From positions 62,001 through 126,000 of the forward strand of contig NZ_JAATOT010000004.1 of the NCBI RefSeq assembly GCF_011806455.1: a DNA stretch of 64,000 nt, read 5' to 3'. The position numbers were made by a program, and so were the translations under genes. Under the pieces are notes generated by a model. That model saw only the letters and a program-made list of their open reading frames with translations. It ran no database searches and was not told the origin of the DNA. Source of the DNA: Celeribacter sp. HF31. GTDB taxonomy: Bacteria; Pseudomonadota; Alphaproteobacteria; Rhodobacterales; Rhodobacteraceae. Of the stretch, positions 1-64,000 are shown piece after piece; position 1 is the stretch's first letter, and every line of letters starts with the position of its first letter.

Positions 1-598
1 CCGAAGCGTTCTCGATCGACTGGGTCACCGAGAACATGAAATTCTCATCAACCTCGATCGTACGGCGGAAGGTCACGCCTTTGCCGTTGTCCCAAACCAG
101 AACCACCGGCGTTTCCGAGGTCAGAGTCTCACCGCTTTCCACCGACCACAGCGTGTTGGTGCCCGGCACATCTTCGAGGCTCAGCGCCCCACCAGGAGCC
201 CAGCCAAAGGACGCAAAATAGGGCGTGTCCGTGCCGACCGGCGTCAGAAGCTTGACCAACTCGTCGCTGTCGACATCGACGGTATAATCCTTGAGCGAAA
301 GATCGTCGATCCGACCGCCAACGAGCGAGATAGACCCGATCAGCCGGGCCGTATCGATCGCAATGCGCGGGGCATCGGCGGTTTGGGTGGCGGTCTCATT
401 CACGGCGCCCTGAGCATCGCTCGCCGGGTCTGCCAGAGGCGCAGTCGCGGCACCTGTGGCATCCGACGCCGATTGCGTGACGGCCGGAGCATTCGGATCC
501 GTGACGGGCTCTGGCGCCGGGAAGAAAATTGTCCACCCGAGTAACACGATGCCACTGAGCACAATGGCAAGAATCAGGTTCTTGTTTTGATCGTCCAT
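1..598 (-). CDS. yidC: YidC/Oxa1 membrane protein insertase, N-terminal part (cut by window edge)
   Basis: Reading back from the ATG at 598, the protein opens with a short polar stretch (MDDQNKNL), one strong hydrophobic helix, then a Pro/Ala/Glu-rich linker and the start of a periplasmic domain. This is the hallmark of the YidC N-terminus in Gram-negative bacteria. YidC inserts and folds inner-membrane proteins alone or with SecYEG. About 199 codons are visible; the conserved five-helix insertase core lies outside the window. It is downstream of rpmH, rnpA, yidD and ttcA, the usual neighbours of yidC, which supports the call. The unusual point is the EAL-domain gene placed just upstream, 105 bases away. 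Confidence 0.9.
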   Translation of the reverse strand, partial: MDDQNKNLILAIVLSGIVLLGWTIFFPAPEPVTDPNAPAVTQSASDATGAATAPLADPASDAQGAVNETATQTADAPRIAIDTARLIGSISLVGGRIDDLSLKDYTVDVDSDELVKLLTPVGTDTPYFASFGWAPGGALSLEDVPGTNTLWSVESGETLTSETPVVLVWDNGKGVTFRRTIEVDENFMFSVTQSIENAS

Positions 599-703
599 CT
601 AGGCCGCCCGATTGTTGGAATTCAGTCTCGGGTGGTTCAACCTCCCAGAGGGCCCGACGTCAAGCAGTTTCGGCCATTTCTTTTGGAAAATGCGGCAAAG
701 TGA

Positions 704-2251
704 TCAACTGGCGCGGCGTCCTATTTGCGGGGTTTGGGCCAATTTGCGGTTGTGACTGTCCATCCAGCCGAGTGTTTTTTCAAAAGACATCGGTCGCGAA
801 ATGGAGAAACCCTGCACATGGTCACATCCGAGTTGGGCCAGCATCGCGTGTTCGCCCACAGTTTCCACACCTTCGGCAAGGGTCTCCAAATCCAAACGTT
901 CCGCCATGGTCAGAATGGCCGCAAGCATGCTTTGTTGGTCCCGGTCCAGATCACATCGCGTCACATAGGAGCGGTCGATCTTGATACGTTTCACTGCGAA
1001 CCGGCGAATATTGGCGATGGAGGCATGACCCGTGCCATAATCATCGAGATCAATGCCGCAGCCCATCTCCTTGAGGGCCCAGATGTTGCGGCTGATGGTA
1101 TCGTTGTCCGAAGAGGAAATGACACTTTCGAGAATCTCGACGCTCAATCTGGACGGTTCCAACTCAAATCGATCCAGCTCCCATCGGATTTTATCCACGA
1201 TTTTGGGGTTGGCCAAATCTGTGGGCGAGAAATTGACGGCCACGGAGGCCACGTGAAAACCGGCTTTGTCCCATGTTTTGATCGCCATAAGCGCGTGGTA
1301 GAGCATAATCTCATTCAGGCGCTCAAGAAGGCCGAGCTCCTCGATGTCGGACATGAATTGTCCGGGAGAGAGAATGCCGCGGTCCGGATGCGCCCAGCGT
1401 GCGAGCGCCTCCATGCCAGATACCTCACCCGTGTCCGTGGAAATCTGCGGTTGGAACCAGGGGATGATCTGACCGTTTTCCAAGGCCGCGCCAAGATCGG
1501 CACTCAGGCTGCCGTGTTCAAGCGTGCGCGGGGCCAGATTGGGCGAATAAGCCCGAATGGAGCCGGGACCGTTGTGACGCGCATCGCTCAAAGCAATTTC
1601 GGCCGCATCAAGGAACGCTTGTCCTGATTGCGCAGGCGCACGACCGGGCATGCAAAAGCCGATAGAGCATGTGGCAAAAATTTTCGTGGCATCGATCGAG
1701 TAGGGTTCAGACAAAGCAGCCTGAATGCGAGAAGACAGCTGAATCAGCGTTTCCAGATCGGCGCAACGCACGGGAGCCAAGGCAATCGCGAACCGCGGAC
1801 CGTTCAGGCGGGCCACCGTATCGTGTTCGCGCAGAACGTCTTGAATGCGACGCGCGGCTGTCTTGAGGATCAAGTCGCCAGCCGGATCGCCAAATGTCGA
1901 GCACAATCCCCGGAAATCGTCGATTTCAAGTGCAAGGCACGCGGTCGTGCGCCCGGTGACATCCCGCGAGTCGAGAATCTGATCGAGCGTATGTAGAACC
2001 CGGGCGCGTAATGGCAGACGGGTCAAGCCGTCCGTGGTTTGGAGGTCCTGATCTGCGTCGCGACGGGTCAAGTTCGGCAACAGATTGAGCAGAGCGACAA
2101 GGGCAGGGAGCGCCAGGGCACAAAGGACCAACATCTGTTCCCCGCCATACCAATAAGCCCCAAGGCAGAGCGCCGGCAGAAAGGCAATGGTATGTGGCCC
2201 CGTCAGGGCATCGCGCAGGCGGTGAAGCGTGTCAGCGATGGTTCTTTGCAT
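704..2251 (-). CDS. Membrane-anchored EAL-domain c-di-GMP phosphodiesterase with degenerate GGDEF domain
   Basis: A 515-residue protein with two hydrophobic segments in the first 60 residues, a GGDEF-like domain and a C-terminal EAL domain. The GGDEF signature is reduced to NGPRF, so cyclase activity is not expected. The EAL domain keeps the key acidic and metal-binding positions: EALARW, NFSPTDL, VEILES, DDYGTG, KIDRSYV, ETLAEGVET and the final VQGF. I therefore infer hydrolysis of cyclic di-GMP to pGpG at the inner membrane, with the degenerate GGDEF domain possibly acting as a regulatory GTP sensor. The gene lies between ttcA and yidC, both of unrelated function. The start at 2251 gives a sensible N-terminal membrane anchor. 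Confidence 0.85.
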   Translation of the reverse strand: MQRTIADTLHRLRDALTGPHTIAFLPALCLGAYWYGGEQMLVLCALALPALVALLNLLPNLTRRDADQDLQTTDGLTRLPLRARVLHTLDQILDSRDVTGRTTACLALEIDDFRGLCSTFGDPAGDLILKTAARRIQDVLREHDTVARLNGPRFAIALAPVRCADLETLIQLSSRIQAALSEPYSIDATKIFATCSIGFCMPGRAPAQSGQAFLDAAEIALSDARHNGPGSIRAYSPNLAPRTLEHGSLSADLGAALENGQIIPWFQPQISTDTGEVSGMEALARWAHPDRGILSPGQFMSDIEELGLLERLNEIMLYHALMAIKTWDKAGFHVASVAVNFSPTDLANPKIVDKIRWELDRFELEPSRLSVEILESVISSSDNDTISRNIWALKEMGCGIDLDDYGTGHASIANIRRFAVKRIKIDRSYVTRCDLDRDQQSMLAAILTMAERLDLETLAEGVETVGEHAMLAQLGCDHVQGFSISRPMSFEKTLGWMDSHNRKLAQTPQIGRRAS

Positions 2252-2339
2252 GCGTCCTGTCCCGAGTCATTTGTGGTGTCATGGCTGGTCTATTGACCGT
2301 CAACACAGGGGACATTGACCCAAGAAAGTAGTCGTGCGG

Positions 2340-3221
2340 TTAACGCAACCTCGGGATTTCCATAGAATTTTCTGTATTTGTTCCCGTCTCCGTGCGACCC
2401 GTTAACGAAAGGCCAAGAAAGTCGAACAGCTTCGGGTCCATCATATGGGAGGGCCGAATATTGGTCAGCGCCTTGAACATCACCTGACGGCGACCGGGAC
2501 TGTTTTTCTCCCATCCGTCCAGGATTTGCTTGACCTGCTGGCGCTGCAAGCCGTCCTGAGAGCCGCAGAGATCGCAGGGAATGATCGGGTAGTTCATCGC
2601 ACGGGCGAATCTCTCGCAATCCTCTTCGGCGACATGCGCCAGCGGACGGTAAACGAAAAGATCGCCTTCTTCGTTTACCAGTTTCGGTGGCATGGTCGCC
2701 AAGCGCCCGCCATGGAAAAGGTTCATGAAAAAGGTCTCGAGAATGTCGTCGCGGTGATGACCCAGCACCACGGCGGTACAGCCCTCCTCGCGCGCGATTC
2801 GGTAGAGATTCCCGCGCCGCAGACGCGAGCAAAGCGCACAAAACGTCCGGCCCTGAGGCACCTTGTCCATGACGATGGAATAGGTGTCCTGATACTCGAT
2901 GCGATGCGGCACCTGCATACGCTCCAAGAAGTCCGGCAACACCGTCGCGGGGAACCCCGGCTGACCCTGATCGAGATTGCAGGCGACCAATTCAACCGGC
3001 AACATGCCGCGCCATTTCAGCTCATAGAGCGCGGCCAGCATCGTATAGCTGTCCTTGCCGCCCGAGAGGCACACAAGCCATTTCGCGCCGCGTTCGACCA
3101 TCCCGTATTGCTCAATCGCCTCACGCACATTGCGGATGATCCGCTTGCGCAGCTTTTTGAACTCCGTCGTGGAGGGCGCGCCGTGGAACAGCGGGTGGAT
3201 ATCGTCGAGATCGTCAAGCAT
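2340..3221 (-). CDS. ttcA: tRNA 2-thiocytidine(32) synthetase TtcA
   Basis: TtcA activates cytidine 32 of certain tRNAs with ATP and installs sulfur using an iron-sulfur cluster. The sequence shows the PP-loop SGGKDS at residues 53-58 and two CxxC pairs (CALC and CDLC) that serve the cluster. The signature [15 protein letters not shown] is also present. I place the start at 3221 (MLDDLDD), giving 293 residues, rather than an upstream in-frame codon at 3275. The 3221 start overlaps the yidD stop by eight bases, which suggests translational coupling, and the extra residues from 3275 are low-complexity. It belongs to the rpmH-rnpA-yidD-ttcA run. Confidence 0.93.
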
Positions 3222-3477
3222 CGTGCTTTTCCTCGGTCTTGTCCTGTGTCGATTTGGGCTCTGGCACCGGATCATAGCCCATGCCGCCCAGCGGGTGACA
3301 GCGCCCGATGCGGCGGATGGTCAGCCAAGAGCCTTTGAAGGCGCCGTGTTTTTCCAAGGCCTCCATCGCGTAAGCCGAGCAGGTCGGTTGGTAGCGGCAA
3401 TTGTGCCCGACAAAGGGCGAAAAAATGCGGCGATAGGCGCGGACGGGGAGGGAGACGACAAAGGCCAGAGGCGTCAT
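3214..3477 (-). CDS. yidD: Membrane protein insertion efficiency factor YidD
   Basis: A small basic protein of 87 residues from the ATG at 3477. It carries the YidD (haemolysin-like, DUF37) signature: a Tyr-Arg-rich amphipathic N-terminus, then [18 protein letters not shown] and [14 protein letters not shown], with three conserved cysteines. YidD is thought to help membrane protein insertion together with YidC. The start was chosen because ATG at 3477 overlaps the rnpA stop in an ATGA arrangement; longer in-frame versions are translations of rnpA in another frame. The tail of about 15 residues is Lys/Glu/Thr-rich. Confidence 0.92.
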
Positions 3478-3911
3478 CTGTGCTCTCCGTGAACTTTTTT
3501 CAGTGCATATCGCAGGTCTTTGAGCAAAAGATCGAAGGGGCGTTCGCTCGTGTCGCTCTTTTTGCCGATCAGCACATAATCCCAACCGTCGCGCCCTAAT
3601 TCCGGGATCACCAGACGCGCCGCTTCGCGCAGGCGTCGCTTGGCATGGTTGCGGGCGACGGCGTTGCCGACTTTTTTGGAACAGGTGTAGCCGACCCGAA
3701 TGCCCTGAGACTCTTCGGCCTCGCCACGCTGACGGCCCTGCAATAAAAAGCTCGCTGTGCCCTGACGACGCGCGCGGGCGGCTTTCAGGAAATCACTGCG
3801 CTTGGCGAGGGTTGTGAGCGTTGCGGCATGATCCGCGCATGACAAAACCGCCGACTGCGACCCTTGCGCTCCGGCCATGGCCTTTGCTGTGGGTGCGTCC
3901 GGCGGTGTCAT
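3474..3911 (-). CDS. rnpA: Ribonuclease P protein component
   Basis: RnpA is the small basic protein subunit of RNase P, which trims the 5' leader of pre-tRNAs. The 145-residue product contains [16 protein letters not shown] and the RNR-like signature around [15 protein letters not shown], typical of the family. The first 30 residues are not conserved in the family as I know it, so translation could begin at an internal ATG near 3878; the sequence does not settle this. It is located between rpmH and yidD, its standard position, and overlaps yidD by four bases. Confidence 0.93.
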
Positions 3912-3978
3912 CGTCGTTTGCCTATATGCGCGTCAGCCTGTTCAGGCGTCCCGAAAGCGTAAGTTACGCGGACAGGAC

Positions 3979-4113
3979 TTATGCGGACAGGGACTTGCGG
4001 CCGCGAGCACGGCGGGCGTTCAGAACCTTGCGGCCCGCTTTGGTGGCCATACGCGCACGGAAGCCGTGGCGGCGCTTGCGGACGAGGTTGCTCGGTTGAT
4101 AGGTGCGTTTCAT
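3979..4113 (-). CDS. rpmH: 50S ribosomal protein L34
   Basis: A 44-residue, very basic protein. Reading back from the ATG at 4113 it begins [18 protein letters not shown] and continues with the conserved [10 protein letters not shown] and [15 protein letters not shown] blocks. These are diagnostic for L34 of the large ribosomal subunit. It sits 67 bases upstream of rnpA, the classic rpmH-rnpA pair that is usually co-transcribed. Confidence 0.97.
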
Positions 4114-4360
4114 CGCGCTATCTCCATCGGTTGCGTTGGGGCCCAAATCCCTCTGGCATCAAACCGTATGGCCAAGAGACCGCGTGGCATGACAAAGGGA
4201 TTCGAAGGCGAGTAATCGTTCGAAGCCCTGCCAATAGGAGGCCTTCAGTCCGTTGTCAATTCTCATGCGCCAGAATTCGAAAACAAAATTCTGTAACAAT
4301 GGGCGCTGCTGCGCCGAAAACTCATGACAGCCTATCACTGAGCCGTGAAGAGGGCGCAAA

Positions 4361-5158
4361 ATGCTGGTCACAGGCGCCGAGGCGGCCCATCTTGCCGCAA
4401 ATCGCATCTCTACAGGGGCAAACGTGCAGGATAAAGCCGGTAAAACCAAAGCGCACAAAAACCATGTCTGGATTTTAAGCCTTTTCGCCTGCCTGGCCCT
4501 CGGATTGGCCGTCCTGCTGCGCGATCAACTGAGTTTCGAGGCTTTGTCCGAGAATCGCGCGATGCTTGTGGACTATACCGAACGCCATGCCGGGCTGGCC
4601 GTTGTTCTTTTCATCCTAATATACGCGGTGATTGTGGCGCTCTCCTTGCCCGGCGCAACGGTGGCGACGCTGACCGGCGGGTTCCTTTTCGGCACGTTTC
4701 CCGGCGTGCTTTATAATATGTCCGGTGCTGTCCTTGGTGCCTCCGTCCTGTTCCTCGCGGCGCGCTGGGGGCTTGGCGATTGGTTGGCGGGCAAGATCGA
4801 TGCCTCTGAGGGGCGCATTCACAAGATCAAACGCGGCATCGACGAGAACCAATGGTCGATGCTCTTCCTGATCCGTTTCCTGCCCGTGGTGCCCTTCTTC
4901 GTTGCCAATCTCCTGCCCGCACTTTTCGGTGTGCCGTTCTCGCGTTTCGTGATCTCGACCGCGCTGGGCATCATTCCGGGCGCATTGGTTTACACGTCTG
5001 TGGGCGCCGGCCTCGGCATGGTGTTCGAAAAAGGCGAGACGCCGAACCTCGCCATTGTCTTTGAGCCGCAGATCCTCTTCCCGCTGCTCGGGCTTTGCCT
5101 GCTCGCACTTTTGCCGGTTTTGTGGAAGGCTTGGCGGGAACGCAAGGAGGCGACATGA
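4361..5158 (+). CDS. TVP38/TMEM64-family (VTT domain) membrane protein
   Basis: A 265-residue multi-pass protein with about five or six hydrophobic segments. The VTT/DedA-like core is visible as SLPGATVATLTGGFLFG followed by the re-entrant-type RFLPVVPFFVANLLPALFGVPF and a GIIPGALVYTSVGAGLG segment. Members are linked to lipid or small-molecule movement across the inner membrane, but the substrate here cannot be read from sequence. It overlaps the next flavoprotein gene by ATGA, so the two are co-translated; this pairing of a TVP38 protein with a mercuric-reductase-like flavoprotein recurs in bacteria. The exact start is uncertain: a GTG about 21 codons in would remove a non-conserved leader. 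Confidence 0.85.
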   Translation: MLVTGAEAAHLAANRISTGANVQDKAGKTKAHKNHVWILSLFACLALGLAVLLRDQLSFEALSENRAMLVDYTERHAGLAVVLFILIYAVIVALSLPGATVATLTGGFLFGTFPGVLYNMSGAVLGASVLFLAARWGLGDWLAGKIDASEGRIHKIKRGIDENQWSMLFLIRFLPVVPFFVANLLPALFGVPFSRFVISTALGIIPGALVYTSVGAGLGMVFEKGETPNLAIVFEPQILFPLLGLCLLALLPVLWKAWRERKEAT

Positions 5159-6528
5159 GCAAACTCAAGACGGATATCTGTGTGATCGGTGCTGGCTCGG
5201 GCGGACTGTCCGTCGCGGCCGGTGCGGTTCAGATGGGCGCGCGGGTCGTGCTGATCGAGAAGGGCGTGATGGGCGGCGATTGCCTCAACACCGGCTGTGT
5301 GCCGTCGAAGGCGCTCTTGCATGCCGCGGGCGCTGGCATGAGTTACCCGGCCGCCATGGAACATGTCCGCCAAAGCATTGCCACCATTGCCCCGCATGAC
5401 AGTCAGGAGCGGTTTGAGGGTCTGGGCTGCAAAGTCATCCGGTCCGAGGCGCGCTTTACCTCGCCCAAGACGGTGGAGGCGGGCGGTGTGACCATCAAGG
5501 CCCGCCGCTTTGTCATCGCCACGGGCTCAAGCCCGCGTGTGCCGGAGATCGAGGGCCTCGCCTCCGTGCCCTATCTCACCAATGAAACGCTCTGGTCGCT
5601 GAGCGCCTGTCCCGATCATCTCATCATCCTCGGTGGCGGCGCGATCGGCATGGAAATGGCGCAGGCGCATCGGCGGTTGGGCGCGCAGGTCACAGTGATC
5701 GAAGCGTTTGACGCGCTGGGCCGCGAAGACCCGGAGGCTGCCGAGATCGTCAAAGCCGCGCTGCGAGACGAAGGCGTGACCCTGATCGAAGGCACAGGGG
5801 CTGAGCGTGTGTCCGGTACGGATGGTGCGATTTCGGTCAGCCTGTCGGATGGCCAAAACGTCACAGGCTCGCATCTCTTGGTCGCCACCGGACGGCGCGC
5901 GCATTGTGAAGACCTGGGCCTGCAACACGCCGATGTGGATCGCTCCAAGACCGGCATCAAGGTCGGGCCCAACCTGCGCACCTCCAATCGCCGCATTTAC
6001 GCCATCGGCGATGTCGTGGCGGGCGGCATGCAGTTCACCCATGTGGCGGGCTATCAGGCCGGGGTCATCGTGCGCGCGCTTCTGTTCGGTCTGCCTGCGA
6101 AGGCCGCAACCCATCACATCCCGCACGCCACCTACACAAGCCCCGAACTGGCGCAGGTCGGGCTGACCGAGGCGCAGGCCCGCGAGACCTATCAAGACAA
6201 GTTGGAAATCGTCCGCGCCGAGGTCTCCGGCAATGATCGCGCGATTGCGACCGGGCGGTCTGGCCCCGGTTTCATCAAGCTCATGGTGGTCAAATCCCGC
6301 CCCGTGGGCGTCACGATTGTCGGCCCGGACGCGGGCGAATTGATCGCATTCTGGTCGCTCGTCCTGTCGCTCAAACTCAAGATGAGCAAAATCGCGGGGA
6401 TGGTCGCGCCATATCCCACATTGGCCGAACTTAACAAACGCGTCGTAAGCGCCTATTTTACCCCGAGACTGTTCGACAGCCGCAAGGTCAAGGCGATCGT
6501 CAAGACAATTCAGAGACTTGTGCCCTGA
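5155..6528 (+). CDS. Class I pyridine nucleotide-disulfide oxidoreductase (dihydrolipoamide dehydrogenase / mercuric reductase-like)
   Basis: 457 residues from the ATG at 5155, which overlaps the previous stop as ATGA. The N-terminal FAD fold is GAGSGGLSVAAGA, followed by the redox-active disulfide motif CLNTGCVPSK. Next come an NAD(P) fold GGGAIGMEMAQAH, the second FAD contact YAIGDVV and a C-terminal dimerisation domain (HATYTSPELAQVG). There are no extra N-terminal metal-binding cysteines and no C-terminal Cys-Cys pair, so true mercuric reductase activity is unlikely. It is not next to any 2-oxoacid dehydrogenase genes, so it is probably not the housekeeping Lpd. The natural disulfide substrate is unknown. 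Confidence 0.88.
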   Translation: MSKLKTDICVIGAGSGGLSVAAGAVQMGARVVLIEKGVMGGDCLNTGCVPSKALLHAAGAGMSYPAAMEHVRQSIATIAPHDSQERFEGLGCKVIRSEARFTSPKTVEAGGVTIKARRFVIATGSSPRVPEIEGLASVPYLTNETLWSLSACPDHLIILGGGAIGMEMAQAHRRLGAQVTVIEAFDALGREDPEAAEIVKAALRDEGVTLIEGTGAERVSGTDGAISVSLSDGQNVTGSHLLVATGRRAHCEDLGLQHADVDRSKTGIKVGPNLRTSNRRIYAIGDVVAGGMQFTHVAGYQAGVIVRALLFGLPAKAATHHIPHATYTSPELAQVGLTEAQARETYQDKLEIVRAEVSGNDRAIATGRSGPGFIKLMVVKSRPVGVTIVGPDAGELIAFWSLVLSLKLKMSKIAGMVAPYPTLAELNKRVVSAYFTPRLFDSRKVKAIVKTIQRLVP

Positions 6529-6557
6529 CGGGCGGCCCCATGCGGCGAAGAGGAGCC

Positions 6558-7997
6558 ATGACGTTACCGCGTTTCATCAACACCCTGTCCGGGCGCTTCC
6601 TGATCCTGACGGTCATTTTCGTGATGGCCGCCGAGGTGATGATTTTCATGCCCTCTGTCGCACGTTTTCGCGAAGATTTCCTTCTGTCCCGTTTGGAACG
6701 CGCTCAGATCGCCTCTCTGGCGCTCTTGGCCAATGACAGCCTCGATATGGACCTCGAAGACGAACTTTTGGCGAATGCAGGCGTTTATAACGTCGTGCTG
6801 CGCCGCAATGAGATTCGCCAATTGGTCCTGTCTTCTCCGATCCCCGATCAGGTGCACGCCACCTACGATCTGCGCAATGCCACCGCGTTTGAGTTGATCC
6901 GGGACGCCATGGTGACGCTTTTCGATCCTGAGGAGCGCGTGATCCGGGTGATCGGCGATCCGGTCAAACAGGCTGGACTTTTGATCGAGGTGACGCTCCC
7001 CACAGCGCCCCTGCGCATGGCGATGCTGGATTATGGCTTTCGCATTCTGTTGCTGTCGGCGGTGATCTCTTTCATCACGGCGTTTCTGTTGTTTCTTGCG
7101 GTGCGCGCGCTTTTGGTGCGGCCGATCAAACGCGTGGTGGGGGCAATGACGTCTTACACGCAGGCGCCCGAAGACGCCCGCCGCATCATCACCCCCTCCG
7201 CCAAGGTCGCAGAGCTGCGCGAAGCCGAAGTGGCGCTTAAGGTTATGGAAACCGAACTCACGGCCTCCTTGCGGCAAAAAGAGCGCTTGGCACAACTTGG
7301 CGGTGCCGTTGCTAAAGTCTCGCACGATCTGCGCAACATCCTGACCACGGCGCAGCTTTTCACCGACCGGCTGGAAATGTCCCAAGACCCTGCCGTGACC
7401 CGTTCTGCGCCAAAGCTCGTCAATTCGATCCAGCGCGCCGTGAACCTCTGTGAAACCACGCTGGCTTTCGGCAAGGCTGAAGAACCTGCGCCAACGCTCA
7501 CCGGCGTGCGTTTGGCCGAACTGGTGGGCGAGGTGATCGAGGGCGAACGCCTCTCCATCGGTGATTTCGATCTGTCCTTTGCCGAAGATATCCCCGCCAC
7601 CATGGTCGTCCGCGCCGACCCGGAACAGATGCACCGCGTATTGTCCAATCTGGTGCGCAACGCCCGTCAGGCGATCATGGCGACCTGCGATCATGGCGAG
7701 ATTTCCGTCTCGGGGCGCGAAGATGAGGACGAATGGGTGCTCTCCGTGATCGACACCGGACCGGGCCTGCCGCCGCGCGCGCGCGAATACCTGTTCCAGC
7801 CGTTTCAGGGCGGCACGCGCAAGGGCGGTTTCGGCCTCGGCCTTGCGATCTCCGCCGAACTGGTGCGCGGGCATGGCGGCCAGCTTGTGCTGGAACGTTC
7901 CGACGAGACCGGCACGGCCTTCGCCATACATTTGCCGAAAGGCTATTCCCAGCGCGGCGCCCTGGCACCGGAAAAGGAGCAAGCGCCTGCACGTTGA
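6558..7997 (+). CDS. HAMP-containing sensor histidine kinase
   Basis: A 479-residue inner-membrane sensor. Two membrane helices bracket a periplasmic domain of roughly 130 residues, followed by a HAMP linker and the dimerisation domain with phospho-acceptor His in SHDLRNIL. The ATP-binding domain shows N box NLVRNARQAI, G1 DTGPGLPP and G2 GGFGLGLAIS. I take ATG 6558 as start because an AGGAG sits just before it; an ATG at 6540 lacks this. No response regulator is adjacent, so the kinase is an orphan in this window, and the signal it senses is not evident. Confidence 0.88.
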   Translation: MTLPRFINTLSGRFLILTVIFVMAAEVMIFMPSVARFREDFLLSRLERAQIASLALLANDSLDMDLEDELLANAGVYNVVLRRNEIRQLVLSSPIPDQVHATYDLRNATAFELIRDAMVTLFDPEERVIRVIGDPVKQAGLLIEVTLPTAPLRMAMLDYGFRILLLSAVISFITAFLLFLAVRALLVRPIKRVVGAMTSYTQAPEDARRIITPSAKVAELREAEVALKVMETELTASLRQKERLAQLGGAVAKVSHDLRNILTTAQLFTDRLEMSQDPAVTRSAPKLVNSIQRAVNLCETTLAFGKAEEPAPTLTGVRLAELVGEVIEGERLSIGDFDLSFAEDIPATMVVRADPEQMHRVLSNLVRNARQAIMATCDHGEISVSGREDEDEWVLSVIDTGPGLPPRAREYLFQPFQGGTRKGGFGLGLAISAELVRGHGGQLVLERSDETGTAFAIHLPKGYSQRGALAPEKEQAPAR

Positions 7998-8047
7998 GCG
8001 GCAGAAGTATTTCGAGAATGTTTTTTCATTTTTCTGACAAATGCCTC

Positions 8048-8076
8048 TTGCACCCCTCCGAGCTTATATGTATTCC
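8048..8076 (+). promoter_or_regulatory. Probable sigma-70 type promoter of tRNA-Arg
   Basis: A TTGCAC hexamer at 8048-8053 is followed after 17 bases by TATTCC at 8071-8076, with the tRNA gene starting 12 bases later. Spacing and position fit a housekeeping promoter, but the -10 match is partial. Confidence 0.4.
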
Positions 8077-8087
8077 CCGCCTCCAGT

Positions 8088-8164
8088 GGACCGATAGCTC
8101 AGCTGGATAGAGTACTTGACTACGAATCAAGGGGTCGGGGGTTCGAATCCTCCTCGGTCCGCCA
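8088..8164 (+). tRNA. tRNA-Arg (anticodon ACG)
   Basis: A full 77-base cloverleaf: acceptor arm GGACCGA pairs with TCGGTCC. The D arm is GCTC/GAGT, and the anticodon stem CTTGA/TCAAG holds loop CTACGAA with anticodon ACG. The T arm GGGGG/CCTCC has the usual TTCGAAT loop. The genome encodes the 3' CCA. ACG is normally edited to ICG and reads CGU, CGC and CGA. The gene marks the left border of a low-quality, more AT-rich region, which fits tRNA genes being frequent integration sites, but I found no second copy of its 3' end downstream. Confidence 0.97.
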
Positions 8165-8703
8165 CTTTTCAAATTGTAGAACGTCAGACGAAATTGGCTT
8201 TTACGTCATAAACTGACCCAATCACCGCGAACCGGATGATTGTGGGCAAGCCGCGAGTATCCGGTTCGCCCCCTCTTACGTGATGCTTCGCTAGATCTTT
8301 AGGACGGCGATGCACGGAAAGCGCCTATGCAATGCTGGGATGGCGGCAGGACCGGTTAAGTAACAAACGCGCCCAAAGCCGGCATTTCGCATTCTATTGG
8401 CTGTTGCGCTGCAGCACGTCAGAATGGACATTCGCTGCACGCGCGAGAATTGAGTGCCAGCAACCCCACAGTCTGCGGAACGAAGTCAGCTTTCGCTGCA
8501 GCTGCGCCAAGGACAGGTATCCGGTTCGAAACCTTCTTTCTCCCGCGCAATGACCGACTGAGGTATGAAGCGTTCTCCGAAAACGGACCCTGTTGCAGCA
8601 TCGTGCGACGGTCTGCGGTTGCAAAATGGCGCGTTTCCGCAGAGGCTCGCAACAGTCACCCTGCTACTTGCCTAAAGCCTCTCTTTGCCTACTCGGAGCT
8701 CAG
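8165..8703 (+). other. 539-base stretch without a supported gene, left flank of the island
   Basis: Only short open frames with no coding character occur here. The motif ATCCGGTTCG appears twice (near 8260 and 8518), and TTCGCTGC-like pieces recur, which suggests degraded or repeated intergenic material. No integrase, insertion-sequence ends or att duplication of the tRNA 3' end were visible. Confidence 0.5.
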
Positions 8704-9215
8704 ATGTCTTACCTCACAATACGCGCAAGGCTTCTGAGCCTTTTTGCAAACATTACAATCGCGTACGCCATTTATGTCGCGTTTAGCGGCAACGTGGTTC
8801 CAACAGGCGCATTAGAGTCGGTCTGGCTTCTCAGCGCGATGTCGTAATGGTTCCTCGCGCTACTTTCGGCTCCTTGGTTTATCCCGGATAGAGACGCGAT
8901 AGTTAGCGGTGTCGGTGCGGCTCTGGTCCTTGCAACGATGGACTTAAATGGGGTTGCGGTTGGGGCAGAAGCTGTCGGCATGGCACGTGTTGTGGGTATT
9001 TTTTTCTGCGTCGGGGTTGTGACGCTCGCAGCATATGCTCTTCTGATGCACGACACGGAGCAGCGGTCGCCTGTAGGTCACCTTGCCTATCGTCTCGTCG
9101 GAAACTTCGGCAGTGGGGAGGTGCTTTTCTCGATCCCTGCGATCATATCCATAGTTGCTTCCTGCTGTACGGACGCAGCTACCTTGAGTACTCTCCTTTT
9201 TTCTGGCTGGCGATC
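8704..9215 (+). pseudogene. Membrane-spanning N-terminal domain of a HerA-type ATPase, broken by a stop and a frameshift
   Basis: From ATG 8704, preceded by GGAG, the frame encodes hydrophobic helices. It is interrupted by TAA at 8845-8847 and then continues as membrane protein in the same frame to about 9165. There it runs out of frame: the plausible continuation FLLYGRSYLEYSPFFWLAIVV is in the -1 frame and joins directly to the ATPase reading frame. Read through both lesions, about five or six membrane helices would precede the ATPase in one protein of roughly 735 residues. The stop could come from a CAA-to-TAA change. I therefore treat this as the disrupted 5' part of the next gene. Confidence 0.6.
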
Positions 9216-10919
9216 GTGGTTGCGAAACCCGTTGAACGTTTCATCGCCGCGATCAGGCAGTTCAGAGCCGAACGCTCATCGACCGAAGCACTACTGACAG
9301 TTGGCACAATCGTTCGCGTAGATCACCCGGATATCATCCGTGTGAAGCTAAACTCAGACACTGTTTGGCGCTCAAACCGGTTGTTCACGGCCAGCTTGCC
9401 CGATGGCACACAACGTTTCGTTCTGTCTCTGTTTGCTCAAACCCAAGGGACGGAAGTCATAGGGACTGCGCTTTGCGTTGGTGAACTCGCTAGGCCGATC
9501 ATTCTTCCGACGAGTCTGGTCTGCAGCAGCCATGACGATGAGCAAACCAAGGAATTCTTGAAGAATCTAAGTGGCTCTGACGACGCCCAATTGGTAGGCT
9601 TTGTAGTGGAGAACTCCAGCATAGGATTAATTCAATTTGAAGTCTCGGGGAGATCAGACCTTCACGAGGGTGATGTCGTTTTTGTATGGATTAAGGGACA
9701 AGACATTTTCTATCAGATTATAGATGCCAAAACCTATGAGGAGACCTTCGATCAGAACCCTCGCGGCACACACGTGGTCCAAGCAGCCCAGCTAGGTGTC
9801 TATACCGCGGAGGAAGGTTTCACGAAGTACCAGTGGTTGCCTGCGATGAATACCCCGATCTTCTCGGCTTCATCGCGCAGCTTCGATGTCCCGATTGTAG
9901 GTGATCGCGAAGTCGAAATAGGAAAGGTGCCTTCAACGAATATTTCCGCAGTCGCGAGATTAGACGATCTTGTCGAATACCACACTGCAGTCCTTGGCGT
10001 CACTGGAACCGGCAAGACAGAGATGGCGCTCGATATTGTTCGGGAAGCAGTAGCCAATAAGACAAAAGTCTTCTGCGTGGATTTTACCGGTGACTATGCT
10101 GCTCGGCTCAGCGAGCTGGGTCCTATTTTTCCTTCGCCGACCGACACCCAATCAAAGTGGCTCGAAGACCAGCTTTTCGAGGTCGCCACCGGAAAGTTTG
10201 GAGCCCCCGAAGAGAAGAAAGTCCTTCAGAAAGGCGTTGATAAAATAAGTAGTGCTGCCGAAGAGCAAATTAACGATTTTTTGAAGAGCGAGGAAAATTA
10301 CCTGGCGATATTCGAACTCGCCGAGATCACAAATACGAAGGCAACTCTTCGCCTTACAGAGCTATATCTCTCGACGATCATGAGGTGGGCTCAAGCTAAC
10401 CGACGAGCTCGACAAATCTTGATTGTCTTGGAGGAGGCTCACACAATCCTCCCAGAGGTATTTGGGTCAGGTTTTGACTCGGATACGCAATATGTAGTTA
10501 GCCGAATTGGACAAATTGCACTTCAAGGACGAAAGTACCGTGTGGGTCTGATGGTTATCAGCCAACGCACAGCCCTTGTAAGCAAGACAATACTCTCCCA
10601 ATGCAATACGTTCCTGACCCACTCACTCATTGACCAAACGAGCCTGTCCTTTTTGGAGAGCGTCTACAGCAGTCAACACGCGCGACTGATACCGAACCTC
10701 GGCAGGTTTGAGTTCCTCGCTTCCGGGAAGGCTATCAAAGCGGAGCGCCCGATCGTCCTAAGGAGAGATTTCGATCAAGCAAAAGAGGATGCAAGCAAAG
10801 CGGTCAACGCGGCCCCTGCAGAAAAGATCGAACCCGAAGCATTGCACGAGGAAGTCGTCGACGAGGCTGAGGCCGACCAAGATCGTTCGGGCGAAGGCCC
10901 CCGCATAACTCAATTCTGA
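9216..10919 (+). CDS. HerA-like (DUF87) AAA+ ATPase domain, probably 5'-disrupted
   Basis: The 567-residue frame has an N-terminal beta-rich region (residues 30-200). It then carries Walker A GVTGTGKTE near residue 260, Walker B ILIVLEEAH near 405, and a conserved block around GRKYRVGLMVISQRTALV with a sensor-type SQ. It ends in an acidic tail finishing ITQF. This matches HerA/FtsK-superfamily DNA translocases, which pump DNA or partner with nucleases, including in some anti-phage systems. No NurA, Sir2 or DUF4297 partner is next to it. The only in-frame start is a GTG at 9216 without a good ribosome site, and the upstream sequence looks like its own broken membrane domain, so it may be inactive. 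It is visibly richer in A/T than the flanks, suggesting transfer. Confidence 0.7.
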   Translation: MVAKPVERFIAAIRQFRAERSSTEALLTVGTIVRVDHPDIIRVKLNSDTVWRSNRLFTASLPDGTQRFVLSLFAQTQGTEVIGTALCVGELARPIILPTSLVCSSHDDEQTKEFLKNLSGSDDAQLVGFVVENSSIGLIQFEVSGRSDLHEGDVVFVWIKGQDIFYQIIDAKTYEETFDQNPRGTHVVQAAQLGVYTAEEGFTKYQWLPAMNTPIFSASSRSFDVPIVGDREVEIGKVPSTNISAVARLDDLVEYHTAVLGVTGTGKTEMALDIVREAVANKTKVFCVDFTGDYAARLSELGPIFPSPTDTQSKWLEDQLFEVATGKFGAPEEKKVLQKGVDKISSAAEEQINDFLKSEENYLAIFELAEITNTKATLRLTELYLSTIMRWAQANRRARQILIVLEEAHTILPEVFGSGFDSDTQYVVSRIGQIALQGRKYRVGLMVISQRTALVSKTILSQCNTFLTHSLIDQTSLSFLESVYSSQHARLIPNLGRFEFLASGKAIKAERPIVLRRDFDQAKEDASKAVNAAPAEKIEPEALHEEVVDEAEADQDRSGEGPRITQF

Positions 10920-11069
10920 CCACGACGTTCCGGCGGCGTGATCGTGGCGGAATGTCCGCTTCCACGATTTGGCAAGGTTGCGTTCGCAAGTGCAGCGAAC
11001 TTCCGGTTTCCGCCCGACCCGTCGGATGCCGGGTCTGAAGTCAGAAAGGATCGATGGAACAATCATCAG

Positions 11070-11800
11070 CTAAGGCTGCGTGTTCTTTGCATCCCACCAA
11101 CTTGTCTTGCACCTTTGCACCGTCGCCCAGCTGAGACGCATAGTTCTAGCGATCTTGTTTGTTGTCCATCCATCATCAGACAGCTCATACATGCGGGCGC
11201 GATCATATTTCTGGTTTGAATTTCGTGGCTTGATTGTGCGTCCGGTCGACTTGATCCACTTGGATATGGACTGGGGCGTCGGCCCATGCTCTTGGCTCAG
11301 GGCACGCAGAGATTTCCCGCCTTCCCATGCCTTCGCAATATTTTCTACAACGTCAAACCCAGCCGCTTTCAGACCGTGAATGGCATCGCGGCGTGTGATC
11401 GCAAGCCTTTTGGCGAACTGATCCAGGGACCCGACTTCCTGAAACAGCGCCACCAGTTCATCGGTCGCACAATGCTGATGTCGGCCCCAAAGCTGTAGAT
11501 AAATGCACGCTTCTGAACCTGCTCTCGGAGTTCGAGACGTCGCTTCATGGCACGACGTTCGGCCTCTCGACAACGCGCACGCCTTTCTTCATCGGTCAAC
11601 GATTTGCGATTCTGAAGCTGTTTCCGCTTCCGCGCAGGGATCCTAATCGGTCGTCGGGCAGCTAGCCTGTCGTAGGCTTCTTGGGCTAATCGAAGAGCTT
11701 CTTTTGCTTGCTGTAAGTTCTCTTCGGCTTGATGAAACATTCGGCTTTCTTCGTCTGTCGTCCCATGACGACTGGGCCGCGCATCAGTGTTCAAGCCCAT
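11070..11800 (-). pseudogene. Coiled-coil / helix-turn-helix protein split by a frameshift
   Basis: Two overlapping minus-strand frames each look coding in only one part. The frame from 11800 gives a coiled-coil, Gln/Glu/Arg-rich N-terminal half (AEENLQQAKEALRLAQEAYD, then KRKQLQNRKSL). From about 11500 the -1 frame takes over with two helix-turn-helix-like units: SLDQFAKRLAITRRDAIHGL, then SLRALSQEHGPTPQSISKWI and TTNKIARTMRLSWATVQRC. A single-base change near 11500 would join them into a protein of about 240 residues. The repeated helix-turn-helix units suggest DNA binding, as in resolvase or transposon regulators, but I do not recognise the family. Confidence 0.5.
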
Positions 11801-11894
11801 ATCTGGTTCCCTGCGTGTGATTCCTTGTTTGCGACATAGTCACAGTTTGCAGTGCTTTGGCCAACACGAGATCTCATTCTGTATGATGATCGCC

Positions 11895-12147
11895 ATGGCA
11901 AAAAAGAGATTCAAAGCCCCACAAAGTGGAAATCCTTGACCTAGCTCTGGCTGAGCGGAAGTTGGGCAAACAAGCAAAACAGTTTGATAGTCTGATGATC
12001 CTCAACCGCGATCGACATGAAGAGATAAAGTACCGCCTGAGGCAGCGAGGCGTATCCTTGGTTCAGATCGCGCGGGGTTTTCCAAGTCTGGCGCAGAGTT
12101 TGACCGTGGCGTGCTTGGTCCTCAATGCTTCGCTCAATCTCCGTTAA
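11895..12147 (+). pseudogene. Remnant of a small Ner/Nlp-like helix-turn-helix regulator
   Basis: ATG 11895 opens a 14-codon frame (MAKKRFKAP) that ends at once. A GTG at 11926 in another frame continues with RHEEIKYRLRQRGVSLVQIAR, which resembles the Ner/Nlp phage-repressor type of DNA-binding domain, and then loses similarity. A further frame (near 12130) reads LIPERYQRG, resembling the usual end of such proteins. Together this looks like a gene with several indels. The family call is tentative. Confidence 0.35.
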
Positions 12148-12300
12148 TACCTGAAAGGTATCAAAGAGGCCTGCTTAAGGCCTTATCGGTAAACTGTCGC
12201 AGGGACTGGTCGCGCTTTTGCCCCGGTCTGACGTCTCTGACCCGCCAGTCTGACCAGCAATGAAGGAGCGCGCAGAGCGCAGGGGGAGAGAGCGTATATC

Positions 12301-12813
12301 TTACAAATAAGAGGTCGGAATAGCGGTGGTGAATTTCAGCTCTTCCATGGAAATCATCGAATTGACCTGGCTGAATTCCAGTCTCTGGATCATCTGTTTG
12401 TAGACGGCATCATAGGAGGCCATGTCCGGCACCACCACCTTGAGAATGTAATCCACGGTCCCGGTGAGGCGATAGGCTTCGACCACTTCCGGGATCTCGT
12501 CGATCAACTCGCGAAAGGTGTTGAGCCAATCAATTTCATGGCGCGAAGTGCTCACGCCGATGAACACGGTCAGGGGCACATTGGCGCGGGTCTGATCCAC
12601 GAGGACCACGCGTTTCTTGATCACGCCGGCTTCTTCCATCCGCTTGATGCGGCGCCAGCAGGGGTTGGTGGACAGGCCGACGGCTTCGGAGATCGCCTGA
12701 ATCGGCGTGTCGCTGTCCTGTTGTAGAATCTCAAGAATGCGTCGGTCGGTCTCGTCGAAGGTCATGCTTTCGATCGGTTTCGATCCGGTTTTGCGGGGGC
12801 GAGGCTCTGTCAT
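12301..12813 (-). CDS. Lrp/AsnC-family regulator, DecR/CcdR-like (probable cysteine-responsive type)
   Basis: A 170-residue regulator with an N-terminal AsnC helix-turn-helix (DETDRRILEILQQ, then STNPCWRRIKRMEEAGVI) and a C-terminal RAM effector-binding domain ending MEELKFTTAIP. The pattern NPCWRRIKRMEE and the closing MEExKxTTxIP closely recall DecR (YbaO), the Lrp-type activator that answers to cysteine in enterobacteria. It is last in a minus-strand set with SDR and VOC genes, overlapping the VOC gene by ATGA. It faces a divergent operon containing a cysteine-desulfurase-like enzyme. I infer that it controls this locus; the effector is a guess from family resemblance. Confidence 0.85.
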   Translation of the reverse strand: MTEPRPRKTGSKPIESMTFDETDRRILEILQQDSDTPIQAISEAVGLSTNPCWRRIKRMEEAGVIKKRVVLVDQTRANVPLTVFIGVSTSRHEIDWLNTFRELIDEIPEVVEAYRLTGTVDYILKVVVPDMASYDAVYKQMIQRLEFSQVNSMISMEELKFTTAIPTSYL

Positions 12814-13682
12814 GTGGCAACAAACTCCAAAAGGACACCGGCTGAAAATTCGGGCCCCACGGCCAGACCGGTGGCGGTCTCAAACATATTTACATGCGCA
12901 TCTTTAAGGCAATGCCGGAGGGTTTCAAGGCTGCGTACTTTGAGGCGAAGGGCCGTGAAGGCGCCCTTGGTCGTCGCGGAAAGGTCAATGCCGGGATAGA
13001 GCGCGGCCATCCGGTCGGCTGTGGCGAGGATCAGCGGGGCGGAGTTGGGGCCGGTCTCGATTGTGGTCAGCCCATCCTCTGTGTGGACTGCGCCGTCGGC
13101 CCAAAGCCGGGCAAAGCGCGGGGCGTCCTCTTCGGGTGTGTCGGAGATCGCAAGCACCGCGTCCAATCCGCAGGCGGTGTTGGCATGTTCCAACAGCTCT
13201 GGAACCCAGACCGTTTCGCGGGTCTTGTGCTGGCACATGAAAACCATGCCCAGCGGAACCTCCTCCGGCGTAAAGCTGACGGTGGAAAAGGCGGCGGTGC
13301 CTTCGGACCCATCGGGCAGGGGGACCGGGCGCGAAAAGCTGCCAAGCCCCTGTGTGGCGATGCCCAAATCACCCAGAGCACCGGCGGCGGCTTCGGCATC
13401 GTCGATACGACAGGCGATGGCATGAAGCCCCTGACCCATGGTGGTCAACATCTCGCGGCGAGGGGCGTTCAGATCGGTCGGGGTGACGACGCCCAAAAGC
13501 TCGAAATAATCGTCGGGGAACATGATGGTGTAATTCGCCGTGCCCTTGGCGGCGGAATGGGTGCCGCGCGGCGAGAGGGTAAAGCCAAGCGCCTTATACT
13601 GCGCGGCGGCGTGGTCGAGATCGTCGACGAGGGCAAAACAATGGTCGATGCCATGGACAGGATGGGGGACAGGATGGGTCAT
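12810..13682 (-). CDS. VOC-superfamily (glyoxalase_3-like) protein
   Basis: 290 residues with paired beta-alpha-beta-beta-beta modules. The N-terminal one begins GIDHCFALVDDLDHAAAQYKALGF, a standard opening for glyoxalase/dioxygenase-fold proteins. The metal site in the second half is hard to assign, so both an enzyme (isomerase, lyase or dioxygenase) and a binding role are possible. It lies between the SDR gene (40 bases upstream) and the Lrp-type regulator (ATGA overlap), so it is presumably expressed with them and serves the same pathway. The substrate is unknown. Confidence 0.75.
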   Translation of the reverse strand: MTHPVPHPVHGIDHCFALVDDLDHAAAQYKALGFTLSPRGTHSAAKGTANYTIMFPDDYFELLGVVTPTDLNAPRREMLTTMGQGLHAIACRIDDAEAAAGALGDLGIATQGLGSFSRPVPLPDGSEGTAAFSTVSFTPEEVPLGMVFMCQHKTRETVWVPELLEHANTACGLDAVLAISDTPEEDAPRFARLWADGAVHTEDGLTTIETGPNSAPLILATADRMAALYPGIDLSATTKGAFTALRLKVRSLETLRHCLKDAHVNMFETATGLAVGPEFSAGVLLEFVAT

Positions 13683-13707
13683 GTGCGTGTCTCTTTATTG
13701 ATGCGTT

Positions 13708-13747
13708 ATGTGCGAACAGGGCTCAGGATGTGCGAACAGGGCTCAGG
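13708..13747. repeat. 20-bp perfect tandem duplication at the 3' end of the SDR gene
   Basis: ATGTGCGAACAGGGCTCAGG occurs twice head to tail (13708-13727 and 13728-13747). The SDR stop codon lies inside the junction; without the extra copy the protein would end one residue earlier. Confidence 0.9.
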
Positions 13748-14436
13748 ACAATTTCAGGCAGGCAAATGCCGGGCTGCATCTCCGCCACAAAGAGCGCGGT
13801 CTTCGCCATGTCTTCGGGCTGGATCATCGCGGCCATTTTCGCGGCATCGAAACCGGGGCGTTTTGCCAAGAGCGGGGTCGCCACCTCGGCGGGGCAAAGC
13901 GCGGTGGAGCGGATGCCGTTCTTGCCCTCCTCGTCGTTGAGGCTCAGCGACAGATCGGACAGCGCATGTTTCGAGGCGCCGTAAACCACGCCGCTGACCG
14001 GTGAATGAAACCGACCGGCCCAGCTCGAGGTGTGGATCATCACGCCGTCCTTTTGCGCCCGCATGATCGGCAGGCAGGCGGCAATCACATTGAGTGCGCC
14101 GGTGATGTTGACGTCGATCACCCGGTCCCAGCTTTCCCAATCCAGATCGGCCCAGCTTCGTTTCGGAATGTTGAGCCCCGCGTTGTTACACAGCACATGA
14201 AGCCCGCCGGACCACGCCACGATGGTCTCGGCGGCCTTGGCCATGCCCGCGCGGTCGGTGACGTCGCCGGGCAGGATCAAAGCGGCCTCGGGGTCGGGCA
14301 GGGTGGCCGCCACCGCCTCAAGGCTCTCGCGTCCGCGTGCCGTCAAAGCCACGCGATACCCGGCCTCGGCAAAGCCCCGCGCCATGGCGGCGCCAATGCC
14401 GGAGCCCGCCCCGGTGATCCATGCAATTTTTGTCAT
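13723..14436 (-). CDS. Short-chain dehydrogenase/reductase (SDR)
   Basis: A 237-residue classical SDR: cofactor loop TGAGSGIG near the N-terminus, NNAG, catalytic Ser in HTSSWAG and the YGASK active-site motif. The residues after the second beta strand (ARGRES) suggest NADP(H) preference. It would oxidise or reduce an alcohol/carbonyl made in this locus. It leads the minus-strand SDR-VOC-Lrp group and is separated by 197 bases from the divergent ABC transporter operon. Confidence 0.85.
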   Translation of the reverse strand: MTKIAWITGAGSGIGAAMARGFAEAGYRVALTARGRESLEAVAATLPDPEAALILPGDVTDRAGMAKAAETIVAWSGGLHVLCNNAGLNIPKRSWADLDWESWDRVIDVNITGALNVIAACLPIMRAQKDGVMIHTSSWAGRFHSPVSGVVYGASKHALSDLSLSLNDEEGKNGIRSTALCPAEVATPLLAKRPGFDAAKMAAMIQPEDMAKTALFVAEMQPGICLPEIVLSPVRTS

Positions 14437-14633
14437 ATGTTTTGTCCCAGTGTTTTCAACTTATGGGGAATGCTAGCACCAATATTTAATCATAGTGTAG
14501 AATTTTTTTCCAATCTTGTTCTAAAAGTTGGTTTTTAATGTTGACGGATGCATGTTGCTTCTCTCAGGTAGGGGAGCATAACGACCGAACAAGCCCGCAA
14601 AGGGTGATCAACCGACCGGGAGAACCAGAACAG
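14437..14633. promoter_or_regulatory. Divergent promoter/operator region of the sulfur-compound locus
   Basis: This AT-rich gap lies between the SDR operon (minus) and the ABC operon (plus). It contains runs of A/T around 14480-14535 and a weak dyad CCAA-N14-TTGG (14510-14531). Lrp-type proteins favour such AT-rich sites, so the local Lrp regulator is the likely binder, but no clear consensus box can be named. Confidence 0.45.
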
Positions 14634-16229
14634 ATGACTTTCACGATGAAACAGGCGGGGCTGGCGCTCGCCATGACCGGGGCCCTGAGCTCTGTGGCCT
14701 TGACAGCCCAGGCGCAAGACGAGGTCCAAAAGGGCGGCACCGCCGTCATCCATATGATTTCCGAACAGCGTATTCTCAATCCGGGTCTGCGCGCCTCGAC
14801 CGGGGTGTACAACATCACCGGCAAGATCATGGAGCCGCTGATCGACAAAAGCTACGAGGGCTACGAGCCGGTGCTGGCGACCGAATGGTCCGGCTCCGAC
14901 GATGGTCTGACGGTCACGCTCAAATTGCGCGAAGGGGTGAACTGGCACGATGGCGAACCCTTCACCTGTGACGATGTGGCGTTCTCGGCGATAGAGCTGT
15001 GGAAAAAACTCTTGAATTACTCCTCCGCGCTTCAGGCCAATCTTGAAAGCGTCGATTGCCCGGATCCGCATACGGCGGTGTTCAACTATTCGAAACCGAT
15101 GCCGATTGAGCTTTTCGTCGCTGCCATGCCCGATCTGGGGCATCCGGTTCCGAAACACCTGTTCGAAGGCACCGATATTCTCAAGAACGAGTATAACACC
15201 GCCCCCGTCGGCACCGGCCCGTTCAAATTCGTCGAATATCAGCGCGGGCAGTATGTTTTGGCGGAGAAGAACGAAGACTACTGGCGCGAGGGCTACCCTT
15301 ATCTCGACCGCATCGTCTGGCGTTTCATCAAGGACAAATCCGCCGCCGCCGCCGCCCTTGAGGCAGGCGAGGTGCATGAGTCTGGCTTTATCGGTGTCTC
15401 CATGGCCGATGTTGCGCGCTTCGGCGAAGACGATCGTTTTGACGTCGGCACCCAGGGCTATGAAAACAACGTCGCCCACTCGACCGTCGAATTCAATCAC
15501 CGCAACCCGATCCTCGCCGATCTGAAAGTGCGTCAGGCAATGTATCATGGTCTGGACATCGACTATGCGATCCAGACGATCATGCATGGCTACGCCAAAC
15601 CGGGCCGCGGTCCGGTGCCGAGCGCCGGTGGCATCAATTACACCGACGATGTGCCGACCTATGACTACGACCCGGAACTGGCCAAACAGATGCTCGATGA
15701 GGCTGGCTATCCGGTGCAGGACGATGGCTATCGGTTCCACCTCAAACACCGTCCGGCGCCCTGGGGCGAATACACCCAGCTTTGGGCCGAGTATTACGCG
15801 CAGGCGATGAAAGAGATCGGCATCGACGTCGAGATTCTCACCAACGATGCGCCGGGCTTCCTTAATGGTGTGTACCGTGACCATGATTTCGACACCGCGA
15901 ACGGCTGGCACCAGTTCCGCTCCGACCCGGCTGTGTCCACCATGGTCTGGCTGCGCTCCGGTCAGCCGGAAGGCACGCCCTGGACCAACCAGTTCGGCTG
16001 GAAGGACGAAGAGATGGACGCGATGATCGACGCCGCCGCCTCCGAGTTGGACGTCCAGAAACGTGCCGAGATGTATCACGAAATTCAAGCGCGTGAGATG
16101 GCCGAGCTGCCGGTGATCTTCGCGATCGAACATCCGTTCATCTCTGTCACCTCCAAAAAGCTCCACAACCACCACAACACGCCGCGGTGGAACTCGTCGA
16201 GCTGGTACGACCTCTGGCTCGAACAATGA
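14634..16229 (+). CDS. ABC transporter substrate-binding protein, peptide/nickel (SBP_bac_5) family
   Basis: 531 residues from ATG 14634, with a Sec signal peptide (KQAGLALAMTGALSS...AQA). The mature part shows family-5 features: MEPLIDKSYEG, LREGVNWHDGEPFT with CDDVAFS, VGTGPFKF and DPELAKQMLDEAGYP. Such periplasmic proteins bind peptides or other small organic molecules and hand them to a DppBC-type channel. An in-frame codon at 14538 would add an implausible leader, so I chose 14634. It is first in a long operon with permeases, ATPase and catabolic enzymes; the ligand is unknown but probably the pathway's starting compound. Confidence 0.9.
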   Translation: MTFTMKQAGLALAMTGALSSVALTAQAQDEVQKGGTAVIHMISEQRILNPGLRASTGVYNITGKIMEPLIDKSYEGYEPVLATEWSGSDDGLTVTLKLREGVNWHDGEPFTCDDVAFSAIELWKKLLNYSSALQANLESVDCPDPHTAVFNYSKPMPIELFVAAMPDLGHPVPKHLFEGTDILKNEYNTAPVGTGPFKFVEYQRGQYVLAEKNEDYWREGYPYLDRIVWRFIKDKSAAAAALEAGEVHESGFIGVSMADVARFGEDDRFDVGTQGYENNVAHSTVEFNHRNPILADLKVRQAMYHGLDIDYAIQTIMHGYAKPGRGPVPSAGGINYTDDVPTYDYDPELAKQMLDEAGYPVQDDGYRFHLKHRPAPWGEYTQLWAEYYAQAMKEIGIDVEILTNDAPGFLNGVYRDHDFDTANGWHQFRSDPAVSTMVWLRSGQPEGTPWTNQFGWKDEEMDAMIDAAASELDVQKRAEMYHEIQAREMAELPVIFAIEHPFISVTSKKLHNHHNTPRWNSSSWYDLWLEQ

Positions 16230-16241
16230 TCTGACACTTTG

Positions 16242-16273
16242 GCGGGCGCGCCTCCCTTCGCGCCCGCTCTTTT
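16242..16273 (+). terminator. Hairpin after the binding-protein gene (attenuator / RNA-stability element)
   Basis: A nine-base-pair GC stem (GCGGGCGCG with CGCGCCCGC) around an eight-base loop, followed by TCTTTT. It resembles a terminator but lies inside an operon, 13 bases after the binding-protein stop, so partial termination or 3'-end protection is likely. Confidence 0.7.
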
Positions 16274-16308
16274 GACATTTGCCCATGATCCCGAAGGATC
16301 CAAAGACA

Positions 16309-17298
16309 ATGACACTGCACATGCCCCCGATCCTGACCTATGCGCTGAGGCGTCTGATTCAGGCCATTCCCGTGGTCATCCTGATCATGATCGGCACATT
16401 TCTCTTGCTCAAACTGGCGCCCGGCGACACGGTCGATGCGCTTGTGGGCGACATGGGGGGCGCGGATGCCGCCTTCATCGCGCGGCTTAGGGCCGAATAC
16501 GGTCTCGACCAACCGATTTGGGTGCAGCTCTGGCGCTATATGGTCAAGCTGGCGAGCTTCGATTTCGGCTGGTCCTTTGTCTATGAGCAACCCGTCGCGA
16601 CTGTTTTGATGGACCGCCTCGGCACCACACTGATGCTGATGGCCGCCTCTTTGAGCATCGCCTTTACGGCCGGGATCGTTTTGGGCGCCATTGCCGCGCG
16701 GCGTGCCTATTCCGCGACCGACAACCTGATCTCCATTCTGGGTCTCGTGTTCTACGCCACTCCCTCGTTTTTCCTCTCCCTGATGCTGATGCTGGTTTTC
16801 TCCGTCAAACTCGGCTGGTTGCCGGTGGGCGGGATCAAGACCATCGCCGCCTTTTACACCGGCTGGGATCACGTTTGGGATGTGGTGCGCCACCTGATCA
16901 TGCCGACGACCGCGCTCTCGCTGATCTATCTGGCGTTTTACCTGCGCCTGATGCGGGCCTCCGTGATGGAAGTCGCTGATCTCGATTATGTCCGCACCGC
17001 CCGCGCCAAGGGCGCCCGCGAAGGCCGCCTTATGACCCACCACATCATGCGCAACGCGCTCCTGCCGGTGGTCACGCTTTTGGGGCTTCAGTTCTCCACC
17101 GTTCTGGGCGGCTCCATCGTGGTTGAAACCATCTTCACCCTGCCGGGACTGGGCCAACTGGCCTACCAGTCCGTCGTTCAGCGCGACATGAACACCTTGA
17201 TGGGCATCATCTTTTTGTGCGCCATCATCGTGGTCGTCGTCAATTTCCTCACCGACCTGCTCTACGCACGTCTCGACAGCCGGATCGAACTCGCATGA
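16309..17298 (+). CDS. ABC transporter permease, DppB type
   Basis: A 329-residue inner-membrane protein with six hydrophobic segments. It has the DppB/OppB N-terminal pattern (RRLIQAIPVVILIMIGTF, then KLAPGDTVDAL) and the cytoplasmic loop that contacts the ATPase (DYVRTARAKGARE...HHIMRNALLPV). ATG 16309 is preceded by an AGGAT sequence. The gene overlaps the second permease by ATGA. Confidence 0.9.
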   Translation: MTLHMPPILTYALRRLIQAIPVVILIMIGTFLLLKLAPGDTVDALVGDMGGADAAFIARLRAEYGLDQPIWVQLWRYMVKLASFDFGWSFVYEQPVATVLMDRLGTTLMLMAASLSIAFTAGIVLGAIAARRAYSATDNLISILGLVFYATPSFFLSLMLMLVFSVKLGWLPVGGIKTIAAFYTGWDHVWDVVRHLIMPTTALSLIYLAFYLRLMRASVMEVADLDYVRTARAKGAREGRLMTHHIMRNALLPVVTLLGLQFSTVLGGSIVVETIFTLPGLGQLAYQSVVQRDMNTLMGIIFLCAIIVVVVNFLTDLLYARLDSRIELA

Positions 17299-18170
17299 CC
17301 TTCGCCGATACAGAAATCGCCCCGCCCGAGCCGCCGCGTTACGTCATGTTCTGGCGCCGCTACAAACGCAACCGCGCCGCTTTGCTTGGCCTTGTGCTCT
17401 TTGTCCTCGTCGTGCTGATGGCGCTGACGGCGGGCCTCATTGATCCCGGCGACCCGCTGCGCCGTGCGGGGGAACCGCTCACCCCGCCGTTCATGAACTG
17501 GGACACGCCTTTGGGCACGGATCAGTTGGGCCGCGATGTGCTCTCCGGTGTCTTCTACGGCGCGCGTATTTCGCTTTTGATCGGCGTCGTCGCCACGCTC
17601 GTGGCCATCGTTATCGGCGTCGTGATCGGCGCACTTGCTGGCTACTTTGGCGGCTGGGTCGATGACGTGCTGATGCGCATCACTGAAGCGTTTCAGACCA
17701 TCCCGAACTTTGTCCTGTTGTTGACGCTCGTCGCCATCATGGGGTCAAAAATTGAGTGGATCACGCTGGCCATCGGCATCGTCAGTTGGACCGCGCCGGC
17801 CCGCATGGTGCGTGCCGAATTCATGTCGCTGCGGCACCGCGAATTCGTCGACGCCGCCCGCAATCTCGGCGTGTCGAACACCTCGATCATCTTCCGCGAA
17901 ATCCTGCCCAACGCTTTGCCGCCCATCGTGGTCTACGCCTCCGTCATCATGGCGCTGTCGATCCTGATGGAAAGCGCGCTGGCCTTTCTTTCGCTGGGCG
18001 ACCCGAACTACGCCAGCTGGGGCAATATGATCGGTCAAGGCCGCGCCGTGCTGCGCTCCGCCCCTTACTGCGCCGTGATCCCCGGCATTGCGATCATCCT
18101 GACTGTGCTGTCCTTTTCGCTTCTGGGCGAGGGGCTGAACGATGCGCTCAATCCGAGGCAGAAGAAATGA
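17295..18170 (+). CDS. ABC transporter permease, DppC type
   Basis: A 291-residue permease partner of the preceding gene. The N-terminal block RRYKRNRAALLGLVLFVLVV and the luminal signature HPLGTDQLGRDVLS-like sequence (here PLGTDQLGRDVLSGV) are typical of DppC/OppC. The ATPase-contact loop reads EFVDAARNLGVSNTSIIFRE. Both ends overlap neighbours by ATGA, indicating coupled translation of the transporter subunits. Confidence 0.9.
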   Translation: MTFADTEIAPPEPPRYVMFWRRYKRNRAALLGLVLFVLVVLMALTAGLIDPGDPLRRAGEPLTPPFMNWDTPLGTDQLGRDVLSGVFYGARISLLIGVVATLVAIVIGVVIGALAGYFGGWVDDVLMRITEAFQTIPNFVLLLTLVAIMGSKIEWITLAIGIVSWTAPARMVRAEFMSLRHREFVDAARNLGVSNTSIIFREILPNALPPIVVYASVIMALSILMESALAFLSLGDPNYASWGNMIGQGRAVLRSAPYCAVIPGIAIILTVLSFSLLGEGLNDALNPRQKK

Positions 18171-19813
18171 CCAAGACACCTCCTCCCGTCCTCGATCTGT
18201 GCAAGCTGGAGATTTCCCTGCCCAAGGGCGCGGACCGTGCTTTCGCGCTCGAAGGCCTCGACCTGACCATCAACGCGGGCGAGATTGTCTGTCTCGTCGG
18301 CGAAAGCGGCTCCGGCAAATCGCTCTGCGCGGGCGCCATCATGGGCCTTCTGCCGGAACCGCATGTGCGGGTGACCGGCGGTGCGATCCGCTTCATGGGC
18401 GAAGAGCTTCGCGGCAAATCGGATGCCGAGATGCGCAAGCTGCGCGGCGCCGATATTTCGATGATCTTCCAGGAGCCGATGACCGCGCTCAACCCGCAGA
18501 AAACCGTGGGGTGGCAAATCGACGAAGTGCTGCGTCTCCACACCAAAATGACCAAGGCGGAGCGCAAGGCCCGCGCGCTTGAGATGTTGGAGCGCGTCCA
18601 CATCCCGGAGCCCGCCTCGGCCTATAACGCCTACCCGCATCAAATCTCCGGTGGCCAGCGTCAGCGGGTGATGATCGCCATGTCTTTGGTGCTTTCGCCG
18701 AAGCTGATCATCGCGGATGAACCGACCACGGCGCTTGATGTGACGACCCAGTTGCAAATCCTGAAACTCATTCGCGAGCTCCAAGAGGAAGAGGGCGCGG
18801 GCGTGCTCTTCATCACCCACGACTTTGGCGTGGTGGCGGAAATTGCCGACAAGGTCGCCGTGCTCTGCCGGGGTGAGCTGGTCGAAAGCGGCACGACGGA
18901 TGCGGTGCTCAACCACCCGCAGCATCCTTACACCCGCGCGCTGATCGGCGCCGTACCCGCACTCACCCCCCCGCCGGTCAAAGCCGCCTCTGACGCGCCT
19001 GTCGTGCTCAAAGGCACGGGGTTGAAAAAGACCTTCGCCGCGCGCGGCGGATTGCTGTCGGGCAAACGCAAAGCGGTGACGGCGGTCAAGGATCTCACCT
19101 TTGAGCTGCGTCAGGGCGAAACCCTTGGCGTCGTCGGTGAAAGCGGCTCCGGCAAGACCACCGTGTCGCGCATCGTCACACGTCTTTTGGAATGTGACCA
19201 AGGCTCTGTCGAGTTGGACGGCACCGATCTTTTGGCCGCCACGCCGAAAGAATTGCGCGCCCTGCGTCAGCACATTCAGATGGTGTTCCAGGACCCGATG
19301 GCCTCGCTCAACCCGCGCAAACGCGTGGTCGACCTCATCGCGCAGGGTCCCATCGTACACGGTGCCGATCCGAAAAAGGCCCGCGAAGACGCGAAGAAGC
19401 TCCTCGAACTTGTTGAGCTGTCCCCCGCCGCGGCCAACCGGTTTCCGCATGAATTCTCCGGCGGTCAGCGTCAGCGCATCGGCATTGCCCGCGCCCTTGC
19501 GATGGAGCCGAAGGTGATCGTTGCCGACGAACCGGTCTCCGCGCTGGATGTCTCGGTGCAGGCGCAGGTGCTCAAACTCTTGGCGGAGCTGCGCGATCGG
19601 CTCAACCTGTCCTTGCTGTTCGTCACCCACGACCTGCGCGTCGCGGCCCAGCTCTGCGACCGGATCATCGTCATGCAAAAGGGCGAGATCGTCGAACACG
19701 GGCCCACCGCGGAGGTCTTCGCCAACCCGCAGCACCCCTACACACAGAATTTGTTGTCTTCCATTCCGGGCCGCGATTGGACCCCCCCGTCGCTGCACGC
19801 GAATGTTGCCTGA
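18167..19813 (+). CDS. ABC transporter ATP-binding protein with two fused ATPase domains (DppD-DppF type)
   Basis: 548 residues from ATG 18167 (ATGA overlap). Two complete ATPase cassettes are fused. The first has Walker A GESGSGKS, signature ISGGQRQR and Walker B LIIADEP. The second, from about residue 290, has [16 protein letters not shown] and VIVADEP. Each ends with the oligopeptide-transporter extension ([10 protein letters not shown] and [10 protein letters not shown]). It energises uptake through the two permeases. Confidence 0.92.
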
Positions 19814-19822
19814 GGTTTTACC

Positions 19823-21448
19823 ATGTCACTGGAATTTAAAGATATTCGAAGCGCTCTGATCGGCGAGGGGGCGGCCATCTCCGGCCCCTTCGGACCCCGC
19901 GCCCTGATCTATGCCGATTACGTCGCCTCCGGCCGGGCACTTGGGTTCATCGAAGACGCGATCCGCACCCATGTCCTGCCCTATTATGGCAACACCCATA
20001 CGGAGACCTCTTTCGTCGGGCGCCGCACCACGCAGCTCCGGGAAATGGCGCGCGAAGCGGTGCGTTCGGCGGTCGATGCGGATGAAAATCACGCGGTGAT
20101 CTTCACCGGCTCTGGCGCGACCGGCGCGGTCGACAAGCTGGTGCGGGCCTTTGCCATGAAAGGCCTCTCGCAAGGCGTGGTCTTTGTCGGTCCCTATGAG
20201 CATCACTCCAACGATCTGCCCTGGCGGGAAAGCGGGGCAGAGCTGGTGCGCATTCCCTTGAATGCGGCAGGCACGATCTGTCTGGAAACGCTGGAACAGG
20301 CGCTCGAAACTCATGCCGACGCGCCTCTCAAAATCGGAGCCTTCTCGGCCGCCTCTAACGTCACCGGCGTGCGCACCGACCTGCGCGCGATTGCCAAGCT
20401 GCTCCACGAACATGACGCCTTTTGTGTCGCCGATTTCGCCGCCGCCGCGCCCTATATGCCGGTGGAACTCGCGGAAACATCGCAAGGCGCAGGCGACCGG
20501 ATCGACGCCGCCGTGATCTCGCCGCATAAATTCCCCGGCGGCCCCGGGGCCTCCGGTGTGCTGATCGCCGAACGGAGCCTCTTTGACACCACGCGCCCGA
20601 CGCTCACGGGCGGCGGCACGGTGAGCTACGTGACGTCTGAGGGCCACAGCTACATCACCGATCCCGAGCACCGCGAAGAGGGTGGCACCCCCGCCATCGT
20701 CGACAACATCCGCGCCGGCATGGTGATGCAGCTCAAACGCGACATGGACGAGGCTCGTGTCGAGGCCCGCGAAACCGTGTTGACCCGTCGGATGGAAGAG
20801 GCGCTGCGCGCCATTCCGGGGATGGAGCTTTTGGGGCCGTCGAATGTGCCGCGTCTGGGGATTTTCTCGTTCAACCTGCGGGTCAAAGGCAAGCTGTTGC
20901 ACCACAACTATGTCGTGGCTTTGCTCAATGATCTGTTCGGGATTCAGGCCCGTGGCGGCTGTTCCTGTGCCGGGCCGTACGGACACTCCTTACTCGACAT
21001 CGACCTGACCACAAGCGCGCGCCACGAGGCCGCCGTGCAGCACGGCCATTCGATCTTCCGTCCCGGCTGGGCGCGGTTCGGGGTGAACTGGTTCTTCGAG
21101 GAGGAAGACGTGGACAAGATCGCCAGTGCCATCCGCTTTGTCTCCGAACACGGTCTCGACATGCTGGCCTATTACCAACTCGATGCGGTCGAGGGCATAT
21201 GGCGTGCAACGCCCAGTTTTGAGGACACTTGTCCCACCGCACTTTCTGCGCTTTGGGAAAGCCAATCGTCGCAAATGGACACAGTGCCTGATTTCTCCAG
21301 CTGCCTCGCGCAGGCTGAGGCCTTGGCCGAGACCGCCAAAACGCTCGACTGCTGTGCCGGGCCGGATCTCTCCGCCGAAGAAGAGGCGCTGCGTTGGTTC
21401 TGGCTGCCACAGGAAGTCACCGGCCTGATTCCGGAAGGAGCGGCATGA
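19823..21448 (+). CDS. Class V PLP-dependent aminotransferase, cysteine-desulfurase / selenocysteine-lyase-like
   Basis: 541 residues, longer than the usual 400-residue enzymes because of a C-terminal extension after residue 440. The PLP lysine is in SPHKFPGG, and the substrate loop carries RGGCSCAGPYGH in the position of the catalytic cysteine region. The N-terminus (ADYVASGRALGFIEDAI...NTHTETSFVGRRTT) matches the selenocysteine-lyase-like subgroup. The family removes sulfur from cysteine or performs related beta-elimination; exact activity is inferred. It follows the transporter at nine bases and overlaps the oxidoreductase gene, supporting a catabolic operon around a sulfur amino acid. Confidence 0.8.
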   Translation: MSLEFKDIRSALIGEGAAISGPFGPRALIYADYVASGRALGFIEDAIRTHVLPYYGNTHTETSFVGRRTTQLREMAREAVRSAVDADENHAVIFTGSGATGAVDKLVRAFAMKGLSQGVVFVGPYEHHSNDLPWRESGAELVRIPLNAAGTICLETLEQALETHADAPLKIGAFSAASNVTGVRTDLRAIAKLLHEHDAFCVADFAAAAPYMPVELAETSQGAGDRIDAAVISPHKFPGGPGASGVLIAERSLFDTTRPTLTGGGTVSYVTSEGHSYITDPEHREEGGTPAIVDNIRAGMVMQLKRDMDEARVEARETVLTRRMEEALRAIPGMELLGPSNVPRLGIFSFNLRVKGKLLHHNYVVALLNDLFGIQARGGCSCAGPYGHSLLDIDLTTSARHEAAVQHGHSIFRPGWARFGVNWFFEEEDVDKIASAIRFVSEHGLDMLAYYQLDAVEGIWRATPSFEDTCPTALSALWESQSSQMDTVPDFSSCLAQAEALAETAKTLDCCAGPDLSAEEEALRWFWLPQEVTGLIPEGAA

Positions 21449-22746
21449 TGTCTGTCGACTTTCCGAAATCCCTCTGGGCCGCCACCGCGCCCGACCGCCC
21501 GCTTTCCGCACCGCTCGAAGGCGTCGAGGAAACCGATGTCGCCGTGATCGGCGCGGGGTTCACCGGCCTCTCCGCCGCCATTGAGGCCCGCAAACGCGGC
21601 CATGCGGTCACCGTTGTCGAAGGCAAAGCCGCAGGATGGGGCGCGTCGGGGCGCAACAACGGCCAGGTGATCCCGATCCTGACCTCTGCCGAACCCGATG
21701 TCTGGGTGTCGCGCTATGGCGAGACCGGCAAACGCATGGTCCGGCTGATCGGCAACTCGGGCGATGTGCTGTTCGATCTGGTGCGCGAATTCGACATGCA
21801 GGCGGAGGCCGAACAGACCGGCTGGTTCCAACCGGCCCATAGCCCCGGTCGTGTGAAACTGTCGCAAAAACGCGTCGAAGCCTGGGCGCGCCATGGCTTT
21901 CCGGCGGAGCTGAAAGACGCCAAAGAATGTGCGGACATCTTAGGCACGGATTTCTGGTACGGCGGCATGTTCAACCCGACGGGCGGCCATATCAATCCGC
22001 TCGCCTTGGCACGTGAAATGGCGCGGGTGGCGGAACATCTGGGCGCGGTGATCCATGAGGACAGTCCGGTGATCTCTTATGAGCGCGTCGGCTCTGAATG
22101 GGTGATCAAAACGGCGCAGGGCACGCTCAAGGCTCGGGCACTGATCCTTGCCACCAACGCTTACACGGGCGAATTGGCTCCGCGTCTGGCGCCTCGGATT
22201 GCGCGCTCGATTGTGCCGGTGCTGAGCTGGCAAATGGCGACAGCACCCTTGGGCGACAACCTGCGTCAGAAAATCCTGCCGGGGCGTCAGGCGGTCTCAG
22301 ACACGCGCGGGGATTTGCGGTTTTTCCGATATGACGCGCGCAATCGGCTGATCACCGGCGGTGCCGTGATGGGGTCTTTTGACGTTGCCAACCGCGTGCG
22401 CAAGAAAGCCGCGAAGAGCCTCGCCGAGGCCTTCCCAGAACTGGGCGTTCCGGAAATGACCCATGTCTGGTCGGGCTATATCGGCATGAACTGGGACCGC
22501 TTCCCGCGTGTTCACAAACTCGGCCCCGATGGCTGGGCCTGGATCGGGTGTAACGGGCGCGGTGTGGCGCTTGGCACCTCTTTGGGCCGCGAGTTGGCCC
22601 GCGCCGCCACCGGCCAACCGGAAGATGAACTGGCCCTGCCGGTGACCGAGCCGCATCCCTTCCCGGCGCATGGCTTTGTGCGCCGCTTTGCCCCCACCTA
22701 TCTGGCCTGGCTCAAACGTCAGGACCACAAGGAAGTGAACCTATGA
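21445..22746 (+). CDS. DadA-like FAD-dependent amine/D-amino acid oxidoreductase
   Basis: 433 residues, ATG 21445 overlapping the previous stop. The N-terminal FAD-binding motif is GAGFTGLSAAIEARKRG, followed by the Ser-Gly-Arg-Asn-Asn sequence (WGASGRNNGQVIP) typical of the DAO family. The C-terminal FAD contact lies around WIGCNGRGVALG. It should oxidise a C-N bond of an amino acid or a cyclic imino acid, passing electrons to oxygen or the quinone pool. In this operon, a thiazolidine- or D-amino-acid-type substrate is conceivable, but this is inference. Confidence 0.82.
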   Translation: MMSVDFPKSLWAATAPDRPLSAPLEGVEETDVAVIGAGFTGLSAAIEARKRGHAVTVVEGKAAGWGASGRNNGQVIPILTSAEPDVWVSRYGETGKRMVRLIGNSGDVLFDLVREFDMQAEAEQTGWFQPAHSPGRVKLSQKRVEAWARHGFPAELKDAKECADILGTDFWYGGMFNPTGGHINPLALAREMARVAEHLGAVIHEDSPVISYERVGSEWVIKTAQGTLKARALILATNAYTGELAPRLAPRIARSIVPVLSWQMATAPLGDNLRQKILPGRQAVSDTRGDLRFFRYDARNRLITGGAVMGSFDVANRVRKKAAKSLAEAFPELGVPEMTHVWSGYIGMNWDRFPRVHKLGPDGWAWIGCNGRGVALGTSLGRELARAATGQPEDELALPVTEPHPFPAHGFVRRFAPTYLAWLKRQDHKEVNL

Positions 22747-23237
22747 CCGAAGAAAAAAAGATGGACCTGAACGACGTTCCGATCCTGCTCCGCCGCCGCA
22801 TCGAGGCGATGATCCTCAAACATGTGCTCGACGTGATCACCGAGCGCACGGGTCGCGAAGAGGCCGAGGCCGTGATCGGGGCGGCCTGTTCCAAATCCGC
22901 AATCGAACAAGGTCAGATGCTGGCCGAAGTGCTGGGCCATGCGCCAGACCTGACGGATTTTGCCGCGATCCAGCCGAACTGGACCCGCGAGGATGCACTC
23001 AGAATCGAGACCATTGAGATGTCCGAGGAAAAGATGGATTTCAACGTGGTGAAATGCCGATATGCGGAGATGTATCAGGAAATGGGGCTGGGCGATATCG
23101 GCCACCTGTTGTCCTGCAATCGTGATGGCGATTTCTGCATCGGCTATAATCCGGAGATCGAAATGACCCGCACGCAGACGATCATGAAAGGCGCGAGCCA
23201 CTGCGATTTCCGTTACAGAATGAAGAAGGAGGCCTGA
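22743..23237 (+). CDS. L-2-amino-thiazoline-4-carboxylic acid hydrolase family protein
   Basis: 164 residues, overlapping the previous gene by ATGA. The C-terminal half reads CRYAEMYQEMGLGDIGHLLSC, then DFCIGYNPEIEM and KGASHCDFRY. This is the conserved pattern of the ATC-hydrolase family (PF14196), with Cys and Asp positions retained. In Pseudomonas the founding enzyme opens the thiazoline ring of L-2-amino-thiazoline-4-carboxylate to N-carbamoyl-cysteine on the way to cysteine. The neighbours (an M20 amidohydrolase, a cysteine-desulfurase-like enzyme, a cysteine-type Lrp regulator) fit a related ring-opening role. Many family members are uncharacterised, so the true substrate may differ. 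Confidence 0.78.
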   Translation: MTEEKKMDLNDVPILLRRRIEAMILKHVLDVITERTGREEAEAVIGAACSKSAIEQGQMLAEVLGHAPDLTDFAAIQPNWTREDALRIETIEMSEEKMDFNVVKCRYAEMYQEMGLGDIGHLLSCNRDGDFCIGYNPEIEMTRTQTIMKGASHCDFRYRMKKEA

Positions 23238-23238
23238 G

Positions 23239-24408
23239 ATGGCTGTCGAGAATTGGGTCGCCAAACAGGTTGCGGATCTGACGGAATTCCGCCGCGATCT
23301 GCATATGAACCCCGAGCTTTTGTATGACGTGGAACGCACGGCGCAGAAGGTGGCCGAGGCACTTCGGGCCGCCGGGGTCGATGAGGTCCATGAAGGCATC
23401 GGCAAGACCGGCGTGGTCGGTGTGATCCGGGGTCAAAGCAATCTGTCCGGGCGCTCCATCGGTCTGCGCGCCGATATGGATGCGCTCCCTATTTTGGAGG
23501 AAACCGGCAAGCCCTATGCCTCGCAGGTGCCGGGCAAGATGCACGCCTGCGGCCATGACGGACACACGACGATGCTCTTGGGCGCGGCGCGGCATCTGGC
23601 GGAGAGCCGGGCCTTTGATGGGACCGTGGTTGTGATCTTCCAACCCGCCGAAGAGGGCGGCGCGGGCGCACGCGCGATGATCGAGGACGGGCTCTTCACT
23701 CGCTGGCCCTGTGATGAGGTCTACGGCATGCACAACCGTCCGAACTTGCCGGTCGGGCAATTCACCATCAATTCCGGGCCGATCATGGGCTCGGTCGATG
23801 AGGTGAAAATCACCATCACCGGGCGCGGTGGCCATGCGGCACGTCCCGAACAGACCATCGACCCTCTCCCCATCGCGGGCGCGCTGTTGCAGGCGGTTCA
23901 GACGCTGACCTCGCGCAACATGGACCCGATCGACAGTGCGGTGATCTCGCTCTGCACCATTCAGGCCGGGAATGCGTTCAACGTCATTCCGCAGGATGTG
24001 ACCCTGACCGGCACAGTGCGGACGCTGCGCGAAGAGGTGCGCGATATGATCGAAGAGCGGCTGACGGCCATGGTCGGCAATATCGCCGCCGCCTATGGTG
24101 CGGTGGGCACGACCGAATACACGCGCCACTATCCGGTGACGGTGAACCACGCGCGTGAAACCGAACTGGCCGCCAAGGCCGCGCAAGAGGTGGCGGGTGT
24201 CGAGAACGTGTTCCTCGACATGCCGCAAACCCTGGGCGGAGAGGATTTTTCCTTCATGCTCAACGAAGTGCCCGGTGCGATGATCAATGTCGGCAACGGC
24301 CCGTCAGCGGCGCTGCACCACCCGCTCTATGATTTCAACGACGACGTGATCGCCTGGGGCAGTTCCTATTGGACCACTTTGGTGCGGCAACGTCTTCCGC
24401 TTGGTTAG
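23239..24408 (+). CDS. M20-family amidohydrolase (hippurate / N-acyl or N-carbamoyl amino acid hydrolase type)
   Basis: 389 residues. The dinuclear zinc site residues are visible: RADMDALPI, MHACGHDGHTTMLLG, PAEEGGAGA and the C-terminal GGEDFSF with LHHPLYDF. This is the IAA-amino acid/hippurate hydrolase branch, which cleaves an amide to free an amino acid. It starts one base after the ATC-hydrolase-like gene and ends the operon. In the characterised Pseudomonas route, ring opening is followed by an N-carbamoyl-cysteine amidohydrolase; this enzyme occupies the equivalent place in the operon, an argument from context only. Confidence 0.88.
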   Translation: MAVENWVAKQVADLTEFRRDLHMNPELLYDVERTAQKVAEALRAAGVDEVHEGIGKTGVVGVIRGQSNLSGRSIGLRADMDALPILEETGKPYASQVPGKMHACGHDGHTTMLLGAARHLAESRAFDGTVVVIFQPAEEGGAGARAMIEDGLFTRWPCDEVYGMHNRPNLPVGQFTINSGPIMGSVDEVKITITGRGGHAARPEQTIDPLPIAGALLQAVQTLTSRNMDPIDSAVISLCTIQAGNAFNVIPQDVTLTGTVRTLREEVRDMIEERLTAMVGNIAAAYGAVGTTEYTRHYPVTVNHARETELAAKAAQEVAGVENVFLDMPQTLGGEDFSFMLNEVPGAMINVGNGPSAALHHPLYDFNDDVIAWGSSYWTTLVRQRLPLG

Positions 24409-24496
24409 GGGCGTGGCGCCGAGAGTGACATTTTCGGCGCGCATTCGGCGCATGTGAGAGGGCCAAAGTCGCTGACGGGTATGAGGTGTGCCAAGG

Positions 24497-25396
24497 CTAA
24501 AGAGTCATCCCTCCGCCCAGGCGTCGCGCGAGCGCGAGCAACATCTGTGCCGCTTCGGACTGTGGCATCTGATCGCGCAAGAGAATGCCAAGGGCGATCG
24601 GGGGCGGCAAATCCGGAACCGCGATCGCGACGAGGCCAAGCGCGTGCAATTGACTGTGGTAAAGCGGCGCGGGACTGAGTGCGACGACATCTGTCGAGAC
24701 GTTCAGGATCATTTTCAGGTAAGGTGAACTGCATTCGATGAGCGGATGTGTGAACTGAATGCCACGACTGTTGAGCCACTCGAAAACGATATGATCCGCG
24801 CTGCCGGGCATCATATTCGCTACCCAACGCTTTTGTGCCAGCGCCTCCCAGCTCATCTTGACGCAGGTGTCTGTCGTCAGACGGGTGATCGGGATCATGC
24901 GCATGTCGCCAAGCTGTTCAAAGCTGAGATCAGGGGGGATTTCCTCGGGTTTGGCCAGAACCATCGCGAAATCGAGATCGCCTGTGCGCAGTGCGGGCAC
25001 CACGGTGGAGAGGACGCCCGTTTGGATCTGAAGTCTTCCGTCAGGAAAATCTGACTGAAACGCGGTCACAAGACGTGCGAGTTTGGCGTTGGCAACGGCG
25101 GGCGTGACAGCGATGCGCACATGGGCCGTATCCTGACCGGAAATCCGCCGCACCTCTTCTTTCGCCCGCCTAATCGCGGCAAGTGCAAGGCTGGCATGGT
25201 CCAGCAAGACTGTGCCGGCGCGCGTGAACTTTGTGCCCTCCGTTTGACGGTCGAGAAGAGGTGCGCCGGTGTCCCGCTCAAGCTCTTTCAGGGCGCGCGT
25301 GACGGCGCTTTGGCTCAGACCCAGAGCCCGCGCTGCACCCCGGATCGAGCCGGTTTCGGCCAGCGCGGTGATGGCCTCCAACTGGTTGATGCGCAA
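24497..25396 (-). CDS. LysR-family transcriptional regulator
   Basis: 299 residues if started at the TTG at 25396, which follows GGAGG by five bases and gives the normal LysR opening RINQLEAITALAETGSIRGAARALGLSQSAVTRALKELE. An in-frame codon at 25510 would add 38 residues that overlap the divergent promoter and look non-coding. The C-terminal domain has the periplasmic-binding fold expected for an inducer. It is divergent from the serine hydrolase gene (130-base gap) and probably controls it. Confidence 0.87.
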   Translation of the reverse strand: MRINQLEAITALAETGSIRGAARALGLSQSAVTRALKELERDTGAPLLDRQTEGTKFTRAGTVLLDHASLALAAIRRAKEEVRRISGQDTAHVRIAVTPAVANAKLARLVTAFQSDFPDGRLQIQTGVLSTVVPALRTGDLDFAMVLAKPEEIPPDLSFEQLGDMRMIPITRLTTDTCVKMSWEALAQKRWVANMMPGSADHIVFEWLNSRGIQFTHPLIECSSPYLKMILNVSTDVVALSPAPLYHSQLHALGLVAIAVPDLPPPIALGILLRDQMPQSEAAQMLLALARRLGGGMTL

Positions 25397-25526
25397 ATCT
25401 ACCTCCGTGACGGCCCTGGTACGGTTCACCTGACAACGAAACGAGGTCACCCTACCATATTTTGCGTCTATTCGAAGATAAAAACCTTTCTCAGAGTGTT
25501 TCAAACACAACAGGAGAGGTGACAGG

Positions 25527-26762
25527 ATGACAAGACTGCGGAAAGCCGCGTTGACGGTGCTCGCACTGACGGTGCCAATGGTGGCACATGCTGATCAGAT
25601 CCAAAGCGATCCGACGCAGGGTGCACATTGGCTGACCCCAACCATGATCAACGGCCGGGCGCATATGTTCGATCCGGGGCTGAACTTTTTGACCTTTCAG
25701 CATATGGATCAGATGTTTGCCACCCGTGAGGTCAAGGCCGGCAGCGATGTGTGGGACTTGCCCTCCGACCCGATTTCTCTGGAGGGTGACTATACCATCA
25801 ACGGTGAAACCATGAGCTTCGCCGAGGCGCTCGAACTCACGGATGCCAATGGTCTGGTGGTCGTGAAAAATGGCAAAATTGCCTATGAGACCTATCTCAA
25901 TGGCAGCGATGCACAGACCCGGTTCATCACCTTTTCGGTTGCGAAATCCTATGTCTCCACCCTGGTGGGCTTTGCGTTGAATGACGGCCTGATCGACAGT
26001 CTGGATGATAAGGTGACGAAATATCTGCCGGAGATGGAAGGCACCGGATATGACGGACCGACCATCGAAGATGTGTTGCGCATGCGTTCAGGGGTCGACT
26101 GGCTGGAATACTATGAATTCGGCAGCGACACACAGTTGACTGAGGTGCATGACAATGCGCTGGTGGGCTATAATTACCGCTGGTGCGATTACGCCGCTGA
26201 CAAATCCGTTCCGGGGGAGACCGCACCAGGAGAGGCGTTCAATTACACCACCCTCGACACCAGTGTTCTGGGCTGTCTCGTCGAGAAGGTCATCGGGAAA
26301 ACGGGCGCCGAATATATGTCCGAAAAACTGTGGCAACCGGCGGGTATGGAAGCCGATGCCTATTGGATCATGGATGGGCCAGAGGCTGTGGGCCGGGAGT
26401 TCTATGGCGCGGGTCTGAATGCCACGCTGCGTGATCATGCCCGTTTTGGCCTGATGTTCCTGAATGGCGGTCAGGCCAATGGCAAACAGGTCGTACCGGC
26501 GGACTGGGTGGCCAAAGCCACCATTCCCGATGCGGGCTATGAACCTGTCGCGGAGGGCGAGTTGGAAGGGTATCAATATCAGTGGTGGACCTACGACAAC
26601 TCCGACGCCTACGCCGCACTGGGTCTGTTTCACCAGTATATTTACATCGACCCGACAGAAGACGTGGTGATCGTCAAGGCCAGCCATACGGAAGAGCCGG
26701 TGGGGCGCGACGCAGAAAATCTGGAATTGTTTGCGCAGATCGAGGCGCGCCTCAAAAAGTAA
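25527..26762 (+). CDS. Periplasmic serine hydrolase of the beta-lactamase family (class C / 6-aminohexanoate-dimer-hydrolase-like)
   Basis: 411 residues with a Sec signal peptide (AALTVLALTVPMVAHA). The catalytic Ser-x-x-Lys is in FSVAKSYVST, the second motif tyrosine lies in FNYTTLD, and a C-terminal region around GLFHQYIYIDP occupies the place of the third motif. Proteins of this fold include esterases, amide hydrolases and penicillin-binding proteins, so a true beta-lactamase role cannot be assumed. It is preceded by a divergent LysR gene and followed by a terminator at 26770-26810. Confidence 0.82.
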   Translation: MTRLRKAALTVLALTVPMVAHADQIQSDPTQGAHWLTPTMINGRAHMFDPGLNFLTFQHMDQMFATREVKAGSDVWDLPSDPISLEGDYTINGETMSFAEALELTDANGLVVVKNGKIAYETYLNGSDAQTRFITFSVAKSYVSTLVGFALNDGLIDSLDDKVTKYLPEMEGTGYDGPTIEDVLRMRSGVDWLEYYEFGSDTQLTEVHDNALVGYNYRWCDYAADKSVPGETAPGEAFNYTTLDTSVLGCLVEKVIGKTGAEYMSEKLWQPAGMEADAYWIMDGPEAVGREFYGAGLNATLRDHARFGLMFLNGGQANGKQVVPADWVAKATIPDAGYEPVAEGELEGYQYQWWTYDNSDAYAALGLFHQYIYIDPTEDVVIVKASHTEEPVGRDAENLELFAQIEARLKK

Positions 26763-26769
26763 AGAGAAG

Positions 26770-26810
26770 AGGCCCCGTCATGTGTGCCATGGTAGATCGC
26801 GGGGCCTTTT
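26770..26810 (+). terminator. Rho-independent terminator after the serine hydrolase gene
   Basis: Stem AGGCCCCG / CGGGGCCT with a 22-base loop, then TTT, starting seven bases after the stop codon at 26762. Confidence 0.75.
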
Positions 26811-27542
26811 CTACGAGTCGACCGGATTGTGAAAGAAGGAGCCGACATGGCCGAGCACCCGCCAATCCGGCAGCTTGGCCGCACGTTGCGCCAGAACCTC
26901 CTGCATCACGGTTGCGGGCGTCCGGGGCGGGGCAACTCACGCAGCCCCGCATAGCTCAGAAGAGGGTGCCACGGACGGGGCAGGCGCAGGGTCACCTCGG
27001 AGACGATGTCGCGCCCCGGCTGGTCCTTGAAGATACTGTGGCGATAGGCAAGCCGACAGTCGGCCTTGTCCAGCATCACCATTCTATTCTCTTTGCGATC
27101 ATAGGCTTTGAGGCGTTCGAAGACATCGGACAGTTCCACGCCATAGGTGTCGATGTTCTGGATCGGCGCAGCGCCGGCCGTACCGGGAATGCCCGCGAGG
27201 TTTTCCAATCCGCCGAGGCCAGCCCCCGTGATCTGCGCCACCAGAGAGGGCCAATCTTCGCCCGCTTGCGCCTTGATCTTGATGTGATTTGCCACGCTGC
27301 CCTCGACGCACCATCCCTTGATCGCCATCACCGCCATCACCGCCACCACCGCGCGGAGCCTCTTGGGCAAGAGGCAATTGCTCCCCCCCGCCCAGCAAAT
27401 AAAGCGGCAGGTCGAGGCGTTCAGAAAGCTGAGCGATCTCGGCAATCTCTTCGACACGCGTCACCTCTGCGCCATAGCGCGCAAGGGATGAAAAGCCGAA
27501 GCTGTTGCGGGGAGAAAGGTCGAAATAATCCGTGACGCGCAT
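26811..27542 (-). pseudogene. murB: murB (UDP-N-acetylenolpyruvoylglucosamine reductase) pseudogene, frameshifted and 3'-truncated
   Basis: Reading back from ATG 27542, the frame gives NSFGFSSLARYGAEV and LPLYLLGGG. It then shifts at a run of seven G residues near 27385; the next frame carries on with SNCLL, GEDWPSL, GLENLAGIPGTAGAAPIQN and CRLAYRHSIFK. A second indel near 26925 moves to a third frame with LAQRAAKLPDWRVLG and GSFFHNPV. A stop follows at 26811, where the last 100 or so residues of MurB should be. The pieces resemble the E. coli-type (type I) MurB rather than the form usual in alphaproteobacteria, suggesting a transferred and now dead copy. Confidence 0.85.
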
Positions 27543-27610
27543 GAAAGGTTCTCCGAGAGAGGTTATCCGAGCGCCTCTGCGCGTTGAACTTCGGAAATCA
27601 CATAGGTGCG

Positions 27611-27812
27611 GCGCCGGCGCGCTGACCATGACGCCGATGGCATAGGCGGTGACCAATTGGCCCGCCGCGGGGATCGAGGTGCTGGTGCCCTCGGCAATCG
27701 CGGGCAATAGGCCCATAGGCGCGAATCCCGTGGTGCCGATGCCGAAGGAGCCGAGGCCCAGAGCCAACAAGGGCAGGGCGGAGGAGGTCGAAGTGTGAGC
27801 TCTGCGGTGCAT
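27611..27812 (-). pseudogene. N-terminal fragment of an MFS transporter
   Basis: About 67 residues starting at 27812 read ALPLLALGLGSFGIGTTGF, MGLLPAIAEG and SIPAAGQLVTAYAIGVMVSAP. This is the first two helices of an AraJ/PbuE-type major facilitator. The sequence then loses similarity. The remaining ten helices are absent. Confidence 0.7.
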
Positions 27813-27840
27813 GTTCGAGACGGAAAACAGGAGCTTCACC

Positions 27841-27981
27841 ATGGACTGGACCAAGGAGCAACTCACCGAGATCGCGGCTGCGGACGACCTGAGGATTTCC
27901 CCGTTCCGCGAGGATGGCAAAACCTATGGTACGCCGCCTATCAGGCGAAATACGCCAAAAGCTCCTACCTCGCGCCGATGA
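27841..27981 (+). pseudogene. N-terminal fragment of a DUF2255 protein
   Basis: The first 32 codons (MDWTKEQLTEIAAADDLRIS...EDGKTYGTP) match the start of the DUF2255 family as I know it. The frame then turns into low-value sequence and stops at 27979. It lies head to head with the MFS fragment. Confidence 0.6.
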
Positions 27982-28007
27982 TTTCCGCCCGGACACGCGC
28001 CGTCAAA

Positions 28008-28231
28008 GACATCGACCTCGCGATTGCCGAGCTCTTCGCGGAAGAGGGGGCCAATGTCATCCTGACCGCAGGCTGCAAGGACCTGCTCGACGACAAGGCC
28101 GCCGAGATCAAGGCCAAGGGCAGCGAGGCGATGGGCTTGTGGCCGATTCCTCCGATCCTGAGGCGCCTGCACGCGTGTTCGAAGAGGCGATCAAGGTCTA
28201 TGGTCAGGCCGACAACGGCGCTTTCCTCTAA
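28008..28231 (+). pseudogene. Internal fragment of a short-chain dehydrogenase
   Basis: The frame at 28008 gives LAIAELFAEEGANVILTAG and DDKAAEIKAKGSEAMGL. Near 28138 the similarity passes to another frame, VADSSDPEAPARVFEEAIKV, which ends at 28231. Both match the first third of an SDR, without the cofactor loop or the catalytic part. Confidence 0.7.
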
Positions 28232-28248
28232 ACGAGAGCACCTAAGAA

Positions 28249-28278
28249 AAAGACCGGGCCCATTGGGGGCCGGTCTTT
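28249..28278 (-). terminator. Terminator downstream of quiC
   Basis: Stem AAAGACCGG / CCGGTCTTT with extra inner GC pairs. On the minus strand it is followed by five T residues, about 18 bases after the quiC stop. Confidence 0.8.
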
Positions 28279-28295
28279 GTGGTTTTGCAAATGTG

Positions 28296-30191
28296 TCAGC
28301 CCTTCATCGCGGGCATGCCCTTTGGTCGCGCCAAACGTTTCTGCGCGGCAATCCGGAAGGGCGCATTGGCGGCGCCATAGCCGCCATAGCCCGTCTCGCG
28401 CTGCACGATCTCAAAGAACATGCCGCCTGCGAAGCTGCGGGAATAGAGCTGGAAGAAGGGGCTGCCATTGAGTTCGTCGTAGAACACATTGGCGGCCTTC
28501 AGACGTTCCAAAAGCCCGGGCGCGAGATCGAAACGCGCCGCGAGATCGGCATAGTAGTTGTCGGACAGGGGTAGGGGATCGAAGCCGCAGGCTTTCAACG
28601 CGTCGGCCGTGGCAAAGATGTCGTCGGTCGCAAGCGCGATGTGCTGCACCGAGGCGCCGAAGCTTTGCGCCAGGAAATCCCCGGCCAATGTGCGATGCGT
28701 CTCCGCACCGTTGAGCGACACGCAGAACCCGCGGCCTTCGCTTTCGACGACCTGAGACCGGACCAGCCCGTCCGGGTCGATCACGTCCACCATCGGCGAT
28801 TTGTCCATATCGAAAAGCGCGGTGTAGAACAGGGTCCAGCTGAGCATGTTGTCGTAGCTCATGGTCTGGGCGATGTGGTCGATGCGCTTGAGACCGGCGT
28901 CGGCGGTCGCCGCCTCGCCGGTCGCGACGAATTCGACGTCCCAGACCCGCGACAGCCCGCTTTCCTCGTCGATGAAATGCAGAACCGATCCCTCAAGCCC
29001 GCGAATGGCCGGGATCGACAATTCGCCGGGGCCGATGGGTTGCTCAAAGGGGCTGGCCCCCAGGGCGGTGGCGCGGGCGACGGTGTCCGTGGCCGAGCCG
29101 ACCTTGAGCCCGATGTCGCAGACACTGAGGCCGCGCGCGTTCCAGACATGGGCGGCGTGGCCACTGTCTTCGGAGTTCAACACGATACGGATGTCGCCCT
29201 GTTGCCAGAGGCCGATTTCCTTGTTGCGGTGGTGCGCGGTGTGCACGAAGCCCAGAGAACTCAGCAATGTCGAGAGCTTCTGTGCATCCTCGCCCCGGGC
29301 GGCGAATTCGATGAAAGACACGCCGTCGACCCCGACACGCGGCGGGATCGGCGGCAGGTCAAGCGCGATCGTCGGTTCGACCGTGCGCACGTCATCCATC
29401 AGCGAAATCAGCGACCGATAGCCGTCTTGCGCGATGGTCAGGGGATTGCCGCCGCGGAACTGGTCGTTGAAAATCTCAAGGCTGATCGGCCCGGCATAGC
29501 CCGACGCCATGACGGCGCGCATGAACCCCGTGACGTCGAGATCGCCTTCGCCCGGCATGTTGCGGAAATGGCGCGACCAATAGAGCAGGTCCATGTCGAT
29601 GAGTGGCGCATCGGCCAGCTGGACAAAGAAAATCTTGTCGCCGGGGATGGAGCGGATCGAATTCGGATCGAGCTTGCGCCCCAGTGTGTGGAAACTGTCG
29701 ACGATCAAGCCGATGTTGTCGTGATCGGCGCGGCGCACGATCTCCCAGGCGTCGCGGTGATCGTTGATATGCCGCCCCCAGGCGAGTGCTTCGTAACCGA
29801 CACGGACGCCATGCGCCTTGGCCACCTCGCCCAGTTCGGCGAAATCATCCGCCGCGCGGTCGATACCGCCAAGGCTTGCGGGGTGGCAGGAGGAACAGAA
29901 CAGGATGAGGTCTGTCCCCAGTTCGTTCATCACGTCGAATTTGCGTTTCGCACGATCAAAGGCTTTGGACCGGAGCGGCTCCGGCAAGCATTCGAAATCG
30001 CGAAACGGCTGGAACAGCGGGATGTCGAGGCCGTGGTCGCGCACCATCCGCGCCACGTCGCGCGGGCCGCCGTCATGGGCGATGAAATCCTGTTCGAAAA
30101 TCTCGATGCCGTCATAGCCTGCCTTCGAGATGGCATCGAGTTTTTCCCGGAAGTTGCCGGAAATCGAGACGGTGGCAATCGAGGTCTTCAT
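28296..30191 (-). CDS. quiC: 3-dehydroshikimate dehydratase, sugar-isomerase-fold domain fused to HPPD-like VOC domain
   Basis: 631 residues in two domains. Residues 1-280 form an AP-endonuclease-2/xylose-isomerase-like barrel (GYDGIEIFEQDF, GYEALAWGRHINDH, IVDSFH, SLEIFNDQFRGG) with metal-binding Glu, Asp and His. Residues 290-631 are a 4-hydroxyphenylpyruvate-dioxygenase-like VOC pair (FIEFAARG and, near the end, FFQLYSRSFAGGMFFEIVQR). This fusion is the known bacterial QuiC type that turns 3-dehydroshikimate into protocatechuate. It is downstream of a TRAP transporter and an AroE-like dehydrogenase, so a quinate/shikimate catabolic role is likely. Confidence 0.88.
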   Translation of the reverse strand: MKTSIATVSISGNFREKLDAISKAGYDGIEIFEQDFIAHDGGPRDVARMVRDHGLDIPLFQPFRDFECLPEPLRSKAFDRAKRKFDVMNELGTDLILFCSSCHPASLGGIDRAADDFAELGEVAKAHGVRVGYEALAWGRHINDHRDAWEIVRRADHDNIGLIVDSFHTLGRKLDPNSIRSIPGDKIFFVQLADAPLIDMDLLYWSRHFRNMPGEGDLDVTGFMRAVMASGYAGPISLEIFNDQFRGGNPLTIAQDGYRSLISLMDDVRTVEPTIALDLPPIPPRVGVDGVSFIEFAARGEDAQKLSTLLSSLGFVHTAHHRNKEIGLWQQGDIRIVLNSEDSGHAAHVWNARGLSVCDIGLKVGSATDTVARATALGASPFEQPIGPGELSIPAIRGLEGSVLHFIDEESGLSRVWDVEFVATGEAATADAGLKRIDHIAQTMSYDNMLSWTLFYTALFDMDKSPMVDVIDPDGLVRSQVVESEGRGFCVSLNGAETHRTLAGDFLAQSFGASVQHIALATDDIFATADALKACGFDPLPLSDNYYADLAARFDLAPGLLERLKAANVFYDELNGSPFFQLYSRSFAGGMFFEIVQRETGYGGYGAANAPFRIAAQKRLARPKGMPAMKG

Positions 30192-30248
30192 CGCGGGGAA
30201 CTCCTATGGGACAGACCCCAGGCCCAAGATGGGCCCGGGGGGATTTCA

Positions 30249-31523
30249 TCAATAGCCAAGCACGGTCGGCAGCCAGGTCACCGTTTCGGGCACGAAGGTG
30301 AGGATCAACAGCACCAGAACTTCGACCGCAAAGAACGGCAGGATCGCGCGGGTGAGTTTGGCCATCCCCACCTGCGCCACCCCTTCGGCGACAAACAGAC
30401 AGAGGCCCAGCGGCGGCGTGATCAACCCGATCATCAGGTTGAAGATCACGAGGATGCCGAAATGCACCGGGTCGATGCCGAGGCTGACGGCAATCGGATG
30501 CAGGATCGGCACGAGGACCAACATGGCCGCGATGCCTTCGAGGAAGAGGCCCACGAAGAGGAACAGCAAGATCACGGCGATCAGGAAGGCGGTCTGACCA
30601 TCGACGTTCGACAGCACCCAATCGGTGAGCATGTTCGGCACGCGGTTGTAGGTCAAAAGCCAGTTGCCCGCGCCCACGGCAGAGATGATCACAAGGATCA
30701 CCGCACTGTCGCGCATGGCGGCGGCGAAGATCGTCGGCAGACGGTCGAGCTTGATTTTACGATACACAAAGAGGCCCAGAAACAGCGCATAGGCGACCGC
30801 AAAGCTGGCGGCCTCAGTCGGCGTCACGATGCCCAAGAGGATCGAGCCCACCACAAAGACCGGCATCAAGAGCGGAAGGATGCCGCCCATCAGGGCCTGA
30901 CCCGCCGGCTGCGTCACCAGATCGCTGGACTGATCGCCATGGTCGATCTTGACCGTCAGCATCACATAGGCCGACAGGAAGACGGCCAGCAGAATGCCGG
31001 GGATCACACCCGCCATGAAGAGCGCGGGCACAGAGACGCCGGAGACGATCAGCGCATAGATGATCACCGGGATCGAGGGCGGAATGATCGGCCCGATGAC
31101 GGAGGAGGCGGCGGTCAGAGCTGCGGCGAAATCGCGTTTGTAGCCGTGTTTTTCCATCTCGGGGATGAACACGCGGCCAATCGCGGAGGTGTCGGCCACG
31201 GCAGAACCGGACAGCCCGGCAAAGATCACCGAGGCCCAGATGTTCACAAGTGCCAGCCCCGCGCGCATCCGTCCAACAAGGACGTTGGCAAAGGCGATGA
31301 TACGGCCCGTGATGCCGGACTCGTTCATCATTTCGCCCGCCAGAACGAACAGCGGAATGGCAAGAAGCGGGAAAGAGTTCAGGCTTTTGAACATCTCAGT
31401 GGCGACGATGCGCATGACATAGGGGTTGTCCTGTGTCGCCATGAAAGAAAACAGCGCGGCGAGGATCGAAAACGCGATCGGCACACCGGCGATCAGCGCA
31501 AGGATCAAAACGGCGTAGATCAT
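30249..31523 (-). CDS. dctM: TRAP transporter large permease (DctM family)
   Basis: 424 residues with about a dozen membrane segments and DctM signatures: PLFVLAGEMMNESGI, ASVIFAGLSGSAVADTSAIG, IPPSIPVIIYA and PTEAASFAVAYAL. It forms the sodium-coupled channel of a TRAP uptake system. Its start overlaps the stop of the small permease by ATGA. Context points to quinate, shikimate or dehydroshikimate as cargo. Confidence 0.93.
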   Translation of the reverse strand: MIYAVLILALIAGVPIAFSILAALFSFMATQDNPYVMRIVATEMFKSLNSFPLLAIPLFVLAGEMMNESGITGRIIAFANVLVGRMRAGLALVNIWASVIFAGLSGSAVADTSAIGRVFIPEMEKHGYKRDFAAALTAASSVIGPIIPPSIPVIIYALIVSGVSVPALFMAGVIPGILLAVFLSAYVMLTVKIDHGDQSSDLVTQPAGQALMGGILPLLMPVFVVGSILLGIVTPTEAASFAVAYALFLGLFVYRKIKLDRLPTIFAAAMRDSAVILVIISAVGAGNWLLTYNRVPNMLTDWVLSNVDGQTAFLIAVILLFLFVGLFLEGIAAMLVLVPILHPIAVSLGIDPVHFGILVIFNLMIGLITPPLGLCLFVAEGVAQVGMAKLTRAILPFFAVEVLVLLILTFVPETVTWLPTVLGY

Positions 31524-32053
31524 CTCTGCACCCCTTTCAAAGCGTCATACCGCTCAAAAAATTTCCCAAAGGCCGCAAGCGCCAAAAGCACGCCGCCAAT
31601 GGCCATGGCATATTGCCAGGTGCCGACTTTGCCGATCCAGGTGAGCGCCTCGATGCCGGTCGATTGCGCAAGGCTGTCGGCGGTGGATTTCAGACCCGAA
31701 GAGGCCAGATTGCCGCGACGCATGGCAAACATATGCCCGGAGTAGGCGAGGCACAGCCCGGAGATCAGGGTGACCACATCCACCGCGAGATAGAGCTTTT
31801 CGCGGGTCCGGCGTTTGATCATGTCGACAAGGATCGTAAAGCGGATGTGCTGGTCGACGCTATAGGCCCAGGCGATGCCGAACATCACGCCATAAATGGT
31901 CAGGTAAATCGGAAGCTCCTCGCCCCAGGGCACGGATTGCCCGACGATGTAGCGGCGCAGCGAGTTCACGAAGATGATCGCGAAGACGAGCGCCATAGAC
32001 AGGCCGGAGCCAAAGGCGAAAACCCGTCGGATAATGGCGTTGAAACGGTGCAT
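31520..32053 (-). CDS. dctQ: TRAP transporter small permease (DctQ family)
   Basis: 177 residues, four predicted membrane helices, with the family pattern RRYIVGQSVPWGEELPIYLTIYGVMFG in the second quarter. It couples the binding protein and large permease. It lies between dctP and dctM in the usual order. Confidence 0.9.
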   Translation of the reverse strand: MHRFNAIIRRVFAFGSGLSMALVFAIIFVNSLRRYIVGQSVPWGEELPIYLTIYGVMFGIAWAYSVDQHIRFTILVDMIKRRTREKLYLAVDVVTLISGLCLAYSGHMFAMRRGNLASSGLKSTADSLAQSTGIEALTWIGKVGTWQYAMAIGGVLLALAAFGKFFERYDALKGVQR

Positions 32054-32075
32054 GGAGCCCCCTCTTTACGGCGTT

Positions 32076-32100
32076 GGACCGGCACATTTCGCGCCGGTCC
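32076..32100 (-). terminator. Hairpin between dctP and dctQ
   Basis: An eight-base-pair stem (GGACCGGC / GCCGGTCC) with a nine-base loop lies after the dctP stop and before the dctQ start. It lacks a T tract, so it probably stabilises the dctP transcript or causes partial termination. Confidence 0.6.
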
Positions 32101-32134
32101 GCCGTCAGTTACGTGTCGTGGTCCGGATGAAGGA

Positions 32135-33142
32135 TCACTCGTTCGCGGCGGCCACAGCGGCCTGCAGGTTGTCGATCCAGACGGCATCGTCGCCCAGCTC
32201 GCCACGGAGATATTCAACCACGGCAGGCTGTGCTTTCTCGGCGAAAGCGGCGATTTCGTCAGCGGTCGGGGAGTAGACTTCCATGCCTTCATCCTGAACC
32301 TTCTTGACGCCTTCTGCGGTGTTCCATTGTTGGATCGAACGGCCCATGTTGCCCGCGATGCGCGCGGCTTTCGCGACGACTTCCTGCTCGGAGGCCGAGA
32401 GATCGCCAAAGAACGCATCGTCGATCACGATGAAGTCGGCGGCGTAAACGTGGCCGTCGAGCGTCATGTATTTCTGAAGCTTGTGCAGACCGTTGTTGTA
32501 GATCACGCCGACCGGGTTTTCCTGACCGTCGACCACACCCGTGGAGAGCGCGTTCGGCAGTTCGGTCCATGCGATCGGAGTCGGCTCCCCGCCCAGACCT
32601 TTGACCATTTCGACGTAAAGCGGGATCGGCTGAACGCGGAATTTCAGGCCTTCCATATCCTCGGGGCTGCGAATTTCGCGGGTGCCGTTGGTGAAATTCC
32701 GGAAGCCCGTTTCACCGTAGGCCAGCGTGCGCAGGCCGGTTTGGTCGAGGCAGTGCTGGGCGAGGTTGTCGCCGAACTCACCGTCGAGCACGTCCCAGGC
32801 GACGGTCGCGGAGGCAAAGGTGTAGGGGATGTCGAGCACGGAGGCTGCCGGGCAGGCTTTCGACATGGCGCCGGACACGATGGCCATTTGCAACAGGCCT
32901 TCTTGGGCCTGACCGATCAGCTCGTCTTCGTTGCCAAGGGCACCTGCCGGGAAGATCTCGACCTCAAGATCGGTTTCGCCTTCGACGATGTTCTTGAAAA
33001 TCTGAGCAGCGGCGCCTTTTTTCGAGCCGGTCCATTCGTCCGGGTCGACGTGGGCGATGCGGATGGTTTCCGCGCTGGCCATGGCACCCATGCCGAGCGT
33101 GAGCGCCGCGGCGGCGGTGAGGGTTTTCAGTTCAAAACGCAT
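32135..33142 (-). CDS. dctP: TRAP transporter substrate-binding protein (DctP family)
   Basis: 335 residues from ATG 33142 with a Sec signal peptide (LTAAAALTLGMGAMASA). The mature protein has ETIRIAHVDPDEW, PAGALGNEDELIGQAQEGLLQM and the central FRVQPIPLYVEMVKGLGGEPTPI with WTELPNALSTGVVDGQENP, the DctP carboxylate-binding region with its key arginine. It captures a carboxylate in the periplasm; the operon suggests shikimate or quinate. A longer frame to 33232 has no signal-peptide logic. Confidence 0.92.
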   Translation of the reverse strand: MRFELKTLTAAAALTLGMGAMASAETIRIAHVDPDEWTGSKKGAAAQIFKNIVEGETDLEVEIFPAGALGNEDELIGQAQEGLLQMAIVSGAMSKACPAASVLDIPYTFASATVAWDVLDGEFGDNLAQHCLDQTGLRTLAYGETGFRNFTNGTREIRSPEDMEGLKFRVQPIPLYVEMVKGLGGEPTPIAWTELPNALSTGVVDGQENPVGVIYNNGLHKLQKYMTLDGHVYAADFIVIDDAFFGDLSASEQEVVAKAARIAGNMGRSIQQWNTAEGVKKVQDEGMEVYSPTADEIAAFAEKAQPAVVEYLRGELGDDAVWIDNLQAAVAAANE

Positions 33143-33194
33143 AGTGTTCCTCCCATTTGCGTATCTGTCGTGTGCGTGTCGTTCGCCCGCCTGT

Positions 33195-34109
33195 TTAACT
33201 CGCCTGCGTTTGCGGGGCCTCGTCAAAGGCATCGAAGCGGGCTTTCATCCGCTCCGGGCTGGCGGGCAGGCCGGTGAACAGTTCAAAGGCGCGAACCGCC
33301 TGAAACACAGCCATGCCGGAGCCGGGCAGCACGGCGCAGCCCTTGGCCCGCGCGGCGCGCAGCAATTCGGTTTCCAGCGGGAAATAGACGATGTCCGCGA
33401 CCCACATCTTCGGATCGATCAGGTCGACCGGAAAAGAGGTGCCGGGCAGTTTCGCCATGCCCACGGGGGTGGTGTTGACGATGCCGTCGGGACGATCTTC
33501 GGTCACAAGGGCAGCCACATCGGTCACGGCGCGGGTCGTGCAGTCCTGGCGATTGGCACGGACCTGCGCGGCAAGGCTTTCGGCGCGCGCGGGGTCTATG
33601 TCGGTGATCGACAGCAGCTTCACGCCGCAATCCGCCAACGCGTGCGCCACGGCCACACCGGCCCCGCCGGCCCCGATCAAAAGCGCATGGTCGCGTTTGG
33701 CGTCGGGCAGGCCACGGCGAAAGCTTTCGGCAAAGCCCCAAAGGTCGGTGTTGTGCCCGTAGCGCTTGCCGTCCTTCAAAACCACCGTGTTCACGGCGCC
33801 GACAGAGCGGGCGTTGTCGGACAGCGCGTCGAGATGCTCAATGACCTCGATCTTATAGGGATAGGTGACGTTGAACCCGTCGTAGCCCAGGATGTCCGCC
33901 TGCTCGATCAGCTCTTTGAGGGAGGTGTTCGCACGCTCCGGTGCGTCCATGTCGAGAATGCGGTAGACGCCGTTGATGCCTTGGGCGCGGGCCTCGGCCA
34001 TATGCATGGCGGGCGTGCGCGACAAAGCGATGCCGCGACCGATCAGGCCGGTGAGGACAGAGTCCTTGGGGGTCTCTGTTGTGGTTTTGGGTGCGTTTGG
34101 CGTGGTCAA
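33195..34109 (-). CDS. Shikimate/quinate dehydrogenase (AroE family), TTG start
   Basis: 304 residues if started at the TTG at 34107-34109, which is preceded by GGAGG six bases upstream. Motifs: GRGIALSRTPAMHMAEARA (the Ser-x-Thr/Ser-Pro substrate loop), NVTYPYK with the catalytic lysine, NTDLWGF, the nucleotide loop GAGGAGVAVAHAL and NTTPVGM. The SRTP in place of SxS and the catabolic neighbours suggest a quinate/shikimate catabolic enzyme rather than biosynthetic AroE. It is first in the operon and 125 bases from the divergent TetR gene. Confidence 0.87.
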   Translation of the reverse strand: MTTPNAPKTTTETPKDSVLTGLIGRGIALSRTPAMHMAEARAQGINGVYRILDMDAPERANTSLKELIEQADILGYDGFNVTYPYKIEVIEHLDALSDNARSVGAVNTVVLKDGKRYGHNTDLWGFAESFRRGLPDAKRDHALLIGAGGAGVAVAHALADCGVKLLSITDIDPARAESLAAQVRANRQDCTTRAVTDVAALVTEDRPDGIVNTTPVGMAKLPGTSFPVDLIDPKMWVADIVYFPLETELLRAARAKGCAVLPGSGMAVFQAVRAFELFTGLPASPERMKARFDAFDEAPQTQAS

Positions 34110-34152
34110 GACGCTCCTCCCAGGCGGTATTGACGATTCGTTGGTGTTAAAA

Positions 34153-34168
34153 TGAACCACTCGGTTAA
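34153..34168. promoter_or_regulatory. Predicted TetR operator, copy 1
   Basis: TGAACC-ACTC-GGTTAA, an inverted repeat of AACC/GGTT with a four-base spacer, located in the divergent gap between the AroE-like gene and the TetR gene. A near-identical copy lies 31 bases away. Confidence 0.75.
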
Positions 34169-34183
34169 TTACGTCAAGACAAT

Positions 34184-34199
34184 TGAACCCTGCGGTTAA
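34184..34199. promoter_or_regulatory. Predicted TetR operator, copy 2
   Basis: TGAACC-CTGC-GGTTAA, the same palindrome as copy 1 with only the spacer changed. The 31-base centre-to-centre distance is about three helical turns, placing both on the same face of the DNA. Confidence 0.75.
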
Positions 34200-34233
34200 A
34201 TGTGCAACTTTGGCGGGACGGAGGAGGCGAGCC

Positions 34234-34914
34234 ATGGTCAGCGAGACAAAACAAAAAACTGCGCAAACGCGTTCACAAGGTCGATCGTGGAAACAGGACC
34301 CGGAAACCGTGAAGGCCGACATCCTGAACGCGGCGCGTGCAGAGTTTGCAGCACACGGGTTGTCGGGCGCGCGGATCAGCGCCATCGTCGAACGTACCCA
34401 GACCTCGAAGCGGATGATTTTCTACTATTTCGGCGACAAGGAGAGCCTCTATCTCGCCGTGCTGGATCAGGCTTACCGCGAAGTGCGCGAGGCCGAGGCC
34501 AATCTCGACATTCGCCACCTGCCGCCGGATGAGGCGCTTCGCAAAGTGGTGGAATTCACCTTCGATCACCACCGCCAGAACCCGGATTTCATCCGCCTCG
34601 TGATGATCGAAAACATCCACGACGGCACGCATATGTCCCGCATTGAAACGCTGGCGACGACCAACATCGCGGCGATTGAGCAACTCGACCGGATTTGTCG
34701 TCGTGGCGTCGAGGCCGGGCTGTTTCGCCCCGATGTGTCACCTCTGGTGATCCACTGGCAAATTTCGGCGATGAGCTTTTTCAACGTCGCGAACCGGGCG
34801 ACGTTTTCGATGAACTTCGGCGATGATCTGTTTGCCGAGAACGCGCAGCTGATGCTGCGCGAACAGGTCGTGCAGAGCATTGCGAGCTCGGTGTTGCGGC
34901 CGGATCGCGTCTAA
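34234..34914 (+). CDS. TetR-family regulator of the quinate/shikimate operon
   Basis: 226 residues from ATG 34234, preceded by a strong GGAGG. The N-terminal helix-turn-helix reads ILNAARAEFAAHGLSGARISAIVERTQTSKRMIFYYFGDKESLY, which is standard TetR, followed by a helical ligand domain. It is divergent from the shikimate module, and two matching palindromes lie between them, so I infer a repressor released by a pathway metabolite. Its stop overlaps the stop of the convergent hydrolase gene. Confidence 0.9.
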   Translation: MVSETKQKTAQTRSQGRSWKQDPETVKADILNAARAEFAAHGLSGARISAIVERTQTSKRMIFYYFGDKESLYLAVLDQAYREVREAEANLDIRHLPPDEALRKVVEFTFDHHRQNPDFIRLVMIENIHDGTHMSRIETLATTNIAAIEQLDRICRRGVEAGLFRPDVSPLVIHWQISAMSFFNVANRATFSMNFGDDLFAENAQLMLREQVVQSIASSVLRPDRV

Positions 34915-35906
34915 AACGCCACCTGCGCCCAGACGCAATCGTGATCGGCAAGCGGGCGGTCGTTGGCGTCGAGAGACGACAACACGCCCTTGTCGAGACA
35001 GCGCAGGTCCCGCGCGGCGATCCAGTCGAGCTTCATCACCCGCTCCGGGTGCGGCGTGATCAAAGACGGACGCGTGGTCATGCCCTCTGCGGTGAACCCC
35101 CAGTCATAGCCCCGCGCCGCGCCAAGCTCAAAGAGCGTCTCGTCGCGATGGTCGAAATGGGGCGGGATGTGGTTGCCGGTGTTGAGATCGCCGCCGATCA
35201 GCACGGGCATCCCTGGCGCAAACGCATCGACCGCATCGAGCAGGATCTCGAATTGGGCGTGCCGATGCGCAGGTCCGGCATTGCTTTCCAGATGGGTGGA
35301 GACGACGCAGATCTCGCCTGCATCTGTGGGCAGCACGGCGGCAATCGCCATCCGCCCGCCAAGGCGCGGCTGCTCCGGGTCGGCACCACTTTCCGAGGAA
35401 AACCAATGGCCGTGATCGTCGAGACGAATGAGCGTCACCTTGTCGAAAGGCACCTTGGACAGAACCGCATTGCCGTGCCATCCCAGCGCGTTGACATCGT
35501 CTTTGCAGAAATGCCGCTCGGTCGGGCCGCCCAGCCCCATCTCAAAAAACTCAACGCCAAAGGCATAGCGCATGCCAAGCGCCTCGGCGACCTCTTGGGT
35601 CGTATGGCGCTGGCCGGTGCGGGACATGCCGTGATCGACCTCGGAGAGAAGCACCACATCGGGCGCAAGCGGCATGAGATGGGCGGCGGTCTCAGGCGGA
35701 AAGAGACAGCGTTCGACATTCCAGGCGGCGACGGTGATTTCAGAGGGCAGGGCCTTTTGCATCGCCGTGCCGCCGATCTGCACGGCATTCATCGCCAGCA
35801 CATCCGCCATCATAGCGCGGTGGGCATCCGCCGTGCGCGGCGCGGTCAAAAGCGTGTTGCGTTGCTCGTCGGTGACCGGGGGCAGGCTGTCCAAAAGCGA
35901 GATCAT
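34911..35906 (-). CDS. Endonuclease/exonuclease/phosphatase (EEP) superfamily hydrolase
   Basis: 331 residues from ATG 35906 (ATGA overlap with ugpC). The EEP fold is shown by [52 protein letters not shown] and the final [10 protein letters not shown], giving the metal and catalytic Asn, Glu, Asp and His residues. Such enzymes cleave phosphodiesters or phosphomonoesters. It holds the place where ugpQ (glycerophosphodiesterase) often stands, so it may process glycerophosphodiesters taken up by Ugp. It has no clear signal peptide, so it should be cytoplasmic. Confidence 0.8.
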
Positions 35907-36994
35907 GCGCGTTCTTCCATGCGTTCCTGCGCGAGGTTGAAGGCAAAGCCGCCATCCATGCGCACGCCGGTTTCGGGGTGGAACAGGCAGAGGTTCTGCA
36001 CACGGCACGAGAGGCGCAAAGGCCCAAGCGCGACCTGTTCTTCTTTCGCGAGATGTACCGTGAGACGCTGGCCGTCGACCTGGCCGTGCAACAGACGATG
36101 CGCGCCGAGTTCCTCGATCAACTCGACCTCCATCGCCAGCGGGCCGTGGCTGTCGATGATCAAATCTTCGGGCCGCAGGCCCAGTGTCACCGGGCCGCGC
36201 AAAGACGAGGCCAGCGGCAGCTCCAGCCCGGCAAAGCTCAGGGTCCCGTCCTGCATTTCGGCCGCCACGAGGTTCATCGGCGGTGCGCCCATGAAGGAGG
36301 CGACAAAGGTCGAGGCCGGGTTGTGGTAGATGTCGGACGGTGTGCCGATCTGTTCGATCCTGCCGCCGTTCAACACGATGATGCGGTCGGCCATGGTCAT
36401 GGCTTCGACCTGATCGTGGGTGACGTAGATCGATGTGACACCAAGGCGACGCTGAAGCGCCTTGATCTCGATCCGCATCTGGTTGCGCAGTTTCGCGTCC
36501 AAATTCGACAAAGGCTCATCGAAGAGGAACAGCGCCGGGTCACGCACAATAGCACGGCCCATGGCAACGCGCTGGCGCTGGCCGCCGGAGAGTTGCGCCG
36601 GTTTGCGCTCGAGGTATTCGGTGAGGTTGAGCATCTTCGCCGCTTCATCGACCTTTTGCGCGATCACGTCTTTCGGCGTTTTGCGGTTCTTGAGGCCGTA
36701 GGCGATGTTTTTGCGCACCGTCATATGCGGGTAGAGCGCGTAGTTTTGAAACACCATGGCGATGTCGCGATCCGCCGGGTCGAGCGTGTTGACCACGGTC
36801 TCGCCAATGGAGAGCGCGCCTTCGGTGATGTCCTCAAGCCCCGCGATCATGCGCAAGAGTGTGGATTTCCCGCAGCCCGAGGGGCCGACCAGAACAACGA
36901 ATTCGCCGTCCTCGATCTGAAAGCTTGCGGGCGTGACGGCCTCAACGCCGTTCGGATAGATTTTGCGGACGGAGTCCAAAGTGACCTGAGCCAT
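35903..36994 (-). CDS. ugpC: sn-Glycerol-3-phosphate ABC transporter ATP-binding protein
   Basis: 363 residues of the MalK/UgpC type: Walker [11 protein letters not shown] loop [13 protein letters not shown], signature [14 protein letters not shown], Walker [14 protein letters not shown] loop VTHDQ, and a C-terminal regulatory TOBE-like domain. It powers uptake through the ugpA/ugpE permeases. It is 11 bases downstream of ugpE and overlaps the EEP hydrolase. Confidence 0.92.
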
Positions 36995-37005
36995 TGATGT
37001 TGTCC

Positions 37006-37908
37006 TTATTTGTCGGATTCCGTGAGGCCCTTGACGAACCAGCTCTGGAAGAAAATGACGATGGCGACGGGCGGCAGAACGGCGATGATCGCCAGCACAT
37101 TTGCGCGTCCGTATTCGGGGATTTCATTGCCGCCTTGCAGCACCTGAACGATCCGCTTGATGCCGCGCACGAGGGTGTACATGCCCTCATCCGTGGTGAT
37201 CATCGTCGGCCAGAGGTATTGGTTCCAGCCATAGACGAACATGATGATGAACATCGCGGCGATCATGGTTTGCGAGAGCGGCACGAGGATGTCGATGAAG
37301 AATTTCACCGGGCCTGCGCCATCAATCCGCGCGGCTTCGACCAATTCCTCGGGCACGGAGCGAAAGAACTGGCGGAAGAAAAACGTCGCGGTGGCGGAGG
37401 CAATGAGCGGCACGATGAGGCCGGTGTAGGTGTTGAGAAGGCCCAGTTTCTGCGTGATCTCATAGGACGGCAGGATGCGGACTTCGAGCGGCAAGAGGAG
37501 CGTTGTGAAGATCAGCCAAAAGGCAAAGGTCGCGAACCGCAGGCGGAAGTAGACGATGGCATAGGCGGCCATCATGCCGATGACGATCTTGCCGATGGCA
37601 AAGCCAAGGCCGAGGATCAGCGAGTTCTTGAACATCGACAGCCCGGTGTTCGCGCCGGAGAACCCCGAAGCCTCGAACATCGCCTTGCGGAAATTGTCGT
37701 CGAGCTGGTCGCCAAAGTAGAGGCCTGGCCCGTATTTCATCGTCTCGACATCGGGTGTCGAGGCGGTTTGCAGCATCACCAGAAGCGGAAAGAACATGAT
37801 GAGCGCGCCGGTGATGAGCACCGCGTGGTCCACCACGGTGGACCAGCGAAAGCGGCGGCGAGGGACGACCGGGGTGGCCGCGGAGAGGGAAATGTCAGCC
37901 ATTGTCAT
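37006..37908 (-). CDS. ugpE: sn-Glycerol-3-phosphate ABC transporter permease
   Basis: 300 residues, six hydrophobic segments, with the MalG/UgpE-type cytoplasmic loop [25 protein letters not shown]. Translation may start at 37908 or at the next methionine two codons on. It partners ugpA, whose stop lies three bases upstream. Confidence 0.9.
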
Positions 37909-37911
37909 GCC

Positions 37912-38793
37912 TCACGTATAATGAATGCGTTTTTCGACCATGCGGAACTGGAACACGGTCAGGGCCAGAACCAAGAGCATCAAAACCACCGATTGCGCCG
38001 AGGATCCGCCAAGGTCATTGCCACGGAAACCGTCGATGTAGACCTTGTAAACAAGCGTCATCGGGTTGTTCGCAGGCTCGCCTTTCACCAGCGTGTCGAT
38101 CACGCCGAAGGTGTCGAAAAGCGCGTAGGTGATGTTGATGATCAGGAGGAAAAATCCGGTGGGTGCCAAGAGCGGGAATGTCACGTCCCAGAACCGGCCA
38201 GAGGCCGAGCGGTTGTCGATCAAGGCCGCCTCGCGCACGGATTTCGGAATGCTCTGAAGCCCGGAGAGGAAGAAGATGAAATTCACCGGCACCTGTTTCC
38301 AGACGGAGACGACGACCATGGCAAAGGCCGTGTCGAAATAATCCGCCCGCAGGTTGAACTCCCAGCCGAACACGTTGAAAAATTCGGTGAGCGGCCCCCA
38401 GCGTTGGTTGAACAGCAAAAGCCCCATGTAGCCCGCCACCGGCGGTGCGACCGCATAGACCCACATCAACAGCGTGCGATAGCTCTTCGCACCCCGGATG
38501 ACCTTATCCGCCTTCACCGCCAGCAACAGCGCCAGCGCCAGCGAGAAAAACGTCACCAAAACCGTGAAGACCACGGTGAAATTCGTCACTCTGAGATATT
38601 CGGCGGAGTCCGCCAGCGAACTGTAATTCTCCAGCCCGACAAAGGTTTGGCCAAAGCCGAACGGGTCTTGCAGGTAGAAAGACGACTTCACCGCATAGGC
38701 AGCGGGCCAGTAGAAAAAGACGAGGATGATCGAGAGCTGCGGCACCAGAAGGAGGATCGGCAACCAGCGGGAGGCAAAGCCTGCGCGTTTCAT
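37912..38793 (-). CDS. ugpA: sn-Glycerol-3-phosphate ABC transporter permease
   Basis: 293 residues from ATG 38793, just after a GGAGG-like site. Features: hydrophobic N-terminus PILLLVPQLSIILVFFYWPA, the region DPFGFGQTFVGLENYSSL, and the ATPase-contact loop KSVREAALIDNRSASGRFWDVTFPL. A longer frame to 39021 only reads through the ugpB tail in another frame. Confidence 0.9.
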   Translation of the reverse strand: MKRAGFASRWLPILLLVPQLSIILVFFYWPAAYAVKSSFYLQDPFGFGQTFVGLENYSSLADSAEYLRVTNFTVVFTVLVTFFSLALALLLAVKADKVIRGAKSYRTLLMWVYAVAPPVAGYMGLLLFNQRWGPLTEFFNVFGWEFNLRADYFDTAFAMVVVSVWKQVPVNFIFFLSGLQSIPKSVREAALIDNRSASGRFWDVTFPLLAPTGFFLLIINITYALFDTFGVIDTLVKGEPANNPMTLVYKVYIDGFRGNDLGGSSAQSVVLMLLVLALTVFQFRMVEKRIHYT

Positions 38794-38815
38794 GGGAGGG
38801 ACCTTTCGCAAAAGC

Positions 38816-38843
38816 CTGACGGCCGCGAGGACGCGGCCGTCAG
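38816..38843 (-). terminator. Perfect hairpin between ugpB and ugpA
   Basis: A perfect 12-base-pair stem, CTGACGGCCGCG with its complement, closed by an AGGA loop. There is no T tract, so a stabilising or attenuating role after ugpB is more likely than full termination. Confidence 0.75.
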
Positions 38844-38863
38844 AAATGTCTTGAAGACCGGAA

Positions 38864-40168
38864 TTACCCTTGGGTCTTGGCGAAACGGGCGAGAAGCTCG
38901 TTGCCCTCTTTCTCGATCGTGGCCAGCGCGTCCTCGACGGTGGTCTCGCCGGAGAGCACACGGCCCAGCTCACGGTTTTCCACGTCACGGATCTGGACGT
39001 AGAAGCCCATGCGGTAGCCACGGGTGTTTTCGCCAGCTTGCAGCATCAGCTGTTTCGGGCCGGTTTCGGCGGCCGGGAAACGGTCGTAGTGACCATCGGC
39101 TTTGGCGAGCTCATAAGCGGCGGTGGTGACCGGAACATAACCGGTTTCACGGTGCCACATGTATTGAACTTCCGGCGAGGTCAGGTAGCGGAAGAACTCG
39201 GCGGTCGCCTTGTTTTCTTCAGCGGATTTGCCGGACATCGCAAAGAGTGCCGCGCCGCCGATGAAGGTCTGGTAGCCCTCTTCGGTGATCGACGCCCAGT
39301 AGGGGAGGTAGGCGGAGCCCCACTCGAAGGACATGCCTTTCGACGTCAGGCCACCGAAGTCGCCCGAGGAGCCGATGTACATGGCGGCTTTGCCGTCTTC
39401 GAATTGTGCCTGGTTGTCATCCCAACCGGTGCCGAAGAAGCCGAAGTAGCCTTCGTCGAGCCATTCTTTGACCTTGGTGAAATGCATTTTCATCTCATCG
39501 GAGTTGATGAGAATTTCGGTGCCTTCTGCGCCGTCATAACCATTGGCGTTGGTCGCAAACGGCAGGTTGTGACGGGAATGGAAGTTCTCGACGAATTCCC
39601 ACGGCAGGTGCGTCTGCACGAGCGGGATGTAACCGGCCTCTTTAAGCTTCGGCGCGATCTCTTCGAATTCTTCGTAGGTGGTCGGCACTTCGACGCCGGC
39701 GGCGGCCAGCGCGTCGGCATTGTAATACATCACCGGCGAGGAGGAGTTGAACGGCATGCCGATCATCTTGCCCTGGTTGTCGGCGTAGAAATAGCGCACG
39801 CCCGGGATGTAGTCGTTGATGTCGAAATCGACGCCGTTCTCGGACAAAAGATCCTGCACCGGAACAGTCGCGCCCTGAGCACCGATCACGGTGGCGGAAC
39901 CGGCGTCAAACACCTGCATGATGTTCGGCTGCTCGCCCGCACGGAAGGCGGCGATGCCGGAGGTCAGGGTCTCTTCGTAGGAACCTTTGAACACCGGGGT
40001 GATCTTGTATTCGTCCTGCGAAGCGTTGAAGCCTTCGGCGATTTTGTTGACGGTCTCGCCGAGGTTGCCGCCCATGGCGTGCCACCAGGTGATTTCGGTT
40101 TCCGCAAATGCGGCGGTGCCCGCGAGGGCGAAAGCGGCGGCGGCCGCTGTGAATTTGATCGTGTTCAT
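38864..40168 (-). CDS. ugpB: sn-Glycerol-3-phosphate ABC transporter substrate-binding protein
   Basis: 434 residues from ATG 40168 with a clear signal peptide (FTAAAAAFALAGTAAFA). UgpB hallmarks: WWHAMGGNLGETV, GSYEETLTSGIAAFRAG, DAGSATVIGA, NSSSPVMYYNADA and GFYVQIRDVENREL. It binds glycerol-3-phosphate or glycerophosphodiesters in the periplasm. It heads the ugpBAEC operon, and a Pho-box-like repeat lies about 170 bases upstream. Confidence 0.9.
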   Translation of the reverse strand: MNTIKFTAAAAAFALAGTAAFAETEITWWHAMGGNLGETVNKIAEGFNASQDEYKITPVFKGSYEETLTSGIAAFRAGEQPNIMQVFDAGSATVIGAQGATVPVQDLLSENGVDFDINDYIPGVRYFYADNQGKMIGMPFNSSSPVMYYNADALAAAGVEVPTTYEEFEEIAPKLKEAGYIPLVQTHLPWEFVENFHSRHNLPFATNANGYDGAEGTEILINSDEMKMHFTKVKEWLDEGYFGFFGTGWDDNQAQFEDGKAAMYIGSSGDFGGLTSKGMSFEWGSAYLPYWASITEEGYQTFIGGAALFAMSGKSAEENKATAEFFRYLTSPEVQYMWHRETGYVPVTTAAYELAKADGHYDRFPAAETGPKQLMLQAGENTRGYRMGFYVQIRDVENRELGRVLSGETTVEDALATIEKEGNELLARFAKTQG

Positions 40169-40639
40169 CACACTGTCTCCGGTTGGACCCACTCTCGGGG
40201 CCTTTTGTCGGTTCACGCCGCGGCCCGCGGGGGGCTATGGCGTTGCGATCCTTTCTCCCGTGATTGCTATGGGAGAGACAAAGCGGGCCGGGCAGATCGC
40301 CCGCGCACCGGTTTGCATAGAGGTTCGCCTACCCATGCTCTGTGATGGTTCTGTGACGGTTTTTTATCGTTTGGATCAAATTCGCTGTTCGGGTCGGACG
40401 GCGCAGCAGATCAGAGGCCGCATTTCCCGCAAGCGCTTTGGCAAAATCCCGACCGCATCGAAACTGACCAGACGGGCAAATTTATGCCCGCCGTTTCATC
40501 ACGGGCCCGATTTTTTGCGATTCACCTATAGGTTGTGTCTTGGGCGCGGCGCGGCCCGTGTATCTTGGAGAGACCGGATGATCGGTCTGCGGATCATTGC
40601 GGGGAGGAGGACGCAGACGAGTCATTTGAAAGCACACAT
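40169..40639. other. 471-base regulatory gap between ugpB and the divergent oxygenase-like gene
   Basis: No gene is supported here. It contains a Pho-box-like repeat (40340-40361), a possible leader hairpin near 40250-40275 (TCTCCC...GGGAGA) and an AT-looped hairpin near 40474-40491 (CGGGCA...TGCCCG). It must hold promoters for both flanking genes. Confidence 0.5.
40340..40361. promoter_or_regulatory. Pho-box-like direct repeat
   Basis: Two adjacent 11-base repeats, CTGTGATGGTT and CTGTGACGGTT, differing in one base. The 11-base period and CTGT-A core match PhoB boxes. It lies upstream of ugpB, a classic PhoB target, though in the reverse orientation relative to ugpB. Confidence 0.6.
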
Positions 40640-41572
40640 ATGATACAGATTTTGGACTATCACGACCTGATCTCCGGGAAAGACCCCGGCGGATTTGCGA
40701 CCCAACTTGGACAGGCCTGCCGCACCGAAGGCGTGTTCCAACTGAAAGACCACGGCATCCCGCGCGGCCTTTTGCGCGATGTCATCGCCGCCGCGGAGGA
40801 GTTCTTTGCTCTGCCCGAAGAGGACAAAGCCCCGCTCGACATTCGTCATTCGTCCTGCAATCGCGGCTGGGCGGGCATGGGGGTGGAGCGTCTGGGCGGC
40901 CAGGATGGCACACCTTTGAGCAAGGAAAGTTTCAGCATCGGCCTCGATTTGCGCCCCGACGATCCCCGCGTTTTGGCGGGCGAACCGTTTCGTGGCCCCA
41001 ATGTCTGGCCCGACTGCGACCAGTTCCGCGACGTGATGCGCGACTATTACAAGGAAATGCTGAGCCTCGGGCGCAGCCTCATGCGCGCGGTCGAAAGTGA
41101 TCTCGACCTGCCGAAGGATTTCTTCAAACCGCATTTCTCCGAGCCCAACGCCACGCTGCGGCTGTCGCATACGCCGGCGGACCCCTGGCGCGACGGCCTC
41201 GCCTCCGATCTGCCGCAATTCGATTACGGTGCGCTGACCCTCGTTCTGTCGGACGGGGTGGCCGGGCTACAGGTGAAAAACCGGAGTGGGCGGTGGTATG
41301 ACATCCCGGATACGCCGGACACGCTGACGGTCTTGGTGGGGGAGGAGTTGATGCGCTGGAGCAACGATCTCTACCGCGCCGCGCCGCATCGGGTCTTGCC
41401 GCCGGTGCAGCCAAGGACGCTGGCGGCCTTTTACCTCGATCCCAATCCCGAGAGCGTCATCGCGCCTTTGCCGGGGCTGGGCGCGCCGCAATACCCGCCG
41501 GTGCGGGCGGCGGATTACCTGCGGGTGCGCTTGGCGCAGACCTATATGCCGCTTGCCTCTGGACAGGGTTGA
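40640..41572 (+). CDS. Isopenicillin-N-synthase-like 2OG/Fe(II) oxygenase homologue with an altered metal site
   Basis: 310 residues from ATG 40640. The N-terminal DIOX_N region (GVFQLKDHGIP, AAAEEFFALPEEDK) and the jelly-roll core (DYGALTLVLSDGVAGLQVKN, PHRVLPP) clearly place it in the isopenicillin N synthase / plant-type dioxygenase family. The iron-binding His-x-Asp is Gln193-Phe-Asp195 here, while the distal His250 is kept. The Arg-x-Ser that holds 2-oxoglutarate reads Arg-Thr-Leu. It may be inactive, use a different metal arrangement, or act as a binding protein. It lies between ugp and the molybdenum/nitrate genes without an obvious partner. Confidence 0.75.
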   Translation: MIQILDYHDLISGKDPGGFATQLGQACRTEGVFQLKDHGIPRGLLRDVIAAAEEFFALPEEDKAPLDIRHSSCNRGWAGMGVERLGGQDGTPLSKESFSIGLDLRPDDPRVLAGEPFRGPNVWPDCDQFRDVMRDYYKEMLSLGRSLMRAVESDLDLPKDFFKPHFSEPNATLRLSHTPADPWRDGLASDLPQFDYGALTLVLSDGVAGLQVKNRSGRWYDIPDTPDTLTVLVGEELMRWSNDLYRAAPHRVLPPVQPRTLAAFYLDPNPESVIAPLPGLGAPQYPPVRAADYLRVRLAQTYMPLASGQG

Positions 41573-41596
41573 TGAGGCTGGATTAAGCCTCTGGGT

Positions 41597-41878
41597 ATGA
41601 CAGAGACGACACATCATGAGACCCAGGACGCCGGACCGGACACATGTAACGCGGCATGGGACGACACCCTCGATGCCATTGGGCTGATCTGTCCTTTGCC
41701 GGTGCTCAAGGCGCGCAAACGGCTTTTGGCCATGGCGCCGGGGCAGGTCCTGCGGCTGTTGGCCTCAGACCCGGCCGCCGTGATCGACGTGCCGCATTTC
41801 TGTCAGGAGGCGGGGCACGACTATCTCGCCATGACGGACCATGGCGAGAGTCAGTCTTACCTGATCAAGCGCGGATAA
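41597..41878 (+). CDS. TusA-family sulfur carrier protein
   Basis: 93 residues with the TusA/SirA signature LDAIGLICPLPVLKARK; the cysteine of CPLP carries persulfide sulfur. It is 24 bases after the oxygenase-like gene and overlaps the convergent mobA gene by 14 bases. Because TusA proteins can supply sulfur for molybdenum cofactor enzymes and the neighbours are Mo-related, a role in nitrate reductase maturation is plausible but unproven. Confidence 0.85.
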   Translation: MTETTHHETQDAGPDTCNAAWDDTLDAIGLICPLPVLKARKRLLAMAPGQVLRLLASDPAAVIDVPHFCQEAGHDYLAMTDHGESQSYLIKRG

Positions 41879-42500
41879 GCCGGTCCTCGGCCTGCGCCAG
41901 ATCTTCCGCCGTGTTGATGTTGAAGAACAGTTCCTCGGGATGCTCCGCCTCGAACAGCACCGGCACGGCGCCTTTGCCCTCGGCGAATTGCTGCATCCGC
42001 CTTTGATTGCGTTGAAGAGCGATGCGCAGGTCATGGCGCAATCCCACCGGCCAAAGGCCGAAGGTCGGATGCCAACGCAGCTCCCCCGCCTCCTTGGTCA
42101 CCGCGATGCCAAAGCCCTCGGGCTGCGACACACTCGCCAGGCGATGAACCAGATCGGTCGGAAAAAATGGCGTATCGGTGGCGACCGTGACAATGGCCTC
42201 AAAGCCCTTCATCGCCGCCCAGTCCAGCCCAGCCAAAACCCCCGCCAAAGGCCCCTGTGCGTCAGACGTGCCATCAGGCAGGATCGGAAAGCCGAATTCG
42301 GAATAGCGTTTCGGGTCGCCATTGGCGCTGATCGCCAGAGTGGCGCATTGCGGGGCCAGACGGTCGATGATCCGCTCGATCAACCGCGTACCGCCCAGCT
42401 CCACCATCCCCTTGTCGACACCGCCGAGACGGATGCCTTGCCCGCCCGCGAGGATGACGCCGGGGAAAACCCCCTCAGATACTCTGGGACCCTGTGACAT
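41865..42500 (-). CDS. mobA: Molybdenum cofactor guanylyltransferase
   Basis: 211 residues from ATG 42500. The nucleotidyltransferase loop is GVILAGGQGIRLGGVDKGMVELGG, followed by LIERIIDRL and ATDTPFFPTDLV with the metal-binding Asp. MobA links GMP to molybdopterin to make the bis-MGD cofactor needed by the nitrate reductase encoded downstream. It is divergent from the DUF2478 gene by 80 bases. Confidence 0.88.
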   Translation of the reverse strand: MSQGPRVSEGVFPGVILAGGQGIRLGGVDKGMVELGGTRLIERIIDRLAPQCATLAISANGDPKRYSEFGFPILPDGTSDAQGPLAGVLAGLDWAAMKGFEAIVTVATDTPFFPTDLVHRLASVSQPEGFGIAVTKEAGELRWHPTFGLWPVGLRHDLRIALQRNQRRMQQFAEGKGAVPVLFEAEHPEELFFNINTAEDLAQAEDRLIRA

Positions 42501-42580
42501 ATCCTGTGCTCCCTCTAAGCGCTTCCCCCCGTGGTTGCCATTCTGTATGTCCGGGGAGAGGCAAATCAAGGGGCAAAGAC

Positions 42581-43078
42581 ATGCTCGGATATGTGATGGC
42601 GGAAGGCCGCGGCGCGGTCGATGCGCTGCTGGCGGCTCTGGCGGAGCGGTTGCAGGTCGAAGGGCATCGTGTCACCGGCGCGGTCCAGATCAACACCGAC
42701 CTGCCCAATGATGTCAAATGCCGGATGGAGTTGCAGCTTTTGCCCTCTGGCGAACGCGTGCAGATTTCGCAGAGCCTTGGCGCGCTGTCGAAAGGCTGTC
42801 GGTTGAACCCCGAGGGGTTGGAACAAGCGGTTTTTCAGACGGAACAGGGGCTCGACGCCGGGGCTGATCTGGTTTTGATCAACAAATTCGGCAAGCAAGA
42901 GGTCGAGGGGCGCGGCTTTCGTACCCTGATCGGCGAGGCTTTGGCGCGGGGTGTGCCGGCCATCGTCGGTGTGAACGCCAAGAATATCGCGGGCTTTCTG
43001 GACTTCGCCGGAGAGTTCGCCGAAGAGATTGCGCCGGAGCTGGAGGCGCTTTGGGTCTGGAGTCAGGATGCCCTGTGA
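42581..43078 (+). CDS. DUF2478 protein (molybdenum-associated)
   Basis: 165 residues starting LGYVMAEGRGAVDALLAALAERL, with VLINKFGKQEVEGRGFR in the second half. This is the DUF2478 pattern, a family of unknown biochemical role that tends to sit near molybdate and molybdopterin genes. The fold looks like a P-loop NTPase relative without a clear Walker A. Context between mobA and the NasS/NasT/nitrate genes supports a part in Mo cofactor supply or regulation. Confidence 0.75.
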   Translation: MLGYVMAEGRGAVDALLAALAERLQVEGHRVTGAVQINTDLPNDVKCRMELQLLPSGERVQISQSLGALSKGCRLNPEGLEQAVFQTEQGLDAGADLVLINKFGKQEVEGRGFRTLIGEALARGVPAIVGVNAKNIAGFLDFAGEFAEEIAPELEALWVWSQDAL

Positions 43079-43190
43079 TGCGCCTATATTTTGAGCGACG
43101 TTCGACAAAAAACAGGCGCCGAACAACCAACCCTCAGGTTCCTCATCAGGAATCGTTTACTTCCCGCACAGCTTGACGCGTTTTGAAGCC

Positions 43191-43775
43191 ATGAGTGCCG
43201 CCCTCTCCATCATCGTCGTCGAAACCGACCGCACCCGCGCCCAGCTGATCGTGGACAGCCTGCGCGACGCCGGGGATTTCGACATTTTCATCATCTCCGA
43301 GGTCACGGGCCTTGCGCGTCAAATTCAGGCGCGCAACCCGGATGTGGTCCTGATCGACATCGAAAACCCGTCGCGCGACACGATGGAGGAACTGGCGCTG
43401 GCTTCCGGCCCGCTGGATCGTCCGGTCGCGATGTTTGTGGATCGCTCCGACGAGGGCCTGTCCTCGGCGGCCATCGAGGCGGGGGTCTCGGCCTATATCG
43501 TCGACGGGCTGCAATCTCAGCGCGTCAAACCGATCATGGACGCCGCCATCGCGCGGTTTCGCATGTTCCAGCGTATGCGCACGGAGTTGGCGGAGACCAA
43601 AAAGGCGCTCGAGGAACGCAAGGTCATCGACCGCGCCAAAGGCATGTTGATGCGCGCCAAAGGCATCGGCGAGGACGAGGCCTATGCGCTTCTGCGCAAA
43701 ACCGCGATGGATCAGGGCAAACGCGTCGCCGATGTGGCACAGGCTCTGGTGACGGCGGCGGGGCTTTTGTCATGA
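43191..43775 (+). CDS. nasT: ANTAR-domain response regulator NasT (transcription antiterminator)
   Basis: 194 residues. Residues 1-120 are a receiver-like domain (SIIVVETDRTRAQLIVDSL, with Asp in VVLIDIENPSRDT). Residues 130-190 are an ANTAR RNA-binding domain (KKALEERKVIDRAKGMLMRAKG, then EAYALLRKTAMDQGKRV). NasT binds paired hairpins in leader RNAs and prevents termination when released from NasS. Its stop overlaps nasS by ATGA. A matching leader is visible at 45047-45190. ATG 43191 is chosen over a TTG at 43173. Confidence 0.9.
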   Translation: MSAALSIIVVETDRTRAQLIVDSLRDAGDFDIFIISEVTGLARQIQARNPDVVLIDIENPSRDTMEELALASGPLDRPVAMFVDRSDEGLSSAAIEAGVSAYIVDGLQSQRVKPIMDAAIARFRMFQRMRTELAETKKALEERKVIDRAKGMLMRAKGIGEDEAYALLRKTAMDQGKRVADVAQALVTAAGLLS

Positions 43776-44947
43776 GACCCACGACGCTGTCCGTTGGCTA
43801 TATTCCCCTGATCGACGCCGCGCCTTTGATCGTGGCGCAGGAGATGGGCTTTGCCGCCGAAGAAGGCCTGTCGCTCGATCTGAGACCTGCGCCGTCCTGG
43901 TCCTCGGTGCGCGATATGCTGGCCTTTGGCCGCGTCGATGCCGCACATATGTTGTCGCCGGTACCTGTCGCGACGGCGCTCGGTCTGGGGGGCTCGGGCG
44001 TGCAATTCGCGGCACTTTCAGTCTTGTCGATGAACGGCAACGTGATCGGCGTGTCGAATGATCTGGCTGCGCGGCTGCGCGATGTCGGGCATGGGTTCGG
44101 CTTTGACGATGCCGAAAAAGCCGGGCGCGATTTGATCGAGTCCGCCAAAGGTCGGCTCAGGATTGGCGTGCCCTTTCCGTTTTCGATGCATGCCGAACTG
44201 TTGTATTACTGGCTCTCCGCGCTGGGCCTGCCCGCGCCGCAATCCGTCGACATCCGCACGGTGCCGCCGCCCTTGATGGGCGCCGCGATTGAGGCCGGCG
44301 AGATCGACGCCTTTTGCGTCGGCGAACCTTGGGGCTCGCAAGCGGTGGAACATGGCGGCGGCGAGCTATTGCTGCCGGGCTGTGCGATCTGGTCGGCGGC
44401 ACCGGAAAAAGTGCTGGCCGTGCGCTCTGATTGGGCTGAGCAGGAACAGGCCCTGATGGGCCGTCTGATCCGCGCAGTCTGGCGTGCGGGGCGGTGGCTG
44501 GGCACCACTGACAGCCCGATGCTGGCCTCTGAATTGCTGAGCCGTCCTGAGTATCTCGATCAGCCCTCAGAGATGCTGGAGCGCGCTTTGACCGGCAATA
44601 TGGTGATTTCCGCGCAGGGCGATGCGCGTCGGGTCGACGGCTTTGTCGAATTCTACAAAGGCGCCGCGAGTTTCCCGTGGCGCTCTCAGGCGGAGTGGAT
44701 CGGCACGCAATTGGCGGCGCGCATGGGGCTGGACCGCGCGGCCGCACAGCGCGCGGCCCACGGCGTGTTCCGCTCCGATCTTTACCGTCAGGCGCTTGAG
44801 ACGACCTCTGCCGATTTGCCTGGGGCGTCTTCGAAACAAGAGGGCGGATTGAGCGTGCCGACGGCGGTCGCGTCGAAGGTCGGGCAGCTGATTCTTGAGA
44901 AGAACCAGTTTTTCGACGGACGCGTTTTTGATCCTTTCGTGAAATGA
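43772..44947 (+). CDS. nasS: Nitrate/nitrite sensor NasS (NrtA-like, cytoplasmic)
   Basis: 391 residues of the NrtA/CmpA nitrate-binding family without a signal peptide (starts MRPTTLSVGYIPLIDAAPL), which separates the sensor NasS from the transporter protein. Signatures: VDAAHMLSPVPVATALG, SMNGNVIGVS, IDAFCVGEPWGSQAV. NasS holds NasT inactive until it binds nitrate or nitrite. The overlap with nasT fits stoichiometric expression. Confidence 0.9.
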   Translation: MRPTTLSVGYIPLIDAAPLIVAQEMGFAAEEGLSLDLRPAPSWSSVRDMLAFGRVDAAHMLSPVPVATALGLGGSGVQFAALSVLSMNGNVIGVSNDLAARLRDVGHGFGFDDAEKAGRDLIESAKGRLRIGVPFPFSMHAELLYYWLSALGLPAPQSVDIRTVPPPLMGAAIEAGEIDAFCVGEPWGSQAVEHGGGELLLPGCAIWSAAPEKVLAVRSDWAEQEQALMGRLIRAVWRAGRWLGTTDSPMLASELLSRPEYLDQPSEMLERALTGNMVISAQGDARRVDGFVEFYKGAASFPWRSQAEWIGTQLAARMGLDRAAAQRAAHGVFRSDLYRQALETTSADLPGASSKQEGGLSVPTAVASKVGQLILEKNQFFDGRVFDPFVK

Positions 44948-45046
44948 TGCGCAAAATTTAGGCGCGCCCGTGCGGCTGCGGCATGATTTGCGGAAAAGAC
45001 GCCGAATTCACCTTTGCCAACGCAGCATTTCGGCGGACCCTAAACT

Positions 45047-45064
45047 CATCGCAAGGCAACGATG
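45047..45064 (+). promoter_or_regulatory. Candidate first ANTAR-target hairpin (P1)
   Basis: CATCG/CGATG stem whose apical six bases AAGGCA carry A at position 1 and G at position 4, the ANTAR-loop pattern. A C-A mismatch separates the loop from the stem, so this copy is less certain than the second. Confidence 0.5.
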
Positions 45065-45129
45065 CCGCGATACGGAATATTTTCCCGAAGATCGGGAAGT
45101 CTGCATATGCCTCGGCGAACGGGGCAACA

Positions 45130-45143
45130 GAGCAAAGCCGCTC
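45130..45143 (+). promoter_or_regulatory. Second ANTAR-target hairpin (P2) overlapping the terminator
   Basis: GAGC/GCTC stem with the six-base loop AAAGCC (A1, G4). Its loop and 3' arm are part of the 5' arm of the terminator stem at 45135-45190, so the two structures exclude each other, as required for NasT antitermination. Confidence 0.75.
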
Positions 45144-45190
45144 GATACACCGCCCCTTCTCCTCCCAGGCGGTCTATCGGCGGCTTTTTT
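45135..45190 (+). terminator. Leader terminator of the nitrate assimilation operon
   Basis: A long near-perfect stem (5' arm 45135-45154, 3' arm 45168-45186) with one bulge and one mismatch, closed by a pyrimidine-rich loop and followed by six T. It stands 43 bases before the transporter gene start. Alternative pairing with hairpin P2 makes it a regulated terminator. Confidence 0.85.
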
Positions 45191-45232
45191 CGTGTTTTAC
45201 TTCCCCAACAGGGACCAACAGGGACGCAACAA

Positions 45233-46600
45233 ATGAAAAAACTTCTCCTCGGCCTCGCAGCCACGACCGCACTCGCCACGGGTGCTTGGGCAGAGATGCT
45301 CGATCTGGAAAAAGACGAACTGACCTTTGGCTTCATCAAACTGACCGACATGGCGCCGCTCGCGGTGGCCTATGAACAGGGTTTTTTCGATGACGAAGGC
45401 CTCTTTGTGACGCTCGAAGCGCAGGCCAACTGGAAGGTGCTTCTGGATGGCGTGATCGACGGCACGCTGGACGGCGCGCACATGCTGGCGGGTCAGCCGT
45501 TGGCCGCGACCATCGGGTTCGGCACCGAAGCGCATATCATCACGCCGTTTTCCATGGACCTGAACGGCAACGGCATCACCGTGTCCAACGAGGTTTGGGA
45601 AGAGATGAAGCCGAATATCCCGGTGGATGCCGACGGCAAACCGGTTCACCCGATCTCTGCCGAAGCTCTGGCGCCGGTGGTCGAGAAATACAAATCCGAA
45701 GGCAAGCCCTTTAACATGGGCATGGTGTTCCCGGTGTCCACGCATAACTACGAGCTGCGCTACTGGCTGGCCGCAGGCGGTCTGCATCCGGGCTACTACT
45801 CGCCCGACAACATCACCGGCCAGATTGGCGCCGACGTGTTCCTCTCCGTGACGCCCCCGCCGCAGATGCCCGCCACGCTCGAGGCCGGCACCATCTACGG
45901 CTACTGTGTGGGTGAGCCGTGGAACCAGCAGGCCGTGTTCAAAGGCATCGGCGTGCCGGTCATCACCGACTACGAGCTTTGGAAAAACAACCCGGAGAAG
46001 GTCTTCGGCATCACCGCAGAGTTTGCCGAAGAATATCCGAACACCACGAAAGCCGTCGTGAAAGCGCTGATCCGTGCCGCGATGTGGCTCGATGAGAATG
46101 ACAACGCCAACCGTCCGGAGGCCGTGGAAATCCTGTCCCGCCCGGATTACGTCGGCGCCGATTACGAGGTGATCGCGAACTCCATGACCGGCACGTTTGA
46201 GTACGAAAAAGGCGACAAGCGCGAGGTGCCGGACTTCAACGTGTTCTTCCGCTACAACGCGACCTATCCGTTCTACTCCGACGCCGTGTGGTATCTGACC
46301 CAGATGCGTCGTTGGGGCCAGATTTCCGAGGCCAAGCCCGATAGCTGGTACGATGAGGTCGCGAAATCTGTTTACAAGCCGGAGATCTACCTCGAAGCCG
46401 CACGTCTTCTGGTCGACGAAGGTCTCGCCAATGAAGCCGACTTCCCCTGGGACAGCGACGGTTACAAGGCGCCGACGCCCGCTGCCGACATCATCGACGG
46501 CATCGCCTATGACGGCAAAGCCCCGAACGCGTATCTCGACAGCCTGCCGATTGGCCTGAAAGGCGAGCAGACAGTCGTAGGGACGGAAGTCAAAGGCTAA
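45233..46600 (+). CDS. Nitrate/nitrite ABC transporter substrate-binding protein (NrtA/NasF type)
   Basis: 455 residues from ATG 45233, with a Sec signal peptide ([16 protein letters not shown]). Shared family blocks with Nas[73 protein letters not shown]. It binds nitrate in the periplasm. A longer frame back to 45062 overlaps the leader RNA and is not real coding. Expression should depend on NasT reading through the leader terminator. Confidence 0.9.
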
Positions 46601-46602
46601 AG

Positions 46603-46641
46603 CGTTTTTCGTTTAATCTGAATCAGATTGAGCGAAAAACG
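46603..46641. repeat. Inverted repeat 1 in the transporter intergenic region
   Basis: Outer arms CGTTTTTCG / CGAAAAACG and inner arms AATCTGA / TCAGATT enclose a single-base loop. It starts three bases after the binding-protein stop codon. Confidence 0.85.
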
Positions 46642-46665
46642 TTGCGACACTGAATTGATCTTGCT

Positions 46666-46708
46666 GCGTTTTTCAAAAATTGAGTGCCTCAAGTTTTTTG
46701 AAAAACGC
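46666..46708. repeat. Inverted repeat 2 in the transporter intergenic region
   Basis: Arms GCGTTTTTCAAAAA-TTGAG and CTCAA-GTTTTTTGAAAAACGC around a TGC loop. It shares the GCGTTTTTC end with repeat 1, and the whole 46599-46712 block is flanked by AAAGCGTTTTTC and GAAAAACGCTTT in opposite orientation. Confidence 0.85.
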
Positions 46709-46799
46709 TTTAACGAACCTCTCCTGAGCGGGCGCAGCGGCGCTGTGCCCGCCTTTTTCCAGCTCTTCCCATGTTTCTCTTCCCAATGAGGATGCCGCA

Positions 46800-47894
46800 A
46801 TGACTGCGATCGACCCCCAAGCGTTGGACGCCGAGGCCACCGAGCAAGCTCGTGCGGCCCGTCGCGCGAAACTTTTTACCCGGATCAATAAGGCCGACGC
46901 CTGGTTTCAGGTTCTGGGCCTGTCGTGGATGACACCCGTCCTGAAGGCGCTTGCGGGGGACAACCCGAAGGCGCAGGGCAAGGAGATCTGGAAACTCTTG
47001 GGCGTGCCGGTTCTGGCCATCGTCGGCTTTCTGATGCTCTGGGGCACTCTGGCGCCGAAGGTACAGACCTCTCTGGGCGCGATCCCCGGTCCTGCGGCTG
47101 TGTGGGACGAGGCGGTGAACCTGCACCAGGACGCGCTGGCCAAGGCGGAGAAAAAAGCGGCTTTCCTCGAGCGCGTCGAGGCCCGCAACGAACGCTTCAT
47201 CGCCAATGGACAGCCTGAGAAGGTCAAGGACATCCCTTACACCGGCTCGCCGTCCTATTACGAACAAATCTGGACCTCGATCAAAACCGTCTTCTTCGGC
47301 TTCCTGATCGGCTCCGCGATTGCGATCCCGCTGGGCATCCTCGCCGGACTTTCTCCTTACGCCAATGCCGCGATCAACCCCTTGGTGCAGATCTTCAAAC
47401 CGGTGTCACCGCTGGCGTGGTTGCCGATCGTGACCATGGTGGTCTCCGCGCTTTACACCACGAATGATGGCCTGTTCGCGAAATCCTTCCTCGTGTCGGC
47501 CATCACCGTGACGCTCTGCTCTCTGTGGCCGACCTTGATCAACACCTCGCTCGGCGTGGCCTCCATCGACAAGGATCTGGTGTCCGTCTCCAAAGTGCTG
47601 AAAATGGGCACCTGGCAGAAGATCACCAAGCTGGTTCTGCCCTCCGCGCTGCCGCTGATCTTCACCGGGCTGCGTCTGTCCCTCGGTGTGGGCTGGATGG
47701 TGCTGATCGCCGCTGAAATGCTGGCGCAGAACCCGGGGCTTGGCAAATTCGTCTGGGACGAATTCCAGAACGGCTCCTCGCAATCGCTGGCGAAAATCAT
47801 CGTCGCGGTGCTGACCATCGGGATCATCGGGTTCCTGTTGGACCGAGTGATGTTCGCGCTGCAATCCCTCTTCACCTTCTCGAACAATCGGTGA
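46800..47894 (+). CDS. nrtB: Nitrate ABC transporter permease (NrtB type)
   Basis: 364 residues. After a 60-residue cytoplasmic lead, a membrane domain with the typical loops GSAIAIPLGILAGLSPYANAAINPLVQIFKPVSPLAWLPI and PSALPLIFTGLRLSLGVGWMVLIAAEML is seen; this is the NtrB/TauC permease type. Its stop overlaps the ATPase gene start by GTGA. Confidence 0.9.
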   Translation: MTAIDPQALDAEATEQARAARRAKLFTRINKADAWFQVLGLSWMTPVLKALAGDNPKAQGKEIWKLLGVPVLAIVGFLMLWGTLAPKVQTSLGAIPGPAAVWDEAVNLHQDALAKAEKKAAFLERVEARNERFIANGQPEKVKDIPYTGSPSYYEQIWTSIKTVFFGFLIGSAIAIPLGILAGLSPYANAAINPLVQIFKPVSPLAWLPIVTMVVSALYTTNDGLFAKSFLVSAITVTLCSLWPTLINTSLGVASIDKDLVSVSKVLKMGTWQKITKLVLPSALPLIFTGLRLSLGVGWMVLIAAEMLAQNPGLGKFVWDEFQNGSSQSLAKIIVAVLTIGIIGFLLDRVMFALQSLFTFSNNR

Positions 47895-49594
47895 TCGACA
47901 TGGGTATTCTGACGTTTGACACTGTTTCCAAAGGCTTCGGTGCGGGGCTTCACCGCACGGACGTTCTGAAAAACATCGACCTCGATGTGCAAGAGGGCGA
48001 GTTCCTTGTCCTTCTGGGGTTTTCCGGCACCGGCAAGACGACGCTGATCAACCTCATGGCGGGGCTGGAAATGCCGTCCTCCGGTAGGGTCACCTTTAAG
48101 GGCAAAAACATCACGGGTCCCGGCCCCGAGCGCGGCGTGATCTTTCAGAACTATTCGCTGATGCCCTGGCTGACGGTCGATCAGAACGTCGCTCTGGCGG
48201 TGGACACGATTTTCCCCGATTTGCCCAAGGCTTCGAAACAGGAAAAGGTCGATCATTTCGTCAAAATGGTGGGGTTGAGCCATGCGAAAACCCGTCGTCC
48301 GGCGGAGCTTTCGGGCGGGATGCGTCAGCGGGTGAACGTGGCGCGGGCGCTGGCGATGAACCCGGAAGTGCTCTTGCTGGACGAACCGCTTTCCGCCCTC
48401 GACGCTTTGACGCGGGCGAACCTTGCCGATGAGATCGAACACATCTGGGAAGCCGACAAAAAGACCTGTGTGCTGATCACCAACGATGTGGACGAAGCCA
48501 TTCTTTTGGCCGACCGTATCATTGCGCTCAATCCCGACGGCAGCCTTGGCGAAGAATTCAAAGTCGACATCCCGCGCCCGCGCGACCGGGGCGAGATGAA
48601 CAACGACGAGACCTTCCACAAACTGCGTGCGGAGGTCACGACCTACCTCATGGATGTGGGGATCGAGGCCAAGGCCGAGGGCAGCAAACTTTTGCCCAAT
48701 GTCACGGCGATCCACCAGGTGCCGAAAGCGGTTGTGAAGGCGCAAGAAGGCCTGATCGACAATCGTTTCCTAAGCTTCGAAGGCCTGCACAAAGTCTATC
48801 CGACCCCCAAAGGCCCGCTCACGGTGGTCGAGGATTTCAACCTGAAGCTCAACCGTGGCGAGTTTATTTCGCTCATTGGCCATTCGGGCTGTGGCAAATC
48901 CACGGTTCTCACCATGGCCGCCGGTCTCAACGACATCTCGAAAGGCGCGATCAAACTCGACGGCTTCGAGGTGCGCGGCGCCGACCCGGAGCGCGCTGTG
49001 GTGTTCCAATCGCCGAACCTGTTTCCGTGGCTCACCGCAAAGGAGAACGTGTCCATTGGTGTCGACAGAGTGTACCCCACAGCTTCGCAAGCCGAACGGC
49101 AGGATGTCGTTGAATATTATCTTGAGAGGGTCGGTCTCGCTGACTCTATGGACAAGCCCGCGTCGGAGATGTCGAACGGCATGAGGCAACGCGTGGGCAT
49201 CGCCCGCGCCTTTGCCCTCTCTCCGAAACTGCTGCTTTTGGACGAACCTTTCGGCATGCTCGACAGCCTCACGCGCTGGGAGCTGCAAGAGGTGCTGATG
49301 GAGGTCTGGGAACGCACAAAAGTGACCGCGATCTGCGTGACGCATGACGTGGACGAAGCCATCCTTCTGGCCGACCGCGTGGTGATGATGACCAACGGCC
49401 CGCAGGCCACCATCGGCAAGATCACCGAAGTGAACCTACCACGTCCGCGCACCCGCAAAGCGCTGTTGGAGCACCCGGATTACTACAAATACCGTCAGGA
49501 AGTGCTCGATTTCCTCGAAGAATACGAGCATGGCGCCAAGCCCAAAAAGCCAAACGCAAAAAAGCGTGAGCCGAAAGCCATCGCGGCGGAGTAA
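47891..49594 (+). CDS. Nitrate ABC transporter ATP-binding protein with two fused ATPase domains (NrtC/NrtD-like)
   Basis: 567 residues if the overlapping GTG at 47891 is used, or 564 from ATG 47900. Domain 1: Walker A GFSGTGKTT, signature LSGGMRQRV, Walker B LLLDEPLSALD. Domain 2 from about residue 295: GHSGCGKST, MSNGMRQRV, LLLDEPFGMLD. Both are NrtD-like, so this is a tandem-ATPase version rather than NrtC with its nitrate-binding C-terminal domain. The C-terminus is Lys-rich. Confidence 0.88.
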   Translation: MIDMGILTFDTVSKGFGAGLHRTDVLKNIDLDVQEGEFLVLLGFSGTGKTTLINLMAGLEMPSSGRVTFKGKNITGPGPERGVIFQNYSLMPWLTVDQNVALAVDTIFPDLPKASKQEKVDHFVKMVGLSHAKTRRPAELSGGMRQRVNVARALAMNPEVLLLDEPLSALDALTRANLADEIEHIWEADKKTCVLITNDVDEAILLADRIIALNPDGSLGEEFKVDIPRPRDRGEMNNDETFHKLRAEVTTYLMDVGIEAKAEGSKLLPNVTAIHQVPKAVVKAQEGLIDNRFLSFEGLHKVYPTPKGPLTVVEDFNLKLNRGEFISLIGHSGCGKSTVLTMAAGLNDISKGAIKLDGFEVRGADPERAVVFQSPNLFPWLTAKENVSIGVDRVYPTASQAERQDVVEYYLERVGLADSMDKPASEMSNGMRQRVGIARAFALSPKLLLLDEPFGMLDSLTRWELQEVLMEVWERTKVTAICVTHDVDEAILLADRVVMMTNGPQATIGKITEVNLPRPRTRKALLEHPDYYKYRQEVLDFLEEYEHGAKPKKPNAKKREPKAIAAE

Positions 49595-49600
49595 AAAGAT

Positions 49601-50860
49601 ATGGTCGAACGTCTCGTTATCATCGGCGCGGGGATGGCCTCTGGACGGCTTCTCGATCATCTGATCGGGGAGGCACCGGGCGCCTTTGACATCACGCTGT
49701 TCAACGCCGAACCGCGCGGCACCTATGACCGGCTGATGCTGTCTCCGGTGCTGGCGGGTGAGAAATGCTATGCCGACATCGTCACCCATGATGAGGCCTG
49801 GTATGCGAAAAACGACGTGACCTGTCGCTTTGGCGAATGGGTGCATGGCATCGACCGCGCGCGTCGTGTGGTGATCGGCGAGAAGGGCGAAGTGCCTTAC
49901 GATAAACTCGTGATTGCCACTGGCTCGACCCCCTTCATCGTGCCACTGCCCGGTCATGATTTGCCGGGGGTGATCGCCTATCGCGACCTTGAAGACACCG
50001 AAGAGATGATGCGTCTTGGCGACATCCCCGGTGCGCGGGCCGTGGTGATCGGAGGCGGTTTGTTGGGGTTGGAGGCAGCGGCGGGGATGGCCGCGCGCGG
50101 GGTGCATGTCACCGTGGTGCATCTCAACGATCACCTGATGGATCGTCAGCTGGATTGCGAGGCGGCCGGGCTTTTGCGTCAGGCGCTGGAGGCGCGCGGG
50201 ATCGAGGTAATGTGCGGCGCCCATTCCAAGGAAGTGATCGCCGGAGACGACGGCCGCGTGCGGGCGCTTTTGCTCGACGACGGTCGGATGCTCTATTGTG
50301 ATCTTCTGGTCATGGCCGTGGGCATTCGGCCTTCCATAACACTGGCGCAAGAGGCCGGGATCGAGACGGGCCGGGGGGTGATCGTCGATGACCAACTTTT
50401 GACGTCGGACCCGAACATATTCGCGCTGGGCGAATGTGTGGAACATGACGGCGCGCTCTTCGGTCTTGTGGCGCCCCTGTTCGATCAGGCCAAAGTGCTG
50501 GCGAAAACCCTGCGCGGCATGCCTGCGCACTACGTCAACAAAGAGGTCTCAACCAAGCTCAAGGTCACCGGCTGTGATCTGTTTTCTGCAGGCGATTTCC
50601 GCGATGGGAAGGGGCGCGAATGCATCACCTATAGCGATGCGCCCTCCGCCATCTACAAACGTCTGGTGATCGAAAACGACCGGCTGATCGGCGCGGTGAT
50701 GTATGGCGACACGCAGGATGGTGGGTGGTTTTTCAACCTGATCCGCGACGGTGTCGATGTCTCCGCCATGCGGGAAATGATGATTTTCGGTCCGGCCTAT
50801 CAGGACGCGCCGCCGCCGCCCCCCACCGCCGCGCCGGTTCTTCTGGAGGCGATCGCATGA
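49601..50860 (+). CDS. FAD/NAD(P)H oxidoreductase subunit of assimilatory nitrate reductase (NirB N-terminal-like)
   Basis: 419 residues: RLVIIGAGMASGRLLDHL for FAD, GTYDRLMLSPVLAGEK, IATGSTPFIVPLPG, the NAD loop GGGLLGLEAAAGMAARG and the second FAD contact IFALGECVEHDG. It equals the N-terminal half of NirB/NasB but has no siroheme domain, so it is an electron-transfer partner and not a nitrite reductase. It overlaps the nitrate reductase gene by ATGA, suggesting it feeds NAD(P)H electrons to that enzyme. Confidence 0.85.
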   Translation: MVERLVIIGAGMASGRLLDHLIGEAPGAFDITLFNAEPRGTYDRLMLSPVLAGEKCYADIVTHDEAWYAKNDVTCRFGEWVHGIDRARRVVIGEKGEVPYDKLVIATGSTPFIVPLPGHDLPGVIAYRDLEDTEEMMRLGDIPGARAVVIGGGLLGLEAAAGMAARGVHVTVVHLNDHLMDRQLDCEAAGLLRQALEARGIEVMCGAHSKEVIAGDDGRVRALLLDDGRMLYCDLLVMAVGIRPSITLAQEAGIETGRGVIVDDQLLTSDPNIFALGECVEHDGALFGLVAPLFDQAKVLAKTLRGMPAHYVNKEVSTKLKVTGCDLFSAGDFRDGKGRECITYSDAPSAIYKRLVIENDRLIGAVMYGDTQDGGWFFNLIRDGVDVSAMREMMIFGPAYQDAPPPPPTAAPVLLEAIA

Positions 50861-53505
50861 AACGGCCCAAATCCAATCTCAAATCAATCTGCTCGATCCG
50901 CTCGACCTGTCCCTACTGCGGCGTTGGCTGTGGCGTTCTTTTGGGACCGGACGGGCAGGGCGGGCTCGACGTGCGCGGTGACCAAGACCACCCGGCCAAC
51001 TTCGGGCGGCTCTGTTCCAAAGGCTCGGCCTTGGGCGAAACCGTCTCGCTTGAGGGCCGCCTCCTGGCGCCGCAGATCGACGGGTGCGAGGCGGATTGGG
51101 ACACGGCGCTGGACCTGGTCGCACGCAAATTTTCCGACGCGATTTCTGAGCACGGCCCTGATAGTGTCGCCTTTTACGTCTCCGGTCAGCTCCTGACCGA
51201 GGACTATTACGTCGCCAACAAGCTGATGAAGGGCTACATCGGCTCGGCCAATATCGACACCAATTCGCGGCTCTGCATGGCGTCGACCGTCGCGGGGCAC
51301 AAACGCGCGTTCGGCACGGATACGGTGCCCGGCACCTATGAGGATCTGGACGAGGCCGATGTGATCGTGCTCACCGGATCGAACCTCGCCTGGTGCCACC
51401 CGGTGCTCTACCAACGCATCCTCGCCACCCGCAAGAAACGCCCGGAACAAAAGCTCATCGTCATCGACCCGCGCCGCACCGCGTCCTGTGATCTGGCCGA
51501 TTTGCATTTGCCTTTGGCGCTTGGTTCCGATGTGGCGCTGTTCAACGGGTTGCTGGCCGAGATCGACAAACGCGGGTTGATTGATCGCAAGTTTGCCGAG
51601 AATGTCACCGGGCTGGAGGAGGCCATCGCCGCCGCCAAGGTCGACGATCTCTCCGTCACCGGCCTGTCCGATGATCTGCTCACGACCTTCTATGACCTCT
51701 GGTGCGGTGCGGAAAAGGTCGTCACGATCTTTTCCCAAGGCGTCAACCAATCCTCGTCGGGCACCGACAAGGTCAACGCGATCACCAATTGCCACCTCGC
51801 CACAGGTCGCATCGGGCGCGCGGGCCAAGGCCCGTTTTCGGTCACCGGCCAGCCCAACGCCATGGGCGGGCGCGAGGTCGGGGGGCTTGCCAATATGCTG
51901 GCGTGCCATCTCGACATTGAAAACGCCGATCATCGCAATGCCGTCAAAACCTTTTGGTCCGCGCCCGAGATGCCGGAGAAACCCGGCCTCAAAGCCGTCG
52001 ACATGTTCCGCGCTGTGGGCGAGGGCCAAATCAAGGCGCTCTGGATTCTCCACACCAACCCCGCCGTCTCGATGCCCGATGCGGACCGGGTGCGCGCGGC
52101 CATCGCGGGCTGTGATTTCGTCGTGGTCTCCGACATCACCGGCGCCACCGACACTGCGCGGCTGGCCCATGTGCTTTTGCCCGCCACTGCATGGGGCGAA
52201 AAAAGCGGCACGGTGACCAATTCCGACCGTCTGATGTCCCGACAGCGTCCCGCGCTTCCTGCCCCCGGTCAGGCTCGCGCCGATTGGGAGCAACTGGCCG
52301 AGGTCGCCCGCCGCATGGGCTTCAAGGACGGGTTCGATTACGAGACGCCTGCGGAGATTTTCCGCGAATATGCCGCGCTGTCGGGCATTGCGGGGGGCTT
52401 TGGCAAAGATTTCGACATCTCGGGTCTCAAGGACCTCACCGACACGCAATATGACACGCTCGCGCCGACCCGCTGGCCGGTGACGGACGGCAAACAGGGC
52501 GGCCGGTTCTTTGCCGATGGCAAGTTCTTCACCCCAGACGGCAAGGGTCGGATGTTGCCCGTGACTTGGAAACCGCCAGTCGCCAAAAAGGAACCGCGCT
52601 ACCCGTTCCGGCTCAACACCGGCCGCATTCGCGACCAATGGCATACGATGACCCGCACGGCCCGCTCGCCGCGTCTGTCGGCGCATCTGGGCGAACCCTT
52701 CCTTGAGATTCACCCCGAGGACGCCAAGGCAAACGGCATCGGCCCGGCCTCTCTTGTCGAGGTGAACACGCCCAACGGCATGGCGATCCTGCGCGCGATG
52801 ATCACGGATCGGATTGCGCGTGGCGAGGTCTTCGCCCCGATGCATTGGACCGGCGAAAACGCCCCTGCCGCGCGGGTTGACGCACTGGTGGCGCCCGTCA
52901 CCGACCCCGTTTCGGGCCAGCCGGAAAGCAAAGGCGCGGTTGCCTCCATCGCGCCGTTTGAGGCCGCTTGGTACGGCTTTGCGATCTCGCAGAGACCTGT
53001 GAAAACCACGTCGGACTATTGGGCACTGGCGAAAACCTACGCGGGCTACCGCATTGAAATGGCAGGCCTTGAGACGCCTGAAGACTGGGTCGAAGAGGCA
53101 CGTCTGATCTTTGGCCTGCCCGATGCGGATGTGCAAACCATGCTCGACCCCGCAAAAGGCACTGCGCGCATCGCTTTGCTCGAAGAGGGCGCGCTCAAGG
53201 CCGCTTTGTTCATCTCGCGTAGCCCCGTGGCGGTGATGCGTGATTACCTGTCCAACCTGCCCGGAGAGGCCGCCCCCATGGTGCTGTCGGGCAAATCCCC
53301 AGCCGATCAACCCGATCCGGGGCCGACGCTCTGCTCTTGCTTCAATGTCGGGGTGAATACTATTCTCGACGCCATCGAGACACGCGGATTGATGACGGTC
53401 GATGCGATTGGCGAGGCGTTGCAGGCGGGCACGAATTGTGGCTCCTGTCGCTCGGAAATCGCCGCTCTCATCAAAGGCGCGGAAGGCAAAGACGCCGCAG
53501 AATAG
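50857..53505 (+). CDS. nasA: Assimilatory nitrate reductase catalytic subunit
   Basis: 882 residues. The N-terminal 4Fe-4S site is CPYCGVGC (Cys18, 21, 25) plus Cys in RLCSKG. The long bis-MGD molybdopterin domain contains NSRLCMASTVAGH and GRIGRAGQGPFSVTGQPNAMGGREVGG, then the MopB dinucleotide domain (LNTGRIRDQWHTMTRTA). The last 60 residues form a BFD-like [2Fe-2S] domain (CSCFNVGVN, GTNCGSCRSE). This is the NasA layout of bacterial assimilatory nitrate reductases, reducing nitrate to nitrite in the cytoplasm. It needs the MobA product encoded at 41865. Confidence 0.93.
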   Translation: MKRPKSNLKSICSIRSTCPYCGVGCGVLLGPDGQGGLDVRGDQDHPANFGRLCSKGSALGETVSLEGRLLAPQIDGCEADWDTALDLVARKFSDAISEHGPDSVAFYVSGQLLTEDYYVANKLMKGYIGSANIDTNSRLCMASTVAGHKRAFGTDTVPGTYEDLDEADVIVLTGSNLAWCHPVLYQRILATRKKRPEQKLIVIDPRRTASCDLADLHLPLALGSDVALFNGLLAEIDKRGLIDRKFAENVTGLEEAIAAAKVDDLSVTGLSDDLLTTFYDLWCGAEKVVTIFSQGVNQSSSGTDKVNAITNCHLATGRIGRAGQGPFSVTGQPNAMGGREVGGLANMLACHLDIENADHRNAVKTFWSAPEMPEKPGLKAVDMFRAVGEGQIKALWILHTNPAVSMPDADRVRAAIAGCDFVVVSDITGATDTARLAHVLLPATAWGEKSGTVTNSDRLMSRQRPALPAPGQARADWEQLAEVARRMGFKDGFDYETPAEIFREYAALSGIAGGFGKDFDISGLKDLTDTQYDTLAPTRWPVTDGKQGGRFFADGKFFTPDGKGRMLPVTWKPPVAKKEPRYPFRLNTGRIRDQWHTMTRTARSPRLSAHLGEPFLEIHPEDAKANGIGPASLVEVNTPNGMAILRAMITDRIARGEVFAPMHWTGENAPAARVDALVAPVTDPVSGQPESKGAVASIAPFEAAWYGFAISQRPVKTTSDYWALAKTYAGYRIEMAGLETPEDWVEEARLIFGLPDADVQTMLDPAKGTARIALLEEGALKAALFISRSPVAVMRDYLSNLPGEAAPMVLSGKSPADQPDPGPTLCSCFNVGVNTILDAIETRGLMTVDAIGEALQAGTNCGSCRSEIAALIKGAEGKDAAE

Positions 53506-53517
53506 GGCAGACATCCG

Positions 53518-54468
53518 ATGAGCATCGCTGAATTCGTTCGCATCCTTGGCCGTGGTCCGGGGCGCTCGCGCTCTTTGACCCAAGAGGAGGCGCATGAGGC
53601 CATGGCGCGCGTGCTGCGCGGTGAGGCCGCGCCTGAGAGCATTGGCGCCATGTTGATGCTGATGCGGATGAAAGGCGAGGTGCCCGAGGAGCTCGCGGGA
53701 TTTACCGCTGCCTTTCGGGATGTGCTGACCAAAGTGCCCACCCCCGATCTCGATTGGCCGTCCTATGCCGCCGGACGCACGCGAGGGCTACCGTGGTTCT
53801 TGCTCTCCGCACGGCTTGTGGCGCAGGGCGGGTATAAGGTTCTGATGCATGGCTGGAACGGGTTGAGTGAGCGCGGCCATCTGGTGCGCGACGGCCTGCC
53901 CTATGCCGGGATCACGAGCTGCGCCGGTCCGGATGAGGCCGCGGAGGTTCTGGCGCGTGACAACATCGCCTATCTGCCGCTGGAGAATTTCTCGCCGGAG
54001 TTGCTGCGCCTGTTGCAACTGCGCGCGGATTTCGGGCTGCGGTCCTGCCTCAATACCGTGGCGCGGATGCTCAATCCGGGTGGGGCGGGGGCCTCCGTGC
54101 AGGGCGTATTTCACCCGCCCTACCGCGAGCTTCAGGCCGATGCTTCGCATCTCTTGGGTCTGGGAGCCATGTCGGTGATCAAAGGCGGTGGGGGCGAGTT
54201 CGAACGCAATCCGTCGAAGGATATTCAGGTGTTTGGTCTGAGAGGTGGACAGCCCTGGGACATGCTCGTGCCGCCCAATCAGGACGACGCACGGCGCCTC
54301 AACGATGGCGAAACCGATCTGGCGCGGCTTTCGGCGCTTTGGTCAGGTAAATTGGACGATCCTTTTGCAAAAGGCATCGTGCTGGCCACGGCGGCGCTGG
54401 CCTTGGATACGCTGGGCGTTGCGGAGGCAGAGGCAAAGGCGGCAGCGCTCTGGGACGCGCGGGTCTGA
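53518..54468 (+). CDS. TrpD2/YbiB-like glycosyltransferase family protein
   Basis: 316 residues with the anthranilate-phosphoribosyltransferase fold: the helical N-terminus EEAHEAMARVLRGEAAPESIGAMLMLMRMKGE and the later block VARMLNPGGAGASVQGVFHPPYRELQADASHLLG. The glycine-rich phosphoribosyl loop of true TrpD is replaced by an ordinary sequence, as in the nucleic-acid-binding TrpD2 group. Its repeated position after nitrate assimilation genes suggests a linked but unknown role. It starts 12 bases after nasA. Confidence 0.8.
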   Translation: MSIAEFVRILGRGPGRSRSLTQEEAHEAMARVLRGEAAPESIGAMLMLMRMKGEVPEELAGFTAAFRDVLTKVPTPDLDWPSYAAGRTRGLPWFLLSARLVAQGGYKVLMHGWNGLSERGHLVRDGLPYAGITSCAGPDEAAEVLARDNIAYLPLENFSPELLRLLQLRADFGLRSCLNTVARMLNPGGAGASVQGVFHPPYRELQADASHLLGLGAMSVIKGGGGEFERNPSKDIQVFGLRGGQPWDMLVPPNQDDARRLNDGETDLARLSALWSGKLDDPFAKGIVLATAALALDTLGVAEAEAKAAALWDARV

Positions 54469-54594
54469 TCCCGAATTTACCACGAAATCCGACCGCTTTC
54501 TCCACGTCTTGGCCCGATTTTCGCCGCTTTACGCCACGACACTTGGATCAGACCCTCAGGAGGTCAGACCCCAAGCGGCGAAGGAGGCCGGTCA

Positions 54595-54855
54595 ATGGAT
54601 ATCGTGGCAATCTATCAAAATTGGGCCGCCGGGCTGACTGCAGAAGATCATGTGACGCTTTTGGCGGTGAGTTTTGGGCTTATGATCTTTGCCGTCGCCG
54701 CCCTTTTGTGGCAGCGCAGCCGGGAAAAATCCCAAAAGAACCCGGTCCGCATGCCGCAAAAATCCGAGATGGCATATGTCGTGCCGGGCGAACGTCATGT
54801 CGTGGCGCGGGAAAAAGGCGATGCCTTTTTGCGCCGTCTTGATCGGATGGCGTGA
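54595..54855 (+). CDS. Small single-pass membrane protein of unknown function
   Basis: 86 residues: a short N-terminal segment, one membrane helix (LLAVSFGLMIFAVAALLW), then a basic, charged cytoplasmic tail. An AAGGAGG lies upstream of the start at 54595. I do not recognise the family. It follows the TrpD2-like gene by 126 bases. Confidence 0.6.
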   Translation: MDIVAIYQNWAAGLTAEDHVTLLAVSFGLMIFAVAALLWQRSREKSQKNPVRMPQKSEMAYVVPGERHVVAREKGDAFLRRLDRMA

Positions 54856-54912
54856 CGGCCATGACCTGAGAGGACAAGATTTTTTTAAATTTTTCGTGCG
54901 AGTTTTTATTTC

Positions 54913-55281
54913 ATGTACAAAATGGTTTTCTACTCCCTGCTTCTGACAGCCCTCGCAATGGGCTTTATCGTGACGAAATCCGATGGGTTACGTCGTGCAG
55001 CGCAAACGGGCGATATGGCCTATCTGACGCAAACCACGCCGATCTCTCTTCCCAGCCTGACGGGCTCTGGGAGGCACGGCTCTGCCTATGGGGCAACGAC
55101 GCCGTGGTACGTCAAATACGATCCGAGACAGCTTTGGCGCGACCGGCCGCAAAAGGCGGAGCTGAACATCAAAACGGTGCGGGCCCCGGTTGGCAATGAG
55201 ACGCGGCAAGACACGCTGGCGGCGCAATTGGCCGCACAGGGTCTCAATGCCGATGTGGTGACGGTGGTCAAAATCGACTGA
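54913..55281 (+). CDS. Hypothetical secreted or membrane-anchored protein
   Basis: 122 residues with an N-terminal hydrophobic segment (YSLLLTALAMGFIVT), then a polar, Gly/Ser/Pro-containing stretch with WYVKYDPRQLWRDRP near residue 65 and an Asp/Val-rich end. It could be an exported protein or a bitopic inner-membrane protein. No known domain is visible. The region before it is AT-rich (54880-54912). Confidence 0.55.
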   Translation: MYKMVFYSLLLTALAMGFIVTKSDGLRRAAQTGDMAYLTQTTPISLPSLTGSGRHGSAYGATTPWYVKYDPRQLWRDRPQKAELNIKTVRAPVGNETRQDTLAAQLAAQGLNADVVTVVKID

Positions 55282-55306
55282 ACCGGCGTGGTCTCAGAGT
55301 GCTGTC

Positions 55307-56119
55307 TTAGAGGTCGATTTCGACCCCGGGCAGGGACAGCTCTTTCATCAGATCGCGCAATTCCTGACGGGCGGCGACGTTGGAAATGTTCAGCGCGGAT
55401 TTGACGCCAATGTCCTTGAGATCCAAAAGCGTCAGGCCACGCGGGAACAATTCGCGGAAAATCACGCGCTCGGAAAATCCGGGTGCCACGCGGAACCCGA
55501 TGCGCTTGCTGAGCTCGTCCAAGGCGTCGCCGATTTTCTTTTTGTTGTGCATGGCCTGCGCGCCAAGACGGTTGCGCAGCACGACCCAGTCGATGGGTTT
55601 CAACCCGGCCTGCGCCCTGAGCTGCCGCGCGTTCCAGACCATTTCCGAATAGACCGACGGCCCGAGGATTTTGTTGGTGTCCGGATCGACGCGAGCCAGA
55701 AGGTCGAAGTCGATGAAACTGTCGTTCATCGGCGTGATCAGCGTATCCGCCAGCGTGTGCGCCACCTGCGACAGGCGCGTGTGCGAGCCGGGACAGTCGA
55801 TCAGGATGAAATCACAGCTCTCTTCGAGACCCGCCACGGCCATGGACAGACGGCGGTCATAGATGTTTTCGCCTTCGGCCAGATCGGTCGCCTCGACCTG
55901 CGGCAGATCGCGATACTCTGGCGTCGCCAGCTCGATCCCTTCGCGCAGGCAAAAGCTCAGCCGGTTCTCCAGATAACGCGCAAAGGTTTTTTGCCGCAGG
56001 TCCAGATCCAGCGCGCCGACCCGATGACCCATCCGCGCCAAAGCGGTTGCCACATGCATGGAGACGGTGGATTTCCCCGCTCCGCCTTTCTCGTTTCCGA
56101 CGATGATGATATGCGCCAC
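55307..56119 (-). CDS. mipZ: ParA/MinD-type division-plane positioning ATPase (MipZ)
   Basis: 270 residues from the GTG at 56119, giving AHIIIVGNEKGGAGKSTVSMHVA, the deviant Walker A of MipZ. Other ParA-type blocks are LDLDLRQKTFARYLENR, FILIDCPGS and ITPMNDSFIDFDLLARV. MipZ forms a gradient from the poles and blocks FtsZ near them in alphaproteobacteria that lack Min. Longer frames starting at 56392 have no family support. It is divergent from the OmpA-domain gene. Confidence 0.88.
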   Translation of the reverse strand: MAHIIIVGNEKGGAGKSTVSMHVATALARMGHRVGALDLDLRQKTFARYLENRLSFCLREGIELATPEYRDLPQVEATDLAEGENIYDRRLSMAVAGLEESCDFILIDCPGSHTRLSQVAHTLADTLITPMNDSFIDFDLLARVDPDTNKILGPSVYSEMVWNARQLRAQAGLKPIDWVVLRNRLGAQAMHNKKKIGDALDELSKRIGFRVAPGFSERVIFRELFPRGLTLLDLKDIGVKSALNISNVAARQELRDLMKELSLPGVEIDL

Positions 56120-56369
56120 GTCCCGAATTCCCGTCCGCTTCGACGCGCATTTTCCCGCGCGTTCATGTTGCTTTGGAGTTCTGTATGACCTCTCTTTCCC
56201 TTCCCGTGCAAGAGCGTTTCGACGGCTGAGACGAAACTGTTGCCGTCCTGCTCCGGGGACGTGACGGAAACCTTTTGATGGGGTTGCGCGTTGAGCCGCG
56301 ATAGCAGCGCTCTGGTCTTGGCCCTGGTCTTGATCGTCGCGCTTGGAGAGGAAAGTCTGGAGGACATCC

Positions 56370-58328
56370 ATGAAACGTATGATTTTCGGCACCGCTGCGA
56401 CGGGGCTTTGTCTGGCGAGCCTTGGCGCGACATGGCCCGCCTATGCACAGGACGCAGCACTTGAGACGGAACTGGCGGCAGAGCTTGAGCTGGAGGCCTG
56501 CGACGACATCGCACCGCCATGCATGACGTCTGAGTCCACTGTGATGCTCAAGGATGGCACGGAAGTGTCGCTGGAAGAGGCCTATGAGGCCCTGGGCATT
56601 GCCGCACCGCGCGCGGAGATCGAGGCCGATGCCGAAGCGGGCGAGGAGATGGCCGAAGACCTGGCCACAGAAGAGATGCCCTTGGCGGATGTCACCACCG
56701 CAGGCGAAGAGGCCGTGGCGGATATGGAGCATGCCGAGGTGGTCGAAGAAGAGGTGCTCGCCGAAGAACTGGCCGAGGATTTGCCTGACGCAGAGGCAGA
56801 GGCAGAGGCGCAAGGTGATGCCCCTGTATCAGAAGAGAGTGTGACAGAAGAGGTCGCGACGGAGGATGCCACGACGCAAGAGGCGCCGATTGACCCGGTC
56901 GCGGAGGCCGAGGTCGATCCGGAAATCGTGGAAAATCCGGCCACCGAAAATCCGGCAAGCGAAAACCCGGCCAGCGAGGAAGTCGCGGAAGACACCGTGA
57001 CGGAAACGCCTTCCGGCAATGACACGGTGGCCGAAGAGCTTGCCGAAGACGGTGGTGTGATCGAGGCGCCGGTTCAGGAAGAGGTCATCGAATATGAAAA
57101 CGCCTCTGAGGCTGCGGAAGAGAATGCGTTGGCCGAGGCGCTGGAGCAAGAAGAACCGCTGTTGCAGGACCTTCAGACCGACGAAAGCCTTGAAGCCGCG
57201 ATGAGTGAAGAGGCGCAGGCGGAGCAGGCCGAAGAAGAGGCGGAAATGGCCGCCACCTTGGAAGCCGAGCAAAATAGCGCGGCCGCCGCTGCGATGGAGG
57301 ACCCGGAAGCCGAAGCCGAGGTTGATGTCGTGACCGAGACGGTGACGCAAGAGACCGCGCGCAGTTCTGCCGATGAGATCGCGACGACGAACGCCCCAAG
57401 CGTGAAAAGTGACGGCGGCATGAGCGATGGTGAGAAAGTCATTTTGGGGGCCATCGGGGCCGCCGTGTTGTCGCAGATTTTGGGCAATGACGATCAGGTG
57501 ATTTCCAACACGGGCGACCGTGTCGTGGTGGAAAACAACGGTCAGCTGAGGGTGCTGAAAAACGACGACGCACTGCTGCGTCAGCCGGGCAGTCAGGTGA
57601 CGACGGAGACCTTCCCGGACGGGTCCGCCCGCACCACCACCACCCGTGACGACGGCTCGAAAGTGATCACCGTGCGCGCCGCCGATGGCCGTGTGTTGCG
57701 CCGGGATCGGGTGTTGACGGATGGCACGGTCGTGACGCTGTTCGACGATACGCGCAATGTGGATGCGGTGGATGTATCGGCCCTGCCGGACAGCCAGCAA
57801 AAGACCGTGACCTACCAATATGAGCAGGATGAGGAAGAGGACGCCCTGCGCGCCGCGCTTGCCGAGAGCCAAGCCCGCGCGGAAGGTCTCAACCGCAGCT
57901 TTTCGCTCAACCAGATCCGCACCATTCGTGCCGTGCGCGAGCTGGCGCCGGAGATCGAGCTGACCAATGTGAACTTCCGCACCGGGTCCGCCGCGATCAC
58001 GCCGTCGGAGGCCGAGGAACTGGCCGCTTTGGGCCGTGCGATGCGCGATGCCATCTCTGAGAACCCGCGTGAGGTGTTTCTGGTCGAGGGCCATACGGAT
58101 GCGGTCGGCAATGCGAGTTACAACCTTGCCCTGTCCGACCGCCGGGCTGAGAGCCTCGCGCTGGCCTTGACAGAATACTTCGACGTGCCGCCGGAGAACA
58201 TGATCGTGCAAGGCTATGGTGAGCGCTACCTCAAGGTGCCGACCGTGGACGCCGAACGCGCCAACCGTCGTGCCGCCGTCCGGGTGATCACGCCGCTTTT
58301 GGGCCAAGTGGTTGCCAGCGGTCAGTGA
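56370..58328 (+). CDS. OmpA-C-domain envelope protein with a long acidic low-complexity region
   Basis: 652 residues from ATG 56370 after GGAGG. A signal peptide (FGTAATGLCLASLGATWPAYA) is followed by about 330 residues dominated by Glu, Ala, Asp, Thr and Val, with short repeats such as NPATENPASENPASE. A short glycine/hydrophobic segment (EKVILGAIGAAVLSQILGN) comes next, then a Thr/Asp region and a C-terminal OmpA peptidoglycan-binding domain: NVNFRTGSAAITPSE, EGHTDAVGNASYNLALSDRRAESLA, GYGERYLKV, NRRAAVRV. The acidic part may be an extended periplasmic or surface spacer. The OmpA domain anchors it to the cell wall. Confidence 0.85.
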   Translation: MKRMIFGTAATGLCLASLGATWPAYAQDAALETELAAELELEACDDIAPPCMTSESTVMLKDGTEVSLEEAYEALGIAAPRAEIEADAEAGEEMAEDLATEEMPLADVTTAGEEAVADMEHAEVVEEEVLAEELAEDLPDAEAEAEAQGDAPVSEESVTEEVATEDATTQEAPIDPVAEAEVDPEIVENPATENPASENPASEEVAEDTVTETPSGNDTVAEELAEDGGVIEAPVQEEVIEYENASEAAEENALAEALEQEEPLLQDLQTDESLEAAMSEEAQAEQAEEEAEMAATLEAEQNSAAAAAMEDPEAEAEVDVVTETVTQETARSSADEIATTNAPSVKSDGGMSDGEKVILGAIGAAVLSQILGNDDQVISNTGDRVVVENNGQLRVLKNDDALLRQPGSQVTTETFPDGSARTTTTRDDGSKVITVRAADGRVLRRDRVLTDGTVVTLFDDTRNVDAVDVSALPDSQQKTVTYQYEQDEEEDALRAALAESQARAEGLNRSFSLNQIRTIRAVRELAPEIELTNVNFRTGSAAITPSEAEELAALGRAMRDAISENPREVFLVEGHTDAVGNASYNLALSDRRAESLALALTEYFDVPPENMIVQGYGERYLKVPTVDAERANRRAAVRVITPLLGQVVASGQ

Positions 58329-58346
58329 TGTGAGGCGATGACAAAA

Positions 58347-58373
58347 AAAGGCCCGCCGATTTGGCGGGCCTTT
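58347..58373. terminator. Bidirectional terminator between the OmpA gene and rpmE
   Basis: AAAGGCCCGCC / GGCGGGCCTTT stem with a five-base loop. The A-run before it gives seven T on the minus strand, so it ends rpmE transcription strongly and the plus-strand gene more weakly. Confidence 0.88.
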
Positions 58374-58396
58374 CATATGGTTGCATGGGGCAGGGC

Positions 58397-58618
58397 TTAG
58401 AAGCCGAGGCCAGCGTATTTGTTTTTGAACTTGGACACACGACCGCCAGCATCCATGAGGCGCGAGTTGCCGCCGGTCCAGGCCGGGTGCACCGTCGGGT
58501 CGATGTCGAGGGCGAGCGTGTCGCCTTCGCCACCCCATGTGGAGCGCATTTTCACGATCGTTCCATCGGTCATTTTGACGTCGATGAAGTGGTAGTCGGG
58601 ATGGATATCGGTTTTCAT
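58397..58618 (-). CDS. rpmE: 50S ribosomal protein L31
   Basis: 73 residues starting [20 protein letters not shown], with [21 protein letters not shown] near the end. It lacks the zinc-binding cysteines, so it is the C-minus form of L31. It is 11 bases after rplS and ends before the shared terminator. Confidence 0.95.
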
Positions 58619-58629
58619 CGAAATACTCC

Positions 58630-59010
58630 TCAGGCTTTCGCGTCGAGCGGTTTGTAGTTGGTGACTTCTGCGATACGGGCAGATTTGCCGCGACGCGAGC
58701 GGAGGTAGTAGAGTTTCGAACGACGCACTTTACCGCGACGCACCACCTCGATGCTGTCGATGTTGGTGGAGTAGAGCGGGAACACACGTTCCACACCTTC
58801 ACCAAAGGAAATTTTGCGAACCGTGAAGGACCCGGCAATGCCTTTGCCGTTCTTACGGGAGATGCAGACACCTTCGTAGTTCTGCACACGGGTGCGCGTG
58901 CCTTCGGTCACTTTGTAACCGACGCGGATGGTGTCACCGGCTTTGAAATCCGGGATAGTTTTGCCGAGAGCTTCGATTTGCTCGGCTTCAAGCTGGGCGA
59001 TAAGATCCAT
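58630..59010 (-). CDS. rplS: 50S ribosomal protein L19
   Basis: 126 residues with [31 protein letters not shown] and [18 protein letters not shown], the conserved L19 blocks. It sits between trmD and rpmE, its normal order. A 257-base gap precedes it, containing a CGTGG/CCACG hairpin near 59032 that may be part of a leader. Confidence 0.96.
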
Positions 59011-59267
59011 CGCTTGTTCTCCAATTTGCTCGTGGTTTTGTCCACGAAGGTTTCAACTGCCTCAGAGCTCCGCGTCTTCGATCGGGTCCATCCATATGAT
59101 GCCCGCCGGAGGGTTCAGGTCGTCTTTGCTTTGTGCAATCTGCCGGGGTCGTGCTGGACGAGGAAGAAACCGTCCGATCCATAGCAAAAAGGTCTGTGCG
59201 CCGAATCCCGGTGCCAGACGGGCGGTGTATAGGCCGCGCGCGCTTGTCGATCAAGAGGGTATGACTT

Positions 59268-60122
59268 TTATTCCTTAGCCTTCGTGGCTTTTGCGGTCGC
59301 CTCATAGGCCTCCCACATATCCGGCCTGCGATCCCGCGTGATCTTTTCCGCCATCTTCTGGCGCCATTCGGCGATCTTGCCGTGGTGCCCGGACATCAAG
59401 ACCTCAGGGATCGCCATCCCGCGCCACTCGGCGGGGCGGGTGAATTGCGGGTGCTCCAAGAGGCCGTTCGAATGGCTTTCCTCTTCGATGCTTTCCGCAT
59501 TGCCCAAAACGCCGGGCAAAAGCCGCACGGTGGCGTCGATCATCGCCTGCGCCGCGATCTCGCCGCCGGTGAGGACGAAATCGCCCAAGGACACTTCCTC
59601 GATCCCGTAGTGAAACAGCACGCGGTCATCGACGCCCTCGAACCGACCGCAGATCATCGTGATGCCGCGCGCCTCGGACCAACGTTTCGCGGTGGCCTGA
59701 TCAAAGCGTTTGCCCCGCGGCGACAGATACACAAGCGGCCATTCGCGACGGTCCGGCGGTGTGCCGTTCATCGCGAAATCAATCGCATTGCCCATCACGT
59801 CGGGGCGGATCACCATGCCCGCGCCACCGCCCGCAGGGGTGTCATCGACATTCTTGTGCTTGCCCTCGCCGAACTCACGCAGGTGGATTTGTTCCAACTG
59901 CCATCGACCGTCCTGCAACGCCTTGCCGGTCAGGCTTTCGCCCAAGACACCGGGAAAGGCCTCCGGGAAGAGCGTGATCACCTTGGCCTTCCAGACACCG
60001 ACAAGATCGGGCGTGTTGGTCATCAACTCGCGCGGGCGTAGCGTCGGGCGCACGGCGAGGCGGCCATGCGATTTGGATTGGGATTTGGATTTGGATTTGG
60101 CTGTGTCGTCCATGTCGCTCAT
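59268..60122 (-). CDS. trmD: tRNA (guanine-37-N1)-methyltransferase
   Basis: 284 residues. SPOUT/trefoil-knot landmarks: [81 protein letters not shown] and VLMSGHH. The N-terminal 34 residues include a [10 protein letters not shown] stretch encoded by a short imperfect DNA repeat (60071-60100). The start at 60122 overlaps the rimM stop by ATGA; MDDTAKS three codons on is an alternative. Confidence 0.95.
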
Positions 60123-60628
60123 TCGAACAGACCCTCGGGCGGGTCGGCGATGATGCGGCCTGCGGCCAGATCGACCGTCGGCACATTGGCCATGGTAAAA
60201 GGCAAAAGCACCGGCGTCTTGAGCCCCGGCCCATGCACTTCCAACAGATCGCCCGCGCCGTGGTTGAGCACATTGCGCACCTGGCCAAGCTCGGTGCCGC
60301 CGGTGTCCAGAACGGTGAGGCCGATCAGATCGGCGTGGTAATATTCGTCATCGGGCAGCGACGGCAGCGCGTCGCGGTCGGCAAACAGCGTCACGCCCTT
60401 GAGCGCATCGGCCTCTTCCTTGGTGTCCACGCCCTCGATCTCGGCGGCAAAGCCGTTCTTGATCGCGCGGGTCAGTGTCAGCTCAAAGGTCTGCGTGCCG
60501 TCTTCCGAGGTCAAAGGCGCGTAATCGCCGATGGCTTCGGGATCGGAGCAAAAGCTTTTGATCCGCACTTCGCCATGTACGCCAAAGGCGCCGGCGATGG
60601 CTCCGACGATGATCCGCGTGTCACTCAT
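60119..60628 (-). CDS. rimM: Ribosome maturation factor RimM
   Basis: 169 residues with [19 protein letters not shown] at the start and [14 protein letters not shown] in the PRC-barrel half, the two signatures of RimM. It helps assemble the 30S head together with S19. It precedes trmD with an overlap, as in other proteobacteria. Confidence 0.95.
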
Positions 60629-60681
60629 GTTTGGCTCGCTGTTTGAGGTCTGGACGATTTCGCGCCAACCTAAAGCGTTTT

Positions 60682-60706
60682 CAGGCGGGTTTGAAGCACC
60701 CGCCTG
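60682..60706 (-). terminator. Hairpin between bluB-like gene and rimM
   Basis: A nine-base-pair stem CAGGCGGGT / ACCCGCCTG with a seven-base loop, 30 bases after the stop of the bluB-like gene (minus strand). The following AAAACGCTTTA is not a clean T tract, so termination may be partial. Confidence 0.55.
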
Positions 60707-60735
60707 AGGGAATTCGCAGGTCTCAGCGCAGAAGA

Positions 60736-61383
60736 TCAGCGCGCGAGAAGCTCAAGCTCCGGCGCGCGGGTCTCATAGCCACGGGTTTGCAGGTCCGGCT
60801 CGGTGCTGTCTGCGGTCGGGTAGCCGATGCAGAGATAGCCCACCAGCTTCCAGCTTTGCGCGATGTCGAGATCGGCCTGAAGCTGTGCCGGATCAAAGCG
60901 GGACACCCAGCCCATGCCGATGCCTTCGACGCGTAGCGCCAGCCAGAATTGCATGATCGCGGCGGCGACGGAATAGTCCAACACCTGCGGGATGGAGGAG
61001 AGATCGAGCACATGCCCTTCGGTCGCGGCGCCGTCGCTGAACACGGCGTATTGCACCGGCGCCACTTCAAGCCCTTTGAGCTTTTGCGTGGCAAAGCCCT
61101 GCGCGGTTTCGCCATCCGCACCGGAGAGCGCACTGGCGTTGAAGCTTTTGAAATTCTCTATGACGGTTTTGCGCGCGCCCTCGCTCTTGATCTCGACGAG
61201 CCGCCAGGGCTGGGTCAGGCTGACGGAAGGCGCCAGTTTGAAGGCGTCGAGACAGCGCGCGAGGGCTGCGGCATCGACGGGCGTGTCCTGAAAGCTGCGC
61301 ACATCGCGGCGCCAGCGCATAAGCTCGGAAAAATCTTTACGAAAAGCGGCAGAAAACTGTCCGATTGCAGCGGTGTTGATCAT
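60736..61383 (-). CDS. bluB: BluB-like 5,6-dimethylbenzimidazole synthase (nitroreductase fold)
   Basis: 215 residues with [44 protein letters not shown] and [14 protein letters not shown], the BluB pattern rather than that of ordinary nitroreductases. BluB breaks down reduced FMN with oxygen to make the lower ligand of vitamin B12. It lies between rpsP and rimM, away from other cobalamin genes. The palindrome AGGGTAACCCT at 61473 lies in its upstream region. Confidence 0.8.
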
Positions 61384-61472
61384 CTTCGATCCCCTGGGAG
61401 TGCTCAGATATGACGTCAGCGTAGCGAGTTGATTTTACGTTCACTTTGATTGTGCGCAAATCTTAGGGTGTA

Positions 61473-61483
61473 AGGGTAACCCT
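61473..61483. promoter_or_regulatory. Short perfect palindrome upstream of the bluB-like gene
   Basis: AGGGTAACCCT, with a partial extra TAGGGT copy nine bases to the left, inside the AT-rich presumed promoter region. It could bind a dimeric regulator; the protein is unknown. Confidence 0.35.
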
Positions 61484-61516
61484 ATATTATTGCTCACAGA
61501 TCAAGAGGGAAAGAGA

Positions 61517-61547
61517 AAAGCGCAGATGGGCGAACCACCTGCGCTTT
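61517..61547 (-). terminator. Terminator of rpsP
   Basis: AAAGCGCAG / CTGCGCTTT stem with extra inner pairs. On the minus strand it ends in four T residues, about 40 bases after the rpsP stop. Confidence 0.85.
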
Positions 61548-61587
61548 CGAATGAGAGAGACTCACTCGGACGGATATCCGGGTGTGC

Positions 61588-61977
61588 TTACTCTTCAGCA
61601 GCGGCCTCTTCTGCCGGTGCAGCAGCAGCTTCAGCGGCCTCGGCAGCTTTCGCAGCTTTCTCTTCAGCGCGGTCCTGCGCTTTTTTGCCCGGAACGGCTT
61701 TCTTCGGGTTGTTGCGCTCTTTTTTCTCGAGCACGCCAGCCGCTTCGAGCATGCGGGAGATACGGTCGGTCGGCTGGGCGCCTTGGCCGAGCCAGTATTG
61801 CACGCGCTCCATGTTCATTTTCACACGCTCTTCGCTGTCTTTCGGCAGGAGCGGGTTGTAGGTGCCGAGCTTCTCGATGAAGCGACCGTCACGCGGCATG
61901 CGCGAATCGGCGGCAACGATGCTGTAGAAGGGGCGTTTTTTGGAACCGCCGCGGGCGAGACGAATTTTCATAGCCAT
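61588..61977 (-). CDS. rpsP: 30S ribosomal protein S16 with Ala/Glu-rich extension
   Basis: 129 residues. The S16 core is [40 protein letters not shown] and [14 protein letters not shown]. About 30 residues of Lys-, Ala- and Glu-rich sequence follow, common in alphaproteobacterial S16. The start may be at 61977 or two codons later. It has its own terminator, so rimM and the others are probably transcribed separately here. Confidence 0.95.
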
Positions 61978-62026
61978 GATGTGTTTCTCCTAAGTCTGAC
62001 TATTAAGCCAAGGTCCGGGTGAGGCC

Positions 62027-62326
62027 TTAGCAATCCTGGTGTTTTTCGTGGTGGTGAATGACTTCCTGAATGATGAATTTCAGGAATTCCTTTGCAAATT
62101 CCGGGTCGAGATCCGCCGCAACGGCGAGCTCTTCGAGCCGGGCAATCTGGTTTTCTTCGCGCGCCGGGTCCGACGGCGGAAGATCGTGGGCGGCCTTGAG
62201 CTTGCCAACGGCCTGCGTGTGTTTGAACCGCTCGCCCAGCGTGTAGACGAGGATCGCGTCCAGCCGGTCGATGCTTTCGCGATGCTCCTTGAGCACCTCC
62301 TGCGCGCGGATTTGGGTCTCGTTCAT
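62027..62326 (-). CDS. Chorismate mutase (AroQ fold)
   Basis: 99 residues, all helical: RESIDRLDAILVYTLGERFKHTQAVGKLKAAHDLPPSDPAREENQIARL shows the AroQ-type catalytic Arg, Lys, Asp and Glu arrangement. It turns chorismate into prephenate for Phe and Tyr synthesis. It overlaps the GNAT gene by ATGA and precedes rpsP by about 50 bases. Confidence 0.88.
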   Translation of the reverse strand: MNETQIRAQEVLKEHRESIDRLDAILVYTLGERFKHTQAVGKLKAAHDLPPSDPAREENQIARLEELAVAADLDPEFAKEFLKFIIQEVIHHHEKHQDC

Positions 62327-62871
62327 GCGTAGGCCTCCATGCCGCCGTCTTGCAGCGCGTCTGGGGTGGGGTGGCGGTAGACCACGGTTTCCGCGAGGCT
62401 CTCGCCATCCGGTCGCGCGGCGCTGTCGTCTCGGGTTGCGCCGAGACGTTCCGCCAGAGCAATCGAGCGGGTGTTCATCGGGTCGATGTAGGACACCAAT
62501 GTGTCGCGGCCCATTTCGACATAGGCATAATCGCGCGCGGCCTCGGCGGCCTCGAAGGCGTAACCATGCCCTTCGCCCTCAGAGGTCAACATCCATCCGA
62601 GTTCCAGTTCTGGGAAGTGATCCGGCTTCAACAAGGCAACCTGACCGACAAAGGTCCCGTCTTCGAGACGTTCCACCCCCCAGGCGCCATGCCCGAACAG
62701 CTGCCATTGCGCCACATCGGAGCAAAAGCTGAACCACGCCTGACGGCGTTGGAGCTGCCCCATGTAGCTGGCGCGATCAGAGGAGAAGACATCGGCGTAA
62801 GCGTCGAAATCCTCGATCCGATGGCCGCGCAAGCGCAGGCGCTGGGTTTCTATGGTGGGGGCGAGGGTCAT
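62323..62871 (-). CDS. GNAT-family N-acetyltransferase
   Basis: 182 residues from ATG 62871. RimJ/RimL-like GNAT: TQRLRLRGHRIEDFDAYADVF, LGWMLTSEGEGHGYAFEAA for acetyl-CoA binding, and SYIDPMNTRSIALAERLGA. The acceptor is unknown. Its start overlaps the previous GNAT gene's stop, and the two are similar in layout, so they probably arose by duplication. Confidence 0.85.
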   Translation of the reverse strand: MTLAPTIETQRLRLRGHRIEDFDAYADVFSSDRASYMGQLQRRQAWFSFCSDVAQWQLFGHGAWGVERLEDGTFVGQVALLKPDHFPELELGWMLTSEGEGHGYAFEAAEAARDYAYVEMGRDTLVSYIDPMNTRSIALAERLGATRDDSAARPDGESLAETVVYRHPTPDALQDGGMEAYA

Positions 62872-63392
62872 TTTTGCGCTCCTGCTGGGAAATGCCGATA
62901 GGCGACACATCCGGGTAAGCAGGCAGGGATGGCCGCCTGTGCGTCGATGACTGCCCCCAAGCGAGTGGCCAGTGCTTTGGATCCAAGGTTTTCAGGGTCA
63001 ATATAGCTGACCACAGTCGACCAGCCGAGACGATCAAACAGATAGGTCAAAACAGCTTTGCAGGCTTCGGCGGCAAAGCCGTGACCCTCATATTCTGTCG
63101 AGGTCAAAAGCCACGACAGTTCCGGTTCAGAGAAGTCACAAGGATGTACGGGACCTGCCATGCCGATGGGTTCGCCCGTCTCTTTGAGGGTGATCGTAAA
63201 AAGCCCGTAGCCCAAGAGCATCCATTGTCCGGCATAGGTTGCCAATCGTCTCCAAGCCTGATCCTCAGGCAGAGGGCCGCCATAAAACCGTGCGCGCTCT
63301 TGTGCGAAGAATTGCGTTATTGCCGCAATGTCATCGCCACAGGGCGCGCGCAGGATCAGACGATCCGTGGTTATGGTGGGGGCCAGCGTCAT
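62868..63392 (-). CDS. GNAT-family N-acetyltransferase, paralogue of the next gene
   Basis: 174 residues from ATG 63392, one base after the ffh stop. TDRLILRAPCGDDIAAITQFF, LSWLLTSTEYEGHGFAAEA and SYIDPENLGSKALATRLGA mirror the neighbouring GNAT. The paired genes share the opening TLAPTI. Substrate not identifiable. Confidence 0.85.
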   Translation of the reverse strand: MTLAPTITTDRLILRAPCGDDIAAITQFFAQERARFYGGPLPEDQAWRRLATYAGQWMLLGYGLFTITLKETGEPIGMAGPVHPCDFSEPELSWLLTSTEYEGHGFAAEACKAVLTYLFDRLGWSTVVSYIDPENLGSKALATRLGAVIDAQAAIPACLPGCVAYRHFPAGAQK

Positions 63393-63393
63393 G

Positions 63394-64000
63394 TTATTTC
63401 TTTTTCCCGAAGCCCGACAGACCCGGCGGCAAGGACGCGCCGCCCAGACCCGGAAGACCACCAAGTCCGCCCATGCCTTTCGGCATCGCGCCACCCAAAG
63501 CTTTGGTTGCCTCGGCCATTTTCGCCGGGTCCATGTCCTCAAGGCCCTGCGGACCGCCTTTGCCCAACATGCCTTTCAAGGCCTGTTTGAACATGCCGCC
63601 CTTCATCTTGCTCATCTTTTTCATCGCATCCGACATCTGGCGGTGCATCTTGATCAGCTGATTGAGCTCAGACACCTCAAGACCCGCGCCTTTGGCGATG
63701 CGTTTCTTGCGCGAGGCTTGCAGGAGTTGCGGGTTGGCGCGCTCTTTCTTGGTCATCGAGTTGATCAGCGCGACCTGACGTTTGAAAACGCTGTCGTCAA
63801 AGCCGCTCTCTTTGATCTGCGAGGCGGCTTTTTTCATGCCCGGCATCATGCCCATGATCGATTCCATGCCGCCCATTTTCTGCATCTGCTCGAGCTGCAT
63901 CTTCATGTCGTTCATGTTGAACCGACCCTTGGCAAAGCGCCGGGCCATCTTTTCGGCCTGTTCGGCCTCGATGGTTTCCTGCGCTTTCTCGACGAGGGCC
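63394..64000 (-). CDS. ffh: Signal recognition particle protein Ffh, C-terminal M domain (cut by window edge)
   Basis: The frame is open to the right edge, so only about 200 C-terminal residues are present. They form the Met-rich M domain: RRFAKGRFNMNDMKMQLEQM, GGMESIMGMMPGMKKA, INSMTKKERANPQLL, RKKRIAKGAGLEVSELNQLIK, then a Gly/Leu/Pro-rich tail. This domain binds signal sequences and 4.5S RNA. The GTPase domain lies outside the window. Confidence 0.93.
   Translation of the reverse strand, partial: ALVEKAQETIEAEQAEKMARRFAKGRFNMNDMKMQLEQMQKMGGMESIMGMMPGMKKAASQIKESGFDDSVFKRQVALINSMTKKERANPQLLQASRKKRIAKGAGLEVSELNQLIKMHRQMSDAMKKMSKMKGGMFKQALKGMLGKGGPQGLEDMDPAKMAEATKALGGAMPKGMGGLGGLPGLGGASLPPGLSGFGKKK

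What the first reader, a model, noticed from the sequence alone, without database searches (positions are those of the whole stretch)
12301..24408. Divergent locus that looks like an undescribed catabolic pathway for a cysteine-derived heterocycle or N-acyl compound
Visible: Dpp-type importer, cysteine-desulfurase-like class V enzyme, DadA-like oxidase, ATC-hydrolase homologue and M20 amidohydrolase in one overlapping run, facing SDR, VOC and an Lrp regulator with DecR-like motifs. Known: ATC hydrolase plus an amidohydrolase make cysteine from a thiazoline in Pseudomonas, and DecR answers to cysteine. Inferred: import, ring opening, amide cleavage, oxidation and desulfuration of one sulfur compound. 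I know of no characterised pathway with this full set.
Basis: partly seen in the sequence, partly recalled or inferred. Interest (0 to 1): 0.8.

Follow-up and report, generated by a model that had tools for sequence, protein, structure and literature searches.

The report
Operon for breaking down cysteine thiazolidines
This bacterial gene set most likely imports a sulfur ring made from cysteine and an aldehyde (such as formaldehyde), oxidises and opens the ring, and frees cysteine for use as food; the substrate itself has not been tested.

Summary
From 14634 to 24408 runs a tight operon: ABC importer, class V PLP enzyme, FAD oxidase, PF14196 (ATC-hydrolase) protein, M20 amidohydrolase; it faces SDR, VOC and a DecR-like Lrp regulator. 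Comparison supports a cysteine-derived sulfur ring but reorders the chemistry. The oxidase belongs with secondary-amine oxidases (nearest model L-pipecolate oxidase, below cut-off), so it probably acts first, turning a thiazolidine into a thiazoline; PF14196 opens it to N-acyl-cysteine, M20 removes the acyl group, the PLP enzyme desulfurates cysteine. In 80 relatives and 16 plasmid regions the oxidase never occurs with the carbamoylase that partners PF14196 in Pseudomonas. In some operons a Cds1-like cysteine desulfhydrase replaces the PLP enzyme, and Cds1 also follows one carbamoylase-type pair. In 244 genomes of the order, all 7 close copies of the oxidase abut PF14196. No activity or substrate is proven; thiazolidine-4-carboxylate (thioproline) is my first guess. 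Ten literature searches found no description of this gene set. New variant of the known ATC pathway.

The parts
12301..12813 (-). Lrp/AsnC-family regulator, DecR-like
   Evidence: PF01037 72.6 bits; 39% identity, 135 bits to E. coli DecR against 31%, 84.7 bits to E. coli Lrp
12810..13682 (-). VOC protein (Glyoxalase_3), role unknown; linked to the Dpp-type importer
   Evidence: PF13468 116.9 bits; present in 40 of 41 loci with the importer and 0 of 39 without
13723..14436 (-). SDR oxidoreductase, accessory, role unknown
   Evidence: PF00106 161.8 bits; in 31 of 80 loci
14498..14512 (.). candidate Lrp box in the divergent promoter region (13 of 15 positions of the recalled E. coli Lrp consensus)
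   Evidence: consensus matches enriched across 35 divergent regions, none of 200 shuffles as high
14634..16229 (+). solute-binding protein, SBP_bac_5 (Dpp/Opp/Nik superfamily); the ORF opens at 14538, the start at 14634 is my choice from the signal-like N-terminus
   Evidence: PF00496 278.4 bits
16279..17298 (+). ABC importer permease B (first base is that of the longest ORF; the true start is unsure)
   Evidence: PF00528/PF19300
17295..18170 (+). ABC importer permease C
   Evidence: PF00528/PF12911; ATGA overlap
18167..19813 (+). ABC importer ATPase, two ATPase domains in one chain
   Evidence: PF00005, 2 stretches; ATGA overlap
19823..21448 (+). class V PLP enzyme, SufS-like, with C-terminal extension; proposed cysteine desulfurase/desulfhydrase
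   Evidence: PF00266 173.7 bits; aligned to SufS structures; Lys236, Cys380 and Cys382 kept in at least 97% of 31 sequences
21445..22746 (+). FAD oxidase (DAO family), proposed thiazolidine (secondary cyclic amine) oxidase
   Evidence: PF01266 208.8 bits; NF050086 246.7 bits, cut-off 600; fold of sarcosine oxidase, L-proline dehydrogenase and, at rank 44, the SoxB-thioproline complex 9u3b
22743..23237 (+). PF14196 ATC-hydrolase homologue, proposed thiazoline ring-opening hydrolase
   Evidence: 124.7 bits, cut-off 28.1; model pLDDT 94, Bet3/V4R-like fold
23239..24408 (+). M20 amidohydrolase (TIGR01891), proposed N-acyl-cysteine deacylase
   Evidence: TIGR01891 352.1 bits, cut-off 153.75; PF01546 163.3 bits; H102, C104, H106 kept in at least 97% of 44 sequences

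Best explanation
It is an accessory catabolic operon for cysteine-derived thiazolidines, most likely thiazolidine-4-carboxylate (thioproline, the spontaneous adduct of formaldehyde and cysteine) or 2-substituted relatives made from other aldehydes. Steps, all inferred: (1) the ABC importer brings the compound in; (2) the FAD oxidase oxidises the C2-N bond of the ring, giving a thiazoline-4-carboxylate; (3) the PF14196 protein adds water and opens the thiazoline to N-acyl-cysteine (N-formyl-cysteine from thioproline), the analogue of the ATC to carbamoyl-cysteine step known in Pseudomonas; (4) the M20 enzyme cuts the amide to cysteine and the acid (formate); (5) the class V PLP enzyme removes sulfur from cysteine; some other operons carry a Cds1-like L-cysteine desulfhydrase instead, in three cases with RidA. 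A DecR-like Lrp regulator, perhaps sensing cysteine or the substrate, controls the divergent promoters. Shown by computation: gene families, operon overlaps, recurrence of oxidase, PF14196 and M20 in six gene orders, partner swaps. Not shown: any enzyme activity, the substrate, or regulation.
For: Partner swap: in 80 loci the oxidase is in 52, M20 (TIGR01891 type) in 45 (44 of them with the oxidase), carbamoylase in 6, oxidase and carbamoylase together in 0; the carbamoylase starts directly after PF14196, the slot that M20 holds. The rule held in 16 plasmid regions fetched later: 5 with oxidase, all 5 with M20 and none with carbamoylase; 8 with carbamoylase, none with oxidase; 3 with neither. 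Oxidase type: NF050086 is the best model for each of 8 operon oxidases scanned (238-294 bits, all below 600); best folds are sarcosine oxidase and L-proline dehydrogenase, with SoxB-thioproline at rank 44. Cysteine as product: class V enzyme in 33 loci and Cds1-like in 5, never both; four Cds1-like proteins scanned score 533-570 bits on the L-cysteine desulfhydrase model, cut-off 600; RidA near Cds1 in L038, L043 and L133; a Cds1 72% identical follows PF14196 plus carbamoylase on a Shinella plasmid. Reassembly: Azospirillum L133 holds Lrp, RidA, Cds1, second PF14196, branched-chain-type importer, PF14196, M20, oxidase in another order and lies outside the main oxidase group on the PF14196 tree. 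Profile: 7 of 244 genomes have the oxidase, each with PF14196 within 50 bases. Chemistry precedent: a paper states that thioproline is converted to N-formylcysteine by bacteria and mitochondria (PMC9814826, passages); SoxB takes thioproline as a minor substrate (PMC12582975, passages).
Against: No activity is tested and no solved relative of PF14196 was found by sequence. 8 of 52 oxidase loci lack the M20 gene and 14 of 52 lack both PLP enzymes in the DNA held; three of the 8 (L054, L059, L064) are contigs under 10 kb, the other five are not. 28 of 80 PF14196 loci have no oxidase, and 21 of these have neither M20 nor carbamoylase; the same is true of plasmid regions L121 and L131, and L126 has an M20 only 7 kb away. 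In L059 and L065 oxidase and PF14196 lie near an aldehyde dehydrogenase; the L065 one passes the L-piperideine-6-carboxylate dehydrogenase model (NF050084, 797.3 bits, cut-off 730), which would fit pipecolate; the L059 oxidase is far below the pipecolate oxidase cut-off (237.9 of 600). VOC and SDR have no role in the scheme. Cds1-like scores stay under the model's cut-off. A residue difference (Cys132 against Ile) that seemed to separate oxidase from carbamoylase types failed on held-out plasmid sequences. The M20 and importer families are generic. The tree is a quick one and the Azospirillum L133 row is on a long branch.
Confidence: 0.6

Rival explanations
1. The operon degrades ATC itself (the cyanide-cystine product) as in Pseudomonas, with the M20 enzyme taking the place of the carbamoylase and the oxidase handling the unwanted D-isomer or a side product.
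For: PF14196 is 49-50% identical to the three Pseudomonas proteins (L060-L062) that stand next to a carbamoylase.
Against: The M20 is not of the carbamoylase class (33 bits against a cut-off of 204); oxidase and carbamoylase never occur together in 80 loci or 16 plasmid regions; no racemase match among the window operon proteins scanned, while a racemase is annotated beside PF14196 in S. meliloti L134.
Confidence: 0.12
2. A scavenging island for several cysteine derivatives: the enzymes act on different compounds (N-acyl-cysteines, ATC, amino acids) and do not form one linear pathway.
For: The M20 and importer families are generic; PLP enzymes, VOC, SDR and importers are exchangeable.
Against: Oxidase, PF14196 and M20 stay together through changes of importer, PLP enzyme and gene order; a close copy of the oxidase (E up to 1e-110) without PF14196 was seen in 0 of 244 genomes.
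Confidence: 0.13
3. The substrate ring has no sulfur (a pipecolate-like or other cyclic imino acid) and the PF14196 protein opens a cyclic imine.
For: Best oxidase model is L-pipecolate oxidase; L-piperideine-6-carboxylate dehydrogenase close by in L065, with a relative in L059.
Against: Eight operon oxidases score 238-294 bits against a cut-off of 600; class V or Cds1-like genes in 38 of 52 oxidase loci; the imine from pipecolate opens without an enzyme and gives no amide for M20 (recalled knowledge).
Confidence: 0.1
4. The set builds or modifies a thiazoline natural product rather than degrading one.
For: The ATC-hydrolase name occurs once in the text of a paper on tolyporphin gene clusters (PMC8401325, search listing only, passage not read).
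Against: Importer, desulfhydrase, RidA and amidohydrolase are degradative; no synthase was found among the operon proteins scanned.
Confidence: 0.03

Closest known systems
ATC to L-cysteine pathway of Pseudomonas (ATC racemase, ATC hydrolase, carbamoyl-cysteine amidohydrolase)
   Same: PF14196 ring-opening protein followed directly by an M20-fold amide-cleaving enzyme; cysteine as presumed product
   Different: An FAD secondary-amine oxidase is added; the amide-cleaving enzyme is TIGR01891 instead of TIGR01879; no racemase seen; Dpp/Opp-superfamily importer; Lrp where LysR genes are annotated near PF14196 in carbamoylase-type plasmid regions L119, L123, L124, L128 and L130
Conversion of thioproline to N-formylcysteine (mitochondria, E. 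coli proline dehydrogenase)
   Same: Same proposed chemistry: oxidation of thiazolidine-4-carboxylate, then N-formyl-cysteine
   Different: There, to my knowledge, a side reaction of proline enzymes; here a dedicated operon with its own importer, hydrolase, deacylase and regulator
L-pipecolate oxidase AmaA
   Same: Best NCBIfam model for the oxidase
   Different: Score 246.7 against a cut-off of 600; no lysine catabolism gene among the window operon proteins scanned
SufS/CsdA cysteine desulfurases
   Same: PLP lysine and loop cysteine kept
   Different: 541 residues with a C-terminal extension, CSC loop, below every NCBIfam desulfurase cut-off listed, no Suf or Csd partner in the operon
L-cysteine desulfhydrase Cds1 and RidA
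   Same: Found in sister operons where the class V enzyme is missing
   Different: Not in the window operon; the Cds1-like relatives score 533-570 against a cut-off of 600

Membership tests
PF14196 ATC_hydrolase | Profile score above curated cut-off | tested here: met
   124.7 bits, cut-off 28.1, whole profile
Pseudomonas-type ATC pathway | Carbamoylase-class (TIGR01879) amidohydrolase beside PF14196 | tested here: not met
   M20 scores 33 bits, cut-off 204; TIGR01891 352.1 bits, cut-off 153.75
Pseudomonas-type ATC pathway | ATC racemase gene | tested here: not met
   No Asp/Glu racemase match among the operon proteins scanned; elsewhere in the genome not searched
Pseudomonas-type ATC pathway | Hydrolysis of L-ATC to carbamoyl-cysteine | not testable with these tools
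   Needs enzyme assay
L-pipecolate oxidase AmaA (NF050086) | Score above curated cut-off | tested here: not met
   246.7 of 600
SufS cysteine desulfurase (TIGR01979) | Score above curated cut-off | tested here: not met
   164.6 of 475.1
Cysteine desulfurase fold and chemistry | PLP lysine and catalytic loop cysteine | tested here: met
   Alignment to 8d8s; K236, C380, C382 in at least 97% of 31 sequences; activity not tested
M20 amidohydrolase (TIGR01891) | Score above curated cut-off | tested here: met
   352.1 of 153.75
DecR (cysteine-responsive Lrp regulator) | Closer to DecR than to Lrp | tested here: inconclusive
   39%, 135 bits to DecR; 31%, 84.7 bits to Lrp; only two yardsticks, no tree, no ligand test
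Dipeptide importer DppA | Score above equivalog cut-off | tested here: not met
   114.3 of 1005; none of the 10 NCBIfam models matched by the binding protein reached its cut-off; superfamily PF00496 met

The most novel reading that the evidence does not exclude
This is the first gene-defined, dedicated pathway for thioproline and related aldehyde-cysteine thiazolidines: importer, thiazolidine oxidase, thiazoline hydrolase (a Bet3/V4R-like ligand-binding fold turned enzyme), N-formyl-cysteine deacylase and cysteine desulfhydrase. It would let marine and soil bacteria eat the adducts that formaldehyde and other aldehydes form with cysteine, and return sulfur, nitrogen and formate.
Probability: 0.4. 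Interest if true: 0.75.

Novelty: new variant of a known kind. Interest (0 to 1): 0.6.

Why it matters
Thiazolidines form spontaneously from cysteine and aldehydes, yet in the papers met here their breakdown is a side reaction of proline or sarcosine enzymes (passages). A dedicated operon would give a genetic handle on this part of the organic sulfur cycle and on formaldehyde-cysteine chemistry, assign a function to a branch of PF14196 now annotated wholesale as ATC hydrolase, and name a new secondary-amine oxidase. The comparison also yields a testable rule: an oxidase beside PF14196 predicts a thiazolidine, a carbamoylase predicts ATC.

Tried and rejected
Residue rule: Cys132 in 30 of 30 oxidase-type and Ile in 3 of 3 carbamoylase-type PF14196 sequences of alignment A1. 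On plasmid sequences not used before, 3 of 4 carbamoylase types (L119, L123, L128) had Cys, though 4 of 4 oxidase types (L120, L122, L125, L127) did too. Dropped.

Pipecolate pathway: L059 and L065 carry lysine-type genes near oxidase and PF14196, but a VIT-like membrane protein (my reading of its sequence, no scan) lies between, and the L059 oxidase scores 237.9 of 600. Kept as a rival, not adopted.

Promoter motif by expectation maximisation: widths 16 and 18 had higher likelihoods, but I read the sites as SDR coding sequence at mis-called gene edges and threw them out; width 14 gave an A/T-rich palindrome (log-likelihood 61.9; six shuffles 31.3-42.7, with half as many restarts for the shuffles). 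The consensus test is better controlled, but promoters are A/T-rich, so the enrichment is suggestive only.

First ORF calling by longest frame failed on GC-rich DNA and was replaced; four loci (L025, L051, L072, L076) had no PF14196 gene called there, so the counts come from tblastn, which has fixed identity and coverage thresholds of my choosing.

No solved relative of PF14196 by sequence. Literature: no paper describing this gene set in ten searches of an open-licence library; two early papers on the Pseudomonas ATC conversion are not held.
Full report
OBSERVATION. The window lies in an unnamed 3.6-Mb genome. A genome of the same genus, G583, has its PF14196 match at the same contig coordinates as Celeribacter halophilus L010, so the genus is probably Celeribacter (inference); five of the seven Celeribacter loci have a PF14196 protein 90-98% identical to the window's, the two C. 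baekdonensis loci 77%. The forward run overlaps by ATGA at four junctions, so it is very likely one transcript. There is one PF14196 match in the genome.

WHAT THE PARTS ARE. The importer belongs to the Dpp/Opp/Nik superfamily; no NCBIfam binding-protein or permease model shown reaches its cut-off, so the substrate cannot be read from its name. The PLP enzyme aligns to SufS structures over about residues 26-400, keeps the PLP lysine and the loop cysteine (as CSC) in at least 97% of 31 sequences, and has an extra C-terminal part. The oxidase is nearest to L-pipecolate oxidase but far under its cut-off. Its AlphaFold model (pLDDT 89.7) is most like sarcosine oxidase beta subunits and L-proline dehydrogenase (rank 6); SoxB complexed with L-thioproline (9u3b) is at rank 44; glycine, D-arginine and N-methyltryptophan oxidases are also among the top 50. 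The nearest folds are thus mainly oxidases of secondary amines and small amino acids, and DadA-like is not the best label. The M20 enzyme is TIGR01891, not TIGR01879. The PF14196 model (pLDDT 94) matches Bet3/TRAPP subunits, phenol-sensor domains and H-NOX domains (TM about 0.5), a ligand-binding fold; Cys105, Cys125, Arg127, Asp128, Cys154 and Asp155 are invariant in 48 sequences.

NEIGHBOURHOODS. One scan gave 97 relatives, of which the tool kept the best 80. By tblastn with fixed thresholds: oxidase 52, M20 45, Dpp-type binding protein 41, VOC 40, class V enzyme 33, SDR 31, Lrp 22 (often cut by the 10-kb flank), second PF14196 protein 6, branched-chain-type importer of the oxidase operons 6, carbamoylase 6, Cds1-like 5, RidA 2, racemase 1. 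Oxidase and M20 occur together in 44 of 80 (M20 alone 1, oxidase alone 8, neither 27). Oxidase and carbamoylase never do (0 of 80). The carbamoylase (3 Pseudomonas, 3 Actinobacteria) begins directly after PF14196, where M20 stands in the oxidase operons. Fisher values are, but the loci are related, so the values overstate.

HELD-OUT CHECK ON PLASMIDS. 16 plasmid regions, chosen by me from the hits, were searched with the same queries and nearly the same thresholds. Five have the oxidase (L120, L122, L125, L127, L133; L122 and L127 are both A. brasilense and near copies): all five have M20, none has the carbamoylase. Eight have the carbamoylase (L119, L123, L124, L128, L129, L130, L132, L134): none has the oxidase. 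Three have neither: L121 (its FAD protein is of another family), L126 (an M20 7 kb away) and L131. S. meliloti L134 also has an annotated Asp/Glu racemase directly before PF14196. The carbamoylase type thus looks like the ATC pathway of the literature: racemase, hydrolase, amidohydrolase (PMC10821248, passages; that review gives both N- and S-carbamoyl-cysteine as intermediates).

OXIDASE TYPE ELSEWHERE. Agrobacterium plasmid L120 and Sagittula L125 have the window's order, L120 with a Cds1-like enzyme after M20 in place of the class V enzyme, both without SDR at threshold. Azospirillum L122 has M20, oxidase, second PF14196, branched-chain-type importer, PF14196. Azospirillum L133 has Lrp (48% identical to the window's), RidA, Cds1-like, second PF14196, importer, PF14196, M20, oxidase (four families confirmed). 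Oxidase, PF14196 and M20 also stand in other orders in L027/L032/L033, L029 and L048, making six orders with the window's type, two kinds of importer and two kinds of PLP enzyme. On the PF14196 tree of 74 rows (89 before near-copies were dropped; quick method, SH-aLRT only) the oxidase label needs 7 changes, at least 5 forced by well-supported branches, against 23.1 in shuffles; the two Azospirillum rows fall outside the main oxidase group, L133 on a long branch whose place is unsure; the 8 carbamoylase rows need one change, with low support, 54.

GENOME PROFILE. In 244 genomes of the order, 9 have PF14196 at E up to 1e-30 and 7 have the oxidase at E up to 1e-110; all 7 are among the 9, and by coordinates the two matches lie within 50 bases in each (the search scored at most 7 oxidase candidates a genome). 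The set is rare and patchy; one other genome of the genus, G528, lacks both. In the phylum sample 30 of 398 genomes have any PF14196 match.

CYSTEINE AS THE PRODUCT. Class V enzyme (33 loci) and Cds1-like enzyme (5 loci) never occur together, although with these numbers that alone is not significant (Fisher 0.07). Seven Cds1-like genes were seen in oxidase operons: five here plus L120 and L133. The four Cds1-like proteins scanned (L046, L120, L128, L133) score 545.1, 561.7, 570.4 and 533.2 on the L-cysteine desulfhydrase Cds1 model, cut-off 600, with the next model at 132 to 153. RidA, which removes 2-aminoacrylate (PMC5636819 and PMC12172467, abstract starts in the search listing), stands near Cds1 in L038, L043 and L133. 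The Shinella Cds1, downstream of a carbamoylase pair, is 72% identical to that of Paracoccus L046. So at least one known-type and several new-type operons feed the same kind of enzyme. 14 of 52 oxidase loci show neither PLP enzyme.

REGULATION. The regulator is closer to DecR than to Lrp; that DecR answers to cysteine is recalled. In 35 non-redundant divergent regions of 43, the best match to the recalled Lrp consensus averages 11.57 of 15 against 10.91 (s.d. 0.14) in 200 shuffles, none as high; 7 regions reach 13 against a mean of 0.95, maximum 4. The window has a 13-of-15 site at 14498-14512.

MECHANISM. Oxidation of the C2-N bond of a thiazolidine gives a thiazoline, the substrate class of an ATC hydrolase without its amino group; opening gives an N-acyl-cysteine in place of the carbamoyl-cysteine, hence an amidohydrolase in place of a carbamoylase. 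This would explain why oxidase and M20 come together while the carbamoylase stands only without the oxidase. Precedent: thioproline to N-formylcysteine in bacteria and mitochondria, as stated in PMC9814826 with references to Mackenzie and Harris 1957 and Deutch 1992 (passages; originals not seen); thioproline as a minor, inhibitory substrate of SoxB (PMC12582975, passages).

WHAT DOES NOT FIT. VOC goes with the Dpp-type importer (40 of 41 loci with it, 0 of 39 without), even in Humitalea L050, which has no oxidase or M20; it may act on a larger precursor. The second PF14196 protein is in all 6 loci with the branched-chain-type importer of the oxidase operons and in none of the 41 Dpp-type loci; the carbamoylase-type loci L061 and L062, also with a branched-chain-type importer, and Martelella L121 show none. 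Many PF14196 genes stand without any of these partners. See also the Against line.

NOVELTY. Ten searches of an open-licence library found no description of this gene set; most subscription papers are missing from it. I class it as a new variant of the known ATC pathway. It is not categorically new because each enzyme belongs to a known family and the core hydrolysis has a described counterpart.

Noticed in passing
window 9216-10919 (+): HerA-like ATPase (PF01935 48.4 bits; PADLOC HerA 96.4 bits) in a low-GC stretch (8001-12000, 52.5% against 59-63% in the other 4-kb blocks) directly left of the operon; one small neighbouring ORF gave no match.
   Followed up: partly
window 11070-11573 (-): Helix-turn-helix protein with a weak, sub-cut-off match to TnsD, between the HerA-like gene and the operon; may mark a mobile element edge.
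   Followed up: partly
window 24497-25510 (-) and 25527-26762 (+): LysR regulator and a PF00144 serine hydrolase next to the operon; no relative over threshold in any of 80 loci.
   Followed up: yes
L027, L029, L032, L033, L048, L063, L122, L127 and L133: A second, divergent PF14196 protein (36.5 bits for L048; different cysteine pattern) stands just before the branched-chain-type importer of the oxidase operons, in 6 of 6 such loci of the 80 and in none of the 41 Dpp-type loci; function unknown.
   Followed up: partly
L048:2355-3077 and L121:3403-4143: Asp/Glu racemase family gene in branched-chain-type clusters with Lrp and PF14196; may mean that both stereoisomers of the ring are used.
   Followed up: partly
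L066-L075 (Neoroseomonas and relatives): PF14196 genes about 50% identical to the window's with no oxidase, M20 or carbamoylase over threshold near them, in neighbourhoods rich in one unscanned gene cluster (c11).
   Followed up: no
L050: Humitalea rosea has PF14196, VOC and the Dpp-type importer without oxidase, M20 or PLP enzyme over threshold; a simpler version that could show what VOC and importer do.
   Followed up: no
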